A DNA stretch of 58,231 nucleotides from Blautia sp. GTDB lineage: Bacteria; Bacillota; Clostridia; Lachnospirales; Lachnospiraceae. Position numbers and translations under genes: made by a program. The stretch spans positions 1-58,231 of the forward strand of contig JAFTPT010000014.1 of NCBI GenBank assembly GCA_017463155.1. Reading direction: 5' to 3'. Numbering within the stretch: position 1 is the first letter of the stretch; each line of letters begins with the position of its first letter. Under the pieces are notes generated by a model that searched no databases, was not told where the DNA came from, and saw nothing but the letters and a program-made list of their open reading frames with translations. Below, one piece after another: positions 1-58,231 of this stretch.

Positions 1-147
1 CCAGTATTTATCATGGTTTGACGTAGCAGAGGGTGGGTGCTGAATTTCGATAGGATGAGTACTGTTCCCTGATGTTGGTCCGGGCTTTGGCGCGGGGCGA
101 TTTTTACTAATTTCGTGGAAAAGTGGAGTGGGAATTATCATTGAAAA

Positions 148-180
148 GCCCGGGAGGCCGCTAAATAAGCGGTCTCCCGA
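148..180 (-). terminator. Rho-independent terminator of the PHP phosphatase gene
   Basis: Read on the minus strand, GGGAGACCGC and GCGGCCTCCC form a stem around a 7-nt loop, followed by a short CTTTTC run. It lies just after the stop codon of the PHP gene. The DNA at 1-147 shows no convincing gene. Confidence 0.7.
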
Positions 181-182
181 TT

Positions 183-1034
183 TCAAATTTTTTGCGGAAT
201 GGGATGCATTTGCTCGAAGGTATAAACTTCTTTGTAACCGATCGTTTTCAAGATATTAATTGTTTCTGCAATATACGCTCCCAAATGTTCTTTCCGGTGA
301 CTGTCGCTCCCAACCGTTATAATCTTTCCACCAAGATTACGGTACAGACGAAGAATGTCAATGGACGGTGTCAAGTCACTCAATCCATACCGACGACATG
401 ATGTATTAACTTCTATTCCCTTGCCATCTGCAATGACGGTTATCAGGATTTTTTTAATGGTGGGACAGATTTTTTCAAACGGGAAAGAGCCCTCCTTGTC
501 ATACCTGGAAATCAAATCCATGTGGCCGAGGACGCTGTAGTTGTGATATTGCTGCACTAATTCAAGGATTTCTTCATAATACCGCAGGTTGCATTCCGCC
601 TGGGTACGTCCGGACTGGAAATCCTGTGTCCAGAATTCTCTGTCCTCTACCTGGTGCACGGATAAAATAACAAAATCAAAAGGCCAGGCTGAAAACAGCT
701 TTTCATACTGAGGAATAGTATGCACCTGCATACCAAATTCCATGCCCATTTTAATGGTGATCTGATCATTATACTTGTCTTTTAGTGCAGCAATCTCAGC
801 AGCATAACGGGGGTAATCCACATTGGCCAGAGCCATGTGCTCCGGCTCTCCACAGCTGCCTCGGCGGTATAGTATGCCGCGCGGGTCATCCCAATCGCGT
901 TTAACGCCGTAATCCACATGATCCGTAAAGCAGATCTCCTCCAGTCCCAGAGAAATAGCATCCCTTACGACTTCTTCCATAAGGTACTCGGAATCGTCGC
1001 TGTAGCTGGTGTGAACATGATAATCCGCAAACAC
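183..1034 (-). CDS. PHP-domain phosphoesterase, histidinol-phosphatase (HisK/HisJ) type
   Basis: About 283 residues, the usual size for monofunctional PHP histidinol phosphatases. The metal-binding motifs are visible: HVHTSYSDD at the N-terminus, an internal LGHMDL and the C-terminal SDSH. Known family members hydrolyse histidinol phosphate or related phosphate esters in the cytoplasm. No his genes are nearby, so the true substrate may differ. I chose a GTG start at 1034 because AGGAGGTGA lies 5 nt upstream and overlaps the stop codon of the preceding MFS gene. A start at the upstream ATG (1070) would overlap that gene without an RBS. The two genes are therefore translationally coupled. Confidence 0.85.
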   Translation of the reverse strand: MFADYHVHTSYSDDSEYLMEEVVRDAISLGLEEICFTDHVDYGVKRDWDDPRGILYRRGSCGEPEHMALANVDYPRYAAEIAALKDKYNDQITIKMGMEFGMQVHTIPQYEKLFSAWPFDFVILSVHQVEDREFWTQDFQSGRTQAECNLRYYEEILELVQQYHNYSVLGHMDLISRYDKEGSFPFEKICPTIKKILITVIADGKGIEVNTSCRRYGLSDLTPSIDILRLYRNLGGKIITVGSDSHRKEHLGAYIAETINILKTIGYKEVYTFEQMHPIPQKI

Positions 1035-1038
1035 AGTA

Positions 1039-2184
1039 TCACCTCCTGCAAAGCTGCTCGTGTGTGACAATCATCAGTACCAGCAGTGCGAGCAGATAGA
1101 ATGGCATAAGTCCGACGGACAGCGCATTTGCCACCACGCCGAAAAGCGGCGGCATCAGGCAGGTTCCGAGATAGGCACTGGCCATCTGCAAACCTATAAC
1201 AGCCTGGGACTTGTCCGCACCGAAATGATCCGGTGTCGAATGAATCAGGCTTGGATAGACAGGTGCGCAGCCAATACCGATGGCAACGATACCGATCATT
1301 GCCAATGTCTTGCTGATGGGTAAGAGCATGATGATGATACCCGCAAGCATAATGCCCTGTCCGATGCGCACCATCTGCGAGTCGTTGAATCTGAAAGTGG
1401 CAAAGCCACTGATTGCTCGTCCGGTAGTGATGCCAATGAAAAACAGTCCTGCCAGCGTCGCGGCTTGCTCTGCGCTGACATTCCACCTCAGCACCAAAAA
1501 GGTACTAGCCCACAGCCCGGTGGTCTGCTCCAACGCACAGTAGCAGAAGAAGCATGCCATGATGGATTTTGCGCCGGGGATGCCAATGATCTGATGCAGG
1601 GACAGAGGGGCTGCTCCATTATCTTTTTTCTCTTTGCCCCGGTCCTTCCACAGCGGAAGACTGAAAACCAGTATTGCGGTTAGGATGATTTGCAGGATGC
1701 CGATGATCCGATAACCGCTGTTCCATCCCATGCCGCCCGTGATGGCTGCACCCATGATGATTGGGCCGACGGATGCACCGACACCCCAAAAGCAGTGAAG
1801 CCAGCTCATATGGCGGCTGGCATAGTGCAGCGCCACATAGTTGTTTAGTGCCGCGTCCACGCTGCCCGCACCGAGGCCATAAGGAATTGCCCATAAAAGC
1901 AGCATCCAGTAGGTGCCGGAAACGGAGAAGCCAAACAGCGCTGCCGCCGTCATGCCTACGCTGATGGCCGTTACCCTGCCGGTGCCGAGCCTTCGTGTCA
2001 GACGGTCGCTGAGCAGGCTGGAGATGATAGTGCCTGCCGCGATCATCATGGACACCGCTCCGGCGTAGGATATCGGTACGCCAAATTCCATGTGCATAAC
2101 TGGCCAGGCTGATCCCAGCAGGGAATCCGGCAATCCGAGACTGATGAACGCAAGATAGATGATAACGAGAAGAATGTGAATCAT
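1039..2184 (-). CDS. MFS transporter
   Basis: A 381-residue polytopic protein with about 12 hydrophobic segments. A motif-A-like loop, LSDRLTRRLGTG, follows the second helix, as in the major facilitator superfamily. It probably exports or imports a small solute across the cytoplasmic membrane; the substrate cannot be read. AGAGGTAAATCGC precedes the ATG. It is the first gene of a two-gene operon with the PHP phosphatase. It is divergent from an AraC-type regulator, the likely controller of both transcripts (inference from layout). Confidence 0.9.
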   Translation of the reverse strand: MIHILLVIIYLAFISLGLPDSLLGSAWPVMHMEFGVPISYAGAVSMMIAAGTIISSLLSDRLTRRLGTGRVTAISVGMTAAALFGFSVSGTYWMLLLWAIPYGLGAGSVDAALNNYVALHYASRHMSWLHCFWGVGASVGPIIMGAAITGGMGWNSGYRIIGILQIILTAILVFSLPLWKDRGKEKKDNGAAPLSLHQIIGIPGAKSIMACFFCYCALEQTTGLWASTFLVLRWNVSAEQAATLAGLFFIGITTGRAISGFATFRFNDSQMVRIGQGIMLAGIIIMLLPISKTLAMIGIVAIGIGCAPVYPSLIHSTPDHFGADKSQAVIGLQMASAYLGTCLMPPLFGVVANALSVGLMPFYLLALLVLMIVTHEQLCRR

Positions 2185-2316
2185 GCGATTTACCTCTTTG
2201 AATTGATGTTGCAGAAGTTTTTTGAAGCATATATAATTATAGCGTCAAATCTTTTTAGCAAATAGGAACAATTCATCTAAAACATATAAAAATACCTTCA
2301 GAAATGAGGAAACTGA

Positions 2317-3204
2317 ATGCTTTTATCCTGCAATACGACAGTGGACAGATCTTTTCGTGAGCAGGCTCAGCATGGAACCACCACTTTTCCGTGTGCCTGT
2401 TATTATGACGATCTGTCGAAAGGGGATGTGCCGTGGCACTGGCACGACGAGCTGGAGGCAGCAATCGTCACAGAAGGCACGATCCACGTGGTGATCGGCG
2501 GCGAGCAGTTCGATCTGAATACCGGCGACGGCTTCTTTGTCAACGCATCTGCACTGCACAGCTGCCAGGGCCTGACGGCCCAAAGCTGCAGTCTGCATTC
2601 GCTGGTTTTTCATCCCCGTCTTATCGGCGGCAGTGCAGAGAACTCCTTCAATCAAAACTATGTCCTGCCGGTCATACAGAATAAAGGTTTTGGCGGTTTG
2701 TGTCTCGACAAAGGCATTCCATGGCAAAAAGATGTGCTGGATGTGCTGGAGAAAGCGTGGCAGACCTGTGCTCAGGAGCCGACACAGTATGATATAAAGG
2801 TTCGATACACCCTTACGACGGCCATTGCCCTGATTGCGGAGCATATGATCTCCATACAGTCTGACATATCCCCCAAGCACCTGCGGGACGGTGAGCGCAT
2901 CAAAGCAATGCTTCAATATATCATGGACAACTATGGAGAAGCCATTGATACTGCAGCGATCGCACGAAGCGCCTCCATCAGTGAGAGCGAATGCCTGCGC
3001 TGCTTTCGAGCAACCATTGGAACGACGCCCATTCGGTATCTTCGGGAATATCGAATAGAGCAAGCTGCTAATCGTCTGGCCGTCAGCCAGGCGTCCATCG
3101 CGGACATCGCAGCGGACTGTGGGTTTCAGGACATCAGCTATTTCACCAAGACCTTCCGTGAAATGAAAGGCGTCACCCCAAAGGCCTATCAGAAGGAACA
3201 TTGA
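2317..3204 (+). CDS. AraC-family transcriptional regulator with cupin sensor domain
   Basis: 295 residues. The N-terminal half (about 25-100) is a cupin-like fold containing PWHWHDELE and GDGFFVNASALHSC. The last ~100 residues carry two helix-turn-helix units ending in ISYFTKTFREMKGVTPKAYQ, the classic AraC/XylS C-terminal signature. The start ATG at 2317 has GAGGAAACTGA upstream. The gene is divergent from the MFS-PHP operon across 132 bp, so it probably senses a small molecule and controls that operon. Confidence 0.92.
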   Translation: MLLSCNTTVDRSFREQAQHGTTTFPCACYYDDLSKGDVPWHWHDELEAAIVTEGTIHVVIGGEQFDLNTGDGFFVNASALHSCQGLTAQSCSLHSLVFHPRLIGGSAENSFNQNYVLPVIQNKGFGGLCLDKGIPWQKDVLDVLEKAWQTCAQEPTQYDIKVRYTLTTAIALIAEHMISIQSDISPKHLRDGERIKAMLQYIMDNYGEAIDTAAIARSASISESECLRCFRATIGTTPIRYLREYRIEQAANRLAVSQASIADIAADCGFQDISYFTKTFREMKGVTPKAYQKEH

Positions 3205-3289
3205 AACTGAGCGTTGAAACTGAGATGAAATCAGCGGAAAATACGCAGCGGAAAATATGGACAATACGGAAAATACGGAACGGAAAACA
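3201..3289 (+). repeat. Short direct repeats upstream of the nadE-purF promoter
   Basis: TTGAAACTGA occurs twice (3201-3210 and 3214-3223). It is followed by three copies of CGGAAAATA (3235, 3249, 3267) and a variant CGGAAAACA (3281). The spacing is 14, 18 and 14 nt between starts. They sit upstream of a good sigma-A promoter and could be an A-rich UP element or regulator sites; the function is inference. Confidence 0.5.
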
Positions 3290-3313
3290 CAAATCGGTGC
3301 TGGTCTCACCGGC

Positions 3314-3343
3314 TTGACACCGGAGAGCAGGTGGGTATATAAT
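3314..3343 (+). promoter_or_regulatory. Sigma-A promoter for nadE-purF
   Basis: Perfect TTGACA (3314-3319) and TATAAT (3338-3343) are separated by 18 nt. A CACCGG direct repeat flanks the -35 box on both sides and may be an operator. Confidence 0.75.
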
Positions 3344-3364
3344 TATAGACATATAGAAGGCAAG

Positions 3365-3401
3365 GGCGTCTTTGAGTGAATGGACTCGAAGACGCCTTTT
3401 T
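3365..3401 (+). terminator. Leader terminator between the promoter and nadE
   Basis: GGCGTCTTTGAGT and ACTCGAAGACGCC form a 13-bp stem with one G-U pair, followed by TTTTT. It begins only about 15 nt after the expected transcription start, so it would attenuate nadE-purF rather than end a preceding gene. No alternative antiterminator could be drawn with confidence. Confidence 0.65.
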
Positions 3402-3435
3402 CATTGGCACGGAACATAGCGAAGGAGGACATGCC

Positions 3436-3831
3436 GTGTTTCAAGCGAATAGAGTAAAAGACGAATGTGTGCAGTGGATCCGTGATTTCTTTTCCGAAAA
3501 CGGACCGGACTGCAATGCTGTGGTCGGGATCTCCGGCGGCAAGGACAGTTCTACCGTGGCGGCTCTCTGCGTGGAGGCGCTGGGCTTGCCGGAGGAACTG
3601 ATCGAGAAAACACCCATCGACGGGCTTTCCGGAATGACCGATGAAGAAAATCTCGGCTTCAGCTATCAGGAACTGGACCGGTATATCCGTACCGGCATGA
3701 TCGAAGACTCAGAGAAAAAACGCCGGATTGATCGGCTGCATGACGCGAACCTTTTCAAGCTGCAGCTCATGCCTGCTTTTGATCCGCATATCGCGATCCG
3801 TCATCCCGAATGTGAAAGGACAGGAACATGA
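3436..3831 (+). pseudogene. nadE: NAD+ synthase with a large in-frame internal deletion
   Basis: The frame is open but only 131 residues long, whereas NadE is usually about 250-270. The N-terminal half contains the ATP-pyrophosphatase loop SGGKDSST. After ...VEALG the sequence jumps straight to LPEELIEKTPIDGLSG, which in NadE lies near the C-terminus. The segment missing is roughly 110 residues that should hold much of the active site and the dimer interface. The joint sits in an Ala-Leu-Gly codon run, consistent with recombination between two short identical stretches. The GTG start has GGAGGACATGCC before it. The stop overlaps the purF start (ATGA). The product is very unlikely to be an active synthase; it may survive because it couples translation to purF. 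Confidence 0.8.
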
Positions 3832-5252
3832 GTTTACACGAAGAATGCGGTGTCTTCGGAGTATTCTCCGATAAACCGGTCAATGCGGCCGGCATCTGCT
3901 ATTACGGACTATATGCCCTGCAGCACAGGGGCCAGGAGAGTTGCGGGATCGTCGTCAATGACGACGGCATGTTCGTATCGCACAAGGATCTGGGCCTGGT
4001 GAGTGAAGTATTCACTAGAAGTGTGCTCTCGTCATTTCCGGAAGGATCGATGGCGGTCGCGCACACGCGTTACGGAACGACGGGAGGAACCAACCGGAAC
4101 AACTGCCAGCCGATCGAGGTGAATCATCAGAAGGGACGGATGGCTCTTGCGCACAACGGAAATCTCTCCAATGCCGCGGAGCTACGCTCCGCGCTGGAGC
4201 TCACCGGTGCGATCTTTCATACCACCACAGACACGGAGACCATCGCGTACATCGTCACAAAAGAACGGCTTACTGCACCTTCGATTGAAGAAGCGCTCAG
4301 CATGGCGATGCACATCCTTGATGGCGCCTATTCGTTGGTGCTTATGTCCCCGCAGAAACTGATTTGCGCAAGGGATCCCTACGGATTCCGCCCTCTTTGT
4401 TACGGCCAAACCGAAGACGGCGTGTATGTGATCGCTTCGGAAAGCTGTGCGGTCAACGCGGTTGGTGCGGAGTTCATCCGAGACGTGGAACCGGGGGAAA
4501 TCCTCATTTTCAGCAGGGACGGGGTCGTGTCCCGCCGAGAACACTGCGGGACAAAAAAGAAAAAACTCTGCATTTTCGAATACCTCTATTTTGCCCGTCC
4601 TGACTCCGTGATTGACGGCCGGTCCGTGCATGCGGCACGCATCGCCGCCGGCAGGGTCCTGACGCGTGAGCATCCCGCAAAGGCGGATATAGTCATCGGG
4701 GTCCCCGATTCCGGCCTGGACGCAGCGCTTGGTTACAGCATGGAATCCGGGATCCCCTATGAAATAGGGCTGATAAAAAACAAATATATCGGCAGGACCT
4801 TTATTGCGCCTGGCGACAGGCTCGACCAGGTGAAGATCAAACTGTCAGCCGTCAGGGAAGTTGTGAAAGGAAAAAACATCGTCCTGATCGACGACTCCAT
4901 CGTCCGGGGAACGACCAGCGGCCGCATCATTTCGCTGCTCCGGGATGCCGGCGCAAAAGAGATCCACATGCGGGTCTCTGCTCCGACCTTCCTGCATCCT
5001 TGTTTTTACGGAACAGATATCGATTCATCGGACAATCTTATCGCCTGCCATCATTCCGTTCCAGAGATCGCTGAAATGATCGGCGCGGATTCCCTGGGCT
5101 TTCTTCCGGTTGAAGATCTTGGAGAGCTGTCCGGAAACGCGGAGTACTGCAGTGCCTGCTTTGACGGATGCTATCCGACGAAAATTCCCTCAGACACAAG
5201 AAAAAGCCGCTTTGAACAGCGGCTTTCCGAGAAGCAGTCTTCGTTTGCATAA
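3828..5252 (+). CDS. purF: Amidophosphoribosyltransferase
   Basis: 474 residues, full length. It catalyses the first committed step of purine synthesis, transferring glutamine amide nitrogen to PRPP. The N-terminal propeptide MSLHEE precedes the catalytic Cys7 of CGVFGV. The glutaminase domain is followed by a phosphoribosyltransferase domain with the PRPP loop VLIDDSIVRGTT. Cysteines in KKKLCIFEY, HPCFYG and CSAC match the Fe-S ligands of the Bacillus-type enzyme. The start overlaps the nadE stop, so it depends on that upstream frame for translation. No other pur gene is in the window. Confidence 0.97.
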   Translation: MSLHEECGVFGVFSDKPVNAAGICYYGLYALQHRGQESCGIVVNDDGMFVSHKDLGLVSEVFTRSVLSSFPEGSMAVAHTRYGTTGGTNRNNCQPIEVNHQKGRMALAHNGNLSNAAELRSALELTGAIFHTTTDTETIAYIVTKERLTAPSIEEALSMAMHILDGAYSLVLMSPQKLICARDPYGFRPLCYGQTEDGVYVIASESCAVNAVGAEFIRDVEPGEILIFSRDGVVSRREHCGTKKKKLCIFEYLYFARPDSVIDGRSVHAARIAAGRVLTREHPAKADIVIGVPDSGLDAALGYSMESGIPYEIGLIKNKYIGRTFIAPGDRLDQVKIKLSAVREVVKGKNIVLIDDSIVRGTTSGRIISLLRDAGAKEIHMRVSAPTFLHPCFYGTDIDSSDNLIACHHSVPEIAEMIGADSLGFLPVEDLGELSGNAEYCSACFDGCYPTKIPSDTRKSRFEQRLSEKQSSFA

Positions 5253-5313
5253 TCTATACTGCCATGGTCGACAAATAAAATGAAACTTGAGCCACCCTTG
5301 GAACACATCAAAC

Positions 5314-5344
5314 GAAGCCGCCCGGTCGCCCGGACGGCTTTTTG
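5314..5344 (+). terminator. Terminator after purF
   Basis: AGCCGcCCGG and CCGGaCGGCT pair around a short loop, followed by TTTTT. It closes the nadE-purF transcript. Confidence 0.75.
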
Positions 5345-5397
5345 CTTTCATGCAACAGCATATTCAATCGGCTCTTTTAAATATACAGTCAATAAGA

Positions 5398-5769
5398 ATC
5401 AAGCAATTATCGTTTCTCCCCAAAAATAGTTCTGCCAAACTCACGATCCCTGCCACAGTCAAGGTCGAAGGGAAATCAGTTCCGGTCTCTGCCATTGCGC
5501 TAAACGCATTTAAAGGAGTGAAGAAGCTGAAGATCGTGACTATTGGTAAGAATATCAAAACGATCGGTAAAAATGCATTTCGGAATTGCAAGAAGCTGAA
5601 AACCATTAGCATAAAAACGAGCAAACTCTCTTCAAGTAAAGTCGGCTCAAATGCCTTCAAGGTTATTTGTTCAAAAGCGACGATTAAGGTTCCGAAAAAG
5701 AAACTGACCACATATAAAAAACTTCTGAAGAAGAAGGGCATCGGGAAAAAGGTAAAAATAACAAAATAG
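5398..5769 (+). pseudogene. C-terminal remnant of a BspA-like leucine-rich-repeat surface protein
   Basis: The frame encodes about 120 residues of LRR_5 pattern: AFKGVKKLKIVTIG, AFRNCKKLKTISI, then a basic tail rich in KKK ending KKVKITK. This is typical of the last repeats of BspA-like extracellular proteins. There is no signal peptide or RBS. The open frame runs back into the purF terminator, so the 5' part of the gene has been lost. Confidence 0.6.
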
Positions 5770-5777
5770 AGTTATGC

Positions 5778-5806
5778 TTCCGGGGGTCATAAAGGCTCCC
5801 GGAACT
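5778..5806 (+). terminator. Hairpin after the LRR remnant
   Basis: TTCCGGG and CCCGGAA pair around an AT-rich loop, followed by a weak CTTTCTT tract. It probably terminated the original LRR gene. Confidence 0.45.
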
Positions 5807-5968
5807 TTCTTGTAAACAGAAATAGGGAATGACGATATGAAATATCATTGTTTTGGAACGAAACTGTGATTGAGAATTCTACCATATGTGAGGCGGATAG
5901 TTGACGTCGTCCCGATTAGGGATGGTTCGTTAAGTTATAGATTTGCTGCAAATAGACATGTAAATATG

Positions 5969-5997
5969 TTGCAAAAACTGCTGCAGAATGGTATCCT
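5969..5997 (+). promoter_or_regulatory. Promoter of the RelE-type toxin-antitoxin operon
   Basis: TTGCAA, 17 nt, TATCCT, ending 23 nt before the antitoxin start. The -10 overlaps ATCCT, which can pair with AGGAT at the ribosome binding site, a possible autoregulatory operator. Confidence 0.45.
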
Positions 5998-6019
5998 ATC
6001 TTTAAAGGAGGATGCGAAT

Positions 6020-6280
6020 ATGCCGAATATAAGACCAATATCTGACCTTCGTAATTATACAAGTGTTATTAAAGAAGTAAAATACGGAGAAAGAGTTTAT
6101 CTGACACGAAACGGTGTTGGTGAATGCGCAATCATTGATATGAGGGAGTTGGACGAACTTGATAAAATGATTGCATTACGTGGACTGATGAAAGATCTGG
6201 ATCGGGCAAAAGCCCGTGCGGATCGTGAAGGATGGATCGATGCAGATGAGGCAGAACGCATACTGGGGGTAGTAGATTGA
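6020..6280 (+). CDS. Phd/YefM-type antitoxin
   Basis: 86 residues. The N-terminus, NIRPISDLRNYTSVIKEV, is the typical Phd/YefM fold that binds operator DNA. It is followed by RVYLTRNGVGECAIID. The C-terminal acidic helix would wrap and neutralise the downstream toxin. The ATG at 6020 has AAAGGAGGATGCGAAT upstream; more upstream in-frame starts have no RBS. The stop codon overlaps the TTG start of the toxin, the usual coupled arrangement. Confidence 0.85.
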   Translation: MPNIRPISDLRNYTSVIKEVKYGERVYLTRNGVGECAIIDMRELDELDKMIALRGLMKDLDRAKARADREGWIDADEAERILGVVD

Positions 6281-6645
6281 AAAAAATAGTATATTCCCCG
6301 GATGCTATTGAGAAAATCCAGAAGATAGAGCGTCAGGTATGTGCGGAATATGGGGATAAAACAGCCCAGAAGGTAAAAAAAGCCATCACAGCAAGAATCC
6401 GTTCCCTCCAGTCTTTAGAAGAACAGGGTGTTTCCATGTATGATCTCTATGGAGTCACGCCGGATTACCGTCGGCTTTTTGTTGCGCACAACTATGTTTT
6501 CTATCTGATCGAGGGAGAAACGATACAGATCGTTAACCTGTATCACGAAAAAGAAGATTTTATGTACAAGCTGTTCGGTGTCAGCAGTGTGGATGAGGAG
6601 GCGGAAGCATACTGGGACGATATCGATTATGATGAGTCATTATAA
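6277..6645 (+). CDS. RelE/ParE-family toxin
   Basis: 122 residues with the RelE/ParE signature: YSPDAIEKIQKIE at the N-terminus, a central DLYGVTPDYRRLFVAHNYVFYLIE, and IVNLYHEKEDFMYKLFG near the end. Members are mRNA endonucleases or gyrase inhibitors acting in the cytoplasm. The start is a TTG overlapping the antitoxin stop. An acidic extension of about 15 residues after the LFG motif is slightly longer than typical. The frame is intact. Confidence 0.85.
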   Translation: MKKIVYSPDAIEKIQKIERQVCAEYGDKTAQKVKKAITARIRSLQSLEEQGVSMYDLYGVTPDYRRLFVAHNYVFYLIEGETIQIVNLYHEKEDFMYKLFGVSSVDEEAEAYWDDIDYDESL

Positions 6646-6690
6646 ACAATACAAGCAGGACATTTGAAATGGTCTGGAAGTAATTATCTC

Positions 6691-6798
6691 TCTGGCAACA
6701 AATTGGCAACAGAAGGTCAGAAAGGGAAGAGACACAGTATAACTGAGAGAAAAAACCGGCAAAATGCACACAGAACTTAACTGATATACGTAAGGAAC
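6691..6798 (+). repeat. Left copy of a ~108-bp repeat resembling the 3' end of a recombinase gene
   Basis: It is about 88 percent identical to 21249-21357 in the same orientation. Both copies keep one open frame starting GNKLATEGQKGKRHSITERK and ending at the same TAA. The differences are mostly substitutions. That tail resembles the C-terminal tails of Firmicutes tyrosine recombinases (inference). The two copies bracket a 14.5-kb segment, and each lies directly after a toxin-antitoxin locus. Confidence 0.6.
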
Positions 6799-6849
6799 AT
6801 TTTCTATGTGACCTTCGGGGTTAACGGCTCTATAAGATCTTAAAAAACA

Positions 6850-6893
6850 ACCCTGCCGAACTGATGTAAAAAACAGTTCGGCAGGGTTTTCTG
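6850..6893. terminator. Strong bidirectional terminator
   Basis: AACCCTGCCGAACTG and CAGTTCGGCAGGGTT pair perfectly over 15 bp, with an A run on the left and TTTT on the right. It separates the toxin-antitoxin region from the minus-strand gene remnant. Confidence 0.85.
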
Positions 6894-6931
6894 CGTTCTG
6901 GAAGGATCAATTAGCCGTATCCTTTTCAGTC

Positions 6932-7387
6932 TCATTTCAGATCCGGTGGGACTTCCGCCCAGATATTCCCCTTGTCGAATTTCGGATATTGATAACGCCA
7001 GGTGTTGTACTCTTCTTCGGAGATCTCGCCGGCGCGGTAACGGGCTGCTTCCGTGGCCCAGGAAGTGAACAGATTCCACAGGAAGTCTCTTTTCTTGATA
7101 TCTGTTCCAAAACGCAGGACCGGTTCATCCGGATCCTGAAAAAGGCGGTTGCCGTCCTTCTCGAAAAGGCGCGGAGCTTCCGGCCGAGCATCCTGGCTTC
7201 CCTGGAGAGGTTCAAGGCCGAATCGGCGGAGCAGGACCGGCAGCGCAGGTCCGCGTGGAAGGCCGTAAAAGACAGGAAGCAGATCACGGAGCGGGGACGG
7301 GGAAAAAGCCGGTAAACAAAGATCATTGGCATCGTACCACAGCTGATCCCATATGGCGGGTTCATATGTATGTTCGCATTTGAAGCT
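6932..7387 (-). pseudogene. Remnant of an unrecognised minus-strand gene, start codon lost
   Basis: The frame is open for 151 codons on the minus strand between TAA (7388-7390) and TGA (6932-6934). It has no ATG, and no GTG or TTG start with an RBS. The composition is protein-like: EPAIWDQLWYDANDLC near the start and KKRDFLWNLFTSWATEAARY, then EEEYNTWRYQYPKFDKG, near the end. I do not recognise the family. It looks like the C-terminal part of a larger protein truncated by rearrangement near 7390. Confidence 0.5.
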
Positions 7388-7484
7388 TTAGAAGCCGCAT
7401 GAATACTGGCTCCAGAAGCGCGAAACCTAGGAATGCGACAAATTATTCGATACCCTTTGGTTTTGCAGTTCTAAATGCGAACAT
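7370..7484. repeat. 115-bp segment bounded by 12-bp inverted repeats
   Basis: ATGTTCGCATTT (7370-7381) and AAATGCGAACAT (7473-7484) are perfect inverted copies. The interior has no gene. It sits exactly where the minus-strand remnant loses its 5' end. It could be a MITE-like insertion or a regulatory pair. Confidence 0.45.
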
Positions 7485-7489
7485 TTTTA

Positions 7490-7546
7490 TTCCCCAACTT
7501 ATTCCCCATGTGTTATAATGCAAATATGGGGATTAAAGTTGGGGAA
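7490..7546. promoter_or_regulatory. Long dyad operator surrounding the -10 box of an AlbA_2 regulator gene
   Basis: The left arm TTCCCCAACTTATTCCCCAT (7490-7509) is mirrored by the right arm at 7526-7546, which reads ATGGGGAT, TAAA, GTTGGGGAA. A perfect TATAAT (7514-7519) lies in the 16-nt centre. The -35 region is poor (TTCCCC). The arms are probably binding sites for the gene's own product (inference), giving autoregulation. Confidence 0.65.
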
Positions 7547-7556
7547 AGGACCTTTT

Positions 7557-8936
7557 ATGAATATTAAATCAATTGTCTTGGAATTATGTTCGTATAATGA
7601 TGAACAGGAATGGTTCGAGTTTAAGGAGAACTGGTTTCAGCCGGAGGCATTGGGCGAGTATGTTTCTGCCCTGTCTAATGCGGCAGCATTTCATTACAGG
7701 GAATATGCGTATTTTGTATGGGGAGTTGCCAATGATACACACGAAATTGTCGGAACAGATTTCAATCAGTACCGTGAATACAACAAAGAGCCATATCAGA
7801 ATTATTTAGCCAGAAATCTGTCTCCGAGTATCAGTTTTTCGTTTGAGGAAACAATGATCGAGGGTAACCGTGTGGTTGTGCTTATTATACCAGCTGCAGA
7901 AGAGATTCCTACGGCATTCAGAGAGAAACGATATATTCGAATCGGTTCCTCCAAAGCCAGTCTGAAAGATTATCCGAAGCGGGAGATTCAGCTTTTTAAG
8001 ATTCTGGATAGAAGGACGGAAACCATCGAGACTTTGCCTGCAAAGTATCAGGAACTATCCTTTTCGAAATTGTTTGGCTATTATGGTTCAAAAGGAATTG
8101 TCCTGCGGGAAAAAACGTTCGTCAAAAACCTTGGTCTAAAAACCAGCAGAGGTGAGTATAATATGCTTGCCCAGCTTTTATCGGATGATTCCCATATTCC
8201 GATCCGTGTTTCGATTTTTGATGGCAAGACAAAAGGCTCCCCGCTGTTTTCTGTAAGGGAATTCGGCAACAACTGTCTGCTCTATAGTCTTGATGAACTA
8301 TTGCGTTACGGAGATGTTTTGAATCTGATCCAGACGGATGAAAGAGAACGGGTAGTGGAACGAAAGGAAGTTCCTTTGTTTGATAATAAAGCCTTTCGTG
8401 AGGCCGTTATCAATGCTGTACTGCACAATAAATGGGTCGAAGGGAACGAGCCGATGATCTCGGTTTTTTCCGATCGTATAGAGATTCTCTCCAGAGGAAC
8501 TATACCTCCTGCACAGACAATGGAAGGATTCTTTCTGGGAGAATCCATACCGGTTAATGAAAAGCTGTCGGAGATTTTCCTGCAGTTGCATATCAGTGAA
8601 AAATCCGGCAGGGGTGTGCCCAAGATCATTGAAGTCTATGGAAAAGACGCATTTACTTTCAGAGAAAACTCGATCGTTGTGACGATTCCCTTCCAGAGAA
8701 TTCATAATCCCCAGATCGCATTGGGGAATAAAACTGGGGATAAGAAGCCTTTGAATGAACGGCGCAGAAAAATCATTACAGAAATGAGAAATGATCCGAA
8801 TATCACTACTGCGCAGCTTCGAGTTATTCTTGGCTGTGCGGAAACAACTGTTGAGAATAATATTTCATACTTGCGTAAGAACGGCTATATAGAACGGGTC
8901 GGTTCAAGAAAAAGCGGGTATTGGAAAGTAATATAA
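7557..8936 (+). CDS. AlbA_2 (Schlafen-type) domain transcriptional regulator
   Basis: 459 residues. The N-terminal ~130 residues are the AlbA_2 domain (EQEWFEFKENWFQPEALGEYVSALSNAA ... RYIRIGSSKASL). A central HATPase-like region follows with AVLHNKWVEGNEPMISVFSDRIEILSRG, and a C-terminal winged helix (NITTAQLRVILGCAETTVENNISYLRKNGYIERVG). Such proteins are usually annotated as RecG-like or ATP-binding transcriptional regulators. The ATG at 7557 is preferred because the upstream in-frame ATG at 7518 lies inside the -10 box. The linker before the winged helix is coded by DNA that repeats the promoter dyad motif. Confidence 0.85.
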   Translation: MNIKSIVLELCSYNDEQEWFEFKENWFQPEALGEYVSALSNAAAFHYREYAYFVWGVANDTHEIVGTDFNQYREYNKEPYQNYLARNLSPSISFSFEETMIEGNRVVVLIIPAAEEIPTAFREKRYIRIGSSKASLKDYPKREIQLFKILDRRTETIETLPAKYQELSFSKLFGYYGSKGIVLREKTFVKNLGLKTSRGEYNMLAQLLSDDSHIPIRVSIFDGKTKGSPLFSVREFGNNCLLYSLDELLRYGDVLNLIQTDERERVVERKEVPLFDNKAFREAVINAVLHNKWVEGNEPMISVFSDRIEILSRGTIPPAQTMEGFFLGESIPVNEKLSEIFLQLHISEKSGRGVPKIIEVYGKDAFTFRENSIVVTIPFQRIHNPQIALGNKTGDKKPLNERRRKIITEMRNDPNITTAQLRVILGCAETTVENNISYLRKNGYIERVGSRKSGYWKVI

Positions 8937-8952
8937 GAGGGGGGTGAATCCG

Positions 8953-9417
8953 ATGGATAAGAATGAGGTTAAATCCAAAAAGATATCCACCTCGGAACTG
9001 TGGGCAAAGCTGTTCAGGTCGGCTTCTGTAGAAAGATATCTTGCAGGAAGCGTGGACATGCAGGAATTGCCCTTGTTCTCTGAATATAATTCCATGCTTG
9101 CGGAGGAAAGAAACGAAAAAGCGGAAGCAGTGATCCGGCGGGGAGAAATAGAATCTTCCTTTGGACACAAGCTGTTTTCCGGGACAAGAAATCCGTCCCG
9201 CGATACGGTCCTGCAGCTTGCCTTTGGATTTGAACTGAATGCGGATGAAACACAGCAGCTCCTGAAGGTCGCCCGCGCAACAGCACTTCATCCGCGTGTG
9301 AAAAGAGATGCTGTCATCGCGTACTGCCTCCAGTATCACAGAACATTTATGGAAACACAGCAGCTTCTGTATGATAATCACCTGCCGTTGATAGGGGGAA
9401 AGAATGACAGATCGTGA
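8953..9417 (+). CDS. Helix-turn-helix protein paired with a Ser/Thr kinase
   Basis: 154 residues. The middle (IRRGEIESSFGHKLFSGTRNPSRDTVLQLAFGFELNADETQQLL in part) has the pattern of an Xre-like helix-turn-helix: recognition turn, then the 'LaLaf.L..de...LL' helix. The C-terminus is helical. GGGGGTG lies 6 nt before the ATG at 8953. It overlaps the following kinase gene by 14 bp, so the two are co-translated. It is a plausible regulator or phosphorylation target of the kinase. Confidence 0.7.
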   Translation: MDKNEVKSKKISTSELWAKLFRSASVERYLAGSVDMQELPLFSEYNSMLAEERNEKAEAVIRRGEIESSFGHKLFSGTRNPSRDTVLQLAFGFELNADETQQLLKVARATALHPRVKRDAVIAYCLQYHRTFMETQQLLYDNHLPLIGGKNDRS

Positions 9418-10786
9418 TGAACTTCTGCAATCTATTCTGGATTCCGACAGCAGCGCGGATTATCCTGCGGAGTTTCAGGAAAAGTATGTTTTGATGGAGT
9501 GCCTTTCGGAACAAAAAGGGATCACGACGTTCCTTGTACAGGATCCGGAAGGAAAGAACCATATCGCAAAATGCTATGAGCGCAATCTGTGGACGATCGC
9601 AGATAACAGCAGTCTACTGGACGGGTTGGATCATAAAGGCCTTCCAAAGTATACGGAATCGTTTGAGAACGAAAACGTGCTCATCACAGTCCGGGAATAT
9701 ATAGAAGGTCTGCCCTTGGACCGCTATGCGCAGGAGAATGAGCTATCCGTAAAAGAGATCACACGGATCTGCGCCAGGATCTGTGATATTCTCGCTTATC
9801 TCCATCATCGGGATGAGCCGATCATACACAGGGATATCAAGCCGCAGAACATCATTATCGGCCCGGACGGCAGCGTTTCTCTGATCGACTTTGATATTGC
9901 ACGGGTATATCGAAGCGGCCACGATACCGACACTGTGTTTTTCGGCACCCTCGCGTATGCGCCTCCGGAGCAGTACGGATTTGCACAGACAGACGCCAGG
10001 ACGGACATTTATTCTCTCGGGATTCTTCTGCGATGGCTTCTGACCGGAAGCACAAAAGAGAATAAGAACGTAAAAACATACCGGCCTCTGGATAAGATTA
10101 TCCGCAAGTGCACCGGTTTTGCGCCGAAGGACCGGTTTGCGGACGTTTCGCAGGTCAAAAAAGCACTTTTTTCGGCTAACCCGAGGTCACAGGCGGTTCG
10201 TCTGACATGCGTGATCCTCTGTGCCGCACTGGCAATCGGTGCTGTTTGTTATGGGGGCGTACGGCTTTACCGATATCTTACCTGGTCACCCTTTACAGAG
10301 GATGCAGTTCCCGCCTTCACTTCTGACGCGGACCGTGTCGAGGATGCCGTATCCTATATGAAGGAGAAGTACGGTACAACCATGTTCGATGAGACAGAAG
10401 ACACTGCAACGGTAGGAGATCTCCGTGCGGTCTTGACGGAACTCTACGGGTTTGACAGAGAATATGTCTACGGGATCAATGAGGATATGCCGCAGGAGAA
10501 CAATGCGTATTTTCTGCCATGGGGCTGGGATGAGGGGCAGACAGTTGACAGGGATATTGCTGTGTATGCTGCAGTGAAGGCACATGATCCGGCCATGGTG
10601 GCCGACTGGTCAAGCCTGAAGGATGATAACGGATACTATCCTGGCGTGCGTGTTGCTGTTGCTTTTGCGGAGGAACATGGAATCATGAACGGCGCAAATC
10701 ATCCGGGGGATATCCCGCTGGGCGAACTGGCCGTGATTTTTGCCAATACAGACCGGGTATTTGAAGCGGCGGAAACGGAAGAATAG
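9404..10786 (+). CDS. Membrane Ser/Thr protein kinase with S-layer-homology-like outer domain
   Basis: 460 residues. The cytoplasmic kinase domain spans about 25-255: Lys in HIAKCYE, the catalytic loop HRDIKPQNIII near residue 142, a Mg-binding LIDFDIARV (DFD rather than the usual DFG), and an activation segment GTLAYAPPEQYG. One membrane helix follows at about 266-288. The outer ~170 residues contain SLH-like features (VEDAVSYMKEKYG..., VRVAVAFAEEHGIMNG). It probably senses an envelope signal. The glycine-rich loop is degenerate. It overlaps the upstream HTH gene. Confidence 0.88.
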   Translation: MTDRDELLQSILDSDSSADYPAEFQEKYVLMECLSEQKGITTFLVQDPEGKNHIAKCYERNLWTIADNSSLLDGLDHKGLPKYTESFENENVLITVREYIEGLPLDRYAQENELSVKEITRICARICDILAYLHHRDEPIIHRDIKPQNIIIGPDGSVSLIDFDIARVYRSGHDTDTVFFGTLAYAPPEQYGFAQTDARTDIYSLGILLRWLLTGSTKENKNVKTYRPLDKIIRKCTGFAPKDRFADVSQVKKALFSANPRSQAVRLTCVILCAALAIGAVCYGGVRLYRYLTWSPFTEDAVPAFTSDADRVEDAVSYMKEKYGTTMFDETEDTATVGDLRAVLTELYGFDREYVYGINEDMPQENNAYFLPWGWDEGQTVDRDIAVYAAVKAHDPAMVADWSSLKDDNGYYPGVRVAVAFAEEHGIMNGANHPGDIPLGELAVIFANTDRVFEAAETEE

Positions 10787-10814
10787 AACTTTCGGAACTA
10801 CGAAATAGATTCTC

Positions 10815-10856
10815 AGAAAAGAAGATCAGACAGTTGATGCTGTCTGGTCTTTTCTT
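10815..10856 (+). terminator. Terminator after the kinase gene
   Basis: AGAAAAGAAGATCAGACAG is mirrored by CTGTCTGGTCTTTTCTTTCT around the loop TTGATG; the 3' arm itself is T-rich. A strong end to the HTH-kinase transcript. Confidence 0.8.
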
Positions 10857-10941
10857 TCTGTCTTTGCCAGGAAGATGGTAAAAGTGGACAGCCAGACCAG
10901 CCGATTTGGCGATCCTTCTGCTATGCTGAAAATGTATAACT

Positions 10942-11240
10942 ATGTGCAAAACCATCCATGCTGACCAGCCACAAGAGGCACTGAAGAATGAACCGTACGG
11001 GCCGGGCACTCGTACGCTCTACCTTTCTGCCCCTGATGACAAGTCGGCATGCTACAGGCTCGTACGCATGGACGGCTCGACGGAATTCATGGTACTGCTT
11101 TCGCCCGGAGAAGAGACAAGCAGGAGTTTCCCATGCGGACGGTATACCTTGAAGACGGCCGAGGGCTTACGAGATCAGTAGCGGTACCCGGGGTGATTTC
11201 TATTCCGATGATGCCGGCGGGTTCACAGGTCAGTAGTTAC
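10942..11240 (+). pseudogene. Frameshifted fragment of a small beta-sandwich protein
   Basis: The first frame reads TLYLSAPDDKSACYRLVR, then FPCGRYTLKTAEG, and stops at 11181. The downstream frame continues the expected pattern with GDFYSDDAGGF and stops near 11230. 'P.G.Y.L..A.G..WYG...FG' is a recurring pattern in Firmicutes secreted and TM-linked proteins. No RBS is evident. It is a decayed piece whose parent gene is not identified. Confidence 0.4.
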
Positions 11241-11253
11241 GGAGGTTTTCTAT

Positions 11254-12555
11254 ATGGATGATCAAGAATTGCTGCAGATGATGGTTGCCGAACCGTGGGA
11301 GCGGTATCGCCGCGCCGACCGCCGGGAAAAGCTCGCTCTGCTCCGGCACAGTTTTTCGATGTATATTCCCCATGCCGACAGAGGATATGAGTTCTTGCGT
11401 ATCGTTCTGGACGATCGCGCGGAACTGGAATACTCGGTCAATAAGGCGGCTGTAGTCGGCGACGACTACACTCTGAGGGGGTTTGTCCGCTTTGTGTTTG
11501 CGCTGGGAGAGGGCGAAACGAAAACGTTCGCATGGGTCACCGCAGATGGAATAAAAGAATGGATCCTGTCCCAGGATGATGCTGTACTCTACGTGAACGC
11601 TCCCGGGCTCGGTGAAGGCTTTTTCATCCGATACCTGGAATTCAGGGACGAATGCTTTGCGGCGTACGAAAAGCGCTACGGCTGGGGATACAATGCCGAA
11701 ATTCAAAAAATCGAAGTGCCCGCGCCGGATTATGATTTTCTTAAAACGCTGGATGTGCATAATGAATTTGAACTGGTCCGATTTCTTGATGACGGCGTGT
11801 CGTTTGAGACAACGGATGCGGATCGGTTGCTTCGATACATTGATGAGCAGAGACAGCGGGAAAAATCGTCGGAGGAACCGGATGAGGCTCGCCTCCGTTC
11901 TTTCCGCGACCTGCACGCAGCTATCTGGTACTTCGTAACAGAGCAAAAACGTCTGAGGAGAGCGATGAAGCTTCGCCCCACCACGGGCATCGAACTTTCA
12001 TATCTGAAAGACAACTGGGAAGAATGCGACTTCCGTTATAATGTCTCGACGGATCCGGACGATTGGCATGATGCGGTGTACCGCCGTTACGGAGATCTGC
12101 CGGACGGCAGTCATTTCGGCGTGTATATCTGGCCGAAGGCCGAAGCCTTTTCGCCTGCTTCAATAATGATGATCGTTGACAAGTCCGGAAAGATGCGGAC
12201 AAACACGGTGATCAAAGAAAGCTGGAATACTCAGAATTCAGTATTTTGGCCGCTGGCGGCAGCAGCTACCCCAAGCGGTAAAAGTATCGTTTGGCTCAAG
12301 GACGGCAAGATATGGGTCTGGCGTGAGGATAAGCAGGACAAACGCTTTCTGCCGGATGCCGGAGAAGAACTAACGGATCGTATCGAAGGGATCCCTGTTT
12401 ATGATGCCCTTATGTGTGACGACGGAATTCTGGTACTGTTTCAGGCCGGCAAAGTGTATGCATATCTATGCGATGAGGATATCGTGCTAGTCAAGTATGT
12501 GGACTGCCGGATACCCGCCGACACTGCGGAAGCAGTTCGGTTTGAGCAGTGTTGA
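11254..12555 (+). CDS. Unknown cytoplasmic protein, probably interrupted by an in-frame TGA
   Basis: 433 residues, no signal peptide or membrane segment. It is rich in Trp, Asp and Glu, with many short beta-strand-like stretches (FGVYIWPKAEAFSPASIMMIVD, in part) and a C-terminal region of repeated 'strand-turn' pattern (GKSIVWLKDGKIWVW). I do not recognise the family. GGAGGTTTTCTAT precedes the ATG. The reading frame continues after the TGA for 130 further codons into a leucine-rich-repeat segment. The natural protein may therefore be about 563 residues. It opens the run of colinear genes that includes the HD-RyR and TIR proteins. Confidence 0.6.
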   Translation: MDDQELLQMMVAEPWERYRRADRREKLALLRHSFSMYIPHADRGYEFLRIVLDDRAELEYSVNKAAVVGDDYTLRGFVRFVFALGEGETKTFAWVTADGIKEWILSQDDAVLYVNAPGLGEGFFIRYLEFRDECFAAYEKRYGWGYNAEIQKIEVPAPDYDFLKTLDVHNEFELVRFLDDGVSFETTDADRLLRYIDEQRQREKSSEEPDEARLRSFRDLHAAIWYFVTEQKRLRRAMKLRPTTGIELSYLKDNWEECDFRYNVSTDPDDWHDAVYRRYGDLPDGSHFGVYIWPKAEAFSPASIMMIVDKSGKMRTNTVIKESWNTQNSVFWPLAAAATPSGKSIVWLKDGKIWVWREDKQDKRFLPDAGEELTDRIEGIPVYDALMCDDGILVLFQAGKVYAYLCDEDIVLVKYVDCRIPADTAEAVRFEQC

Positions 12556-12945
12556 ATACCTGCCAACAAGGCGGAATCACCCTGCAGAAATGATTCATTT
12601 CCTGATATAAACCGTGTTGATTATTGGCCGGATTCATTTGCCGTCATGATTCGAAGCGAGGACGACGAATATGATTATTACAGCTGCGGCATCCGCCGTG
12701 TCTGCTTCGAGCCGGGGCTGGAGGTCATAAAGCCCGGCATGCTCGCAGACAATCCGGATCTTGAGTCTGTGACGATCCCGGCTTCGGTGAAAGAGGTTCA
12801 GTCGTGGGCCCTCGGCTGCTGTACGAATCTGAAAAACCTTGTGATCGAGGGCGACTTATCCCGCGTGGCGAATTGGTCGCGGGACGCCTTCGAAGGCTGC
12901 GCCTGCGAGGAAAAATATCTCTGTCTGCGCAGCGGCGGGCACTAA
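12556..12945 (+). pseudogene. Leucine-rich-repeat tail, in frame with the preceding gene beyond its TGA
   Basis: Start-to-start distance from 11254 to the first ATG here (12646) is 1392 nt, exactly 464 codons. No other stop lies between the TGA at 12553-12555 and 12943. The segment encodes IRRVCFEPGLEVIKPGML, then LESVTIPASVKEVQSWALG and LKNLVIEGDLSRV, a BspA-type LRR_5 pattern. The ATG at 12646 has no ribosome binding site. It is therefore best read as the detached C-terminal domain of the upstream protein, separated by a nonsense codon or by programmed readthrough. Confidence 0.6.
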
Positions 12946-12983
12946 TCGCCTCACGGGGCTTATACAGAGAAAGGAAGAAAGTT

Positions 12984-15032
12984 ATGGCATATACAGCTTT
13001 GCAGCAGATGAAAAACAGGAACGAGAAAGCGGTTGGGAAAGGCGTCGGCCCGATCCAGCCTGAGCGGCATTACGACTCCGTAGATCACGGGTTGAAAGCG
13101 ATGGCGCTGCGGTTTCTCCACGCAAGATGCGAAGAGCTCGGATTCGGTGCAGACGAGAAAGACTGCGCTTTTCACGGAACGAGCCTTTTACCGGGTCAGA
13201 TTCCATACAATATGCAGATGGACATAAATCGCCTGTGTCTGGAACGCGAACTCGAAAAATTCATCGATTCCGGCGCGGCGGAGGACGCCTACACCGTTTA
13301 TTACTGCTATCTGGAAATGTTCTTCGGGCATTACGGCAAATCGAAAAAGATGGTGGAGCTGCTCTCCGAGTTCGAGTCCAACGGCAGTTCTCTGCTCATG
13401 AAGCACCGCGATCACTATTCCCATTCGGTCTACGTTTTTGCGCTGGGACTGGCGATCTACGAATCCAATGACGCCTTCCGCGCAGGCTTCAAACGCTTCT
13501 ATGGCTTTGATACGGACGGGGCAAAAACAGATGTTGACCATGCGGCGGCATGCTGTTTTCTGGAATACTGGGGGCTGACGTCTCTGTTCCATGATATCGG
13601 CTATCCCTTTGAGCTTCCGTTTGAGCAGGTGCTCTCTTACTACGAGGTAGCGGGCAGGAAGCGCGGCGAGGGCAGCCTGTTTCTCACCTATAGGGATGTG
13701 GACGCGATCACAAAGCTGGGAGAGCAAGCAAAGGAGCAGTTTATAAAGATTTACGGACGCCCTTTTGAAACCACGGAGGAGCTTTTTGCCTTCGGTGTCA
13801 CCGAGAAGCTCGGCGCGGCGTATGACTTTACGGAAGAATATATGCTCTGCAAGATTCACGATAAGCCCATCGCGCCGGACACTTTCAACTATTTCATGGA
13901 TCATGCGTATTTCAGCGCGACGCGGCTCTACCGTGAGATCGAAAACTCGATCGGGATCGAAAAGATCAACGAAAAGCACGTGGACGCTCTGACGGCGATC
14001 CTGCTGCACAACAGTTTTTTCAAGTTTGCCGTTTCCTTCTTTAATGGTAAAAACTATAAACGACCGTTGCGGATGGACGAGCATCCGCTTGCATTCCTTC
14101 TCATACTCTGCGACGAGCTGCAGTGCTGGGATCGTACGGCTTACGGCAGGAATTCCCGTACCGAGCTGCATCCGATGGCGGCGGATTTTGATTTTAAGAA
14201 CAATGCGATCCATGCAATTTATTATTTCGACAAGGACGAGCAGGAAAAAATCGACACTTTCAAGGTCCGGTACCGCAAATGGGAAGACGACGGCGAAGTG
14301 GGCAAAGTGCCCCGTCTGAAAGCCTACAGCGATATGGCAGAGAAGGAGCAGCGGTTTGCTTCGGATATCGAAAAGATCGTGGACCTTGCGGATATTCCCC
14401 TCACGGTCGTTCCCGGCACCCGTGCAGTAGATCGAAAGAGCAAACACACCTACCTTTCGACAAGTAATTTCCTGCACTTGTATGATTTTGCCGTGGCGCT
14501 GAATGCGCGCTATTCCCATCAGGGTGAAGAGAAAGACATCGAGACAGAGGCGCTCGAAAAGGAATTTGAAGCGCTCTCTTTGGAATATCAGCTTTCCAAC
14601 ATCAATCAGGCGAAGAGCTTCGCTCGGTATCTCGATGCGCTGGGCTGCTTCTACACCGACCGTCCGGTAGATTATGAAATGGTCGCCGCCTTCACGAAAA
14701 ACCAGATGGAAGTGTTTGCACCGATGGAGCATGAACGCTGGATCAGGGAGCATATCGCCATGGGCTGGATCAGCGGCGACCTCTACGAAACGGCACCGAT
14801 TTCGGACGAAATGCTTCGCCGATACGGCGATGAAAAGACTGCCCGCAATGCCCTTCGGGAGCAGTTCCGTATGCACAAGCTGGCGATGGACGGCGCACCG
14901 AAACAGGCTGAGATCTTCGCTCACTATGCGGCACTGCCGCTTGAAGAACGGGAAAAAGACTATGAGCCCTTCAACAGTATGCTGAAGCTTATCAAAGAAT
15001 TTGACGGGCTTCGAATCTACAAGCTTGATTAA
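12984..15032 (+). CDS. HD-hydrolase-like protein with C-terminal RyR domain
   Basis: 682 residues, cytoplasmic. An HD-type metal site can be traced: HYSHSVYVF (His144/His147), LFHDIGYPFE (His203-Asp204), ILLHNSFF (His342) and LILCDELQCWDR (Asp377). The last ~100 residues match the RyR domain: MEHERWIREHIAMGW (about 581-595), then HYAALPLEEREKDYEPF and a final GLRIYKLD. HD domains cleave phosphate esters or cyclic nucleotides. Bacterial RyR domains occur in nucleotide-signalling conflict systems and probably bind a nucleotide (family knowledge). The ATG at 12984 has AAGGAAGAAAG upstream. It is followed closely by four small genes and a TIR gene. Confidence 0.8.
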   Translation: MAYTALQQMKNRNEKAVGKGVGPIQPERHYDSVDHGLKAMALRFLHARCEELGFGADEKDCAFHGTSLLPGQIPYNMQMDINRLCLERELEKFIDSGAAEDAYTVYYCYLEMFFGHYGKSKKMVELLSEFESNGSSLLMKHRDHYSHSVYVFALGLAIYESNDAFRAGFKRFYGFDTDGAKTDVDHAAACCFLEYWGLTSLFHDIGYPFELPFEQVLSYYEVAGRKRGEGSLFLTYRDVDAITKLGEQAKEQFIKIYGRPFETTEELFAFGVTEKLGAAYDFTEEYMLCKIHDKPIAPDTFNYFMDHAYFSATRLYREIENSIGIEKINEKHVDALTAILLHNSFFKFAVSFFNGKNYKRPLRMDEHPLAFLLILCDELQCWDRTAYGRNSRTELHPMAADFDFKNNAIHAIYYFDKDEQEKIDTFKVRYRKWEDDGEVGKVPRLKAYSDMAEKEQRFASDIEKIVDLADIPLTVVPGTRAVDRKSKHTYLSTSNFLHLYDFAVALNARYSHQGEEKDIETEALEKEFEALSLEYQLSNINQAKSFARYLDALGCFYTDRPVDYEMVAAFTKNQMEVFAPMEHERWIREHIAMGWISGDLYETAPISDEMLRRYGDEKTARNALREQFRMHKLAMDGAPKQAEIFAHYAALPLEEREKDYEPFNSMLKLIKEFDGLRIYKLD

Positions 15033-15044
15033 AGGAGCGCAGTT

Positions 15045-15398
15045 ATGGAGCAGCAGCTTACGGATCTTGAATATTCAAACACAGATGCGACGGTCGAGCA
15101 GGTCAAAGCCGCGATCTGTGCGGCAAAAGTTATTATGCAGCGACCGCTTCCTCTTACGCAAGCTTCTCCTGAAATTGCTCTGGTGGGTTATAAGGAAGAA
15201 GCAACCGGACGGTACAAGCTTCTCAAAGAATTCCGTGTATTTCAGACGGGAGCGCTGTTTGCCTCCATGATGGCGATGGACGGGCATGTGCGTTTGATTG
15301 CGCTGCGGCACATGACGCGGGAGGAGTATGAGTCGGTTAAGCCGGGGGACTTGCCTCGCTATCGGGTGTATGAGGAAATTACGGCGGACGGACAATAA
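15045..15398 (+). CDS. Small unknown protein in the HD-RyR/TIR gene run
   Basis: 117 residues, soluble, alpha/beta composition. The N-terminal half contains VEQVKAAICAAKVIMQ (a likely helix) and the second half RYKLLKEFRVFQTGALFASMM. No recognised motif. AAGGAGCGCAGTT lies just before the ATG, 12 nt after the HD-RyR stop, so it is in the same operon. It may be an accessory subunit (inference). Confidence 0.6.
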   Translation: MEQQLTDLEYSNTDATVEQVKAAICAAKVIMQRPLPLTQASPEIALVGYKEEATGRYKLLKEFRVFQTGALFASMMAMDGHVRLIALRHMTREEYESVKPGDLPRYRVYEEITADGQ

Positions 15399-15419
15399 AC
15401 GATGAAGGGAGGGTATCCC

Positions 15420-15632
15420 GTGGCGGAACAGATATTCATTATCGAAGACGGAACTTTGACAAAGTTCGAATGCGACGACTATGTCGAAGTGGTATGTATA
15501 CCGGACATATACGGAAAACCAGGCAGTGAAGCCGAACGATATACAAAAGACAATTACTGGCGTTTCAACGAACACATTACCGATTTTCGGGAGATCAAAA
15601 CCGACGCCGGGAAACTGGAAGGAGAATCATGA
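15420..15632 (+). CDS. Small protein resembling a BspA-LRR C-terminal cap
   Basis: About 70 residues from a GTG start with AGGGAGGGTATCCC upstream; an in-frame ATG at 15402 would lie on the RBS itself. It contains VEVVCIPDIYGKPGSEAERYT, close to the 'IYG..GS.AE.YAK..' end cap seen after LRR_5 repeats. Its stop overlaps the ATG of the TIR gene (ATGA), so translation is coupled. It may be a free capping module or the remnant of a longer LRR protein. Confidence 0.5.
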   Translation: MAEQIFIIEDGTLTKFECDDYVEVVCIPDIYGKPGSEAERYTKDNYWRFNEHITDFREIKTDAGKLEGES

Positions 15633-16618
15633 TGAAAAATCAGAAGGATATGCAGACGAGACTGGTCCCTGGAGTGGGACGTATGCCATACCCGGCGTAT
15701 CGCGGAAAGGAACCCTACGTCTTTATAAGCTATGCGCGCTTGGATTCAGAACAAGTGTTTGCGGAGATCAAACGATTCAACGAGGCGGGGTTTCACGTCT
15801 GGTATGACGAGGGGATCGCTCCGGGCAACGAATGGTCGGATGCGATCGCTGAAGCGCTGTCAAACTGTTCCGTGTTTGTCGTCTTGCTGACACCGACATC
15901 TGCCCCACGCGAGAACGTTCTCAACGAGATCGACTATGCGCTGAACGAAGAAAAGCCATTTCTCGCTATCTATCTTGACGAAACGACGCTGCCTCCTGGT
16001 TTGAAGCTGCGCATCTCCCGGAAGCAGGCAATTCTCAAGTACAATATGTCGGAAGAAGAATACGAGTATAAATACATAGAGGCGTTCACCCAATTCGGAC
16101 TGAAACGAAATGAAACTGCGTCGCCCGCTGTTAACGCAACTCAAAGCTCGGCACCTTCCGCCACGTCTTCTGAGGCTGCAACCCCATCTCCAAAGAATGA
16201 GGAAGTACATGACGACTCGCCGGAAGACGCAAAAAAAAGAGCTAACGGTGATCTGGTGCGCGTTGACGGCTTTGATATCGAACACGGCCTTTTAAGAGGC
16301 TACTATGGAACAGATAAGAATATCACAGTGCCGCGTGCAGCCAAAATCATCGGAACCAGTTCCTTTGACGGATGCCGCCTGTTTATTGAGTCTGTTGATC
16401 TGAATCAGGCGGGGAAGATCATTGCCGGACCATTATTTGGAGGATTCAGAAATTGCCCGAATCTTAAGACAGTCAAGATTCCGGAGACCGTGGATGAAGT
16501 CAGACCGGAGATGTTTCACAACTGTCCGAATCTGACAATCTATGTCCATAGAAGTCAGCTTTCTCCGGATTTTGAAAAGCATTTCACGGGTAAAGATATC
16601 GTCTATCTTGATGAATAA
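15629..16618 (+). CDS. TIR-domain protein with C-terminal leucine-rich repeats
   Basis: 329 residues, no signal peptide. The TIR domain spans about 28-165: PYVFISYARLDSEQVF (box 1), VWYDEGIAPGNEWSDAI, CSVFVVLLTPTSA, and ENVLNEIDYAL, where Glu100 sits at the usual NADase glutamate. A Ser/Pro/Ala-rich linker at about 172-200 leads to an LRR_5 region (IIGTSSFDGCRLFIESVDL, LKTVKIPETVDEVRPEMF). Prokaryotic TIR proteins commonly degrade NAD+ or make cyclic ADP-ribose signals. A TIR fused to a repeat sensor looks like a receptor-effector. It is coupled to the preceding LRR-cap gene. Confidence 0.88.
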   Translation: MMKNQKDMQTRLVPGVGRMPYPAYRGKEPYVFISYARLDSEQVFAEIKRFNEAGFHVWYDEGIAPGNEWSDAIAEALSNCSVFVVLLTPTSAPRENVLNEIDYALNEEKPFLAIYLDETTLPPGLKLRISRKQAILKYNMSEEEYEYKYIEAFTQFGLKRNETASPAVNATQSSAPSATSSEAATPSPKNEEVHDDSPEDAKKRANGDLVRVDGFDIEHGLLRGYYGTDKNITVPRAAKIIGTSSFDGCRLFIESVDLNQAGKIIAGPLFGGFRNCPNLKTVKIPETVDEVRPEMFHNCPNLTIYVHRSQLSPDFEKHFTGKDIVYLDE

Positions 16619-16632
16619 GGGGTGTTGATCAC

Positions 16633-16923
16633 ATGTCCTGCTGGAGAGAACAACACGTTTTACGTATGCCGGCGACGACGATCGGCATTTATACAAAAGA
16701 AGAATGGGAAGAGTTTTATTCCAAACTCTGTAAGAAGACTGACTGGAGCGCCGGATCATTCGCGCCCGCCCTTTGTTCCTATAAAAACGGACCGATGATC
16801 GATTATATCCTTGTGGACAGCGCCCCCGTGGAAGGCGGCGGATATAAAATGTCTGCAAGGGACGAAGTACACTATTGTGAATACAAATGGTACGACGCCA
16901 CGGAAGCGCCGTACTGTTACTGA
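16633..16923 (+). CDS. Unknown 96-residue protein
   Basis: Soluble, rich in Tyr, Trp and Cys, with IGIYTKEEWEEFYSKLCKK as a predicted helix and IDYILVDSAPVEGG as strands. No family recognised. GGGGTGTTGATCAC precedes the ATG, 14 nt after the TIR gene. Position and size fit an accessory or immunity-like protein of the TIR module (inference). Confidence 0.5.
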   Translation: MSCWREQHVLRMPATTIGIYTKEEWEEFYSKLCKKTDWSAGSFAPALCSYKNGPMIDYILVDSAPVEGGGYKMSARDEVHYCEYKWYDATEAPYCY

Positions 16924-16931
16924 GATTGGAT

Positions 16932-17471
16932 ATGGGTGTAAAGATTTACAGAGACGATAACTGGAACAGGATCAAAAGCGGCATTATCTCCCGTAAGGAT
17001 ATCATGCACCTTAACAGAGAGAAGGACAAAGTGCTGATCGGATACCTGATTGCCCACGCTACGGAGCCGTGCCGCCAGTCCATGATGAAGTACGCTGCGG
17101 AGAAATACGGCTTGTATGACTTTCCTGAGCAACAAAAGAACATCGACGACCCGAACGATCCTTACTATGAAGAATACTTTGTTCTACAGGAGCAGGTCAT
17201 CCGGGAAGACGATGCAGACGTGCTGAAAGAAGTGGCGCTTCATAGTTCCGATTACGATATGGCTGCATTCGCGTTCTGCCGGCTCACCGGATACCGCTTT
17301 CCTCCGAGCGAGTGCGACGCTTACAGTTATCGCACATTCGACTGCGGGATTCTGCCCGGAATGACAGCAGAGGATATCCGGGAGTTTTGCCGGAAGGTGA
17401 TCGAGGAAAGGGGAAGATTTGCGAATGTGGCTGAAGAATGCCTGCGTCATCAAAAAGATCCCAATCAATAA
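16932..17471 (+). CDS. Unknown 179-residue helical protein
   Basis: Predicted mostly helical, with short repeats of about 35 residues (VLIGYLIAHATEPCRQSMMKYAA; VLKEVALHSSDYDMAAFAFCRLTG), reminiscent of HEAT-like repeats. This likeness is my inference. The ATG at 16932 lies 8 nt after the preceding stop with only a weak RBS. Its 3' end overlaps the next gene by more than 50 bp, which is unusual and leaves one of the two boundaries uncertain. Confidence 0.5.
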   Translation: MGVKIYRDDNWNRIKSGIISRKDIMHLNREKDKVLIGYLIAHATEPCRQSMMKYAAEKYGLYDFPEQQKNIDDPNDPYYEEYFVLQEQVIREDDADVLKEVALHSSDYDMAAFAFCRLTGYRFPPSECDAYSYRTFDCGILPGMTAEDIREFCRKVIEERGRFANVAEECLRHQKDPNQ

Positions 17472-17967
17472 TGCGGCTGCGGCAGGATCAGATCCCAATG
17501 TTGCAGGGTTTATCGAGAAGGCGACCCAAACGCTTGGGAAAAAGGGCCGTTTCGTTATAAAGCTCTCGGGAATACCGCAGGAAAACAGCGTCCTTGCCGA
17601 AGGAAAAAGCGAAAGGCTTTGTAATCATTGCATTGAGGAGTTTGAAAAGCTGCTGATAAAAAAGGGTTATATGGATCATGAACACGTCTGGGAAACCCTG
17701 CAGGAAACAGATTACGGAGAAATGGATTACAACTCTTATGGCGGGGGCGTAGAACATTTCGTCGTCACCCTGTATCGCTGCCGCTTGTGTGGTGCTCTGC
17801 ACAAGGAGTGCCGGGGAGATTTCTGCGGAGATCCGGAGGAATATCTTGAAATAACGGACACCGACATTGCAATTGCAGAGCGATCAAGCATGCAAACAAG
17901 TGGAAAACCGAATACTACAGGTTGGGTTTCTATATTCCCTGGCATAGAGCCAAGTGGTAAGACGTAA
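17419..17967 (+). CDS. Unknown protein with Cys-rich C-terminal ribbon
   Basis: Up to 182 residues; the start is uncertain (TTG 17419 or ATG 17425, no clear RBS). The stretch LGKKGRFVIKLSGIPQENS, followed by VLAEGKSERLCN, faintly resembles the last domain of phosphoglucosamine mutases ('GRV.VR.SGTEP..RVM.EG'), with the SGTEP loop changed. The C-terminus has CRLCG and DFCGD, a possible zinc ribbon. Could be a degenerate or repurposed domain. It ends the gene run. Confidence 0.4.
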   Translation: MRMWLKNACVIKKIPINNAAAAGSDPNVAGFIEKATQTLGKKGRFVIKLSGIPQENSVLAEGKSERLCNHCIEEFEKLLIKKGYMDHEHVWETLQETDYGEMDYNSYGGGVEHFVVTLYRCRLCGALHKECRGDFCGDPEEYLEITDTDIAIAERSSMQTSGKPNTTGWVSIFPGIEPSGKT

Positions 17968-18020
17968 AGCTATACTTTCTGCATTCGGTGCTTTATATCT
18001 TGCCGGTATATCGCCGGTTA

Positions 18021-18049
18021 TTGACAAGGGTTGCCATTCGCGATATATT
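18021..18049 (+). promoter_or_regulatory. Promoter of the AbrB-like gene
   Basis: TTGACA (18021-18026), 17 nt, TATATT (18044-18049), about 40 nt before the AbrB-like start. It marks the end of the preceding gene run. The DNA between 17968 and 18020 shows nothing else. Confidence 0.65.
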
Positions 18050-18090
18050 GCGAGTGGGAAATCCCACACGGAACAACAGGAGATGATTCT

Positions 18091-18330
18091 ATGCCGACGG
18101 CTGTTAAAACATATGATGCAAAGATAGATTCAAAAAAACGCATTACACTACGTAATGCTATGTATGAGTACTATCATGTAGAAGAATTTGACGACGGAAG
18201 AATCGTTCTGGAGCCTCGTGAACTGGTTCCGCCTTTTCAGATCTCAGAGAAGAGCCTCACTATGATGGATCAGGCAATGGACAATTTGAAGAAAGGCATA
18301 GTATCCAAGGAGGTTGATAGCACCGGCTGA
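18091..18330 (+). CDS. AbrB/MazE-like DNA-binding protein
   Basis: 79 residues. YDAKIDSKKRITLRNAMYE, followed by EEFDDGRIVLEPREL, is the swapped-hairpin AbrB pattern found in MazE-type antitoxins and small regulators. The C-terminal helix region (MMDQAMDNLKKGIVSKEVD) would be the partner-binding tail. The ATG at 18091 has CAGGAGATGATTCT upstream. No toxin gene follows within 250 bp, so it is an orphan antitoxin or an independent regulator. Confidence 0.7.
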   Translation: MPTAVKTYDAKIDSKKRITLRNAMYEYYHVEEFDDGRIVLEPRELVPPFQISEKSLTMMDQAMDNLKKGIVSKEVDSTG

Positions 18331-18454
18331 TAGCCAAATGATAGCATTCGTTCGGATAGCGTGTGGAATTAAGATCACACAGGATAAGTGAAGCAAAATA
18401 AACCAACAACGCCTATACAAAATTGTTTAGTATCAGGCGAAAAGCCTTGAGTAC

Positions 18455-18511
18455 GAACTGTTAAAAACGGTGGTTTTGAGGCGGTCGAGAGTTAATTATA
18501 TGGGAAGTTCA
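18455..18511 (+). repeat. Left copy of a perfect 57-bp direct repeat
   Basis: Identical over all 57 bases to 20429-20485. It contains AAAAC-GGTG-GTTTT, which can form a small hairpin. Upstream of both copies a looser match also exists (CCTATACAAAA, then TTTAG and ATCA). The pair brackets the HTH-AlbA_2 operon (1.97 kb between starts). The rest of 18331-18454 shows nothing else. Confidence 0.85.
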
Positions 18512-18547
18512 CATTTCTGCTTGTTTTGGACTTTTGCGTCAAAAATA

Positions 18548-18576
18548 TTGAAATTGTACGCTGTGCGTGCTAATAT
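18548..18576 (+). promoter_or_regulatory. Promoter giving an apparently leaderless HTH mRNA
   Basis: TTGAAA (18548-18553), 17 nt, TAATAT (18571-18576). The ATG of the HTH gene at 18584 lies only 7 nt after the -10 box, so transcription should start at or beside the start codon. No Shine-Dalgarno sequence is present. Confidence 0.55.
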
Positions 18577-18583
18577 ATATAAC

Positions 18584-18802
18584 ATGGGCAAACTGAAAGA
18601 ACTGGAACAATTAAAAGAAGAAAGCGGGTTAAGCTGGCGGAAATTTGCGGAATCCTTCGGGATCCCTTACAGAACCTTGCAGGACTGGCATCTGGGCAAC
18701 CGCCCGATGCCGGAGTATATCCTGCGTCTTATGGTATATAAGGTGGAGACGGAAAGACTCCTCAAAGAACACAAAATCGATAAAGGCGGTGATTCAGCAT
18801 GA
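18584..18802 (+). CDS. Small helix-turn-helix protein paired with AlbA_2 regulator
   Basis: 72 residues. LKEESGLSWRKFAESFGIPY, followed by RTLQDWHLGNRPMP, is a compact HTH of the kind that reads 'W+.fae.fgip.rT..dW..G.R.p'. Its stop overlaps the AlbA_2 gene start (ATGA), giving a coupled two-gene operon. The start has no RBS but sits at the probable transcription start, suggesting leaderless translation. A truncated copy of the same gene occurs at 21381. Confidence 0.75.
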   Translation: MGKLKELEQLKEESGLSWRKFAESFGIPYRTLQDWHLGNRPMPEYILRLMVYKVETERLLKEHKIDKGGDSA

Positions 18803-20286
18803 AGACGGCTGCTGATATCAGGAGCTTGCTGCAAAAGGGTGAAAAAAATGATCTGGAGTGCAAGGAGGCTGAAAAACAGATCCCGCGCTCCATTTATGAA
18901 ACGTATTCTTCTTTTGCGAATACTGACGGCGGCACTATCCTGCTCGGAGTACAGGAAGATAAGAGCGCAATAGACCCGGCAAAACGTTTCCTGGTTATCG
19001 GAGTTACTGATCAGGAAAAGCTTATCTCCGATTTTTGGAATACGATCAATGGCAGCAAAGTAAACGCAAATATTCTTATTGATGAAAATGTCTACCCGCT
19101 GGAGATCGATGGTCGTCCGATCGTCGTGATAGAAGTACCGCGGGCGGATTATATGATGCGGCCGGTCCATACCGGAGAAAATCCCTTCAAAGGATCCTTC
19201 AAGAGGAACCATGAGGGCGATTATCACTGTTCCGAGGCGGAAGTGCGCGCCATGATCCGCGACCAGAATGAGAGTGGCAATGATAGTCTCCTTCTGGATT
19301 ATTACACAATGGATGACATTGATCTGGAAACACTTCATCGTTACCGCAACCGATTCCGTGTTGTGAACGAGGACAATGTCTGGAACGCGCTGCCGGACAA
19401 GGATTTCCTGGAGGCATTGGGCGGATATCGCTATGATCGGTGCAAGAAGTCAGAAGGTCTTACCATGGCCGGCCTTCTGATGTTTGGTAAAGGACTTCCG
19501 ATCCGGGATGTGTTCGATATGATCAATATGGATTACCGGGAAGAAACCGATGTTTCTTTTGATGTCCGCTGGAATGACCGCATCACCTATGACGGCACAT
19601 GGGAGAACAACCTTTTCAATTTCATCCAGAAGGTCATGCCGAAGCTGACCGCTGATCTTCCGAAGCCTTTCCGAATGGAAGGGATCCTGAGGGAGGACGA
19701 TACGCCATTACATAAAGCCTGCCGGGAAGCAATGATCAACATGATTATTCATGCTGATTTTCAGGGTGAAGGTACGCTCAAAGTGATCAAGCACCGGGAT
19801 CGTTTTGAGTTCACAAATCCCGGCACTTTGAAGATCCCAAAGGAAATGATCTACAAGGGCGGTAACTCCAAGGCCAGGAATCCGCGGATGCAGACCATGC
19901 TCCGGATGATCGGATACGGAGATACTGCGGGCTCCGGTTTTCCTACGATTCTGGCAGCCTGGGCAGAGAAAGGCTGGCCGGAACCTGATCTCGCGGAAGA
20001 TACTATATTGAATCAGGTTACGCTGACTTTACGGTTGGGGACGAATGATGGGGTTGAATCGACCTCAAGCTCAACCCCAAAGACGCCCCCAAAGGGAGAT
20101 GATGCACTCAGAAACGTGGTTCTTACTTTGATCAGAAGCAATGATACAATTACAAAAAAAGAGATTGCCGAAAAGACAGGTGTTACCATGTATGCTGTCA
20201 AAAAGATTATTTCCGAACTCAGGGAAGATGGAAAAGCTGAATTTGTCGGACATAGCAGGAACGGGAAATGGATCATTCATGAATGA
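18799..20286 (+). CDS. AlbA_2 (Schlafen-type) ATP-binding transcriptional regulator
   Basis: 495 residues. The N-terminal AlbA_2 domain has NDLECKEAEKQIPRSIYETY, then SSFANTDGGTILLGV. A central HATPase_c_4-like region contains HKACREAMINMIIHADFQGEG, then FEFTNPGTLKIP. The C-terminal winged helix is NDTITKKEIAEKTGVTMYAV plus a following helix. It is related in layout to the protein at 7557 but diverged. The linker before the winged helix is Ser/Thr/Pro-rich and its DNA carries a G-run/C-run dyad (20035-20092). The operon is bracketed by perfect 57-bp repeats, suggesting acquisition as a cassette. Confidence 0.87.
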   Translation: MKTAADIRSLLQKGEKNDLECKEAEKQIPRSIYETYSSFANTDGGTILLGVQEDKSAIDPAKRFLVIGVTDQEKLISDFWNTINGSKVNANILIDENVYPLEIDGRPIVVIEVPRADYMMRPVHTGENPFKGSFKRNHEGDYHCSEAEVRAMIRDQNESGNDSLLLDYYTMDDIDLETLHRYRNRFRVVNEDNVWNALPDKDFLEALGGYRYDRCKKSEGLTMAGLLMFGKGLPIRDVFDMINMDYREETDVSFDVRWNDRITYDGTWENNLFNFIQKVMPKLTADLPKPFRMEGILREDDTPLHKACREAMINMIIHADFQGEGTLKVIKHRDRFEFTNPGTLKIPKEMIYKGGNSKARNPRMQTMLRMIGYGDTAGSGFPTILAAWAEKGWPEPDLAEDTILNQVTLTLRLGTNDGVESTSSSTPKTPPKGDDALRNVVLTLIRSNDTITKKEIAEKTGVTMYAVKKIISELREDGKAEFVGHSRNGKWIIHE

Positions 20287-20428
20287 TTGATAACATTCCG
20301 CTGATAACATTTTGATAACAAAAGTTCGGAGACCCTGTAGATACAGAATAATACGGAACAAATGGAATCACTGTATATCACAGACCCTATACAAAAGCAT
20401 TTAGAATCACCTTCCCTTTGGTGGGCAT

Positions 20429-20485
20429 GAACTGTTAAAAACGGTGGTTTTGAGGCGGTCGAGAGTTAATTATATGGGAAGTTCA
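20429..20485 (+). repeat. Right copy of the perfect 57-bp direct repeat
   Basis: Identical to 18455-18511. It lies between the AlbA_2 gene end and the promoter of the HigBA locus. The DNA 20287-20428 otherwise shows only the looser upstream extension of the repeat. Confidence 0.85.
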
Positions 20486-20509
20486 TAACAAATCGATGCA
20501 GTGGGGATA

Positions 20510-20538
20510 TTGACAAAATAGGATTTATCCTATATCAT
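20510..20538 (+). promoter_or_regulatory. HigBA promoter with palindromic operator
   Basis: TTGACA (20510-20515), 17 nt, TATCAT (20533-20538). The spacer holds the perfect palindrome ATAGGATTTATCCTAT (20518-20533), well placed for repression by the HigA antitoxin. Confidence 0.7.
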
Positions 20539-20557
20539 ATTGGTGCGAGGTAATGTA

Positions 20558-20925
20558 ATGCCAAAATTTGAAGTGGAGTTCTATGAGACTTCCAATGGTG
20601 ATCAGCCGGCAAAGGAATTTCTGCTCTCCCTGGATAAGAAGATGCGGGCAAAAATGGCAGACACGATCAGCATTTTGCAGGATAATGGATATGAACTCAG
20701 GGAACCATATAGCAAACACCTGTCTGAGGGAATTTTTGAATTAAGAGCAAAAGTCGGTTCTGATATTACAAGAGTTCTGTATTTCTTTTATGTTGAGCGG
20801 CATATCATACTGACAAACTGACAAACGGTTTTATCAAGAAGACACAGAAGACCCCGCCGAAAGAAATCGAACGGGCAAAGAAATATCGCGCAGACTATCT
20901 GCGCAGGAAGGAGAGCAACCAGTGA
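20558..20925 (+). pseudogene. higB: HigB/Gp49-like toxin broken by an 8-bp tandem duplication
   Basis: From the ATG at 20558 the frame encodes KFEVEFYETSNGDQPAKEFL and the rest of a HigB (phage Gp49-like) toxin, but stops at 20821 after 87 residues. CTGACAAA is present twice in a row (20810-20817, 20818-20825). Removing one copy restores the frame through [20 protein letters not shown] to a TGA at 20923, giving 119 residues, the normal family length. The truncated product lacks the C-terminal strand and helix needed for RNase activity. The restored stop overlaps the GTG start of higA, which confirms the ancestral frame. Slippage could make the gene revertible. Confidence 0.85.
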
Positions 20926-21227
20926 GTGTAAAATTTGATGATTTTCTTCAGGAGCAGCTTCAGGATCCTGAATTCCAAAAAGAGTATGAAGCTCTCCAGC
21001 CTGAACATGCAATCATACAGGCCATCATCGATGCCCGGCAGCAGTCCGGATTAACGCAGAAAGAATTGTCAGAACGAACCGGTATTGCACAAGGTGATAT
21101 CAGCAAGCTGGAAAGAGGAAATGCCAATCCATCTATCCGCACACTGCAGCGTCTTGCCGCTGGTATGGGAATGAAACTGCGATTGGAATTTCTTCCGGAC
21201 GTGGCCGGTGCAGCGTTAAAGAGATGA
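20922..21227 (+). CDS. higA: HigA-type antitoxin (Xre helix-turn-helix)
   Basis: 101 residues. [20 protein letters not shown], then [20 protein letters not shown], is a textbook Xre helix-turn-helix. The GTG start has AGGAAGGAGAGCAACCA upstream. It follows the toxin gene, as in HigBA systems, and is intact although the toxin is frameshifted. It probably represses its own promoter through the palindrome at 20518-20533. Confidence 0.88.
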
Positions 21228-21248
21228 TTTTCTGGAATATTAAAGAAT

Positions 21249-21357
21249 TCTGGCAACAAATTGGCAACAGAAGGCCAGAAAGGGAAGAGACATAGTATAA
21301 CTGAGAGAAAAAAACGGCTGAAAGAACACAAAACTTAACTGATATACGTTAAGCAAC
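21249..21357 (+). repeat. Right copy of the ~108-bp recombinase-tail-like repeat
   Basis: Direct copy of 6691-6798, about 88 percent identical, with the same open frame (GNKLATEGQKGKRHSITERK, then KRLKEHKT) and the same stop. It follows the HigBA locus as the left copy follows the RelE locus. Confidence 0.6.
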
Positions 21358-21380
21358 GTCTTGCCGGTATCGAGTACGAA

Positions 21381-21707
21381 TAAAAGAAGAAAGCGGATTA
21401 AGCTGGCGGAAATTTGCGGAATCCTTCGGGATTCCCTATAGAACCGTCCAGGACTGGCATCTTGGTAATCGTCCAATGCCGGAGTATATCCTGCGGCTTA
21501 TGGTATATAAGGTGGAGACAGAAAAACTCCTCAGAGAAAACAAAATAGATAAAGATGGTGATTCAGCATGAAGACAGCTGATGACATCAGAAGTTTGTTG
21601 TTAAAGGGCGAAAAAATTGATCTGGAGTGTGAAATCCGCGGATACAGACTATGCTGCGGATGATCGGATACAGTGATACGGCTGGCTTCAGCTTTGAGGA
21701 TAAGTGA
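21381..21707 (+). pseudogene. Decayed copy of the HTH-AlbA_2 operon
   Basis: 21381-21571 repeats the HTH gene from KEESGLSWRKFAESFGIPYR to its stop, but lacks the first ~10 codons and start. The AlbA_2 copy begins normally (MKTADDIRSLLLKGEKIDLE) and after about 20 codons jumps to the region matching 19880-19945 (NPRIQTMLRMIGYSDTAG), out of frame. About 1 kb is deleted. Both frames are dead. Confidence 0.85.
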
Positions 21708-21730
21708 ACGATATCTACAAAGGCTTTTAG

Positions 21731-21898
21731 ATGCTACAGAATATATACATTTTACCGGAGGCGGCAGAAGTGGCTGATCCATATTTCGCAGATCTTCTGC
21801 TGAAGGTTAGAGAAGCTGGTGTTCTAATAGAAGCATTGAGGTGTTCAGTAGATGAAAACGGCATGAGCGTCGAACAAGAAATCCCTGTTTTATACTGA
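21731..21898 (+). pseudogene. sfsA: C-terminal fragment of an SfsA-like protein
   Basis: A 55-codon frame: EVADPYFADLLLKVREAGV, then LIEALRCSVDENGMSVEQEI and PVLY. SfsA (sugar fermentation stimulation, DNA-binding/nuclease-like) proteins end with this '.DP.f...L..a...GVe.la..c.v....i......P' pattern. The N-terminal ~170 residues are absent. No RBS. Confidence 0.6.
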
Positions 21899-21951
21899 AG
21901 TCCGTAATGCGCGCAATAAAAAGCATTGTATCAAAAGCGAGGTGACAAAAT

Positions 21952-22473
21952 ATGCTGCGTCCAGGAAAACTGATCTTTTACGCCAAGAAGAATGAAAAGG
22001 AAAATTATCGATTTCGTACTTGGTTGAAGGTACACGCAGATCCGGAGGAACTCGATGAAAAGTTCTTTCGACTGCATCATGAGTTGTTTGCTGAGTATAA
22101 TTGCAACCGTTGCAGAAATTGTTGTAAACGTTATTGTGGATTGATTCCTGTTGATGAAGTAGGGAAAGATGCAGCTGTGCTTGGACTGTCGGAAGATGAC
22201 TTCAGAACAAGGTATCTAAAGGAACAGTTTGACGTAGAAGAACATGCCTATCAGACAAAAAGCGTACCCTGCGATTTTTTACAGGAAGATGGTAACTGCC
22301 TTCTGGGCGATCATAAGCCGGACAGTTGTAAAGAGTATCCATATACAGATCAGCCGGATCGAATGGAAAGTCTGCTATCTTTTCTGGAGTCTGTTTCAGT
22401 CTGTCCAGTCGCGTATGAGATTTTAGAACGGTTAAAGAAGGAGTATGGCTTTACCTCTGTTAAGCCAGTATAA
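21952..22473 (+). CDS. YkgJ-family cysteine cluster protein
   Basis: 173 residues. The signature CNRCRNCCKRYC (about 59-70) is followed by CDFLQEDGNCLLGDHKPDSCKEYP, in which further cysteines would complete a metal or Fe-S site. This is the arrangement of the UPF0153/YkgJ (CxCxxC) family, whose biochemical role is unclear. GAGGTGACAAAAT precedes the ATG. It is a single gene between the island and the cation transporter. Confidence 0.8.
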   Translation: MLRPGKLIFYAKKNEKENYRFRTWLKVHADPEELDEKFFRLHHELFAEYNCNRCRNCCKRYCGLIPVDEVGKDAAVLGLSEDDFRTRYLKEQFDVEEHAYQTKSVPCDFLQEDGNCLLGDHKPDSCKEYPYTDQPDRMESLLSFLESVSVCPVAYEILERLKKEYGFTSVKPV

Positions 22474-22710
22474 CCCTATCAGTGTTTGAAACCTGATGTG
22501 GCGAATGTGACTGGCTTCCACAGCGGGATAGCAGAAAGGAGACACAAGTGCAAATATCAGAAAGTACAGCATTCTGAAAACTGCCTGTGCCTTTGCAAAA
22601 CGCAGAAGCAAATACGGAATTCTCCGGCAATGATAAGATGATCCGTAGGCAGAAAGCGTCTTTGATCGTGGGGGAGGCAACCCTGATAAGGTGAAAGGAA
22701 TGATTATAAA
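22474..22710 (+). other. Untranslated leader upstream of the CDF transporter
   Basis: 237 bases with no gene. The last 40 nt contain AACCCTGATAAGGTG, a small hairpin just before the RBS. CDF genes often have metal-sensing leaders, but I could not match this to the NiCo (czcD) or Mn (yybP-ykoY) riboswitch consensus. Confidence 0.3.
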
Positions 22711-23847
22711 ATGGAGGATAAGGCCGTCCCGGTAAAGACCGAAGAAAACCGTGATAAAGTGATCATCCGGACCAGTATCGTGGGAATCCTGACCAATGTG
22801 ATGCTGGCGGCTTTTAAGGCGGTGATCGGCATTCTGTCCAATTCCATCGCCGTCACGCTGGACGCCGTGAATAATCTGTCGGACGCCCTGTCCTCGATCA
22901 TCACGATCGTAGGGACAAAGCTGGCCGGTAAGCTTCCCGACAAAAAGCACCCGCTCGGATACGGCCGGATCGAGTATCTCAGCGCCATGATCGTTTCGGG
23001 GATCGTGCTCTATGCAGGCATCATGTCCGCCGTGGAATCCGTAAAAAAGATCATTCACCCCGAAAAACCGGATTACAGCATTATTTCGCTGTTCATCATA
23101 GCGGTGGCGGTCATCGTCAAGATCGTTCTCGGCAGATATGTGAAAGCAAAAGGTGAGCAGGTCAATTCCGGCTCGCTGGTCGCATCCGGCTCCGACGCGA
23201 TGTTCGACGCGATCCTGTCGGGCTCCGTACTGGTCTGTGCGATCATCTTCATGCTGAGCGGCCTGTCGCTGGAGGCGTTTGTCGGTGTGATCATCGCATG
23301 CTTCATCATCAAGGCCGGTATTGAGATGATGAGTGAAACACTGAACGCGATCCTTGGTGCCAGAGCGGACAAAGAGAAGACAGACAGGATCAAGGAACTG
23401 CTTACCGGGGAACCGGAGGTTCAGGGCGCGTATGACTTGATCATGTACAATTACGGTCCCGATAAAGACCTCGCGTCGGTTCATCTTGAACTGCCGGATA
23501 CCATGACGGCAAGAGAGATCGATGCTCTGACCAGAAAGCTGGAAAGAAAGGTCTACAAAGAGACAGGCGTCATTCTTGTTGGCGTCGGTCTGTATTCCTA
23601 TAATACCGGAGACGATGAGGCGGCCGATATCCAGAAGGATGTCCGTGAACGCGTCATGGCCCATGACTGGGCCGTTCAGTTTCATGGCTTCTATGTAGAT
23701 GTGGAAGCAAAGGAAATGACATTCGACGTGGTCATGAGCTTCGACATCAAGCCGGGCGAAGGACTCCGGATCCTGTACGAGGAGATCAAAGGTGCATATC
23801 CGGAATACGACATCCAGATCGCGCCGGATGTGGACGTGTCGGATTAA
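22711..23847 (+). CDS. Cation diffusion facilitator family transporter
   Basis: 378 residues. Six hydrophobic segments span about 20-205. The first metal-site motif is SIAVTLDAVNNLSDALSSII (D-x3-D style) and the second is SGSDAMFDAILSG. The linker KLPDKKHPLGYGRIEYLSAM is the family hallmark. A cytoplasmic dimerisation domain follows (VQGAYDLIMYNYGPDKDLAS), with a C-terminal extra domain of about 80 residues (MAHDWAVQFHGFYVDVEAKE). It exports Zn2+, Fe2+, Mn2+ or Co2+ in exchange for protons; the metal cannot be inferred. Confidence 0.93.
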   Translation: MEDKAVPVKTEENRDKVIIRTSIVGILTNVMLAAFKAVIGILSNSIAVTLDAVNNLSDALSSIITIVGTKLAGKLPDKKHPLGYGRIEYLSAMIVSGIVLYAGIMSAVESVKKIIHPEKPDYSIISLFIIAVAVIVKIVLGRYVKAKGEQVNSGSLVASGSDAMFDAILSGSVLVCAIIFMLSGLSLEAFVGVIIACFIIKAGIEMMSETLNAILGARADKEKTDRIKELLTGEPEVQGAYDLIMYNYGPDKDLASVHLELPDTMTAREIDALTRKLERKVYKETGVILVGVGLYSYNTGDDEAADIQKDVRERVMAHDWAVQFHGFYVDVEAKEMTFDVVMSFDIKPGEGLRILYEEIKGAYPEYDIQIAPDVDVSD

Positions 23848-23905
23848 AAGAAACAGAGTACTCTGTTAATGAGAATTCAATGCCGAAAGGAGGTTTTACC
23901 GAGGC

Positions 23906-23983
23906 ATGGACTATATACTTGATGATGCCAGCCTGAACGCGCTCGTGGATGAAATGAACGAACTGAACAAGATGGTTGAATAA
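23906..23983 (+). CDS. Possible 25-residue small protein
   Basis: An ATG frame encoding MDYILDDASLNALVDEMNEL, then NKMVE, an amphipathic acidic helix. AGGAGG lies 13 nt upstream (a little far), and a strong terminator follows 15 nt after the stop. The gap after the CDF gene is short. No homologue is known to me. Confidence 0.4.
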   Translation: MDYILDDASLNALVDEMNELNKMVE

Positions 23984-23997
23984 GCTGCTATTTACAG

Positions 23998-24037
23998 AAA
24001 AAGAGACAGAGGCAATCGATCCTCTGTCTCTTTTTTG
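23998..24037 (+). terminator. Strong terminator after the CDF region
   Basis: AAAAAGAGACAGAGG and CCTCTGTCTCTTTTT form a perfect 15-bp stem, followed by a T run. Confidence 0.88.
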
Positions 24038-24082
24038 GTGGAAAACACTGTCATTTCATGGTATGATATAGTATTAGAATAA

Positions 24083-24280
24083 TTATGGGATATCGGGGGT
24101 TCAGCAGGCGTCGGAATCGGCGCGATCATTCCCTGGTACATGGAAGGACTGTCCTTTGACAGTGAGTCCCTGAACCAGACCGAACATATGCGGAACATCC
24201 GGACGGCGATATCTATATCGGTACGACGGCTGGAGCGGCTGTACGAGACGCCGGAGGAACTTGATCTGGGAGGCGTATGA
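24083..24280 (+). pseudogene. C-terminal fragment of an unrecognised protein
   Basis: Open frame between TAA (24080) and TGA (24278). It reads IGGSAGVGIGAIIPWYMEGL, then SFDSESLNQTEHMRNIRTAI and RRLERLYETPEELD. The N-terminal part is hydrophobic and the rest helical and amphipathic. No start codon or RBS in the right place. Probably the end of a membrane or cell-wall protein gene lost by deletion. Confidence 0.4.
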
Positions 24281-24333
24281 GAAGAAGGCCATATAAGATG
24301 AACACAGAGATTAAAAAAAGGAGGAACAATAAA

Positions 24334-25452
24334 ATGATGACAGGACGAGCAAAGAAATTACTGGCGGCACTGTTGGCGGGAGGCTGCATGATAGCAGGCT
24401 CCGCGATCAGCGCAGGAGCGGAAACGATCGAGCTTACCGGGGCAGCGGATTCTCCGGAATGGGTCAAGGAGATCCCGGAGGCCGAAGAGGCACAGCAGCT
24501 GTTCGTGGTGGCCGGGATCGGCCAGACGACGGCCTACATCTCCATGCATGAGAAGGACGAGAACGGCGCCTGGAAGGAGATCATGACCACGCCGGGCTTC
24601 ATCGGCAAGTACGGTCTTGACAAGGAAAGAGAAGGAGACGCCAGGACCCCGACCGGTACCTTCCATTTCAACTACGCCTTCGGTATCGCGGAGGACCCGG
24701 GCTGTGCGCTCCCCTATCAGCAGGTGGATGAAAAGGCCTACTGGTCCGGCGACCAGAGAGAGGGCTATGGCTACAACACGATGGTGAACATCGATGATCT
24801 TCCCGATCTGAACACGGAGGACAGCGAGCACATCCTTGACTATACCTATCAGTATCAGTATTGCCTGAACATCAGCTGGAACGAGGACGGTACGCCGGGT
24901 CTCGGCTCCGCGATCTTCCTGCACTGCTTCGGACCGCAGAAGCCCTATACCGGCGGCTGTGTGGCGATCCCGCAGGACAAGATGGTCACGGTCATGCAGA
25001 ATGTAAAGGAGGACTGCGTGGTCGTCATCGGTTCCATCGAGGACCTGATCCCGTCCCTCTATGACGAATGGGGCCTTGCACCGGTGGAAGAGACCGGGGA
25101 GGCGGACGATGCTGCTTTTGACGCGTCTGAGATCTATACGCTGGAGGACCTTGACGCCGCTTCCGCCGTGGTACTTGACGAGTTCGCCACCTGGAAGGGC
25201 TGCGAGATGTACAGCATGGACTATGCGGGCGATGAGTGCTGCTCCGAGGAGAACCTCAAATGGATGAACGAGCTCGGGGAGGGCAAGGAGTACACCCAGT
25301 GCATCGAGTTCCTGACGGATTTCCATTCCCCGGTCGCCGAGGAGGATCTTGCGGGAACGGCCTGGGAGCCGGATACGACCTATACGGGATACCAGTGGTG
25401 GCTCGCGCGCACCGACGGCGGTGAGTGGGAACTGGTCACCTACGGTTATTGA
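24334..25452 (+). CDS. Secreted L,D-transpeptidase (YkuD) family protein
   Basis: 372 residues from the ATG at 24334, which has AAAGGAGGAACAATAAA before it. A signal peptide is clear: basic start, LLAALLAGGCMIAGSAISAG, AxA-like cleavage before ETIEL. The catalytic YkuD motif is HCFGPQKPYTGGCVAIPQ (His and nucleophilic Cys). An upstream TPTGTFHFN strand is also typical. The enzyme makes 3-3 peptidoglycan cross-links or attaches proteins to the wall. A C-terminal extension of about 130 acidic residues is not part of the catalytic fold and may bind the wall or a partner. Confidence 0.9.
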   Translation: MMTGRAKKLLAALLAGGCMIAGSAISAGAETIELTGAADSPEWVKEIPEAEEAQQLFVVAGIGQTTAYISMHEKDENGAWKEIMTTPGFIGKYGLDKEREGDARTPTGTFHFNYAFGIAEDPGCALPYQQVDEKAYWSGDQREGYGYNTMVNIDDLPDLNTEDSEHILDYTYQYQYCLNISWNEDGTPGLGSAIFLHCFGPQKPYTGGCVAIPQDKMVTVMQNVKEDCVVVIGSIEDLIPSLYDEWGLAPVEETGEADDAAFDASEIYTLEDLDAASAVVLDEFATWKGCEMYSMDYAGDECCSEENLKWMNELGEGKEYTQCIEFLTDFHSPVAEEDLAGTAWEPDTTYTGYQWWLARTDGGEWELVTYGY

Positions 25453-25533
25453 TAAAAGAACGGAACGGAATTACCCGGAACGGGGGCTTTCTGCATATGA
25501 TCATAGTAAAAAAGGTGTGCATGAGGTGACCGA

Positions 25534-26922
25534 ATGGAACAATGGCTTTTGACGGGACACTTTGACTATATAGATTTCTTCATGCGGGTTTTTCTGGAGG
25601 CGACGACCCCATTAATGGCTGCTGCCTCCATCCTGTTCATGGTCGGTCTCTGGAAGATGCTGGAAAAATCCGGTATCAAAGGCTGGTGGGCGCTCATCCC
25701 CTGCGCCAAATATTACATGCTTTCCAGATGTGCCGGACGGGAGCCCGAGGGACGCGTCCTTTCCCTGACCTCGTTCGGGGGTATTCTGCTGGAGATAGTC
25801 GGCTTTATCTTCATCATTCTGTTCATTCCGAAGAACAGCAGATCGGTGGCTGCTCTTGTTCTGGACGTCTTCCGGGCAACGCTGGCCATTGTCGAGCTGG
25901 TTTATACGATCCGTGTATATGCGGGCCTGATCGAGGTTTACGGGGTCCGCAGGCGTTGGATGATCATGTGGATCTCTCCGGTCCTTCAGACGATCGCAGC
26001 GCTGCTCTGGGGCTTCAGCCCCAAATATCAGCCCGCCTGGAGGGTGGAGGACATGAAGGCGGAGCTTGAAAGGCTTGCCCATTCCGGCAGCGCGACGGTC
26101 ATGGACGAGGGCCTGACCGTGAACCTGAAGGAACGGTCCGCCAAAGAATTCTTCCAGAAAAAGATCCTCCTGCGTGACATCCACATGTCCATTCCGCAGG
26201 GACACATGGTCCTGCTCCTGGGAGGCTCCGGGGCCGGCAAGACGACCTATCTGAACGCGATCAACGGGTATGAAAAGGCTGACGCCGAGGTCATGCTGAA
26301 CGGCTCCAACATGTACACCCAGTACAAGAAGATGCAGTACGAGGTGGGCTTTGTTCCCCAGTCCGAGATGATGCGCGGCAAGGACACCGTGCTGTATACG
26401 CTGCTCGATGCCGCCAAGCTGCGTCTCCCGCGGGACGTGACCGCCAAACAGCGCCGCGACCGTGTGGACGAGGTGATGGAGATCTTCGGCCTGAAGCCGG
26501 TGAAAAACAACCTGGTGGAGAAGCTGTCAGGCGGCCAGAAAAAGCGCCTGTCCATCTCCATCGAGTTTCTTTCCAACCCGTCGCTGTTCATTCTGGATGA
26601 ACCGGATTCCGGTCTGGACGGCGTCATGGCCAGGGAACTGTTCCAGCAGCTCCGCAAGATCGCGGACACGGGCAAGATCGTCATCGTGATCACCCATACG
26701 CCGGACCGCGTGATCGACCTGTTCGACGATGTGATCGTGCTGGCGAAGGATTCCGCGAGGACCGGACGTCTGGCGTACTATGGCAGCATTGAGGATGCCC
26801 GTAAATTCTTCGGGCGGGAAAAGATGGAACAGATCGTCAAGTCCGTGAACCGCAGGGAAGAGGGCGGGGACGGCCTGGCGGATGAGTTTGTGATGAAATA
26901 TGCGGAGGTGCAGCATGCCTGA
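25534..26922 (+). CDS. ABC transporter ATPase (ABCG type) with N-terminal membrane domain
   Basis: 462 residues. The first ~165 form four or five hydrophobic segments (GIKGWWALIPCAKYYMLSR is a DUF5684-like hallmark). The ATPase domain follows: GGSGAGKTT (Walker A), LSGGQKKRLSISIEFLSNPS (signature), LFILDEPDSGLDG (Walker B) and ITHTP (switch His). The ABCG-like subfamily usually exports hydrophobic or peptide compounds. It overlaps its permease gene by 8 bp and precedes a LuxR-type regulator gene. GAGGTGACCGA precedes the ATG. Confidence 0.88.
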   Translation: MEQWLLTGHFDYIDFFMRVFLEATTPLMAAASILFMVGLWKMLEKSGIKGWWALIPCAKYYMLSRCAGREPEGRVLSLTSFGGILLEIVGFIFIILFIPKNSRSVAALVLDVFRATLAIVELVYTIRVYAGLIEVYGVRRRWMIMWISPVLQTIAALLWGFSPKYQPAWRVEDMKAELERLAHSGSATVMDEGLTVNLKERSAKEFFQKKILLRDIHMSIPQGHMVLLLGGSGAGKTTYLNAINGYEKADAEVMLNGSNMYTQYKKMQYEVGFVPQSEMMRGKDTVLYTLLDAAKLRLPRDVTAKQRRDRVDEVMEIFGLKPVKNNLVEKLSGGQKKRLSISIEFLSNPSLFILDEPDSGLDGVMARELFQQLRKIADTGKIVIVITHTPDRVIDLFDDVIVLAKDSARTGRLAYYGSIEDARKFFGREKMEQIVKSVNRREEGGDGLADEFVMKYAEVQHA

Positions 26923-28060
26923 AAATGTGAAGGAAAAAACCTCGCGCAGAATGAAGATCCGCCATCGGCAGCGAGGCCCGCAGGTCTGGATCTATCTTGG
27001 AAAGCTCCTGCGGATGTTCGTATATCAGACCGACTGGAAGGTACTTCCCATGTCGGCCATGATCGCCGGCCTGGTCGGGCTGGTCACCCGCAAAACCTGT
27101 TACCTGAACATGGAAGGCACCCTGATGGGGGCTTTTGCGATGACGTGCGTGTGTATCTGGAACGGGTGCTTCAACTCCATCCAGGTCATCTGCCGCGAGC
27201 GTGATGTGATCAAGAGGGAGCACCGTTCGGGCATGCACATCAGTTCTTATGTGTTTTCCCACATGCTGTACCAGGCGTTGATCTGCCTGGCCCAGACCGG
27301 CGTGACCCTGTATGTGACGCATCTGGTGGGCGTACAGTATCCCTCCACAGGGCTCTTTACCCGGTGGTTTATGGTGGATATCGGGATCACCATGTTCCTG
27401 ATCACCTTTGCCTCGGATATGCTGTCCCTGTGGATCTCCGCTCTGGCGAGGACCACCACGACGGCCATGACGATCATGCCCTTCGTGCTGATCTTCCAGC
27501 TGGTTTTTTCGGGCGGGATGCTCCAGCTTCCCCCATGGTCGAAGCCGTTCACGTATTTCACGATCTCGAGCCCCGGTCTCAGGGCGATCGCTTCCCAGGC
27601 GGATCTCAACAATCTTCCGTTCGTGACGATCTCCACCATACTGGACAAGGTCGAGGATAACAAGATCGAAGGATCCGTCGCGGTGGAGGATGTGCTCGCC
27701 CTGCTGCAGTCATCGGAGAACGCCCATATCAAAGGAGTCATGGACACGAAGCTGTCCGAAGCCTCTGACCTGACTATCGGAGGTATCCTGGAGATCCTGG
27801 AAGAGGATCCGTCTCTCGCGGATCTCAGGGCGGAAAAGGTTGATTTCAGCACGACGGTCGGGGAAGTAGTGGCGATCGCCGGGAAGGAAAGAGTCAAGAA
27901 CTATATCGAGGAGGCGGCCTCCGCATCCAGGTATTCGCCGGAGTATGAATGCACGAAGGAAAACATCGCAGGCTGCTGGCTGCAGCTCCTTATGTTTGCG
28001 TTCGGATTCGCGCTGCTGGCGGTCATCACACTGGAATTTATCGATAAGGACAAGCGATAG
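26915..28060 (+). CDS. ABC-2 type permease partner of the ABCG-like ATPase
   Basis: 381 residues. The ATG at 26915 has GGAGGTGCAGC upstream. About six membrane helices: two near 45-90 (LPMSAMIAGLVGLVTRK, GTLMGAFAMTCVCIWNG), then a CRERDVIKREHRSGMHIS loop typical of ABCG permeases, three more at 115-205, and one at the C-terminus. A large external loop lies at about 215-345. It forms a transporter with the upstream ATPase. Confidence 0.87.
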   Translation: MPENVKEKTSRRMKIRHRQRGPQVWIYLGKLLRMFVYQTDWKVLPMSAMIAGLVGLVTRKTCYLNMEGTLMGAFAMTCVCIWNGCFNSIQVICRERDVIKREHRSGMHISSYVFSHMLYQALICLAQTGVTLYVTHLVGVQYPSTGLFTRWFMVDIGITMFLITFASDMLSLWISALARTTTTAMTIMPFVLIFQLVFSGGMLQLPPWSKPFTYFTISSPGLRAIASQADLNNLPFVTISTILDKVEDNKIEGSVAVEDVLALLQSSENAHIKGVMDTKLSEASDLTIGGILEILEEDPSLADLRAEKVDFSTTVGEVVAIAGKERVKNYIEEAASASRYSPEYECTKENIAGCWLQLLMFAFGFALLAVITLEFIDKDKR

Positions 28061-28070
28061 GAGCCACATC

Positions 28071-29438
28071 ATGAAAGACACGGACAAGACGCCCCTCCTG
28101 AAATGCACAGTGCTGATCTTTCTGTGCTTTCTGCTGACCTCCACCGGATGGCTGTCCTGGGAGTACCACCTGATGGACCAGGTGGCACCGGGGGTTTCGG
28201 ACATCTGTACCATGGTGATCGGATACCTTCTGCAGGCGGCCGGCATCAGCGTGTTCGCGCTGCTGCTCCGGTACCGGAAGTCCATGGCAGAGCGGATCCT
28301 GCCGGCGGCATTGCTGCTGCATCTGGTCTTTATGATCCCGGCGGTCCTAAGCCCGTATCTGCCCGGTACGCTTGTCTTCGGGTTCCTGATGAACCTGTTC
28401 TGCGGGATCATCGCCGGGTATTACCTGTACGACCTGACCCGGAATGTGCAGGCGGACCGGAAGGCTTCCGTCTTCGGCGTCGGGTACGCGCTCGCGATCC
28501 TGGGCTCCTGGCTCCTGTCGAAGGTGGGCGGAGGCGCGCTTTATTATTCAGACAAGGTTCTGATCATCTGCGCGGTTCTGACGATCGCGGCCATTGCGGC
28601 CGGACGGAGGAGCCGGCCGGAGACAGAGGACGGGGAGAAGCCGGCGGCTTCAAAAGCGCCCGCAAAGCAGCATGACCGAAGCTTTCTGCTTCTGGCAGGC
28701 GCGCTCGTTCTGCTTTTCAGCATTGTGAACAGCAGTGGATTTGCGTTCCCGGCGGCTGATCTGGGACGTGCGGTCAATGTTGAGTTCTCACGGCTTGTCT
28801 ATGCGGCCGGGCTTGTCATGGCCGGGTTCGTGACGGACAAGAGCCGTAAATACGGAGCTGTCGCGGCGCTGACGGCGCTCATGATCCCCTTTATCATCCT
28901 GGCACTCCGGGGCGAGACGGTCTCCGCCGTCATTTTCTGGGCGCTGAGCTATTTCACCTTCGGCTTTTATTCGGTCTACAGGATCATTTTGTTTTCCGAC
29001 ATCGCTGCCGAAAAGGATCTTCTGTTCCTGTCCGGCTTCGGTCTGCTGCTCGGACGGGTCGGCGATGCCGCCGGGGAAGCAATCTGCATTTCCCTGGGGA
29101 ACCGGCTGCTGATCCTGGTCTGTGTGACGGCGGTATTGTTCGCCGTGACCGTGGCGGTTTTCTTTAAGGTCTACCACCGGCTGTATATGCCGGAAGCAAG
29201 GAAGGAGCAGAGCGAAAAGGAAAAATTCTACCAGTATGCGATGCAGCACGATCTGTCCGCGAGGGAGCGGGACATGCTGCGGCTTCTCCTTGAGGAGAAG
29301 TCAAATGCCGAGATCGCGGATGCCCTGTGTATCTCGGAGAACACGGTCAAGTTCCATATCCGGAACCTGCTGCAGAAGACCGGCTGCCGGAACAGGAACG
29401 ATCTGCTGGCCTCGTATCTGGGCAGTTTTCCGGCATAA
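28071..29438 (+). CDS. Membrane-bound LuxR-family transcriptional regulator
   Basis: 455 residues. The N-terminal ~385 residues are 12 hydrophobic segments in MFS-like layout. The last ~70 residues are a LuxR/GerE helix-turn-helix: LSARERDMLRLLLEEKSNAE, then IADALCISENTVKFHIRNLL. These 12-TM LuxR proteins are thought to be membrane sensors. AGGAG precedes the ATG at 28071, 10 nt after the permease stop. It is co-transcribed with the ABC exporter, so it probably senses the same compound (inference). Confidence 0.88.
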   Translation: MKDTDKTPLLKCTVLIFLCFLLTSTGWLSWEYHLMDQVAPGVSDICTMVIGYLLQAAGISVFALLLRYRKSMAERILPAALLLHLVFMIPAVLSPYLPGTLVFGFLMNLFCGIIAGYYLYDLTRNVQADRKASVFGVGYALAILGSWLLSKVGGGALYYSDKVLIICAVLTIAAIAAGRRSRPETEDGEKPAASKAPAKQHDRSFLLLAGALVLLFSIVNSSGFAFPAADLGRAVNVEFSRLVYAAGLVMAGFVTDKSRKYGAVAALTALMIPFIILALRGETVSAVIFWALSYFTFGFYSVYRIILFSDIAAEKDLLFLSGFGLLLGRVGDAAGEAICISLGNRLLILVCVTAVLFAVTVAVFFKVYHRLYMPEARKEQSEKEKFYQYAMQHDLSARERDMLRLLLEEKSNAEIADALCISENTVKFHIRNLLQKTGCRNRNDLLASYLGSFPA

Positions 29439-29445
29439 AAACGGT

Positions 29446-29488
29446 ACCTACCCCAAACCTACCCCCGTATTTGGGGGCATGCTACCCC
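29446..29488 (+). promoter_or_regulatory. TACCCC repeat cluster with a palindrome, possible LuxR-type operator
   Basis: ACCTACCCC occurs at 29446 and 29457, and GCTACCCC at 29481. CCCCCGTATTTGGGGG (29462-29477) is a perfect inverted repeat. The cluster lies right after the LuxR-type gene and about 110 bp before the surface-protein gene, but upstream of a terminator. Confidence 0.4.
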
Positions 29489-29500
29489 TTACCTATCTTG

Positions 29501-29550
29501 AAGCACACCGGATTATCGGCTACTGTATAGTCGTATCGGTGTGCTTTTTA
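29501..29550 (+). terminator. Terminator of the ABC-LuxR operon
   Basis: AAGCACACCG and CGGTGTGCTTTTT pair across a 26-nt loop region that itself can fold. Confidence 0.7.
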
Positions 29551-29600
29551 CTGTCATAAAGAGCACGCTGTGATCTTCAAAAAAAGGTGGGTGTCTAGTT

Positions 29601-31919
29601 ATGATGAAAAGAAAAATCAGTTCCCTGCTTCTGGTCCTTACGCTGGTCCTCGGCCAGACTTCCATGTATGTGGTGACGGCAGAGGAAGCTGCCACGGAAG
29701 AAGCGGTCATCGTGTATGAGGAGCAGGATTCCGAGGCTGTCTTTGAAGAACAGGTGGAAAACCCGGAAGCGGTTCCTGCCGTGCAGGAGACAGTCCCGGA
29801 GCAGACGCAGGAGGAAACTCCATCTGAAGGAGCACCGGAAGAAAATGTGCCTGCGGCACAGGCTCAGAATACAGAGCCGCAGTCGGAAGAGCAGTCCTCC
29901 GCGGCGGTCGGGGCGGCCAAGGATGTCTACATCGATAATACGGTTGACAACAGCGTCGCTTATGTGACCGGGGCAATTCACCTTACCGGTTCAGGTGGAA
30001 AACAGGCAGGCTATGACGAGCAGAAGGAAATCTATAAGAACCAGGCAAGTGTCACATACTCCAATCCCAAAACAGCCGAGGTGCAGGGGATGATCGATGC
30101 AGCCGAAACCCAGGTCTATCAGACAGCCCTGGATATCAAAAACCGCGGAAAAAGCGGTGAATTCCATATGAGCACGTCCGAAAGCACAGGGAAAGTCTGG
30201 GACAACCGGAAATATGAAACGGTGGAGGATGATGACGCGGTCCTGATCGGGGATACGGATTATTTAACCGGTGCCTACGGCGTAAACGACGATTATACCC
30301 GGACGCATATCGCCAGCGGAGATTACGGGAAAGAGACCTTTTTCCAGGTGGAAGTGAACGGCTGGGTTGAAGGCTATCGTATTACGGTCAGTACGGAGGG
30401 ACGAGGGATTGCGAAGGCAGACCTTGAAGCCAGCCTCTCGGAGGAGACCGTCACGCTGACGGCCGAGCCGGAGAACAGCTACAGCGACTATGTCTTCAAA
30501 AAATGGGAGGTCGTATCCGGAGGGGCCGTACTTGCCGACGTAACCGCGGCCACCACGACCTTTACCATGCCCGCCGCGGATGTGGAAGTGAAGGCTGTCT
30601 TTGAGAGCAGGGTCATCGGGTGTATGTTCGGTGCGTCCGAGGGCGGCAGCTATGCACTTGTGACAAATGAATATTCGCATGAGGCCATGAGCGGCGGCAG
30701 CGGCAACACGGGTTCTATGAACGCGACGCTTCACCGCGGTGAGACAGCGACGGTGACAGCCACCCCGGCAGCCGGCTACAGGTTCAAGGGCTGGTACGGC
30801 GGTGTGATGGGAGCAAGCCATTTCCTGGAAGGGGACGACGGCACGCTGATCTCCATGGAGGCGTCGTATACGTTCACCTGTGACGACAATATTTCTTTAT
30901 ATGCGGTTTTTGAGAAGGAAGATCATACGCATACACTTGCGAAGACCGACGAGGTGCCGGCAACCTGCGAACAGGACGGAACAAAAGCCTACTGGACCTG
31001 CACGGAGTGCGGCAAGCTCTTTTCCGACGCAGAAGGGACTACCGAGATCAAGGCACCGCAGAAGATCACGGCGCCCGGCCATGACTGGGATGAGAGTGTG
31101 GTGACGACGGAGGCGACGTGCGAGGAGCCGGGTGTCCGGACGTACACGTGCAAGAACGACAAGAGCCACACGAAGACAGAAGAGATCGCTGCGCTTGGCC
31201 ATGACTGGGATGAGGGCGTGGTGACGACGGAGGCGACGTGCGAGGAGCCGGGTGTCCGGACGTACACCTGCAAGAACGACAAGAGCCACACGAAGACGGA
31301 AGAGATCGCTGCGCCTGGCCATGACTGGGGCGACTGGGTCACGACGGTCGAGCCGACCGAGACGGCGGACGGAACCGAGGAGCGGGTCTGCAAAAATGAC
31401 CCCGCCCACGTTGAGACCCGCACGATCCCGGCCATCACGATCGAGTACCGGAATACGAGCGGCGACGGCAGCACCTACACAAAGGGAAGCGAAGATTCCC
31501 TCGCATTCACCTTCAAGCGCTCCCACGCCGATGAAGTGACCTTCGACCACTTCACCGGTGCCATGGTGGACGGAGCCGAGCTTGACAGCTCTGCCTACTC
31601 GGCGGAATCCGGGAGCGTGATCATCACGCTGCTTCCTGCCTATCTGGAGACGCTCTCCGCCGGAGAATACACACTCACCGCCATGTTCGACGACGGAAAT
31701 GACGCGGATGCCTCCTTTACGGTCAAGGAAAAGAAGGATCAGAAGAAGGACGACACCGAAAAGAAAGAAAAGAATGAAGCAAAACCCACGCAGGCACCAG
31801 CCAAAACGCGGACGCCCGCGACCGGGGATGACAGCCGGACGGGACTCTTCACGGTCCTTTTTGCGGCTTCGCTGCTCACGATCCTCGCGGCTCTGATCTA
31901 CAGGAGAAGAGCAAGATAA
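29601..31919 (+). CDS. Sortase-anchored repeat-containing surface protein
   Basis: 772 residues. A signal peptide (KISSLLLVLTLVLGQTSMYV, cleavage near VTAEE) leads into an acidic Glu/Pro/Gln-rich stalk (about 28-110). InlB-type beta repeats follow (GRGIAKADLEASLSEETVTL; MPAADVEVKAVFE; KGWYGGVMGAS). Then come 'GHDW...T..ATCEEPGVRTYTC' repeats, a Ig-like region and a Lys-rich spacer. The C-terminus has TPATGDD (an LPxTG-like variant), a membrane helix and RRRAR. It is probably attached to the cell wall and may bind host or wall glycans. AGGTGG precedes ATG ATG. Confidence 0.85.
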   Translation: MMKRKISSLLLVLTLVLGQTSMYVVTAEEAATEEAVIVYEEQDSEAVFEEQVENPEAVPAVQETVPEQTQEETPSEGAPEENVPAAQAQNTEPQSEEQSSAAVGAAKDVYIDNTVDNSVAYVTGAIHLTGSGGKQAGYDEQKEIYKNQASVTYSNPKTAEVQGMIDAAETQVYQTALDIKNRGKSGEFHMSTSESTGKVWDNRKYETVEDDDAVLIGDTDYLTGAYGVNDDYTRTHIASGDYGKETFFQVEVNGWVEGYRITVSTEGRGIAKADLEASLSEETVTLTAEPENSYSDYVFKKWEVVSGGAVLADVTAATTTFTMPAADVEVKAVFESRVIGCMFGASEGGSYALVTNEYSHEAMSGGSGNTGSMNATLHRGETATVTATPAAGYRFKGWYGGVMGASHFLEGDDGTLISMEASYTFTCDDNISLYAVFEKEDHTHTLAKTDEVPATCEQDGTKAYWTCTECGKLFSDAEGTTEIKAPQKITAPGHDWDESVVTTEATCEEPGVRTYTCKNDKSHTKTEEIAALGHDWDEGVVTTEATCEEPGVRTYTCKNDKSHTKTEEIAAPGHDWGDWVTTVEPTETADGTEERVCKNDPAHVETRTIPAITIEYRNTSGDGSTYTKGSEDSLAFTFKRSHADEVTFDHFTGAMVDGAELDSSAYSAESGSVIITLLPAYLETLSAGEYTLTAMFDDGNDADASFTVKEKKDQKKDDTEKKEKNEAKPTQAPAKTRTPATGDDSRTGLFTVLFAASLLTILAALIYRRRAR
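31077..31316 (+). repeat. Two near-perfect tandem 120-bp coding repeats
   Basis: Units 31077-31196 and 31197-31316 differ at only a few bases and encode 40-residue modules (GHDWDE, VVTTEATCEEPGVRTYTCKN). A third, diverged unit starts at 31317 (GHDWGDWVTT). The copy number may vary between strains. Confidence 0.85.
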
Positions 31920-31935
31920 AGCCGGGACCGGAACA

Positions 31936-31983
31936 GGGCAAGACAAGGGCAAGACATGGGGACGTCCCTTGTCTTGCCCTTTG
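31936..31983. terminator. Bidirectional terminator between convergent genes
   Basis: GGGCAAGACAAGGG and CCCTTGTCTTGCCC pair perfectly over 14 bp. It separates the surface-protein gene from the ATP-grasp gene, which converge here. Confidence 0.75.
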
Positions 31984-31990
31984 TCTTGCC

Positions 31991-33175
31991 TCAGGCACCC
32001 TGTACAAATTCGATGAATGCCTGCGCTTCCTCGAAGGTCTGCAGCCGTGCCGTATACATGTACCGGCCCATCTGGGGCCAGTTCATCGGAGGCATTTCTT
32101 CCTGCATCATCATGACATGTCCGTATCGCTCCATGATCTCCGCATGGGTGCGGGCATAGCTGTGACCGTCCTTTCTGCTGACATAGATGCAGTAATAGTG
32201 CTCCGACGATTCCGGTAGTCTTCGTTCGTCGTGGACGACCATGTCGGCATAGATCTGGTATACGTCGGTGGAGTGGGCAAAATTCATCATATCGGGCGTA
32301 TAGCCGCCGGCCGGACGCATGTTCACCTCCAGCGCCACAAAATCTCCTTTCTTTCCGAGATTTTTGCGGGCCCTGGTAAGCCGGAAGAACTCCAGGTGCA
32401 CAAACCGCCGGTCCACGCCAAAGGCCTTTACCGTTTTACGGCCAAGGGTCCTGAGGCCCTCCGGGACATCGGGGCAGGTGTAATACATCAGATCGAGATC
32501 CTTGTTGACGATGTCCATCACCGGAGGCCAGACGGTCATGCTCTCGAACACCGGCTCGCAGGCGGAATTGATGATCGCATCGTAGGAGCAGATATCTCCC
32601 TCGATGAATTCCTCCATCACATAGGGGACGGAGGGCAGATCGTTGTAAAAGGAGTCGAGGTCGGCGTCGTTTTCAAGCTTCCATGTGTTGGTCGCGCCGA
32701 CACCCACATCCGGCTTTACGATCACTGGATAGCCCACCTTGTCAATAAAGGCGTGCCCGGCTGCGCGTGTGGAAACTATATGCTGCCTGGCGGTGGGGAT
32801 CCCTGCTTCCAGGAACAGGTTCTTCATCAGGGATTTTTCTTTGATGAAACCGATGCGGTCGGAACGGATGCCCGTCAGAACATGAAAGTCGGTCCGCAGC
32901 CGGGCGTCCTGCTCCAGCCAGTACTCATTCATGGATTCGATCCAGTCGATCCTCCCGTATCTGAAGGCAAAAAAAGCAACCGCGCGGTACACCTGGTCGT
33001 AGTCTTCCAGGTTATCCACCTTGTAATACTCGGTCAGAACGGCCTTCAGCGGAGCCTCCAGACTGTCGTAGGGCGCATCGCCGATGCCGAGCATGTTGAC
33101 ACCGTTTCGTTTCAGCCGGTCGCAGAATTGCCAGTAGGTGTGGGGAAAATGAGGGGAAATAAAAACATAGTTCAT
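31991..33175 (-). CDS. ATP-grasp family ligase
   Basis: 394 residues. The ATP-grasp core is visible: KVGYPVIVKPDVGVGATNTW (nucleotide-binding loop), PYVMEEFIEGDICSYDAI, and FVALEVNMRPAGGYTPDMMN (Mg-binding). The N-terminal domain is Rossmann-like (VFISPHFPHTYWQFCDRLKR). Such enzymes join a carboxylate to an amine or thiol using ATP. The start codon directly follows the stop of the esterase gene, so the two are co-translated. A ligase plus hydrolase pair suggests opposite steps on the same amide or ester (inference). Confidence 0.85.
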   Translation of the reverse strand: MNYVFISPHFPHTYWQFCDRLKRNGVNMLGIGDAPYDSLEAPLKAVLTEYYKVDNLEDYDQVYRAVAFFAFRYGRIDWIESMNEYWLEQDARLRTDFHVLTGIRSDRIGFIKEKSLMKNLFLEAGIPTARQHIVSTRAAGHAFIDKVGYPVIVKPDVGVGATNTWKLENDADLDSFYNDLPSVPYVMEEFIEGDICSYDAIINSACEPVFESMTVWPPVMDIVNKDLDLMYYTCPDVPEGLRTLGRKTVKAFGVDRRFVHLEFFRLTRARKNLGKKGDFVALEVNMRPAGGYTPDMMNFAHSTDVYQIYADMVVHDERRLPESSEHYYCIYVSRKDGHSYARTHAEIMERYGHVMMMQEEMPPMNWPQMGRYMYTARLQTFEEAQAFIEFVQGA

Positions 33176-33934
33176 CTATTGTACCTCTTTCTCGTCGGAT
33201 CCCTCGAGCAGGAACGGGAGGAAATAGCGCATCTGTTTAAACCACCAGGGCCAGTCGTGATTGACGTCGTACCCCCAGAAATCGCACCAGGCGTGAATTC
33301 CTTTTTCATGGAAGATGCGTTCCAGGTTCCGGAGCGTGCGAACGCCGTCCTCCTCCCAGGCGCCCTGGCCGACGCACAGGATCATTTTACGTTCGTTGTA
33401 AAGACGTATGTAGGGATGGTCGGAGGGCATGTTCGGCAGAAACCGTTCCGGAGAGTTTTCATACAGTGTGGGATCCATCCAGCCGTCGAAAAAGTAGTCC
33501 GCATCGTACACACCGGACAGCGCGATCACACCGCGGAACAGGTCCGGCCTTCGAAGGAACGTGATCACGGCGTGGTCCGCCCCCATGCTGAACCCGGTCA
33601 CAGCCGGAACCTGGCCGTTCCGTTCACGGATCAGCGGAAGGACCTCGTCCGTGATATAGTGGAAGTACTGTTCCTGCCGGGCAGCCCGCCAGGTGTTGTC
33701 CCCGGTCTTCCGAGACCAGCTCTCGGCGTCCACGGTGTCCACCACGAACAGCTGGATCCTGCCGTCTTCGATAAAATCGGCCAGCTGGCTGATCATGCCG
33801 AAGTCTTCATAATTATGGCACATGGAATTCTGGGTGGGAAAAGATAAAAACGGGATTCCTCCATGTCCATAGAGCATGATATGCATTTCCCGCTCCAGGC
33901 ATTGACTGAAGCGGCTGATTTCTTCTCTGTACAT
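33176..33934 (-). CDS. Alpha/beta-hydrolase esterase (esterase D/EstA-like)
   Basis: 252 residues. The nucleophile elbow is VTGFSMGADHAV, with Ser in GFSMG. The acid lies in the C-terminal half and the catalytic His in VNHDWPWW. The oxyanion region is near MLYGHGGIPFLSFPTQ. No signal peptide. It precedes and is coupled to the ATP-grasp gene. AAAGGCGAAAG lies before the ATG. Confidence 0.83.
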   Translation of the reverse strand: MYREEISRFSQCLEREMHIMLYGHGGIPFLSFPTQNSMCHNYEDFGMISQLADFIEDGRIQLFVVDTVDAESWSRKTGDNTWRAARQEQYFHYITDEVLPLIRERNGQVPAVTGFSMGADHAVITFLRRPDLFRGVIALSGVYDADYFFDGWMDPTLYENSPERFLPNMPSDHPYIRLYNERKMILCVGQGAWEEDGVRTLRNLERIFHEKGIHAWCDFWGYDVNHDWPWWFKQMRYFLPFLLEGSDEKEVQ

Positions 33935-33997
33935 TCTTTCGCCTTTCTTATGTTATCCACGGTTTCTGCGAATCGGTTTCCCATGCGGCCCTTCCGG

Positions 33998-34369
33998 TCA
34001 TATCCTGTACCGGAAACAGCTGACCAGATGGCCGGAGTCCGCCTCGAACAGCCCGGGCTTTTCCCGGAAGCATTCTTCTTTTGCATGCGGGCAGCGTCCG
34101 GCAAATTTGCAGCCTCCCCGGTACTTTTCCTGCCGGCCGGGATCCTCCGGAACCTTCACAAGGCCCGGAATATCCGGATCGGCTTCCAGTATGGAGGAAA
34201 CCAGCATTTCCGTGTAAGGATGCAGCGGCCGGAAGAAGATCTGGTCGGACGTACCAAGCTCCATCACGGAGCCCAGATACAGGACCGCGATATGATCACA
34301 GATCTTCTGCGTGATCTGAAGCTGGTGGCTGATGAACAGGTACGTCAGGTCCAGTTCCTTCTTGTATTC
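33998..34369 (-). pseudogene. C-terminal remnant of an oligopeptide ABC ATPase (OppF/DppF type)
   Basis: About 124 residues: DLTYLFISHQLQITQKICDH (switch-His region), then AVLYLGSVMELG, LHPYTEMLVSSI and the OppD/F C-terminal CKFAGRCPHAKEEC. Walker A, the signature and Walker B are all missing. The frame extends upstream only through unrelated sequence. It is a fragment of the same family as the intact fused ATPase at 46855. Confidence 0.85.
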
Positions 34370-34421
34370 CCTAGTATACATATAGGAATTAGTGATATCA
34401 TAATTCACTTCGCAGGGATTG

Positions 34422-35234
34422 TCAAGCCTTGGAATTATTTTTCTTCCTCCGGTAATCTCCCGGCGTCTGTCCGACGATCTTTTTGAAGGTCCGGTTGAAG
34501 TAGGAGATGCTCTGGAACCCGACCATGGTGGCCACGTCCCCGATGGAAAAATCATGACAGGCCAGGAGGAGCCGTGCCTGGCGGATCCGCACATTGGTCA
34601 GATAGTCGAGGGGAGGGATCCCCTCGTGCTGTTTGAAGATCGTCGACAGATAGCTGGGATTGTAGCTGCAGTAGGAGGCGATGTCCGCGATGCTGATCTG
34701 CTCGGTGTAGTGCTCCTGTATGTAATCCTTGGCCATCTGGACGCCACGGTGTTCGTCCTCGTTTTCGGCCTGCACAAGCTTTTCACGGGCGTGGTCGGGC
34801 AGCGGTTCCTGGGAGCTGACCCAGAGCTTGCCATATTTGATATAGCTGGAATTCTCCGCCTGCTCCCGGGAAACCTGGATGGCACGGCGGAGCTTCTCCG
34901 TTACACGCTGAGGCGTGAAGGGCTTCAGGATATAGTCCAGGCTGTTGAGTTCGATGGCCTGCTGCGCGTAATCAAATTCCGCGTGGGCGGTCAGAAAAAG
35001 GCAGACTACCTGGTTCCCGCCGCCGCGGAGCTGCCTGACCAGTGTCAGCCCGTCCGTCCCGGGCATCTCGATGTCACACAGGAGGATGTCCACGCGGCGG
35101 CTTTCGACCACCGTAAGGGCTTCGTCCGCCGACTGCGCGGTAAAGACCTCCCGGATCCCGAGCTCCTTCCAGTCGATGGAGCTGCCGAGCGTGTCCAGCG
35201 TGGCAATATTGTCATCTACGATCAGAATATTCAT
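34422..35234 (-). CDS. YesN-type response regulator with AraC output
   Basis: 270 residues. Receiver domain: acidic pair Asp7/Asp8, phosphoacceptor Asp54 in LLCDIEMPG, Lys in YILKPFTP. The C-terminal AraC HTH is AKDYIQEHYTEQISIADIAS ... ISYFNRTFKKIVGQTPGDYR. It lies 19 bp after the histidine kinase gene and is its partner. It probably activates the divergent ABC importer at 37180. Confidence 0.93.
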   Translation of the reverse strand: MNILIVDDNIATLDTLGSSIDWKELGIREVFTAQSADEALTVVESRRVDILLCDIEMPGTDGLTLVRQLRGGGNQVVCLFLTAHAEFDYAQQAIELNSLDYILKPFTPQRVTEKLRRAIQVSREQAENSSYIKYGKLWVSSQEPLPDHAREKLVQAENEDEHRGVQMAKDYIQEHYTEQISIADIASYCSYNPSYLSTIFKQHEGIPPLDYLTNVRIRQARLLLACHDFSIGDVATMVGFQSISYFNRTFKKIVGQTPGDYRRKKNNSKA

Positions 35235-35253
35235 ATCTTACACACAGCTTTCT

Positions 35254-36999
35254 TTATTTTCCGAAATCAGTTTCTCTTTTTAACAATGTATCCATCCGGA
35301 TCAGGATCGATACCAGAACACCCTCCGTTTCATTCCGAAGCCGGAAGAGGCAGTCCTCGCCGTACAGGGAATGAAGCGTCTGCTTGACGCTCTGGAGACC
35401 GATATGCGTACTGTTCCGGTCCGGGATCTCGGTGGAATTGATGAGGGTAAGCACGTCCTCCGGAAAAGAGGGCCCGTTGTTCCTGGCTTCAAAAACGAAC
35501 AGCTCTTCCGTTTCCCCGGCCCAGCCGTCGGGAAGAACGGCACTCCTGGCCGGCTCGCGGCAGGAATCCGTGGAAAGCCGCAGGGAGATCTTAAGGGTCT
35601 CTTTTTGCACGAGTCCGTGTTTGATGCAGTTCTCCACGATGGTGCTGATGACCAGAGGCGGAAAATGCAGGCGGAGCAGCTCCTCATCCACGTCAAAATC
35701 ATAGAGGATCCGGTCCGGATAAGCCAGGCAGTTCAGGTTCAGGTAGCACCTGGCGCTCTCCACATCGTTTTTGAGCGTGTGGGCGGAGGAGTCCGCCGTG
35801 ATGAAATACCGCAGGTATTCCGACAGGTTCATGACCGCGGTGTGGATGCCCTCTTCGTTTTTGGCATAGGCGAAGTTGTTGATCAGGTTCAGGTTGTTCA
35901 GCAGAAAATGCGGGTAGGAGATGGTGCGCAGATAGCGGTTCTCCGCCTCCTGCTGCAGAAGCTTTTCCTCGTAATAGTTCACCTTCAGCTCCTGGATCTG
36001 CCGGAGCATGGAGTTGAAGGTCTGGATGACCTCGTTGAATTCCGTGGAAAACATGTTTTCCTGTCCGCGGAAGGTCAGGTCGCCTTCGGCGACGCGGGAG
36101 AAACCGAACCGCAGATAGTTCAGCGGCCTGATCAGCTCGTGCTTCATTAAATAGTAAAATACCGGCACGAACAGGAACAGTGCCAGGAGGACCAGCAGCA
36201 TGAAGGGACTCTCCAGAAACAGGGAAGCGATCCCGTAGGGAAGCAGGGTGGCCGATACCACGTCAAAGGAGTAGGCCGTCGGAAACCACTGCAGGGAGTA
36301 GTAATTCCCGTTCATCTGCAGGTGGTCCGGATGCCCGGCGAGCTTGTCCGCGGTGAGCGGACTCTGCATCGCGGTAAAGGCGATCCCGTCCCCGAGTACG
36401 GCAAACAGGCTGTTGTCTCCCGAGGCCTCCGTAAACAGCTCCAGCACGGAAGGAGCGCTCAGGTACACGCCGATATAGAAATCCTCCTGCCTGATCACAT
36501 AGATATAGTAATCCGTCCCGTGGAGGGTACAGTTCTGCCAGGTGTAGCTTTTAAAGGCCTTCGGGTCCTTTAGAAGAGCGATCAGCTCGGTCTCCTCATA
36601 GACCGGCATGGGGTGGAGGCTGCTCCGGAGCAGGTAGTCCTGCCTGTGATTGTAGACGAAATAGTAGGCGCCGGAGTAGGGCGCATAGCTGGATTCCATC
36701 ATGTTGAGGGTCCCCTGCAGGTCCTTGTAAAAGAAATACCATTCCGAGGGATTCCCGGAGAGGGTGCTTAAAGGATGGTAGGCGGCCATCCGCTGCAAGG
36801 ACATGGCGCTCTCGGCCATGGAGGTGGTCAGGGACTCCACCCGGGAGGTCGTCCCGGCGGCCGTCGTCTCCAGGATCCGCTGGTTGACGGACTGTCTCAG
36901 ATAGAAAAGGCTGACAAAAAACGCGGCCAGCAGCGCGATGAGAAGGCCAAACAAGAAGAGCAGGACCCTGCTCCTGACAGAGTAGCTTCTTTTACCCAT
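35254..36999 (-). CDS. YesM-type sensor histidine kinase
   Basis: 581 residues from the ATG at 36999, which has GGAGGGATTCC upstream. A membrane helix at about 9-33 and another near 270-295 enclose a dCache-like outer sensor. A HAMP domain follows (FGFSRVAEGDLTFRG), then the His_kinase phosphoacceptor region ISYPHFLLNNLNLINNFAYA and a HATPase domain with VENCIKHGLV. The usual QINPHFLYN is altered to ISYPHFLLN, but the His is kept. These kinases sense sugars or cell-wall compounds and act with YesN-type regulators. Confidence 0.92.
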   Translation of the reverse strand: MGKRSYSVRSRVLLFLFGLLIALLAAFFVSLFYLRQSVNQRILETTAAGTTSRVESLTTSMAESAMSLQRMAAYHPLSTLSGNPSEWYFFYKDLQGTLNMMESSYAPYSGAYYFVYNHRQDYLLRSSLHPMPVYEETELIALLKDPKAFKSYTWQNCTLHGTDYYIYVIRQEDFYIGVYLSAPSVLELFTEASGDNSLFAVLGDGIAFTAMQSPLTADKLAGHPDHLQMNGNYYSLQWFPTAYSFDVVSATLLPYGIASLFLESPFMLLVLLALFLFVPVFYYLMKHELIRPLNYLRFGFSRVAEGDLTFRGQENMFSTEFNEVIQTFNSMLRQIQELKVNYYEEKLLQQEAENRYLRTISYPHFLLNNLNLINNFAYAKNEEGIHTAVMNLSEYLRYFITADSSAHTLKNDVESARCYLNLNCLAYPDRILYDFDVDEELLRLHFPPLVISTIVENCIKHGLVQKETLKISLRLSTDSCREPARSAVLPDGWAGETEELFVFEARNNGPSFPEDVLTLINSTEIPDRNSTHIGLQSVKQTLHSLYGEDCLFRLRNETEGVLVSILIRMDTLLKRETDFGK

Positions 37000-37179
37000 G
37001 GAATCCCTCCACGACATGTGAGATGACATCTGGTGCTCTAGTGATTTATTATAAAAAAGAACCAAAAAATGTGCAAGTGTTTATAAAAAACGTTAAAGTC
37101 AAAGCGCAAATTTCCATTTATACTGGTAATATCAGACAAAGATCCGTGATCCATTCAGTTTTTTAAAGGAGAGGAAGTC

Positions 37180-38667
37180 ATGAAAAGAAAGAAAATGCTT
37201 GGACTGCTGCTCTGCGGCGCAATGATCCTGAACATGGGCACCGGCTTTACCGTACAGGCCGAGGAGCTCAAGGATATCAATCTGTTTACCTGTACCTTCA
37301 TGGACATTCCGAGCAGCGATGCGGTGGAACGTGTGACGGCCAAGGTCAACGAGATCATGAATCCGCTGGGCGTCAACGTCCATCTGGAGTACACCAACGT
37401 GGCCTCCTATGACGCGGAGGTCGCCCGCCGCCTGTCCGCGGGCGAGCAAATCGACCTGATGAACGCCCTCGACTGGAACTATGCCGGCTTCCTGGCGAAC
37501 GGCTCCATCCTTCCGCTGGACGAACTGCTCGAGGAGTACGGCCCGGATATCAAGGCCGCCGTCGGAGATGATTTCCAGTACATGCTGGACGGCCTGACCT
37601 TTGACGGACAGCTCTACGGCATTCCGCAGCTGTCGGCCAAGCACACCTACAACGACGTGCTGATCAACAAGGACCTTGCGGACAAGTACGACATGGACCT
37701 GTCCACGATCAAGACCTTTGAGGATCTGGAGCCCCTGATGCTCACCATCAAGGAGAACGAGCCCGGCGTCAAGCCGATCATCCGTTCCGGCATCACCTTC
37801 TCCGGCACGACCGCCGTCTGTACCTTTGACGAGGACTACGAGGCCCTCGGCGACGGCGTCGGCGTCCTGATGGATCCCGAAGGCTACCAGCTGGTCGACT
37901 TCTACGAGACCGATGAATACAAACAGTTCTGCGAGACGGTCCACAGATGGTATGAGGAAGGCCTTGTATCCGACGATATCTCCACCAGCGGAGACAGAGT
38001 CCACAACTACTGGCAGACCGGCAACGCGTTTGCCTGCATCGACCACACCACGGATTATTCCACCGAGGTGGCCGGACAGATGCTTTCCAACCAGTATGGC
38101 GTCAACACCGAGATGATCCGCATCTCCACCCCGCTGTGCTCCAACCTGATCTACAGCTCCGTGATCCCCTATACTTCCCAGAATCCGGAAGCTGCCATGA
38201 TCTTCCTGAATGAGATGTACAAGAACCCCGAGCTCGTCAACACCCTGTACTACGGCGTGGAAGGCGAGGACTGGGATCTGGTCGACGGCTTCATCACCGG
38301 CCGTGAAGACAGCACGGTCTTCATGAACTGCGGTACCAGCCAGACCATGATCTGGGGCAACTACTTTATCAGCGGCGTGACCGCCGGCCAGGAGCCGGAT
38401 GCCATCGAAAAGACGCTGGAATACACACGTTCCGGCAAGGGCGTCCGTACCCTCGGCTTCCTGTTTGATACGACACCCGTTTCCTCCCAGTACGCAGCCA
38501 TCCAGAATGTGCTGACACAGTACCAGGAAGGACTGGAATTCGGGATCCTGGATCCGGAGGTGGAGCTGCCCAACATGATCCAGGCGCTGAAGGATGCCGG
38601 CGTGGATGAATTCATCGCCGAGAAGCAGCGTCAGCTTGATGAGTGGGTCGCCCAGAAAGAATCATGA
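37180..38667 (+). CDS. ABC transporter extracellular solute-binding protein (family 1)
   Basis: 495 residues. Signal peptide KRKKMLGLLLCGAMILNMG ... VQAEE with AxA-type cleavage. No proper lipobox precedes a cysteine (LLLC has Leu at -1), unlike most Gram-positive binding proteins. The mature part has the two-lobe pattern of oligosaccharide or glycoside binding proteins of YesMN-linked loci (DLMNALDWNYAGFLANGSIL; NPEAAMIFLNEMY). AAAGGAGAGGAAGTC precedes the ATG. It is divergent from yesMN and first in the importer operon. Confidence 0.9.
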   Translation: MKRKKMLGLLLCGAMILNMGTGFTVQAEELKDINLFTCTFMDIPSSDAVERVTAKVNEIMNPLGVNVHLEYTNVASYDAEVARRLSAGEQIDLMNALDWNYAGFLANGSILPLDELLEEYGPDIKAAVGDDFQYMLDGLTFDGQLYGIPQLSAKHTYNDVLINKDLADKYDMDLSTIKTFEDLEPLMLTIKENEPGVKPIIRSGITFSGTTAVCTFDEDYEALGDGVGVLMDPEGYQLVDFYETDEYKQFCETVHRWYEEGLVSDDISTSGDRVHNYWQTGNAFACIDHTTDYSTEVAGQMLSNQYGVNTEMIRISTPLCSNLIYSSVIPYTSQNPEAAMIFLNEMYKNPELVNTLYYGVEGEDWDLVDGFITGREDSTVFMNCGTSQTMIWGNYFISGVTAGQEPDAIEKTLEYTRSGKGVRTLGFLFDTTPVSSQYAAIQNVLTQYQEGLEFGILDPEVELPNMIQALKDAGVDEFIAEKQRQLDEWVAQKES

Positions 38668-39593
38668 ATGGCACCCGCACCAAAAAGCGGAAACTGAAAA
38701 AAAGTGATCTTGCACTGCTGGTGATGCTGCTTCCGGGCAGCATCTACCTGCTTGTGAACAACTATGCCCCGATGTTCGGCATGTTCATCGCGTTCAAAAA
38801 GATCAATTACCAGAAAGGGATCTTCGGCAGCGACTGGGTGGGCTTTGACAATTTCGAATACCTGTTCAAAACAAAGGATGCCTGGATCATGACCAGGAAC
38901 ACCCTTCTGTACAACCTGGTGTTCATCGCCCTCAACATCATCCTGGGCGTGGCCTTCGCCATCATGCTGAACGAGATCCGCCACGCGCTGCTCAAAAAGG
39001 GAGTCCAGACGGTGCTTTTGATGCCGCAGATCGTGTCCATGGTCATCGTTTCGTACATGGTCTTCGCGTTTCTGTCGAGCGACAACGGGTTTATCAACCA
39101 TTCCATCCTGGAGCCCCTCGGCAAGGGAAAGATCTCCTGGTACACCCAGGCGGCCTACTGGCCCTTTATCCTGATCTTTGTGCAGGCGTGGAAGAACATC
39201 GGTTACAACACATTGCTGTTCCTGGCCTCCGTGGTCGGCATCGACAAGTCCCTCTATGAGGCGGCCGAGGTCGACGGCGCGAGCCGCATGCAGCAGATCC
39301 GGTACATCACCCTGCCGCTTTTAAAGCCGGCCATGATCACGCTGGGTCTTCTGATGGTGGGGCGTATCTTCTACTCGGACTTCGGACTTTTCTACCAGGT
39401 GCCCATGGATTCGGGGCCGCTTCTGCCGGTCACCCAGACCATCGATACCTATGTGTACCGGGGCCTTACCAACATCAGCAACATCGGAATGTCCTCCGCG
39501 GCGTCCTTCTATCAGTCGATCGTGGGATTCGTGGTGGTGCTGACCTGCAACCTGATCGTACGCAGGACCGACAAGGACAGCGCATTGTTCTAA
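38664..39593 (+). CDS. ABC sugar permease, LplB/YteP type
   Basis: 309 residues, six membrane helices. The EAA loop YEAAEVDGASRMQQIRYITL is intact. The ATG at 38664 overlaps the binding-protein stop (ATGA). It forms the importer channel with the next gene; no dedicated ATPase is encoded, so a shared MsmX-type ATPase is expected. Confidence 0.92.
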   Translation: MNGTRTKKRKLKKSDLALLVMLLPGSIYLLVNNYAPMFGMFIAFKKINYQKGIFGSDWVGFDNFEYLFKTKDAWIMTRNTLLYNLVFIALNIILGVAFAIMLNEIRHALLKKGVQTVLLMPQIVSMVIVSYMVFAFLSSDNGFINHSILEPLGKGKISWYTQAAYWPFILIFVQAWKNIGYNTLLFLASVVGIDKSLYEAAEVDGASRMQQIRYITLPLLKPAMITLGLLMVGRIFYSDFGLFYQVPMDSGPLLPVTQTIDTYVYRGLTNISNIGMSSAASFYQSIVGFVVVLTCNLIVRRTDKDSALF

Positions 39594-39606
39594 GGAAGGA
39601 GAGCCT

Positions 39607-40506
39607 ATGGGTCATACGCAGAATATTCATAGAAAAGATCCCGTGCAGGTGTTCTCCATCGTGATCCTTGTGCTGGCGTGCGTCCTGATCATCCTTCCGT
39701 TCCTGCTGATGCTGATGTCGTCCCTGACGGAGGAAAACACCCTTCTGGTGGACGGCTACCGGTTTTTCCCCGCAAAACTGAGCCTGGAAGCCTATGAGTA
39801 TATTTTTAAAAGCTCCGGCATGTTCCTGAAATCCTACGGATATTCCATCCTGGTCACGGCCATCGGGACGATCGGTTCCCTGTTTTTGACCTGCACCATG
39901 GCCTATCCGCTGTCCAGGCCGGGCTTCCGGTTCCGTGGGATCTTTTCCTTTTTTGTGTTTTTTACCATGCTGTTTAACGGTGGACTGATCTCACAGTACA
40001 TGCTGTGGTCCACCATCTTCCAGATCAAGAACACGATCCTGGCCTACATCGTGCCGAACCTTCTGATGAGCGGCTTTTATGTGCTGATCGTCCGAAACTA
40101 TTTTGCGGCCTCCATCCCCAACGAGGTGGTGGAATCCGCCAGGATGGACGGCTGCGGCGAGTGGTACGCGTTCTGGAAGATCGTTCTTCCCATGGCAAAG
40201 CCCATCCTGGCCGCCATCGGGATCCTGACAGCGCTCAACTACTGGAACGACTGGACAAACGGCCTGTACTATATCACAAAGACAGAGCTGTATACCTTTC
40301 AGAACCTGCTGAACCGGATGATCCAGCAGATCAATTTCCTGTCCAGCGGCCAGGCCTCCCAGGTGGCCAAGGCGGTGGGCCGGGTGCCCAGCGTCAGCGT
40401 CCGCATGGGGATCGCCGTGATCGGCGTCCTGCCGATCCTGATCATGTATCCGTTTTTTCAAAAGTATTTTGCCAGCGGCCTGACGGTAGGCGCTGTCAAA
40501 GGATAA
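39607..40506 (+). CDS. ABC sugar permease, YtcP type
   Basis: 299 residues with six membrane helices and the EAA loop VESARMDGCGEWYAFWKIVL. AAGGAAGGAGAGCCT precedes the ATG. The C-terminus, FFQKYFASGLTVGAVKG, is the typical YtcP/YurM-family ending. Pairs with the LplB-type permease. Confidence 0.93.
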   Translation: MGHTQNIHRKDPVQVFSIVILVLACVLIILPFLLMLMSSLTEENTLLVDGYRFFPAKLSLEAYEYIFKSSGMFLKSYGYSILVTAIGTIGSLFLTCTMAYPLSRPGFRFRGIFSFFVFFTMLFNGGLISQYMLWSTIFQIKNTILAYIVPNLLMSGFYVLIVRNYFAASIPNEVVESARMDGCGEWYAFWKIVLPMAKPILAAIGILTALNYWNDWTNGLYYITKTELYTFQNLLNRMIQQINFLSSGQASQVAKAVGRVPSVSVRMGIAVIGVLPILIMYPFFQKYFASGLTVGAVKG

Positions 40507-40520
40507 GAGGGGTGATTTGA

Positions 40521-42077
40521 TTGGCTGTATTCAGATGCGAGGCCGACTGGCCCGCGGTGAAGACAAAAAGCGGCATGGTCCGCGGATTCTATTATGACGG
40601 TAATTATATTTTCAGGGGAATTCCCTATGCGAAGGCAAAGCGGTTCCACGCGCCGGAGAAGCCGGATGCGTGGGAGGGCATGTTCGATGCAACCAATTAC
40701 GGGTATGTGAGCCCGCTTCTTCACTATGAGAAGCCCCGGACGGAGCTTCTGTTCCAGCACAGATACTGGATCGAGAACGAGAACTGCCAGAACCTGAACG
40801 TCTGGTCCACGGATCTTGACCCGGCAGAGAAAAAGCCGGTGTTTGTCTGGATCCACGGCGGCGGCTTCAGCGACGGGTCTTCCATCGAGCTGGAGAGTTA
40901 CGACGGGGCGGACCTTGCCAGGACCGCCGACTGCGTCGTCGTCTCGGTCAATCACAGGCTCAATATCCTCGGCTATCTGGATTTCTCGGACTACGGCGAG
41001 GAATACGCAAATTCCGGCAACAACGGTATGCTGGACCTGATCGAAGCCCTCCGCTGGGTGCGGGATAATATCTCTGCCTTCGGCGGGGATCCCGACTGCG
41101 TCACGATCGCCGGCCAGTCCGGCGGCGGCGGCAAGGTGACCGCGCTGCTCCAGATGGCGGAGGCCGACGGCCTGTACCACCGGGCCATCATCATGAGCGG
41201 CGAGGTGGCAAGCCATGACGCCGAGGTGCTCGGAAGCGCGAAGGACTGCGTGGAAGCCATGATGGACTACCTGAAGGTGACGGACGTCCATGAGCTTGAA
41301 AAACTGCCCTACTTCCTGCTGGCGGACGCCTACAACCACGTGATGCCGAAGATCGCAGCCGAGGGAAAGAACATCGGCTGTATGCCCATCCGGAACGGAG
41401 CCTTCGAGGGAAATCCGCTGCGGGTGAACTGGCGGGAAGGATCGTTAAAGGTCCCGTTGGTCATCGGTTCCTGCTTCAGTGAGTTCCTCCATATGGATTC
41501 GCGGGGGATCGACCGGAGCACGATCACCAGGGAAGAGGGGATGGCGCTTGTCTCCCGGGAGGTGGGAGAGGAGAACGCACATAAGATCGCGGAAGCTTTC
41601 GCGAAAGCCTATCCGGACCGGAATCCCGTGGATATCCTGTTCGCGGACTGGCTGTTCCGCAAGCCCACATCCGAACATGCACGCCTGCGGGCAAAGCAGG
41701 GCGGCAAGGTATGGTCCTACATGTTTGCGGTGGACTTCCCGCTGGAGGGCGGAAGGACAGCCTGGCACTGTGCGGACATCCCGTTCCTGATGCACAACAC
41801 ATACAAAATGCCCCTGGAGGACATTCCGGGTGTATCCGAAAAGATTTCCGACCGGATGACGGCGGCTCTGGCGGCCTTCATGCGGACCGGAGATCCGAAC
41901 TGCGAGGCCGTTCCGGCCTGGGCGCCTGTATCGGCGGAGGAAGAGCCCGTCCTCATTGTAGAGAAGGATTTCCGGGTCGTCCCGGACTTTGACAGGGAAT
42001 TCCTGCGGTATCAGGTAGAATTCGCGGAACAGCTGAAGACGGGAGCCATCGTACATGGCTTTGATTTGGAGGAATGA
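40521..42077 (+). CDS. Type-B carboxylesterase (first copy)
   Basis: 518 residues, cytoplasmic. Oxyanion hole FVWIHGGGFSDG; nucleophile elbow TIAGQSGGGGKV (Ser in GQSGG); acidic residue in GSCFSEF; catalytic His in WHCADIPFLM. The start is TTG with AGAGGGGTGATTTGA upstream. It is co-transcribed with the sugar-type permeases and a CapA protein. It probably removes an acyl or ester group from the imported compound. The esterase-CapA pair recurs at 49761-52437. Confidence 0.9.
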   Translation: MAVFRCEADWPAVKTKSGMVRGFYYDGNYIFRGIPYAKAKRFHAPEKPDAWEGMFDATNYGYVSPLLHYEKPRTELLFQHRYWIENENCQNLNVWSTDLDPAEKKPVFVWIHGGGFSDGSSIELESYDGADLARTADCVVVSVNHRLNILGYLDFSDYGEEYANSGNNGMLDLIEALRWVRDNISAFGGDPDCVTIAGQSGGGGKVTALLQMAEADGLYHRAIIMSGEVASHDAEVLGSAKDCVEAMMDYLKVTDVHELEKLPYFLLADAYNHVMPKIAAEGKNIGCMPIRNGAFEGNPLRVNWREGSLKVPLVIGSCFSEFLHMDSRGIDRSTITREEGMALVSREVGEENAHKIAEAFAKAYPDRNPVDILFADWLFRKPTSEHARLRAKQGGKVWSYMFAVDFPLEGGRTAWHCADIPFLMHNTYKMPLEDIPGVSEKISDRMTAALAAFMRTGDPNCEAVPAWAPVSAEEEPVLIVEKDFRVVPDFDREFLRYQVEFAEQLKTGAIVHGFDLEE

Positions 42078-43270
42078 TGACAGACAGACCAGTACTTCTC
42101 GGCGTGGGGGACGTGATCCTGGATGCCCCGCAGCCGGAACGGTTTTTTGACCATGCGAGGGACCTGCTGCGCGGGGCGGACATCACCATCGGAAACATGG
42201 AGGTGCCCCACACCGCCCATCCCTGCTGGAGCAATATGGAATCACACTCGGCGCCGCCGGCTAAGCTTGAGAACCTGAGCGGTTTTCCGGACGCCGGCTT
42301 CGACGTGGTGACCATCGGCGGGAACCACGTGTTTGACCAGGGACCCTACGGGATCCTGGAGCCCATCGAGTATTTCAAAGAGCAAGGGATCGCGGTCTGT
42401 GGTTCCGGCAGGAACTACGAAGAAGCCCGAAGACCCGCGGTCGTGGAGAGAAAAGGGATCCGGTTCGCTTTTCTCCACTACAACCTTACCGGACCCAGGG
42501 AATGCTACGCCACACCGATGAAGGCCGGCGCCGCCTACATCCGCGTGGCCACGGCCTACTGCAATGACCGGGCGGAGCCGGGCGGTTCCCCCACGGCCAT
42601 CTACACCGTGGCAGACCCCAGAGGTAAAAAGAACATGGCCGACGATATCCGGAATGCAAAGTCTCTGGCGGACCATGTGATCGTTTACTTCCACAGCGGA
42701 AGCGCGGGCAAGCCGCTTCTGAACCAGTATGAGCTTGACCTCACCCACTACGCGGTGGATCTGGGCGCGCAGATGGTGCTCTGTGCCCACACCCACGCCC
42801 TGAGTTCGATCGAGATCTACCGGGGAAAACCGATCTACTACGGCCTCGGCAATTTTGTCACCGTCACGGGCGGTATGGATCCGGACGCGCCGAACGCGAA
42901 GCAGAGGCACACGGACTTTTATGAATGGCCGGGTATCCAGCCCTGGTGGGATTTCGACGTATTCAAGATGATCCGTCCCGGAAATGTCCCCTGGTATCCG
43001 TTCGCGGAGTATTCAAGGAGCACGATCATCGCGAAGGCGGAGTTTGACAGGGAGGGCATCGTATCCGCGGGCTTTATCCCCTGCTGGATCGACGACGGTG
43101 CGCGTCCCACGCCTGTTTCAAGGGACGGAAAAGGAGCCGACGTGGTCGCCTACCTGCAGAACTGGGAGAGTAACGCCGGCTTCCGTCTGGATTTCACCTG
43201 GAATGAGGCAGGAACCGAGGTCGTCTTTGACTTAAGCCGCGACACGGAGTCTGTCTACTTTGATCCGTGA
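42077..43270 (+). CDS. CapA-family (PGA_cap) metallophosphoesterase-like protein (first copy)
   Basis: 397 residues. Metallophosphatase-fold motifs: LLGVGDVILDAP, VVTIGGNHVFDQ, and LCAHTHALSSIEIYRGKPIY. GGAGG is 4 nt before the second of two consecutive ATGs (42077), preferred over 42074. There is no signal peptide, unlike capsule CapA proteins, so it acts in the cytoplasm. A dinuclear-metal hydrolase on amide or phosphate bonds is plausible. Adjacent to the esterase by a 1-nt overlap. Confidence 0.85.
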   Translation: MTDRPVLLGVGDVILDAPQPERFFDHARDLLRGADITIGNMEVPHTAHPCWSNMESHSAPPAKLENLSGFPDAGFDVVTIGGNHVFDQGPYGILEPIEYFKEQGIAVCGSGRNYEEARRPAVVERKGIRFAFLHYNLTGPRECYATPMKAGAAYIRVATAYCNDRAEPGGSPTAIYTVADPRGKKNMADDIRNAKSLADHVIVYFHSGSAGKPLLNQYELDLTHYAVDLGAQMVLCAHTHALSSIEIYRGKPIYYGLGNFVTVTGGMDPDAPNAKQRHTDFYEWPGIQPWWDFDVFKMIRPGNVPWYPFAEYSRSTIIAKAEFDREGIVSAGFIPCWIDDGARPTPVSRDGKGADVVAYLQNWESNAGFRLDFTWNEAGTEVVFDLSRDTESVYFDP

Positions 43271-43338
43271 ACGGAAACGTACATGAGAACGGAAATGGCA
43301 ACATTTCACATATGAAAACAAGTAAAGGAGATGTTAAC

Positions 43339-44934
43339 ATGAAAGGATTCAAAAAACTGCTGGCACTGGCGGCAGCAGCCGCAATGATCACCGGCACCCT
43401 TGGTGCCACGAACGTATGGGCGGATGAAGTACCCGTATCCGAAGCCGCGGACGAGAGCGTAAAGCGCGGTGGCGACCTGAAGCTCGGCATCGGCCATGAC
43501 CTGGTGGACCTGGGCGTTCCGTCTGTGGGACTTACCTTCCAGGGATCCCTGATCGCGGACACGGCTATTGAGCATCTCTGCCGTTACAACCAGGACGGCA
43601 CACTGGAGCCCTGGCTGATCTCCGGCTATGAGGAAGATCCGGACGCCCTGACACTGACCGTGCATCTTCGCGAGGGCATCAAGTTCCATGACGGTTCCGA
43701 TTTCAACGCGGACGCGGTCATCTTCAACTGGGAGCTGTGGACCGAGAACGGCAACATCGAGCTTGCCGGCGTGACCGAGTATGAGAAGGTCGACGACTAT
43801 ACCATCGTCGTACATCTGGGCGAGTGGAACAACGCCATCGCCACTTCCTGCCTGTACACCGCAGGCGCCATGATCTCCAAAGAATACTATGAGGCCAACG
43901 GCCAGGATGCGGCCAACGCAAATCCCTGCGGCACAGGCCCGTTCGTCTTCTCCGAGTGGAAGAAGGACCAGTACGTCAAATTCACGGCCAACGAGAACTA
44001 CTGGATCGAAGGTCTTCCGTATCTGGATTCCGTTGAGTTCGATTTCATCAACGATCCGGCTACCCAGATCTCCGCATTCCTTTCCGGAGAGATCGATGCA
44101 GTGCTGGAGTGCAGCGCGGATACCTGCCTGACACTCAAGTCCAACGGCTTTGAATCCGAGACCAAGCCTCTCATCAGCGGCGGCGCTTCCACCATTCTGT
44201 GGTACAGCTGCCAGGATGAAGGCCCGATGGGCAACGTGGACGTACGTCGTGCCATCGCTTCCGCCATCGATATGGACGCGATCTGGGAGTACTGTTCTTC
44301 TCAGACAGGCGCCATCTATGACCGTACCATCCAGTGGGGCCCGAACGATGTCTGGTCCTGCAACCCCGAGACCAAGGGCTATCCCTACAGCGAAGAGGCC
44401 GCGAAGGAATACCTTGAAAAGGCCGGCTATCCGGATGGCTTTGACATGGTCCTCTATCACATCAGCAACAGCAGCCAGGATGAAGCCATCTGCGTACTGG
44501 TGCAGGATTACCTGGCCAAGGTCGGCATCAACGCCAGCATCGAGGCTGTTGACCAGACCAGACTGAACACCATCTCCGGTATCGACGGCGAAGCCTTCAC
44601 CGGCATGACGCTGAGCGCAGGCCGCGCAGAGGTCGACCTGACCACCTACTACAACCGGACCTTTATGCCGGACGGCGTCCGCTGGGTCAACCAGGTGGAC
44701 CATTTCGACGATATCGTGGATACACTGACCGAAGGCATGACCTGTAAGGAATTCGAAGAAAAAGAAGCAGCCTGCCAGAAGCTTTCCAAGATGGTCATCG
44801 ACGACTACTGCGAGCTCCTTCCGATGTGGACCAGCAGCAGCGCCATGTACACCCACGGAAACCTGAAGGATCACGGCATCTACCAGATCAACTACATCAT
44901 CTGGACCCCGGAGATCGCGCACTTCGAGGAATAA
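43339..44934 (+). CDS. ABC oligopeptide-type solute-binding protein (SBP_bac_5)
   Basis: 531 residues. Signal peptide KGFKKLLALAAAAAMITGTL, cleavage near VWADE; no lipobox cysteine. SBP_bac_5 features: GTLEPWLISGYEEDPDALTL, LREGIKFHDGSDFNADAVIF, ATQISAFLSGEIDAV, and GYPDGFDMVLYH. AAAGGAG precedes the ATG at 43339; the frame extends further back but without an RBS. It serves the permeases and fused ATPase that follow. Confidence 0.93.
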   Translation: MKGFKKLLALAAAAAMITGTLGATNVWADEVPVSEAADESVKRGGDLKLGIGHDLVDLGVPSVGLTFQGSLIADTAIEHLCRYNQDGTLEPWLISGYEEDPDALTLTVHLREGIKFHDGSDFNADAVIFNWELWTENGNIELAGVTEYEKVDDYTIVVHLGEWNNAIATSCLYTAGAMISKEYYEANGQDAANANPCGTGPFVFSEWKKDQYVKFTANENYWIEGLPYLDSVEFDFINDPATQISAFLSGEIDAVLECSADTCLTLKSNGFESETKPLISGGASTILWYSCQDEGPMGNVDVRRAIASAIDMDAIWEYCSSQTGAIYDRTIQWGPNDVWSCNPETKGYPYSEEAAKEYLEKAGYPDGFDMVLYHISNSSQDEAICVLVQDYLAKVGINASIEAVDQTRLNTISGIDGEAFTGMTLSAGRAEVDLTTYYNRTFMPDGVRWVNQVDHFDDIVDTLTEGMTCKEFEEKEAACQKLSKMVIDDYCELLPMWTSSSAMYTHGNLKDHGIYQINYIIWTPEIAHFEE

Positions 44935-44947
44935 CTGATCACAAGGG

Positions 44948-44986
44948 GCTGCCGGCCGGAGGTCAAATACCGGCCGGCAGCTTTTT
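44948..44986 (+). terminator. Intercistronic terminator between the binding protein and permease genes
   Basis: GCTGCCGGCCGG and CCGGCCGGCAGC form a perfect 12-bp GC stem, followed by TTTTT. Only 36 nt remain to the next start, so it likely limits read-through to the permeases. Confidence 0.85.
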
Positions 44987-45021
44987 CGTATACAATCTCT
45001 CTGATCTGAAAGGAGTACAGA

Positions 45022-45972
45022 ATGGGACGGTATATCTGCAAACGTCTGCTGCAGGCCATCCTGGTGATCTTCCTGATCTCGGTGTTTTCGTATTTCCTGA
45101 TGTACCTGGTTCCCGGTGATCCGGTGTACGCGGTACTGGGCAGCGATATCACCCGTGAGCAGTACATGGAACAGTTCTATCTGATGGAACTGGACAAGCC
45201 CATCATCATCCGGTATGTCCACTGGCTGACCAGATTCCTGACAGGGGATTTCGGAACCTCCTACCGGTATTCGGTACCGGTCTCGGAGCTTCTGGCGCAG
45301 CGGCTGCCCATCACCATGTACCTGGGCATCATTTCCCTGGTCATCAGCGTGATCCTGGGCGTCCTGTGCGGCACCATCTGCGGCACCAACCGTGGAAAGG
45401 CGGCGGACAATATCCTGACCGTACTGGCCAATCTGGGATCGGTGGTCCCGGGCTTCTGGCTGGCGGTGGTCGGCATGTACATCTTTTCCATGAACCTGGG
45501 GTGGCTTCCTTCCTACGGCTTTGCTTTCCCCTGGGAAGGGGCGGGCGTAGCTGCGAGCCTCAAACAGACGATCATGCCGGTCGTCTGTCTGAGCGTCGGC
45601 TCCATCGCCGGCCTGACCCGTCAGATGCGGTCCGGCATGCTGGAGGTCATCCGGCAGGATTACATCCGGACAGCAAGGTCCAAGGGACTGAAGGAATCCA
45701 CGGTGGTCGTACATCATGCGATGAAGAACGCCATCATCCCGGTGGTCACCATCATCGGACTGAGCCTTCGGAATATCGTATCCGGTGCCGTGACCATCGA
45801 GACGGTCTTCTCGATCACGGGCATGGGCTCGCTTCTGGTCAACAGTATCCTGGCCAGGGACCTGCCGGTGATCCAGGCCTGTATCCTGATCATAGCGGGA
45901 ATGGTCGCCATTTCCAATCTGGTCGTGGACATCTGCTACGGATATCTGGATCCCAGGATCCGGATCCAGTGA
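45022..45972 (+). CDS. ABC oligopeptide permease, DppB/OppB type
   Basis: 316 residues, six membrane helices. The N-terminal GRYICKRLLQAILVIFLISV is typical, as is the EAA-like loop RTARSKGLKESTVVVHHAMK, with the final YGYLDPRIRIQ. GAAAGGAGTACAGA precedes the ATG. Forms the channel with the DppC-type protein. Confidence 0.95.
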   Translation: MGRYICKRLLQAILVIFLISVFSYFLMYLVPGDPVYAVLGSDITREQYMEQFYLMELDKPIIIRYVHWLTRFLTGDFGTSYRYSVPVSELLAQRLPITMYLGIISLVISVILGVLCGTICGTNRGKAADNILTVLANLGSVVPGFWLAVVGMYIFSMNLGWLPSYGFAFPWEGAGVAASLKQTIMPVVCLSVGSIAGLTRQMRSGMLEVIRQDYIRTARSKGLKESTVVVHHAMKNAIIPVVTIIGLSLRNIVSGAVTIETVFSITGMGSLLVNSILARDLPVIQACILIIAGMVAISNLVVDICYGYLDPRIRIQ

Positions 45973-45985
45973 GAGGGGGTGCGTC

Positions 45986-46843
45986 ATGAAACAGAGATCA
46001 AGATTTTCGTATACCATGAAGGCCCTTTTTTCAAGGCCTCTCGTCGTGGCGGCCGCCATCATAGTGCTTTTGTTCCTGCTGGCGGCGATCTTTGCCCCCT
46101 TCCTGTCGCCCTACGACCCCTATGAGACGGACATCACAGGAGCCTTAAAGGGCCCGACGGCCGCCCATATCCTGGGGACGGACAAGCTGGGCCGGGACAT
46201 CGCCACGAGGCTGATGTACGGTGCCAGGACATCCCTTCTGATCGGCTTCGCGTCCGTCATGATCTCGGCCCTGATCGGGGTCCTGATCGGTCTGGTATGC
46301 GGGTTCTACGGCGGCATTGTGAACGAGATCCTTTCCCGGGTGGTGGACGCCCTGATGTCCATCCCCAACATCATGCTGGCCATGGCGCTGTCCATGATGT
46401 TCAGCAGCGGGACCATCGTCGGACTGATGATCGTCCTGGGACTGGCCACCGTGCCCACCTACGCCCGGATCATGGCCGCGGAGGTCATGCGGATCCGGGA
46501 TTCGGACTTTATGGTGGCGGAGAAGGTGCTGGGCATGAGCAGCGCCCGCAAGATCTTCTCGCACCTTCTTCCCAACTGCATCTCGCCCATCCTGGTGGTG
46601 CTGACGGCCAACATCGGAACGACGATCCTGTGTGAATCCAGCCTGAATTTCCTGGGGCTGGGCGTGGCCGCGCCGACGGCCAGCTGGGGCGGCATGGTCA
46701 ATGAAGCCTACATGATGATGATGCTGACGCCCGCCTACGCGCTGGCGCCGGGACTTTGCATCATGCTGCTGGTGCTGGGCTTCAACATCCTCGGGGACGG
46801 CCTCCGGGATGCGATCGATCCCAGACTTCGCGGAACCTTATAG
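45986..46843 (+). CDS. ABC oligopeptide permease, DppC/OppC type
   Basis: 285 residues. N-terminal OppC_N helix (FSRPLVVAAAIIVLLFLLAA), then FLSPYDPYETDI and HILGTDKLGRDIATRLMYGA, both family hallmarks. Ends with GDGLRDAIDPRLRGTL. GAGAGGGGGTGCGTC precedes the ATG. Confidence 0.95.
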   Translation: MKQRSRFSYTMKALFSRPLVVAAAIIVLLFLLAAIFAPFLSPYDPYETDITGALKGPTAAHILGTDKLGRDIATRLMYGARTSLLIGFASVMISALIGVLIGLVCGFYGGIVNEILSRVVDALMSIPNIMLAMALSMMFSSGTIVGLMIVLGLATVPTYARIMAAEVMRIRDSDFMVAEKVLGMSSARKIFSHLLPNCISPILVVLTANIGTTILCESSLNFLGLGVAAPTASWGGMVNEAYMMMMLTPAYALAPGLCIMLLVLGFNILGDGLRDAIDPRLRGTL

Positions 46844-46854
46844 GAGAGAGGGAA

Positions 46855-48867
46855 ATGGAACATTTTTGGGAAATAAACAAGCTGTCTGTCAGCTATAAGA
46901 CCATGGACGGCATGACCAAAGCCGTCGACCAGGTTTCCCTCTACGTCGACAGAGGAGAGACCATCGGGATCGTGGGGGAGAGCGGCTCCGGCAAGAGCCA
47001 GACACAGCTGGCCGCTCTGCAGCTGATCCCTGTTCCGCCGGGAAGGATCGATGAGGGAGAGGTGCTCCTGTCCGGCCGGAACCTGCTTTCGTTCTCCCGG
47101 AAGAGCCGGGAGATGCGCGAGGTCCGGGGCGGGCAGATCGGAATGATCTTCCAGGAGCCCATGACAAGCCTGAACCCGGTCAAGACGATCGGCGCGCAGA
47201 TCATGGAATCCATCACGCTGCACCGGGGACTTGCAAAAGAACAGGCCAGGAAGGAAGCCGTCGCTCTCCTCGAAAAGGTCGGGATCCTGGACGCCGAAAG
47301 CCGGCTGTCCGACTACCCGCACCAGTTTTCCGGAGGCATGCGCCAGAGGATCATGATCGCCATTGCCCTGGCGGGAGATCCCGAGATGATCATCGCCGAC
47401 GAGCCGACGACGGCCCTGGACGTGACCACACAGGCCCAGATCCTGGAGCTGCTTCACCAGCTGTCGGTGGAAAAACACATTGCCCTGGTACTGATCACCC
47501 ACAACCTGGGGATCGTCGCCCGCTACGCGAGCCGGATCTACGTCATGTACGCGGGGAATGTCGTTGAAACAGGCACCGCGGAGGAAATCTTTCACCAGCC
47601 GGTGCATCCGTACACAAAAGGCCTTCTGAAGGCCGTTCCAAGGCTTGACAGCGAGGATGAGCGGCTCACGCCCATTGACGGAGTCCCTCCGTCCCCGGCG
47701 AACCGGCAGAAGGGCTGCCAGTTCGCGCCGCGGTGCAGATACGCGACCGAGGCCTGCCTGGATGGCGGTATTCCCCCGATGCAGGAGATCGCGCCCGGCC
47801 ATTTTGCGGCCTGCCATCTGTCATCGGTCAGGCAGACCGCCGCAACTGCGGAGCAGGAGAAGCAGGAGAACAAAAAACCGAAGCCGGCTCCCGGCGAAGA
47901 GGCCGTGCTGCGGGCGGAGGACCTGTGCGTGTCCTTTGCCGTGCGGAAGGGTCTTCTGATGCGGGAGAGCGGCCGCCTTGAGGTGCTCCGGAACGTGAAT
48001 TTTACTCTTCACAAGGGAGAGACACTGGGCCTGGTGGGAGAGTCGGGCTGCGGCAAGACGACCACGGCCAAGGCTGTGCTGAAGCTTTTGAATGAGGCCA
48101 CCGGCAAGGTGTGGCTCGGGGATCAGGATCTTCTGGCGATGCCGGAGCGGACCTTTAAGAAGCAGCGCAGGCGGATCCAGATGATCTTCCAGGACCCGTA
48201 CAGCTCTCTGGATCCCCGGATGACGGCGGGCGGTATCGTCGGAGAACCATTGTTCCCCTACGGACTGGTCAAAACCCGCCAGGAATATGACAAACGGGTC
48301 GACGAGCTGTTCCGCCTGGTGGGGCTGGAGCCGTCCATGCGGGACCGGGTCGCCCATGAGTTCTCGGGCGGGCAGCGCCAGAGGATCGGGATCGCGAGGG
48401 CCCTTGCCACGAACCCGGATATCCTGATCTGCGACGAGCCGATCTCGGCCCTGGACGTGTCGATCCAGGCGCAGATCATCAACCTTTTGGAGGATCTTCA
48501 GGAGGAGCTCGGGCTGTCTTACCTGTTCGTGGCGCATGACCTTTCGGTGGTCAAGCACATCAGCCACCGGGTGGCGGTGATGTACCTCGGGACCATCGTG
48601 GAGATCACGAGCAGCAGGGATCTGTACCTTGATCCGCTTCACCCTTATACCAGGGCGCTTATGCAGGCGGTTCCCATTCCGGACCCGTCGGCCGAAAAAC
48701 AGCGGGAGCAGGTCATCCTGGGCGGGGAAGTGCCCAGCATCCTGCGTCGTCCGGAGGGCTGTCCCTTCAGCAACCGCTGCAGCCACGCGACAGATCTGTG
48801 CCGCAAAGAGCAGCCGCAGCCGAAAGAGGTCAAGGAAAAGCACTTTGTGGCGTGCCACTTATACTGA
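46855..48867 (+). CDS. Fused oligopeptide ABC ATPases (DppD-DppF in one chain)
   Basis: 670 residues with two complete ATPase domains. First: GESGSGKS (Walker A, about 42), [23 protein letters not shown], then [11 protein letters not shown]. Second: GESGCGKT (about 395), [23 protein letters not shown], then [13 protein letters not shown] charged Glu/Lys linker at about 325-345 joins them. Usually DppD and DppF are separate proteins; a fusion is known in GsiA-type systems. The ATG at 46855 has AGGAGAGAGGGAA upstream. Provides energy for the DppBC-type permeases. Confidence 0.95.
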
Positions 48868-48882
48868 GAAGGAGATAGAATC

Positions 48883-49731
48883 ATGGCAGTTATGCAATGC
48901 AACGGCTATCAGCTGGAATATGAGGAATACGGGAGCGGGGACAGAGTGCTGCTGTGCTGTCAGCAGAATCATTCCCGCATCCAGAACTGGACGATCTCCC
49001 TGGCGGAGACCGGTCTGTTCCATGTCTATGACATCACCATCCGCGGCTACGGGAAGTCCACCCACGTGACGGAGGACCTGGGCGAGGAATGGTACGACGT
49101 GTGGGCCAACGACGCCTGCGGGTTCGCGGACGCCATCGGCGTTGATAAATTCTTTTACACCGGGATGTCCCACGGGGCCGGGATCGGCTGGCACCTGTGC
49201 GTACAGCATCCCGAACGCGTACGGGGCTTTTTCGCCATCGTGGGAGGCCCCCACAGCAAGGACGGAGCCGATACGGGCGAAGCCCGGATGCGGACCATCC
49301 GCGCGGCCGAGAACGCCGATACCTGGAAAGCCTACTGCGACGGGATCGACCAGAGGAGCAGACCCGTGCGCACGGACGATATGACAGACGCAGAATGGGA
49401 GAAGGCCCTGGCTCTTCACGAGGAGGATATGAGCTTCTGGTACGGCATGACGCTGGAGGAAGCGCGGCTGAATCCCCGTAAGCCTTTCCCCAAACTGCAC
49501 ACCGAGGCGGAACTGATCGAGGTGCTTTCAAAGATCGAAGTGCCGACCCTGATGATGGGCGGCATGAAGGACCCGATCTCACTGCCCGAGAACATGATCC
49601 GCTCGCTGAAGGCGGTCAAAAACTCCAAGCTGGTCCTTTACGAGGATGCGACTCATTCCCTGGACCGCGAGCACAAGGAGGAGATCGTCGAGGACATCTG
49701 CGCCTTTGCGAGGATCAGGGGCCTTCTGTAG
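48883..49731 (+). CDS. Alpha/beta hydrolase
   Basis: 282 residues. Nucleophile elbow YTGMSHGAGIGW (Ser in GMSHG), acid in MGGMKDPISLP, His in DATHSLDREH. Oxyanion side CCQQNHSR differs from the common HGxPG. Soluble. GAAGGAGATAGAATC precedes the ATG. It is the first processing gene after the oligopeptide importer and probably hydrolyses the imported compound. Confidence 0.88.
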   Translation: MAVMQCNGYQLEYEEYGSGDRVLLCCQQNHSRIQNWTISLAETGLFHVYDITIRGYGKSTHVTEDLGEEWYDVWANDACGFADAIGVDKFFYTGMSHGAGIGWHLCVQHPERVRGFFAIVGGPHSKDGADTGEARMRTIRAAENADTWKAYCDGIDQRSRPVRTDDMTDAEWEKALALHEEDMSFWYGMTLEEARLNPRKPFPKLHTEAELIEVLSKIEVPTLMMGGMKDPISLPENMIRSLKAVKNSKLVLYEDATHSLDREHKEEIVEDICAFARIRGLL

Positions 49732-49760
49732 AAGAGCCTCGGTTATTAGAGGAGAATACC

Positions 49761-51287
49761 GTGGAAGAAGTCATCATCACATCCGGCAGGGCACGCTTTG
49801 CCGGAGAACGCCGGGGGGAAGCCTGCTGTTTTTACGGGATCCCCTTTGCGGAAGCCGGACGGTGGCAGAGGGCCAGGGCCGTGACGTATCCGGTCGATAC
49901 CTGCGTGCATGCCTCCGGCTTCGGTCCTTCTCCCTGGCAGCCGGAGAATCCGGCGGAATTCTGTACGCCGGCAGGCCTCGCCGAGGACTGCCTGAACCTG
50001 AATCTCTTTGTCAGCCGGCCGCAGGAATCCGGAAAGGCCGTGCTTTTGTGGGTCTACGGAGGCGCCCAGGTGATGGGCAGCAACACCGGTCCCCGGACAG
50101 AAGCGGGAAGCTGGCTGTTTGACGGCGCTGATCTGGTCACGGAGCATCCCGACGTGCTCGTCGTGGTGCCCAACTACCGGGTCGGTACCTGGGGATCCGC
50201 AAACCTAAGCTTTTTCCCGGATTTCCGGGAGGAATACCGGTTTGCCAACAACCTGGCCAGGCTGGACATTCTGGAATGCCTTCGATGGGTCAGAAAAAAC
50301 ATCGCCTCCTTTGGCGGGGATCCGGACCGGATCACCCTGGCGGGACAGTCTGCCGGGGCGGCCAATCTCTCCAGCCTCCTGCTGATGCCGGAGGCAAAAG
50401 GGGAGATCCACAGGGTGCTGTGTGAGAGCTCCTTCTGCATGGACATGGGCCTCACAAGCTTTGACGACAGCGTCCGGATCTCCAGAGCCTTTTTTGAGGA
50501 GGCAGGCGTACATACGCTGGCCGAAGCCCTGGCGATGACGTCCGGGGAACTCCTGGAGGCGCAGCAGAAGCTTCTGGCAGCGTCGATGGGCGGGAGTCCC
50601 GTTTTCCGGGATATCCCCTCCAAGCTGTTTTCGCCGGTCGTGGACCGCGAGGTGATCTTTGACGATTACTGGGACTATCTGGCCGCGGAAGGCTGCCGGG
50701 GCGTCTCGTTCCTGGGCGGCACCAACGAGGGGGAATACGACCAGCAGTTCGAGGGGTTCGAGGAACCCCGGGATCTAGCGAAGGTCCGGGACCTGGTGAT
50801 GGACCATTGCTTCTGCAGGCTGAAGGACAAGGATGCGCTGATCGGCCGGTATCTTTTATCCGGGCCCCGGGACCGCACGGAGCTGGAGGCCTGGATGGAT
50901 CTGAAGCGGGACATCTACCTGCGGGTTCCGTCGGTCTGCTACGCGGAGCTTTTTTCGAAAAACGGTGCCGGCAGCTGGCTGTATTTTCTGAAGGGACAGG
51001 AGGGCAGCGAACCCGGACGGCTCCGGTTCCGCCACGCCTCCGAGATCCCCATGCTGTTCAAAAAGCCCTGTCCGTATCCGGAGGAAGTATCTATGTTCGT
51101 CCGGGAGAACTGGCTCGCTTTTGTGCGCAGCGGGAGGCCGGGCGCGTCCTGGCCGCCTTACGGAGAAGAGAAGGAGACGATGGTGATCACGGAGCATACG
51201 CACATGGAGAACGGGATCCGCGTCGAAGATATAGAACTGCTGAAGCCGCTGTGCAAGGAATTTACGCAGGGCCGGAAGGAGAAATGA
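49761..51287 (+). CDS. Type-B carboxylesterase (second copy)
   Basis: 508 residues. FGGDPDRITLAGQSAGAANL holds the Ser nucleophile (GQSAG); the acid is in GGTNEGEYD and the His in RHASEIPMLF. The oxyanion strand VLLWVYGGAQVMGS has YGG where most have HGG. GTG start with GAGGAGAATACC. Distantly related to the esterase at 40521 and again followed by a CapA gene. Confidence 0.9.
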   Translation: MEEVIITSGRARFAGERRGEACCFYGIPFAEAGRWQRARAVTYPVDTCVHASGFGPSPWQPENPAEFCTPAGLAEDCLNLNLFVSRPQESGKAVLLWVYGGAQVMGSNTGPRTEAGSWLFDGADLVTEHPDVLVVVPNYRVGTWGSANLSFFPDFREEYRFANNLARLDILECLRWVRKNIASFGGDPDRITLAGQSAGAANLSSLLLMPEAKGEIHRVLCESSFCMDMGLTSFDDSVRISRAFFEEAGVHTLAEALAMTSGELLEAQQKLLAASMGGSPVFRDIPSKLFSPVVDREVIFDDYWDYLAAEGCRGVSFLGGTNEGEYDQQFEGFEEPRDLAKVRDLVMDHCFCRLKDKDALIGRYLLSGPRDRTELEAWMDLKRDIYLRVPSVCYAELFSKNGAGSWLYFLKGQEGSEPGRLRFRHASEIPMLFKKPCPYPEEVSMFVRENWLAFVRSGRPGASWPPYGEEKETMVITEHTHMENGIRVEDIELLKPLCKEFTQGRKEK

Positions 51288-51288
51288 C

Positions 51289-52437
51289 ATGGCAAAGAAG
51301 AAACTGTCGATGGTGCTGACCGGAGACATTATTCTGGGAGACAATTCGGAATACTTTTTTAAGGGGACGGATGCGCTTCTTGCGGAAGCAGACCTGGTCC
51401 TTGGCCAGCTGGAGGTTCCCTACAGCGACCGGGCGCCGGAGCTTCTGGACCTGTACCGGAGTCCCGCCGTACTGGCACCGCTGCCGGAGAGAGTGGACGC
51501 GCTTGCGCTGACCGGCAATCATCTGTATGATGCCGGCGAGGTCGGCGTCCTCGACACGATCGACTGGCTGAAGGAGCATAAGGTCCCCTATACCGGCGGC
51601 GGACGGAACGATGAGGAAGCCAGAAAGCCCGTGATCCTCGAGAAGGATGGCTGCCGGGTGGGCTATATCAGCTACAACTGCGTCGGTCCCCGCGCGACCT
51701 GGGCCGGGAAGAATAAGGCGGGCTGTCCTTACGTGGAGATCCTCGTCCATTTTGAGATGGGGGACGTGGCAAATCCCGGAGGACCGCCGGAAAAGACCTA
51801 CACCTGGCCGGAACCGGTTTCCTTCGCCCGTATGCAGCAGGAGATCGCCGCACTTCGGAAAGAGTGCGACGTGCTGTGCGTGTACCTGCACAAGGGGATC
51901 GTCCACAAGCCGGTCAAGCTGGCGGATTACGAACAGGTGGTGGCCCATGCCGCCATCGACGCCGGCGCGGACGTGGTGAGTTCTTCGCACTCGCACATCC
52001 TGCACGGGATCGAGATCTACAAGGGTAAGACCATCTACCACGGGCTGAACAACTTTATTGCCTGGGTGCCCTCGCTGCGGCCCGATTTCAAGCGGACAAA
52101 GGGCGTCGCGACGGACCTTTTTGACCCGGAGGACTGGGCTAAAAAGCGGATCGAGCGGTTCGGATTCGTGCCGGATCCGGAATATCCGACCTACCCCTTC
52201 CACCCGGAAGCGATCTACACCTGCGCGGCAAAATGCATCGTGGAAGATAAGAAGATCGTGGAGACCCGGTACGTCCCCATGATCGTGGATAAGGAGGGTG
52301 TGACCAACGTCGTCTCCCGGACGTCCGGAGGCGAGGAGGTTTTTTCGTACATGAAGAAGATCACGGACCAGGCCGGCCTGAACGCGGATTACGTCTGGGA
52401 CGGCGATGAGGTAGTGATCAAGGAGAAACAGAAATAG
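51289..52437 (+). CDS. CapA-family (PGA_cap) metallophosphoesterase-like protein (second copy)
   Basis: 382 residues. VLTGDIILGDN, ALTGNHLYDAG and SSSHSHILHGIEIYKGKTIY are the family motifs. No signal peptide. It starts 1 nt after the esterase stop, the same coupling as in the first esterase-CapA pair. The two CapA proteins share layout but not long identical stretches, so the duplication is old or the pairs were acquired separately. Confidence 0.85.
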   Translation: MAKKKLSMVLTGDIILGDNSEYFFKGTDALLAEADLVLGQLEVPYSDRAPELLDLYRSPAVLAPLPERVDALALTGNHLYDAGEVGVLDTIDWLKEHKVPYTGGGRNDEEARKPVILEKDGCRVGYISYNCVGPRATWAGKNKAGCPYVEILVHFEMGDVANPGGPPEKTYTWPEPVSFARMQQEIAALRKECDVLCVYLHKGIVHKPVKLADYEQVVAHAAIDAGADVVSSSHSHILHGIEIYKGKTIYHGLNNFIAWVPSLRPDFKRTKGVATDLFDPEDWAKKRIERFGFVPDPEYPTYPFHPEAIYTCAAKCIVEDKKIVETRYVPMIVDKEGVTNVVSRTSGGEEVFSYMKKITDQAGLNADYVWDGDEVVIKEKQK

Positions 52438-52449
52438 GAGGTAAAGAAG

Positions 52450-53535
52450 ATGGCTGCGATCGGAACGATTCCCAAAACAATGAAGGCACTGGTGGCGTAC
52501 GGTAAGGACGATTACCGCCTGGAGCTGGAATACCCGACGCCGGAGTGCGGCCCGGACGACATCATTATCAAGACGGAGGGCTGCGGCATCTGTGCCGGCG
52601 ACCTCAAGTGCAGCCACGGAGCGGCGACCTTCTGGGGCGATGAGATGACTCCCGCATGGGTAAAGCCTCCCTTTATCCCGGGCCATGAATTCTTCGGCCG
52701 GGTGGCGCAGATCGGGGAGAACGTGACGGAATACAAGCTGGGTGACCGGATCACCGCGGACCAGATCGTCCCCTGCGGCAAATGTCGCTTCTGTAAGGAC
52801 GGCCATTACTGGATGTGCCAGCCCCACGATATGTACGGCTTCCAGAGCTACAACAACGGCGGTATGGCGGAGTATGTGCGGTACCTTCCCAATTCCGTCA
52901 TCAGCCGGGTGCCGGAGGAGCTGAGCTTTGAACAGGCCCTCCTGATCGAGCCCTACGGCTGCTCCAAGCACGCCGTGGACCGCGGAAAGATCTCCAATGA
53001 GGACGTAGTGGTCATCAGTGGCGCCGGGACCCTCGGCCTTGGTATGGTGACCTATGCCAGGATGAAGAATCCGAAGATCCTGATCTCGCTGGACCTTCAG
53101 GAAAACCGCCTGGCCAAGGCGAAGGAGTTCGGGGCGGACTATGCCTGGAATCCGCAGGAGTTCGACGCGGAGAAAAAGATCCTCGAGCTGACCGACGGCT
53201 ACGGCTGCGACATCTACATCGAGGCGACGGGCAATCCCGAGAGCGTCCGCCAGGGCCTGCGCATGATCCGGAAGCTGGGCACCTTTGTGGAATTCTCCGT
53301 CTTTCAGAACGAGACCAGCGTGGACTGGTCCATCATCGGCGACCGCAAGGAGATCGACATCTTCGGCGCACATCTGAGCCCCTACGCCTATCCCTTCGTG
53401 ATCGAGAACATGGCCAAAGGCAACCTCAAGACGAACGGCGTCGTGTCCAGCGTATTCGCCATCGAAGAATGGGAAAAAGCATTCGAATACGCGACAGGGA
53501 AACACGGGGATCTGAAGGTAGCATTCAGGTTCTAA
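52450..53535 (+). CDS. Zinc-dependent medium-chain dehydrogenase, polyol (erythritol/threitol) type
   Basis: 361 residues. Catalytic zinc site: CGICAGDLKC and GHEFFGRV; structural zinc: CGKCRFCKDGHYWMC; Rossmann loop ISGAGTLGLGMVTYA. The overall pattern (PHDMYGFQSYNNGGMAEYVR) resembles erythritol/L-threitol dehydrogenases. Oxidises a secondary alcohol with NAD(P)+. AGGAGGTAAAGAAG precedes the ATG. Last gene of the uptake locus. A sugar-alcohol moiety in the imported compound would fit (inference). Confidence 0.87.
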   Translation: MAAIGTIPKTMKALVAYGKDDYRLELEYPTPECGPDDIIIKTEGCGICAGDLKCSHGAATFWGDEMTPAWVKPPFIPGHEFFGRVAQIGENVTEYKLGDRITADQIVPCGKCRFCKDGHYWMCQPHDMYGFQSYNNGGMAEYVRYLPNSVISRVPEELSFEQALLIEPYGCSKHAVDRGKISNEDVVVISGAGTLGLGMVTYARMKNPKILISLDLQENRLAKAKEFGADYAWNPQEFDAEKKILELTDGYGCDIYIEATGNPESVRQGLRMIRKLGTFVEFSVFQNETSVDWSIIGDRKEIDIFGAHLSPYAYPFVIENMAKGNLKTNGVVSSVFAIEEWEKAFEYATGKHGDLKVAFRF

Positions 53536-53564
53536 TTTAAGGTATTAAATGGGGGCAGGCCGCG

Positions 53565-53624
53565 TAAATTGTGACGAGATGTATGCGGCATTTTCGACAA
53601 CAAATCAGATAGCCACATATCTCG
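53565..53624 (+). repeat. Dispersed repeat, copy 1
   Basis: Matches the reverse complement of 58041-58102 (core GCATTTTCGACAA, AAATCAGATAGCCAC), with a few substitutions and a 1-nt gap. No gene here. The rest of 53536-53764 holds only the promoter of the next gene. Confidence 0.6.
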
Positions 53625-53665
53625 TATTCCCCAAAGCGGCATACAAGTGAGCTGCAAGATATTAC

Positions 53666-53694
53666 TATACAAAAATATTTTTTGATAGTATAAT
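53666..53694 (+). promoter_or_regulatory. Promoter of the secreted-protein gene
   Basis: TATACA, 17 nt, TATAAT, about 70 nt before the ATG at 53765. Confidence 0.5.
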
Positions 53695-53764
53695 GAACCT
53701 GTACCTGATGAAGTTGCGTAGTAATTAACGAAAGTCATCTGACTTTATCAAGGAGGGACATTTT

Positions 53765-54529
53765 ATGAAGAAGTGGATTGCTTTGCTGATGTGTGCCATG
53801 ATGTTGGTCTGTGCTTTGCCGGCCGTTACCTTTGCGGAGGGAGAGGACATATCCGGTGACTGGTATCTGAACAGGATGAGAGAGGGCGATCAGGAGATGG
53901 ATGCCTCGTATCTTTCCCTGATGGGTCTGGAATCAGTCACTCTGACACTGAATGCAGATGGCACAATGGCCATGGATTTTGGCGGCGATAAGTCCGAAGG
54001 AACCTGGGTGTACGAAGGCGGTGCCGGAACGCTCACATCGGATGGCTCTGACGTAGCATTTACCGTAGCGGACGGCGAGCTGACCATGGGCGAAGGCGAT
54101 GAGTGGATGATCTTCACAAGGGAACAGCCAACCGTCGAGGCTTTTGAAGCTTCACCTGTCGTGGAAGCACCGGCTCTTGAGGACTTTAACGGAGAGTGGA
54201 AAGCTGTTACGATCGTGGCGGCCGGTCTGCCGCTGCCCATGTCCATGGGAGGCGGAAGTGAGATCAATATCACGATCCAGGATGGGAACATCACCTACAA
54301 GACCGTGACCGAAGGGGACGACGGTGAAATGAAGACGGATGAGTTTTCTGTGGTCGGCGAGCTGGTCGACGGAACACTGAAGGCCGTCAATGGTTTGAAC
54401 AGCCTGACCTTCCAGATGCATGAGGATGGCACCATGACGGATGGTTATACGTTGGCGGTAGAGGGTGACCCCAATATGCAGGAAGCGGCAGCGCCCGACT
54501 TCTACACCATTTACGAAAAAGCGGAATAA
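53765..54529 (+). CDS. Secreted protein of unknown function, lipocalin-like
   Basis: 254 residues. Signal peptide KKWIALLMCAMMLVCALPAV, cleavage after TFA. The mature part has two similar halves, each starting with 'G.W' (ISGDWYLNRM; FNGEWKAVTI). Each is made of beta strands with an LNADGTM or MHEDGTM turn, and each ends in 'F' plus a hydrophobic-charged pattern (WMIFTRE; FYTIYEKAE). This resembles the lipocalin-like domains of many Clostridia secreted proteins. AAGGAGGGACATTTT precedes the ATG. Confidence 0.7.
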   Translation: MKKWIALLMCAMMLVCALPAVTFAEGEDISGDWYLNRMREGDQEMDASYLSLMGLESVTLTLNADGTMAMDFGGDKSEGTWVYEGGAGTLTSDGSDVAFTVADGELTMGEGDEWMIFTREQPTVEAFEASPVVEAPALEDFNGEWKAVTIVAAGLPLPMSMGGGSEINITIQDGNITYKTVTEGDDGEMKTDEFSVVGELVDGTLKAVNGLNSLTFQMHEDGTMTDGYTLAVEGDPNMQEAAAPDFYTIYEKAE

Positions 54530-54607
54530 TATCCCCGCCCCCGGCGGCTGCTGACCGCAAATTGTGGACATCCGGGGCAGAATTTTGTTGAATTGTATAA
54601 AAAACGG

Positions 54608-54636
54608 TTGTCACTGGAGTGATTTTCGTGTATAAT
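54608..54636 (+). promoter_or_regulatory. Promoter of the T-box-trpB transcript
   Basis: TTGTCA (54608-54613), 17 nt, TATAAT (54631-54636). Confidence 0.75.
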
Positions 54637-54642
54637 CGTTCC

Positions 54643-54855
54643 AACCGATGAGAAAGAAATAGTACCACTGTCTCTTGCCTTCCAGAGAGCTTCCGATGGT
54701 GTGAAGGATGCAGGCAATGCAATGGGAATGGGCCTTTTGAGGTTGTCGTTATGAAATGAGTGGGCGCAGATGGATCTGCGTCAAGCAGGGTGGCACCGCA
54801 GGAGTCATGAACTCCTGTCCCTACAGCAGCTGTAGTCGGACAGGAGTTCTTTTTT
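54643..54855 (+). promoter_or_regulatory. T-box riboswitch, probably tryptophan-specific
   Basis: AGAGAGCTTCCGATGGTGTGAAG is the stem I apical pattern, though split here into AGAGAGC and GGTGTGAAGG. GGAATGGGCC offers a TGG (Trp) specifier codon at 54729-54731. The hallmark AGGGTGGCACCGC (54787-54799) would pair with the tRNA acceptor end. The terminator follows at 54809-54855 (GAACTCCTGTCC / GGACAGGAGTTC, then TTTTTT). Uncharged tRNA-Trp would prevent termination and switch on the downstream gene. Confidence 0.88.
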
Positions 54856-54983
54856 ATTTCTCCGGACGGTACTGCCGGGACCCATTCCCGGCACCCGTAC
54901 CGGTCCTGTGAAATGAAAATGCTCCTCGAGGATACAGGGAGTTTCCTGACAGAGAAGGATTGCATCAAGAGAGGAGAAACAAC

Positions 54984-56354
54984 ATGAGCAAGAACACGAT
55001 CCCCTACAAATTGTATCTGGAAGAGAGTGAGCTTCCCAGGAACTGGTACAATGTCAGGGCCGACATGAAGAACAAGCCGGCGCCCCTGATCCATCCGGGA
55101 ACGCTGCAGCCCCTGAAATTTGAGGACATGCAGCCGATCTTCTGTGATGAGCTCATCCGGCAGGAACTGGACAATGACACAGCCCTGATCCCGATCCCGG
55201 AGCCGGTGCTGAATTTTTACAAGATGTACCGTCCGTCCCCGCTGGTCCATGCGGAGTTTCTGGAAAAGGCACTCGACACGCCGGCACATATCTACTACAA
55301 ATTCGAAGGCAACAACACCTCCGGAAGCCACAAGCTGAATTCCGCCATCGCCCAGGCTTACTACGCCAAGGAACAGGGGCTCAAGGGCGTGACCACGGAG
55401 ACCGGCGCCGGACAGTGGGGAACCGCGCTTTCCATGGCCTGTTCGTATTTTGGCCTGGACTGCAAGGTCTATATGGTCAAGGTTTCCTATGAACAGAAGC
55501 CCTTCCGCCGTGAGGTTATGCGGACCTATGGAGCGTCGGTGACGCCTTCTCCGTCCATGGAGACGAACATCGGCCGCAAGATCAACGAGGAATTCCCGGG
55601 CACGACCGGCTCTCTCGGGTGTGCGATCTCCGAGGCCGTGGAAGCGGCCACTTCAACGCCTGGATACCGCTACGAGCTGGGAAGCGTCCTGAACCAGGTG
55701 CTTTTGCATCAGTCCATCATCGGCCTTGAGACCAAGGCAGTCTGCGACAAGTACGGCATCAAGCCGGACATCATCATCGGCTGCGCCGGCGGAGGCTCCA
55801 ACCTGGGCGGCCTGATCTCACCGTTTATGGGAGAGAAGCTCCGCGGTGAAGCGGACTACCGGATCATCGCCGTGGAACCGGCTTCCTGTCCGAGCTTTAC
55901 CAGAGGCAGATATGCTTATGACTTCTGCGATACCGGAAAGGTCTGCCCGATGGCGAAGATGTACACCCTCGGCCACGGCTTTATTCCCTCCGCAAACCAT
56001 GCGGGAGGACTTCGCTACCATGGCATGAGCCCGGTGCTGTCCCAGCTGTACGCAGACGGCTATTTGGAGGCAAGAGCCGTGGAACAGACCAGCGTGTTCG
56101 AGGCTGCTGTACAGTTTGCGAGAGTGGAAGGAACCCTTCCCGCACCGGAATCCAGCCATGCGATCCGCGCAGCCATCGATGAAGCTCTCAAGTGCAAGGA
56201 AACCGGCGAGGAGAAGACCATCATCTTCGGCCTGACCGGCACGGGCTACTTCGACCTGAAGGCTTACGAGGCGTACAACAACGGAGCCATGAGCGACTAT
56301 ATTCCCAGCGATGAGGACCTGGAGAAAGGATTCGCCGGGATCCCGGAGGTGTAA
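54984..56354 (+). CDS. trpB: Tryptophan synthase beta chain, TrpB2 type
   Basis: 456 residues, longer than TrpB1 and typical of TrpB2. The PLP lysine lies in NNTSGSHKLNSA; the phosphate loop is IGCAGGGSNLGGL; ETGAGQWGTALS is the substrate loop. It condenses indole with serine to make tryptophan. No trpA or other trp gene is adjacent, so it probably salvages free indole. GAGGAGAAACAAC precedes the ATG at 54984. Controlled by the upstream T-box. Confidence 0.95.
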   Translation: MSKNTIPYKLYLEESELPRNWYNVRADMKNKPAPLIHPGTLQPLKFEDMQPIFCDELIRQELDNDTALIPIPEPVLNFYKMYRPSPLVHAEFLEKALDTPAHIYYKFEGNNTSGSHKLNSAIAQAYYAKEQGLKGVTTETGAGQWGTALSMACSYFGLDCKVYMVKVSYEQKPFRREVMRTYGASVTPSPSMETNIGRKINEEFPGTTGSLGCAISEAVEAATSTPGYRYELGSVLNQVLLHQSIIGLETKAVCDKYGIKPDIIIGCAGGGSNLGGLISPFMGEKLRGEADYRIIAVEPASCPSFTRGRYAYDFCDTGKVCPMAKMYTLGHGFIPSANHAGGLRYHGMSPVLSQLYADGYLEARAVEQTSVFEAAVQFARVEGTLPAPESSHAIRAAIDEALKCKETGEEKTIIFGLTGTGYFDLKAYEAYNNGAMSDYIPSDEDLEKGFAGIPEV

Positions 56355-56401
56355 AGCATTTTCTGATTAAACGTATTAAATGAGGATCGCTGCACCGCAG
56401 A

Positions 56402-56456
56402 GGAACGCGGGGACGGTTCTTCGTTCTGCCGGAACGGAGAACCGTCCCCGCGTTCC
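56402..56456. repeat. Large palindrome (REP-like element or terminator)
   Basis: GGAACGCGGGGACGGTTCTT is mirrored by AGAACCGTCCCCGCGTTCC around a short loop, 24-25 bp per arm with one mismatch. No T run. GGGACGGTTCT/ACCGTCCCC palindromes are a recurring intergenic element in Clostridia. A shorter relative (GGAACGAGGGGACG ... CGTTCC) lies at 58114-58139. The DNA at 56457-56668 holds no complete gene. An open plus-strand stretch at 56591-56665 reads VTETVKKAESWLIEHSF and may be a gene end. Confidence 0.65.
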
Positions 56457-56668
56457 ATTGACGCGCTCAATTAGCCCAGCTTTGGCCGGGGCTTCTTCGA
56501 GCTTTTTCAGTCGCAATTCTTGAAAAGGGCGGCCTTGCAGAGTATAATTGTAAGCGATAACCAGCAGGAGAGATTCGCCCATCATGCAGTGAAGTCGAAG
56601 ATGGCACGGATGTGACAGAGACGGTAAAGAAAGCGGAGAGCTGGCTTATTGAGCACAGCTTCTGACCT

Positions 56669-56710
56669 GCAATATAAAAGTGCCTCGCTTGCGAGGCACT
56701 TTTATATTGC
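56669..56710. terminator. Perfect bidirectional terminator
   Basis: GCAATATAAAAGTGCCTCGC and GCGAGGCACTTTTATATTGC pair perfectly over 20 bp around TT. It serves the minus-strand gene that ends at 56716 and any transcript from the trpB side. Confidence 0.88.
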
Positions 56711-56715
56711 GTATA

Positions 56716-57573
56716 TTATTCAGACGTTTCATCCTGTGCACCCATGGCAGCGATGATCTCGGCAAACATCTCGATATCCTCTGCCTGTTCCGGCATCTCT
56801 TCCTTCAGCTTCTCTACGACCGTAGTAAGGTCTTCACCGGATTCCAACGCTTCGGTAATCTTATCCATGAGCTCGTTGTATTCGCCCCACGGGTCTTTCT
56901 CCGGATCTGCGGTGCCGTCCGCGTGATAGCGCATCTCCGCGGCATTGGAGGACAGGCCTGCGAAGCTGGCGCTCCGGATCGTCATGTCGCTGTAATCGCC
57001 GGTATCCTCATGTGACAGATATTCTTCAAAGGACTCGTTCATGATCAGGTCATAGCTGTAAAGCCCGTAGGATACAGTGAAGATGACTTCATCCTCCTCA
57101 CCGCCGCTGCCGGAGGAACTGATCTCATAGCCAGCTTCTTCGAGCTCGAGCATTGACTTGCCGGCAAGCGCATCTATTTCATCCTGGGACAGTGGCTCAG
57201 CCGTGATCTCTTCTATGTAGGAAACGGGCAAAGCTTTCAGATGCTTGTCAAACGCCTTGAAGGCAGCCTCAATATCATCAGCCTCCGCGATGGCGTCGTT
57301 GAGCTTCTTGCCTTCCTCATCCATTTCGGCAACCACACGGAAGTATTTTCCCTCCTGCTCAACGACCACAAGAAAGTGCTCCTCGCCGCCGCCACTGATC
57401 CCTTCATAACCATCGGATTCCATCGCCTCGCCAAGTGTGGCAAACGAAGGCACGGCCTGCTCCTCCGTGACAGCATTCCCGTTGACGGCTGAAGGCTCCT
57501 CGGCCAGGACCGCACAACTGACGCAAAACAACATGACCATTGCAATAGTAAAACATTTCTTACTGCTCATCAT
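56716..57573 (-). CDS. Secreted protein of unknown function
   Basis: 285 residues. Signal peptide SSKKCFTIAMVMLFCVSCAV with cleavage near VLAEE; the FCVSC run could also act as a lipid-attachment site. The mature protein is very acidic. It has a pattern with GEEHFLVVVEQEGKYFRVVA and EVIFTVSYGLYSYDLIMNES, and a C-terminal helical region (NELMDKITEALESGEDLTTV). No recognised domain. GAGGAGGTTTA precedes ATG ATG. Confidence 0.7.
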   Translation of the reverse strand: MMSSKKCFTIAMVMLFCVSCAVLAEEPSAVNGNAVTEEQAVPSFATLGEAMESDGYEGISGGGEEHFLVVVEQEGKYFRVVAEMDEEGKKLNDAIAEADDIEAAFKAFDKHLKALPVSYIEEITAEPLSQDEIDALAGKSMLELEEAGYEISSSGSGGEEDEVIFTVSYGLYSYDLIMNESFEEYLSHEDTGDYSDMTIRSASFAGLSSNAAEMRYHADGTADPEKDPWGEYNELMDKITEALESGEDLTTVVEKLKEEMPEQAEDIEMFAEIIAAMGAQDETSE

Positions 57574-57817
57574 TAAACCTCCTCATGTTTTCTTCATGTC
57601 CATACGGATACCTTGATCAAGTTTTGTTCTCACATCGGCACTATCTTATCATATCACACAAGTGAAGGGAAGGAGTTTAAATAAAGTTGAATATAATGTA
57701 GGATCGCTCACGGTTTAAAGGGGTGAAGTGGGGACGGACGCTGCCGGGGGACGAAGATCTCTCTGCCCGCAAGGCCCCGGGCAACGTCGAGCTGAGCTAA
57801 GCGCTAACTTCAACCAG
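57574..57817. other. Intergenic DNA with the minus-strand gene's promoter region
   Basis: 244 bases without a gene. GGGGACGG and CCGGGGGAC near 57730-57755 resemble pieces of the REP-like palindrome at 56402. I see no other feature. Confidence 0.4.
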
Positions 57818-57863
57818 GAAAGAAGGGCGATGTCACTTGAATGAGTGACATCGCCCTTCTTTC
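57818..57863. terminator. Perfect 20-bp hairpin, bidirectional terminator
   Basis: GAAAGAAGGGCGATGTCACT and AGTGACATCGCCCTTCTTTC pair perfectly around TGAATG. Poly-T is short, but both arms end in A/T-rich runs. Confidence 0.75.
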
Positions 57864-58040
57864 TGCAAAACGCTCAGCAGAGGCTTCGCGTTTTGGGTTT
57901 CCGTAAGCGCTGGATCTCATCTCTCCTACAAACGCCCTCAAAAGCCCTTGCTATGGCAGAGATGATCTTCGCTCTCCCGGCAGCTGTTCCGCCTGGCCTC
58001 CACGTAGCTTTATACAGTTCGCTCAAGAGGTGTCGCAGCT

Positions 58041-58102
58041 CGAGACCAGTGGCTATCTGATTTGTTTGTCGAAAATGCCACATACATCCCGTCATAATTA
58101 AC
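58041..58102 (-). repeat. Dispersed repeat, copy 2 (inverted)
   Basis: Reverse complement matches 53565-53624 with few changes, including TGGCATTTTCGACAA and ATCAGATAGCCAC. Confidence 0.6.
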
Positions 58103-58174
58103 GCGATTCCGGTGGAACGAGGGGACGCTTCTCCGTTCCGGTAGTCCGACGGTGATTCTAGGAGCGGGAATGGA

Positions 58175-58222
58175 GTCAAGGGACAGCACGCTGGACGCGT
58201 CAGCGTCCGGGCAGCCCTTGAC
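58175..58222. repeat. Nested inverted repeat at the window edge
   Basis: GTCAAGGG (58175-58182) pairs with CCCTTGAC (58215-58222), enclosing CGCTG-GACGCGT-CAGCG (58189-58205). A structured intergenic element of unknown role. Confidence 0.45.
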
Positions 58223-58231
58223 GGAATGACA

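What the first reader, a model, noticed from the sequence alone, without database searches (positions are those of the whole stretch)
8953..17967. Candidate new signalling/defence module: HTH-kinase, unknown LRR protein, HD-RyR, TIR-LRR and small partners
Seen: from 11254 the genes are colinear and close-packed, with some stop-start overlaps, up to 17967. They encode an HD-hydrolase-like protein with a RyR domain, a TIR protein with leucine-rich repeats, and at least five small or unknown proteins; a helix-turn-helix/Ser-Thr kinase pair lies upstream behind its own terminator. Known: TIR domains cleave NAD+ or make cyclic nucleotides, HD domains hydrolyse nucleotides, and bacterial RyR domains are linked to nucleotide-signalling conflict systems. 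Inferred: TIR could be the effector or messenger maker, HD-RyR the reader or eraser, and the LRR regions the sensors. I know of no named system with this gene set.
Basis: partly seen in the sequence, partly recalled or inferred. Interest (0 to 1): 0.85.

Follow-up and report, generated by a model that had tools for sequence, protein, structure and literature searches.

The report
TIR gene paired with HD-RyR gene
A gut bacterium carries a gene cluster that pairs a TIR protein, a kind that makes immune signals from NAD+, with an enzyme-like protein carrying the ryanodine-receptor domain that phages use to bind those signals, and the pairing recurs in many distantly related gut bacteria.

Summary
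Confirmed: 8953-17967 encodes an HTH-like protein, Ser/Thr kinase, split LRR gene, HD-RyR, small proteins and TIR-LRR. Most accessory genes are local (3-6 of 80 related loci); the core is HD-RyR plus TIR. Around 80 HD-RyR genes, TIR ORFs number 45 in 151 kb within 1 kb and 0 in 278 kb at 7-10 kb. Partner type changes at least 24 times on the HD-RyR tree. Two distant HD-RyR genes (proteins 24-28% identical) are followed within 13 bp by the same TIR-LRR_5 architecture. Anchored on the RyR domain instead, a Pfam-confirmed TIR lies within about 1 kb at 9 of 28 places, 7 of 10 strong stand-alone RyR genes. Residues with which phage RyDEP handles TIR signals (H75, W78, D117; preprint PMC13232231) are invariant in window plus 80 relatives; H100 is not. 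Best reading: a Thoeris-like TIR pathway in which RyR reads the TIR-made ADP-ribose signal and controls an HD-type hydrolase; main rival: HD-RyR erases the signal. Function is inferred; nothing was tested biochemically. Against: 10 of 56 well-flanked loci have no TIR or SLATT-like gene within 2 kb.

The parts
8953..9417 (+). HTH-like protein (154 aa), probable regulator of the cluster; accessory.
   Evidence: homologues in 4 of 80 HD-RyR loci and in L089; no significant Pfam match; only weak relatives (30-33%) elsewhere in the genome
9404..10786 (+). Ser/Thr (Hanks-type) protein kinase with one membrane segment read by eye; accessory
   Evidence: Pkinase 7.4e-29; an HTH-kinase pair also lies upstream of HD-RyR in L009, L056, L072, L078
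11254..12945 (+). LRR-containing protein of unknown function, interrupted here by an in-frame stop (ORFs 11254-12555 and 12646-12945); one ORF of 548-565 aa in L009 and L010
12984..15032 (+). HD-RyR protein (682 aa): divergent HD-type region (H144/H147, H203-D204, H307, H342, D377) plus C-terminal RyR domain (H583, W586, D659)
15045..15398 (+). Small protein of unknown function (117 aa), accessory
   Evidence: 3 of 80 loci and L089
15402..15632 (+). Remnant of a small LRR_5 protein (76 aa); LRR body absent
15629..16618 (+). TIR-LRR_5 protein (329 aa); Glu100 lies at the position that I read as the catalytic Glu of TIR NADases; the only TIR_2 match in the held genome
16633..16923 (+). Small protein of unknown function (96 aa), accessory
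   Evidence: 3 of 80 loci
16932..17471 (+). Small protein of unknown function (about 180 aa), accessory; start codon chosen by comparison with L011
   Evidence: 5 of 80 loci
17425..17967 (+). Small protein of unknown function (about 180 aa), accessory; start codon uncertain
   Evidence: 6 of 80 loci
10820..10853 (+). Terminator-like stem-loop between kinase and LRR gene
   Evidence: consensus match only

Best explanation
The core is a two-gene TIR signalling unit. On some infection or stress cue, perhaps sensed through the LRR part, the TIR protein converts NAD+ into an ADP-ribose-type signal. The RyR domain of the partner binds that signal and switches on (or releases) the fused HD-type metal hydrolase, which is the effector, presumably attacking nucleotides or nucleic acid. 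In this reading RyR plays the part that SLOG plays in Thoeris ThsA, and HD the part of SIR2. Where a SLOG-SLATT-like membrane protein is also present, it is a second, alternative effector. The HTH-kinase pair and small proteins are optional regulators. Shown here: gene linkage, domain matches, conserved residues. Inferred: every biochemical step, the HD fold, and defence against phage.
For: Linkage anchored on HD-RyR: TIR ORFs at 0.297 per kb within 1 kb (44 of 45 on the same strand), 0.006 per kb at 4-7 kb, 0 in 278 kb at 7-10 kb; same-strand TIR within 2 kb in 44 of 80 loci, 36 of 56 with 2 kb or more on both sides. Partner type (clusters of whole TIR proteins on the same strand, SLATT-like, none) changes at least 24 times on a quick HD-RyR tree, and TIR type alone at least 11 times (27 with the cruder labels). 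Deep conservation: in L134 and L135 a distant HD-RyR (24-28% identical) is followed 13 and 3 bp later by a TIR_2+LRR_5 gene of 321/312 aa, the architecture of the window TIR. Anchored on RyR (PF02026) in 391 class genomes: Pfam-confirmed TIR within about 1 kb at 9 of 28 places examined, 7 of 10 strong stand-alone RyR genes. Background: 47 TIR_2 matches in 61 related genomes, 177 Mb; about 0.04 such places expected at 28 anchors. Pocket: RyDEP H75, W78, D117 align with H583, W586, D659, identical in window plus all 80 relatives and in 4 distant ones; the preprint shows that phage RyR proteins bind or cleave 2'cADPR and 3'cADPR. RyR-like stretches also sit in larger proteins beside TIR: in L113 with a kinase and a weak Card1-like nuclease match, more weakly in L126, and in a membrane-type protein in L131 and L132, a layout expected of receptor-effectors. 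In L134/L135 I see no other effector candidate by eye; the window's genome shows no match to two SLOG-SLATT-like probes. 46 of 49 HD-RyR genomes hold a TIR_2, against 25 of 61 relatives; the first figure includes the TIRs next to HD-RyR.
Against: 10 of 56 well-flanked HD-RyR loci have neither TIR nor SLATT-like gene within 2 kb, and 2 more have only a TIR on the other strand; three of 49 HD-RyR genomes show no TIR_2 at all, though nearly all are MAGs. RyDEP's phosphate-contacting H100 is not conserved (0 of 71 have His). The HD fold was not confirmed, so effector chemistry is a guess. The conserved H/D dyad is what RyDEP uses to cleave the signal, which fits an eraser equally well. The linkage is not mutual: 0 of 10 TPR-TIR loci fetched had HD-RyR (one had a stand-alone RyR), and 0 of 2 SLOG-SLATT-like loci had one. 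RyR genes without TIR exist: of the 28 places, L124, L129 and L138 (small RyR proteins), L133 (a distant HD-RyR) and 14 other RyR proteins had none found, and L125 only a gene that Pfam does not call TIR. The aligned catalytic-Glu column holds Glu in only 38 of 59 TIRs; in most TPR-type TIRs a Glu stands two columns on.
Confidence: 0.45

Rival explanations
1. HD-RyR is the off switch. The RyR domain cleaves or traps the TIR's cyclic ADP-ribose signal, and the HD part clears the product, preventing self-poisoning, as cellular ring nucleases do for type III CRISPR signals. Phages took such genes as RyDEP, as viruses carry ring nucleases.
For: The catalytic dyad H75/D117 of RyDEP is kept in window plus 80 HD-RyR, in 4 distant ones and in 10 of 10 strong stand-alone RyR genes. 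Stand-alone RyR genes beside TIR (7 of 10) have no effector domain of their own. Some loci carry both HD-RyR and a SLOG-SLATT-like candidate effector.
Against: In two-gene loci such as L134/L135 no other effector is seen by eye, although the TIR could itself deplete NAD+. In the preprint none of the other phage homologues tested cleaved the signals, though six of eight bound them, so the dyad does not prove cleavage. Erasers in genomes without any TIR_2 found (3 of 49) have no evident purpose.
Confidence: 0.33
2. HD-RyR is an independent nucleotide hydrolase gated by ADP-ribose-like or adenine nucleotides that accumulate in infection. It is often, not necessarily, housed with TIR genes in defence islands; linkage reflects island clustering.
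For: HD-RyR genes without a partner (10 of 56 well-flanked loci). The window's flanks hold AlbA_2/Schlafen-like genes and toxin-antitoxin genes.
Against: TIR genes mostly sit right next to HD-RyR on the same strand, not loosely nearby. The pairing with TIR-LRR_5 survives at 24-28% identity.
Confidence: 0.12
3. The module is a cellular stress or developmental signalling system, not defence, with LRR, kinase and HTH as the main pathway.
For: Kinase, PP2C and LRR genes occur in some related loci. No PADLOC model matches HD-RyR or the small proteins scanned.
Against: Patchy distribution (5 of 391 class genomes, 3 of 64 in the genus), presence on a contig with recombinase and MobA relaxase genes (L089), and partner swapping are typical of conflict systems.
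Confidence: 0.1

Closest known systems
Thoeris anti-phage systems (TIR ThsB + ThsA SIR2-SLOG and other types)
   Same: TIR gene beside a gene whose product joins a putative ADP-ribose-signal-binding domain to a putative enzymatic domain
   Different: No SIR2-SLOG found in the module; the ligand-binding domain is RyR and the enzyme HD-type; the TIR carries LRR_5 here, TPR or WD40 repeats in relatives (Thoeris make-up partly recalled)
Phage RyDEP (DyoEdafos gp78, PF02026; PMC13232231)
   Same: RyR domain with the aligned residues H75, W78, D117
   Different: Cellular, fused to an HD-type region, H100 absent, an insert in the main clade; encoded beside the TIR rather than used against it
Clover CloA (HD-domain dGTPase effector; PMC12265719, passages seen)
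   Different: Partner is a nucleotidyltransferase, not a TIR, and the term RyR does not occur in that paper; no sequence relation was tested
TIR-SLATT neighbourhoods (PMC9503650, PMC7159879, passages seen)
   Same: TIR with a predicted membrane effector; SLOG-SLATT-like genes stand beside TIR or HD-RyR in some loci here
   Different: Neither paper contains the term RyR; the window has no such gene
CapK/CapS kinase-repressor pair (PMC13373217, abstract and passages seen)
   Same: Kinase and DNA-binding protein upstream of immune operons
   Different: CapK is a GHKL-type kinase and CapS a STAS-wHTH protein; here the kinase is Hanks-type
Cellular and viral ring nucleases of type III CRISPR (PMC7213978, PMC12830947, start of abstracts in a listing)
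   Same: Logic of a cellular signal eraser that viruses also carry (the eraser rival)
   Different: Different signal; no sequence relation was tested

Membership tests
Thoeris | TIR-domain signal maker | tested here: met
   TIR_2 3.8e-17, ThsB_TIR 2.8e-6 over cut-off
Thoeris | ThsA-type effector (SIR2-SLOG) or the other named Thoeris effectors next to the TIR | tested here: not met
   No SIR2, SLOG, macro or caspase match in the module's proteins apart from PADLOC models that hit the TIR itself (P0011 in Pfam only); no match to two SLOG-SLATT-like probes in the genome
Thoeris | TIR makes a cyclic ADP-ribose-type signal that activates the effector; protects against phage | not testable with these tools
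   Needs biochemistry and phage challenge
RyR domain family PF02026 / RyDEP-like | Significant match to the family | tested here: met
   Window protein alone below cut-off (23.3 against 27.4 bits) and not found by the family search of its genome; 37 of 71 relatives match at E 0.01 or better, best 2.8e-16; profile of the 71 finds RyR chains in the PDB at 1.2e-9
RyR domain family PF02026 / RyDEP-like | Ligand residues H75, W78, D117 of RyDEP | tested here: met
   H583, W586, D659: 71 of 71 each; window plus all 80 loci, 81 of 81 each
RyR domain family PF02026 / RyDEP-like | Phosphate-contacting H100 of RyDEP | tested here: not met
   0 of 71 have His at the aligned column; T/S in 7 of 10 stand-alone bacterial RyR
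RyR domain family PF02026 / RyDEP-like | Binds or cleaves 2'cADPR/3'cADPR | not testable with these tools
   Experiment needed
HD superfamily hydrolases | H...HD...D metal motif (recalled) | tested here: met
   H144, H203, D204, H307, H342, D377 in 81 of 81; H147 in 80 of 81
HD superfamily hydrolases | Profile or fold match to HD proteins | tested here: inconclusive
TIR NADases | Catalytic glutamate | tested here: met
   Glu100 of the window TIR; E at that column in 38 of 59 TIRs aligned, window included. That this column is the catalytic Glu rests on recalled TIR motifs and a pairwise alignment
CapK/CapS | GHKL kinase with STAS-wHTH partner | tested here: not met
   Kinase is Pkinase (PF00069) 7.4e-29

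The most novel reading that the evidence does not exclude
RyR domains are a general bacterial receptor, and in some forms eraser, for TIR-made ADP-ribose signals. HD-RyR/TIR is one form of a TIR immune family not described in the papers searched, further forms put RyR-like domains into nuclease-kinase or membrane proteins, and phage RyDEP was captured from such operons.
Probability: 0.4. Interest if true: 0.9.

Novelty: new variant of a known kind. Interest (0 to 1): 0.76.

Why it matters
RyR domains were shown in 2026 to bind and cleave TIR immune signals when phages use them. Finding them built into bacterial TIR operons suggests where the phage proteins came from, gives a candidate receptor or eraser for TIR signals that is not SLOG or macro, and bears on why an animal calcium channel carries the same nucleotide pocket. 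It turns an open question, what cellular RyR domains do in bacteria, into a simple two-gene test.

Tried and rejected
Rejected: the whole stretch as one conserved system (split LRR gene and small proteins in 3-6 of 80 loci). Rejected: HD-RyR as a plasmid or ordinary phage gene (no plasmid match; one unverified 8.3-kb faecal 'phage' record at 40%; one IMG/VR contig that I read as a mobilizable element). Rejected: my first impression that the distant HD-RyR genes stand alone; wider stretches showed a TIR beside two of three. Corrected on checking: the first count of partner changes (27) used labels set by best-scoring seed, which split near-identical TIRs and counted opposite-strand TIRs; the stricter recount gives 24. 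Led nowhere: PHROGs and NCBIfam for the core protein; PDB search of the HD part. Literature: searches listed no paper that I could see joining bacterial RyR or HD-RyR with TIR operons; listings were cut to 8-20 rows and papers were not read in full. The most likely earlier prediction, Burroughs et al. 2015 (10.1093/nar/gkv1267), is not held and cannot be excluded.

Limits of the counts: only the best 80 of 398 HD-RyR relatives were kept by the tool, all 80 used; alignment A2 holds 66 of the 80 plus window and four distant ones. The TIR scan used a home-made profile and single-sequence searches seeded with five TIRs of these same loci, and TPR/WD40 names rest on Pfam scans of representatives only. 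Of 29 RyR places, 28 were examined with wider flanks (G120:C141 only as the 3.85-kb locus L003, no TIR seen by eye); several contigs end early (L142, L148 under 5 kb). Of 13 TPR-TIR places, 10 were fetched; one more (G254:C66) is L125, beside a stand-alone RyR; two hits to TPR repeats were not fetched. Empty searches of the own genome had no positive control there. The tree is a quick one with 30 of 81 inner branches weakly supported; 12 loci with short flanks and no partner were left out of the change count. Gene calls in related loci are mechanical; some opposite-strand ORFs are spurious.

Full report
Observation. The window is the whole of contig C13 of a 3.07-Mb genome. Genes on the + strand run from an HTH-like protein and a Hanks-type kinase, over a gap with a terminator-like stem (10820-10853), to a close-packed row ending at 17967. 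Pfam supports TIR_2, LRR_5 and Pkinase. The RyR match of the window protein is below Pfam's cut-off, but 37 of 71 relatives match PF02026 and the profile of the 71 retrieves ryanodine-receptor chains from the PDB. The HD part is recognised by motif only. Two corrections: the 433-aa protein and the LRR fragment are one ORF in L009 and L010 and are split here by an in-frame stop, and the 76-aa protein is an LRR_5 protein without its LRR body.

What is conserved. HD-RyR is rare: 5 of 391 class genomes and 3 of 64 genomes of the genus, the window's own included. A collection scan found 398 relatives; the best 80 (58-95% identity over the best segment; mainly ruminant gut MAGs labelled Lachnospiraceae, Oscillospiraceae, Erysipelotrichaceae, Clostridia, Christensenella, Chloroflexi/Flexilinea and others) were kept. 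Of the window's proteins only the TIR recurs widely beside HD-RyR: 45 of 80 by tblastn, against 3-6 of 80 for the two LRR-gene pieces and the small proteins, 4 of 80 for the HTH-like protein and 9 of 80 for the kinase. An HTH-kinase pair stands upstream of HD-RyR in L009, L056, L072 and L078, directly so in the last three.

Linkage. With a TIR profile, TIR ORFs near HD-RyR number 45 in 151.4 kb within 1 kb (44 on the same strand), 7 in 138.0 kb at 1-2 kb (3 on the same strand), 4 in 246.7 kb at 2-4 kb, 2 in 317.3 kb at 4-7 kb and 0 in 278.4 kb at 7-10 kb. A same-strand TIR lies within 2 kb in 44 of 80 loci. Twelve further loci have a membrane protein there whose long form (L044) shows weak YAcAr/SLOG (7.1e-6) and DUF4231 (6.8e-5) matches, both below cut-off; I call it SLOG-SLATT-like, and the SLATT label is my reading of the sequence. 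Of 56 loci with 2 kb on both sides, 36 have a same-strand TIR, 8 the SLATT-like gene (2 of these also a TIR on the other strand), 2 only an opposite-strand TIR, and 10 neither. On a quick HD-RyR tree partner type changes at least 24 times, and the type of same-strand TIR protein alone at least 11 times. TIRs stand upstream or downstream; the side is not part of these counts.

Tests anchored elsewhere. (a) RyR anchor: PF02026 rings in 26 of 391 class genomes. Of 29 places, 28 were examined with up to 8 kb each side. A TIR confirmed by Pfam lies within about 1 kb in 9 of 28: L113, L126, L127, L128, L130 (other strand), L131, L132, L134, L135. That is 7 of 10 strong stand-alone RyR genes, 2 of 3 distant HD-RyR genes and 0 of 15 others. 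The 15 include a weaker small RyR protein (L138); L136, L137 and L140, L145, L146 read by eye as AAA-ATPase-like and channel-like proteins. L125 has a relative of the TPR-TIR beside its RyR that Pfam does not call a TIR. With 47 TIR_2 matches in 61 related genomes (13 of them in one genome) about 0.04 such places are expected. (b) TIR anchor: the TPR-type TIR query rings in 9 of 391 genomes. None of 10 fetched loci has HD-RyR; one has a stand-alone RyR next to a kinase gene with a RyR-like stretch (L113). (c) SLOG-SLATT-like anchor: 2 of 391 genomes, one genus, both with an adjoining TIR gene (overlapping in L122, abutting in L123; WD40 confirmed by Pfam for L122 only) and no HD-RyR; Pfam names no domain in the L122 SLOG-SLATT-like protein. 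So HD-RyR tends to have a TIR, while TIR does not need HD-RyR.

Depth. L134 and L135 carry HD-RyR proteins 24-28% identical to the window's, each followed 13 or 3 bp later by a TIR_2+LRR_5 gene of 321 or 312 aa, the architecture of the window TIR. I take this two-gene unit as the core.

The pocket. The 2026 preprint PMC13232231 (parts 1 and 2 of 6 read, later passages searched; [quoted passage not shown] I fetched DyoEdafos gp78; Pfam calls it RyR at 5.8e-8. Aligned with 71 HD-RyR proteins, H75, W78 and D117 fall on H583, W586 and D659, identical in all 71; H100 falls on a variable column with no His. In window plus all 80 loci the three are identical in 81 of 81. Ten stand-alone bacterial RyR proteins keep H, W and D (10 of 10) and have His at position 100 in 3, Thr or Ser in 7. 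The parts I read do not mention RyR genes beside bacterial TIR genes.

Mechanism. Thoeris-like logic, a TIR beside a ligand-binding domain fused to an effector, fits HD-RyR, and RyR-like stretches also occur in a kinase/nuclease-like protein (weak matches) and membrane-type proteins next to TIR. I therefore favour RyR as reader and HD as effector (0.45). The kept H/D dyad, and stand-alone RyR genes beside TIR, make an eraser nearly as likely (0.33). Either way the RyR appears tied to TIR signalling.

Mobility and context. L089, a contig listed as viral, carries recombinase, actin-like and MobA/MobL relaxase genes upstream of the HTH-like gene and HD-RyR, so I read the module as able to travel on a mobilizable element. 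Around the window module lie AlbA_2/Schlafen-like genes on both sides and toxin-antitoxin genes. No plasmid record matched.

Against. Ten well-flanked loci lack a partner within 2 kb; three of 49 HD-RyR genomes show no TIR_2 (MAGs); several RyR genes have no TIR neighbour; H100 is lost; the HD fold is unproven; defence itself was not tested. An earlier prediction in a paper not held cannot be excluded.

Noticed in passing
L122:6413-10514 and L123:4199-8338: Two-gene unit of a TIR protein (WD40 repeats by Pfam in L122) and a SLOG-SLATT-like membrane protein without HD-RyR, in two genomes of one genus: a candidate minimal TIR/SLOG-SLATT system of its own.
   Followed up: partly
L113:2118-8982 and L126:2489-10227: Clusters with a large protein (kinase by Pfam in L113, only weak PADLOC kinase matches in L126) carrying a weak RyR-like stretch and a weak Card1-like nuclease end, a stand-alone RyR and a TIR gene; PP2C phosphatase by Pfam in L126, read by eye in L113. 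A candidate TIR-RyR system with a nuclease effector.
   Followed up: partly
L131:2152-7378 and L132:1-4658: A membrane-type protein (by eye) with a C-terminal RyR-like domain, then a stand-alone RyR, then a TIR-LRR gene, tightly packed.
   Followed up: partly
L124, L128, L129 against the other stand-alone RyR genes: RyDEP position 100 is His in the two strong stand-alone RyR genes without a TIR neighbour and in L128, but Thr/Ser in the other seven; too few to test.
   Followed up: no
window 3376-3831: Short NAD synthase-like ORF (151 aa, Pfam NAD_synthase 1.3e-15 in two pieces), apparently lacking the middle of the enzyme, upstream of a purF-like gene (by eye).
   Followed up: no
window 7518-8936 and 18799-20286: Two AlbA_2/Schlafen plus RecG-C-like genes flank the module on either side; a Phd/ParE-like pair lies at 5870-6645 and a Gp49-like gene at 20540-20821.
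   Followed up: partly
L026, L029: HD-RyR genes with no TIR or SLATT-like gene found in the locus; L026 lies among genes that read as glycolysis genes, and its genome shows no TIR_2 match.
   Followed up: partly
L136, L137, L139, L140-L150: Other bacterial RyR carriers, those read being AAA-ATPase-like or channel/RCK-like proteins with a C-terminal RyR; no TIR found in the stretches examined.
   Followed up: no
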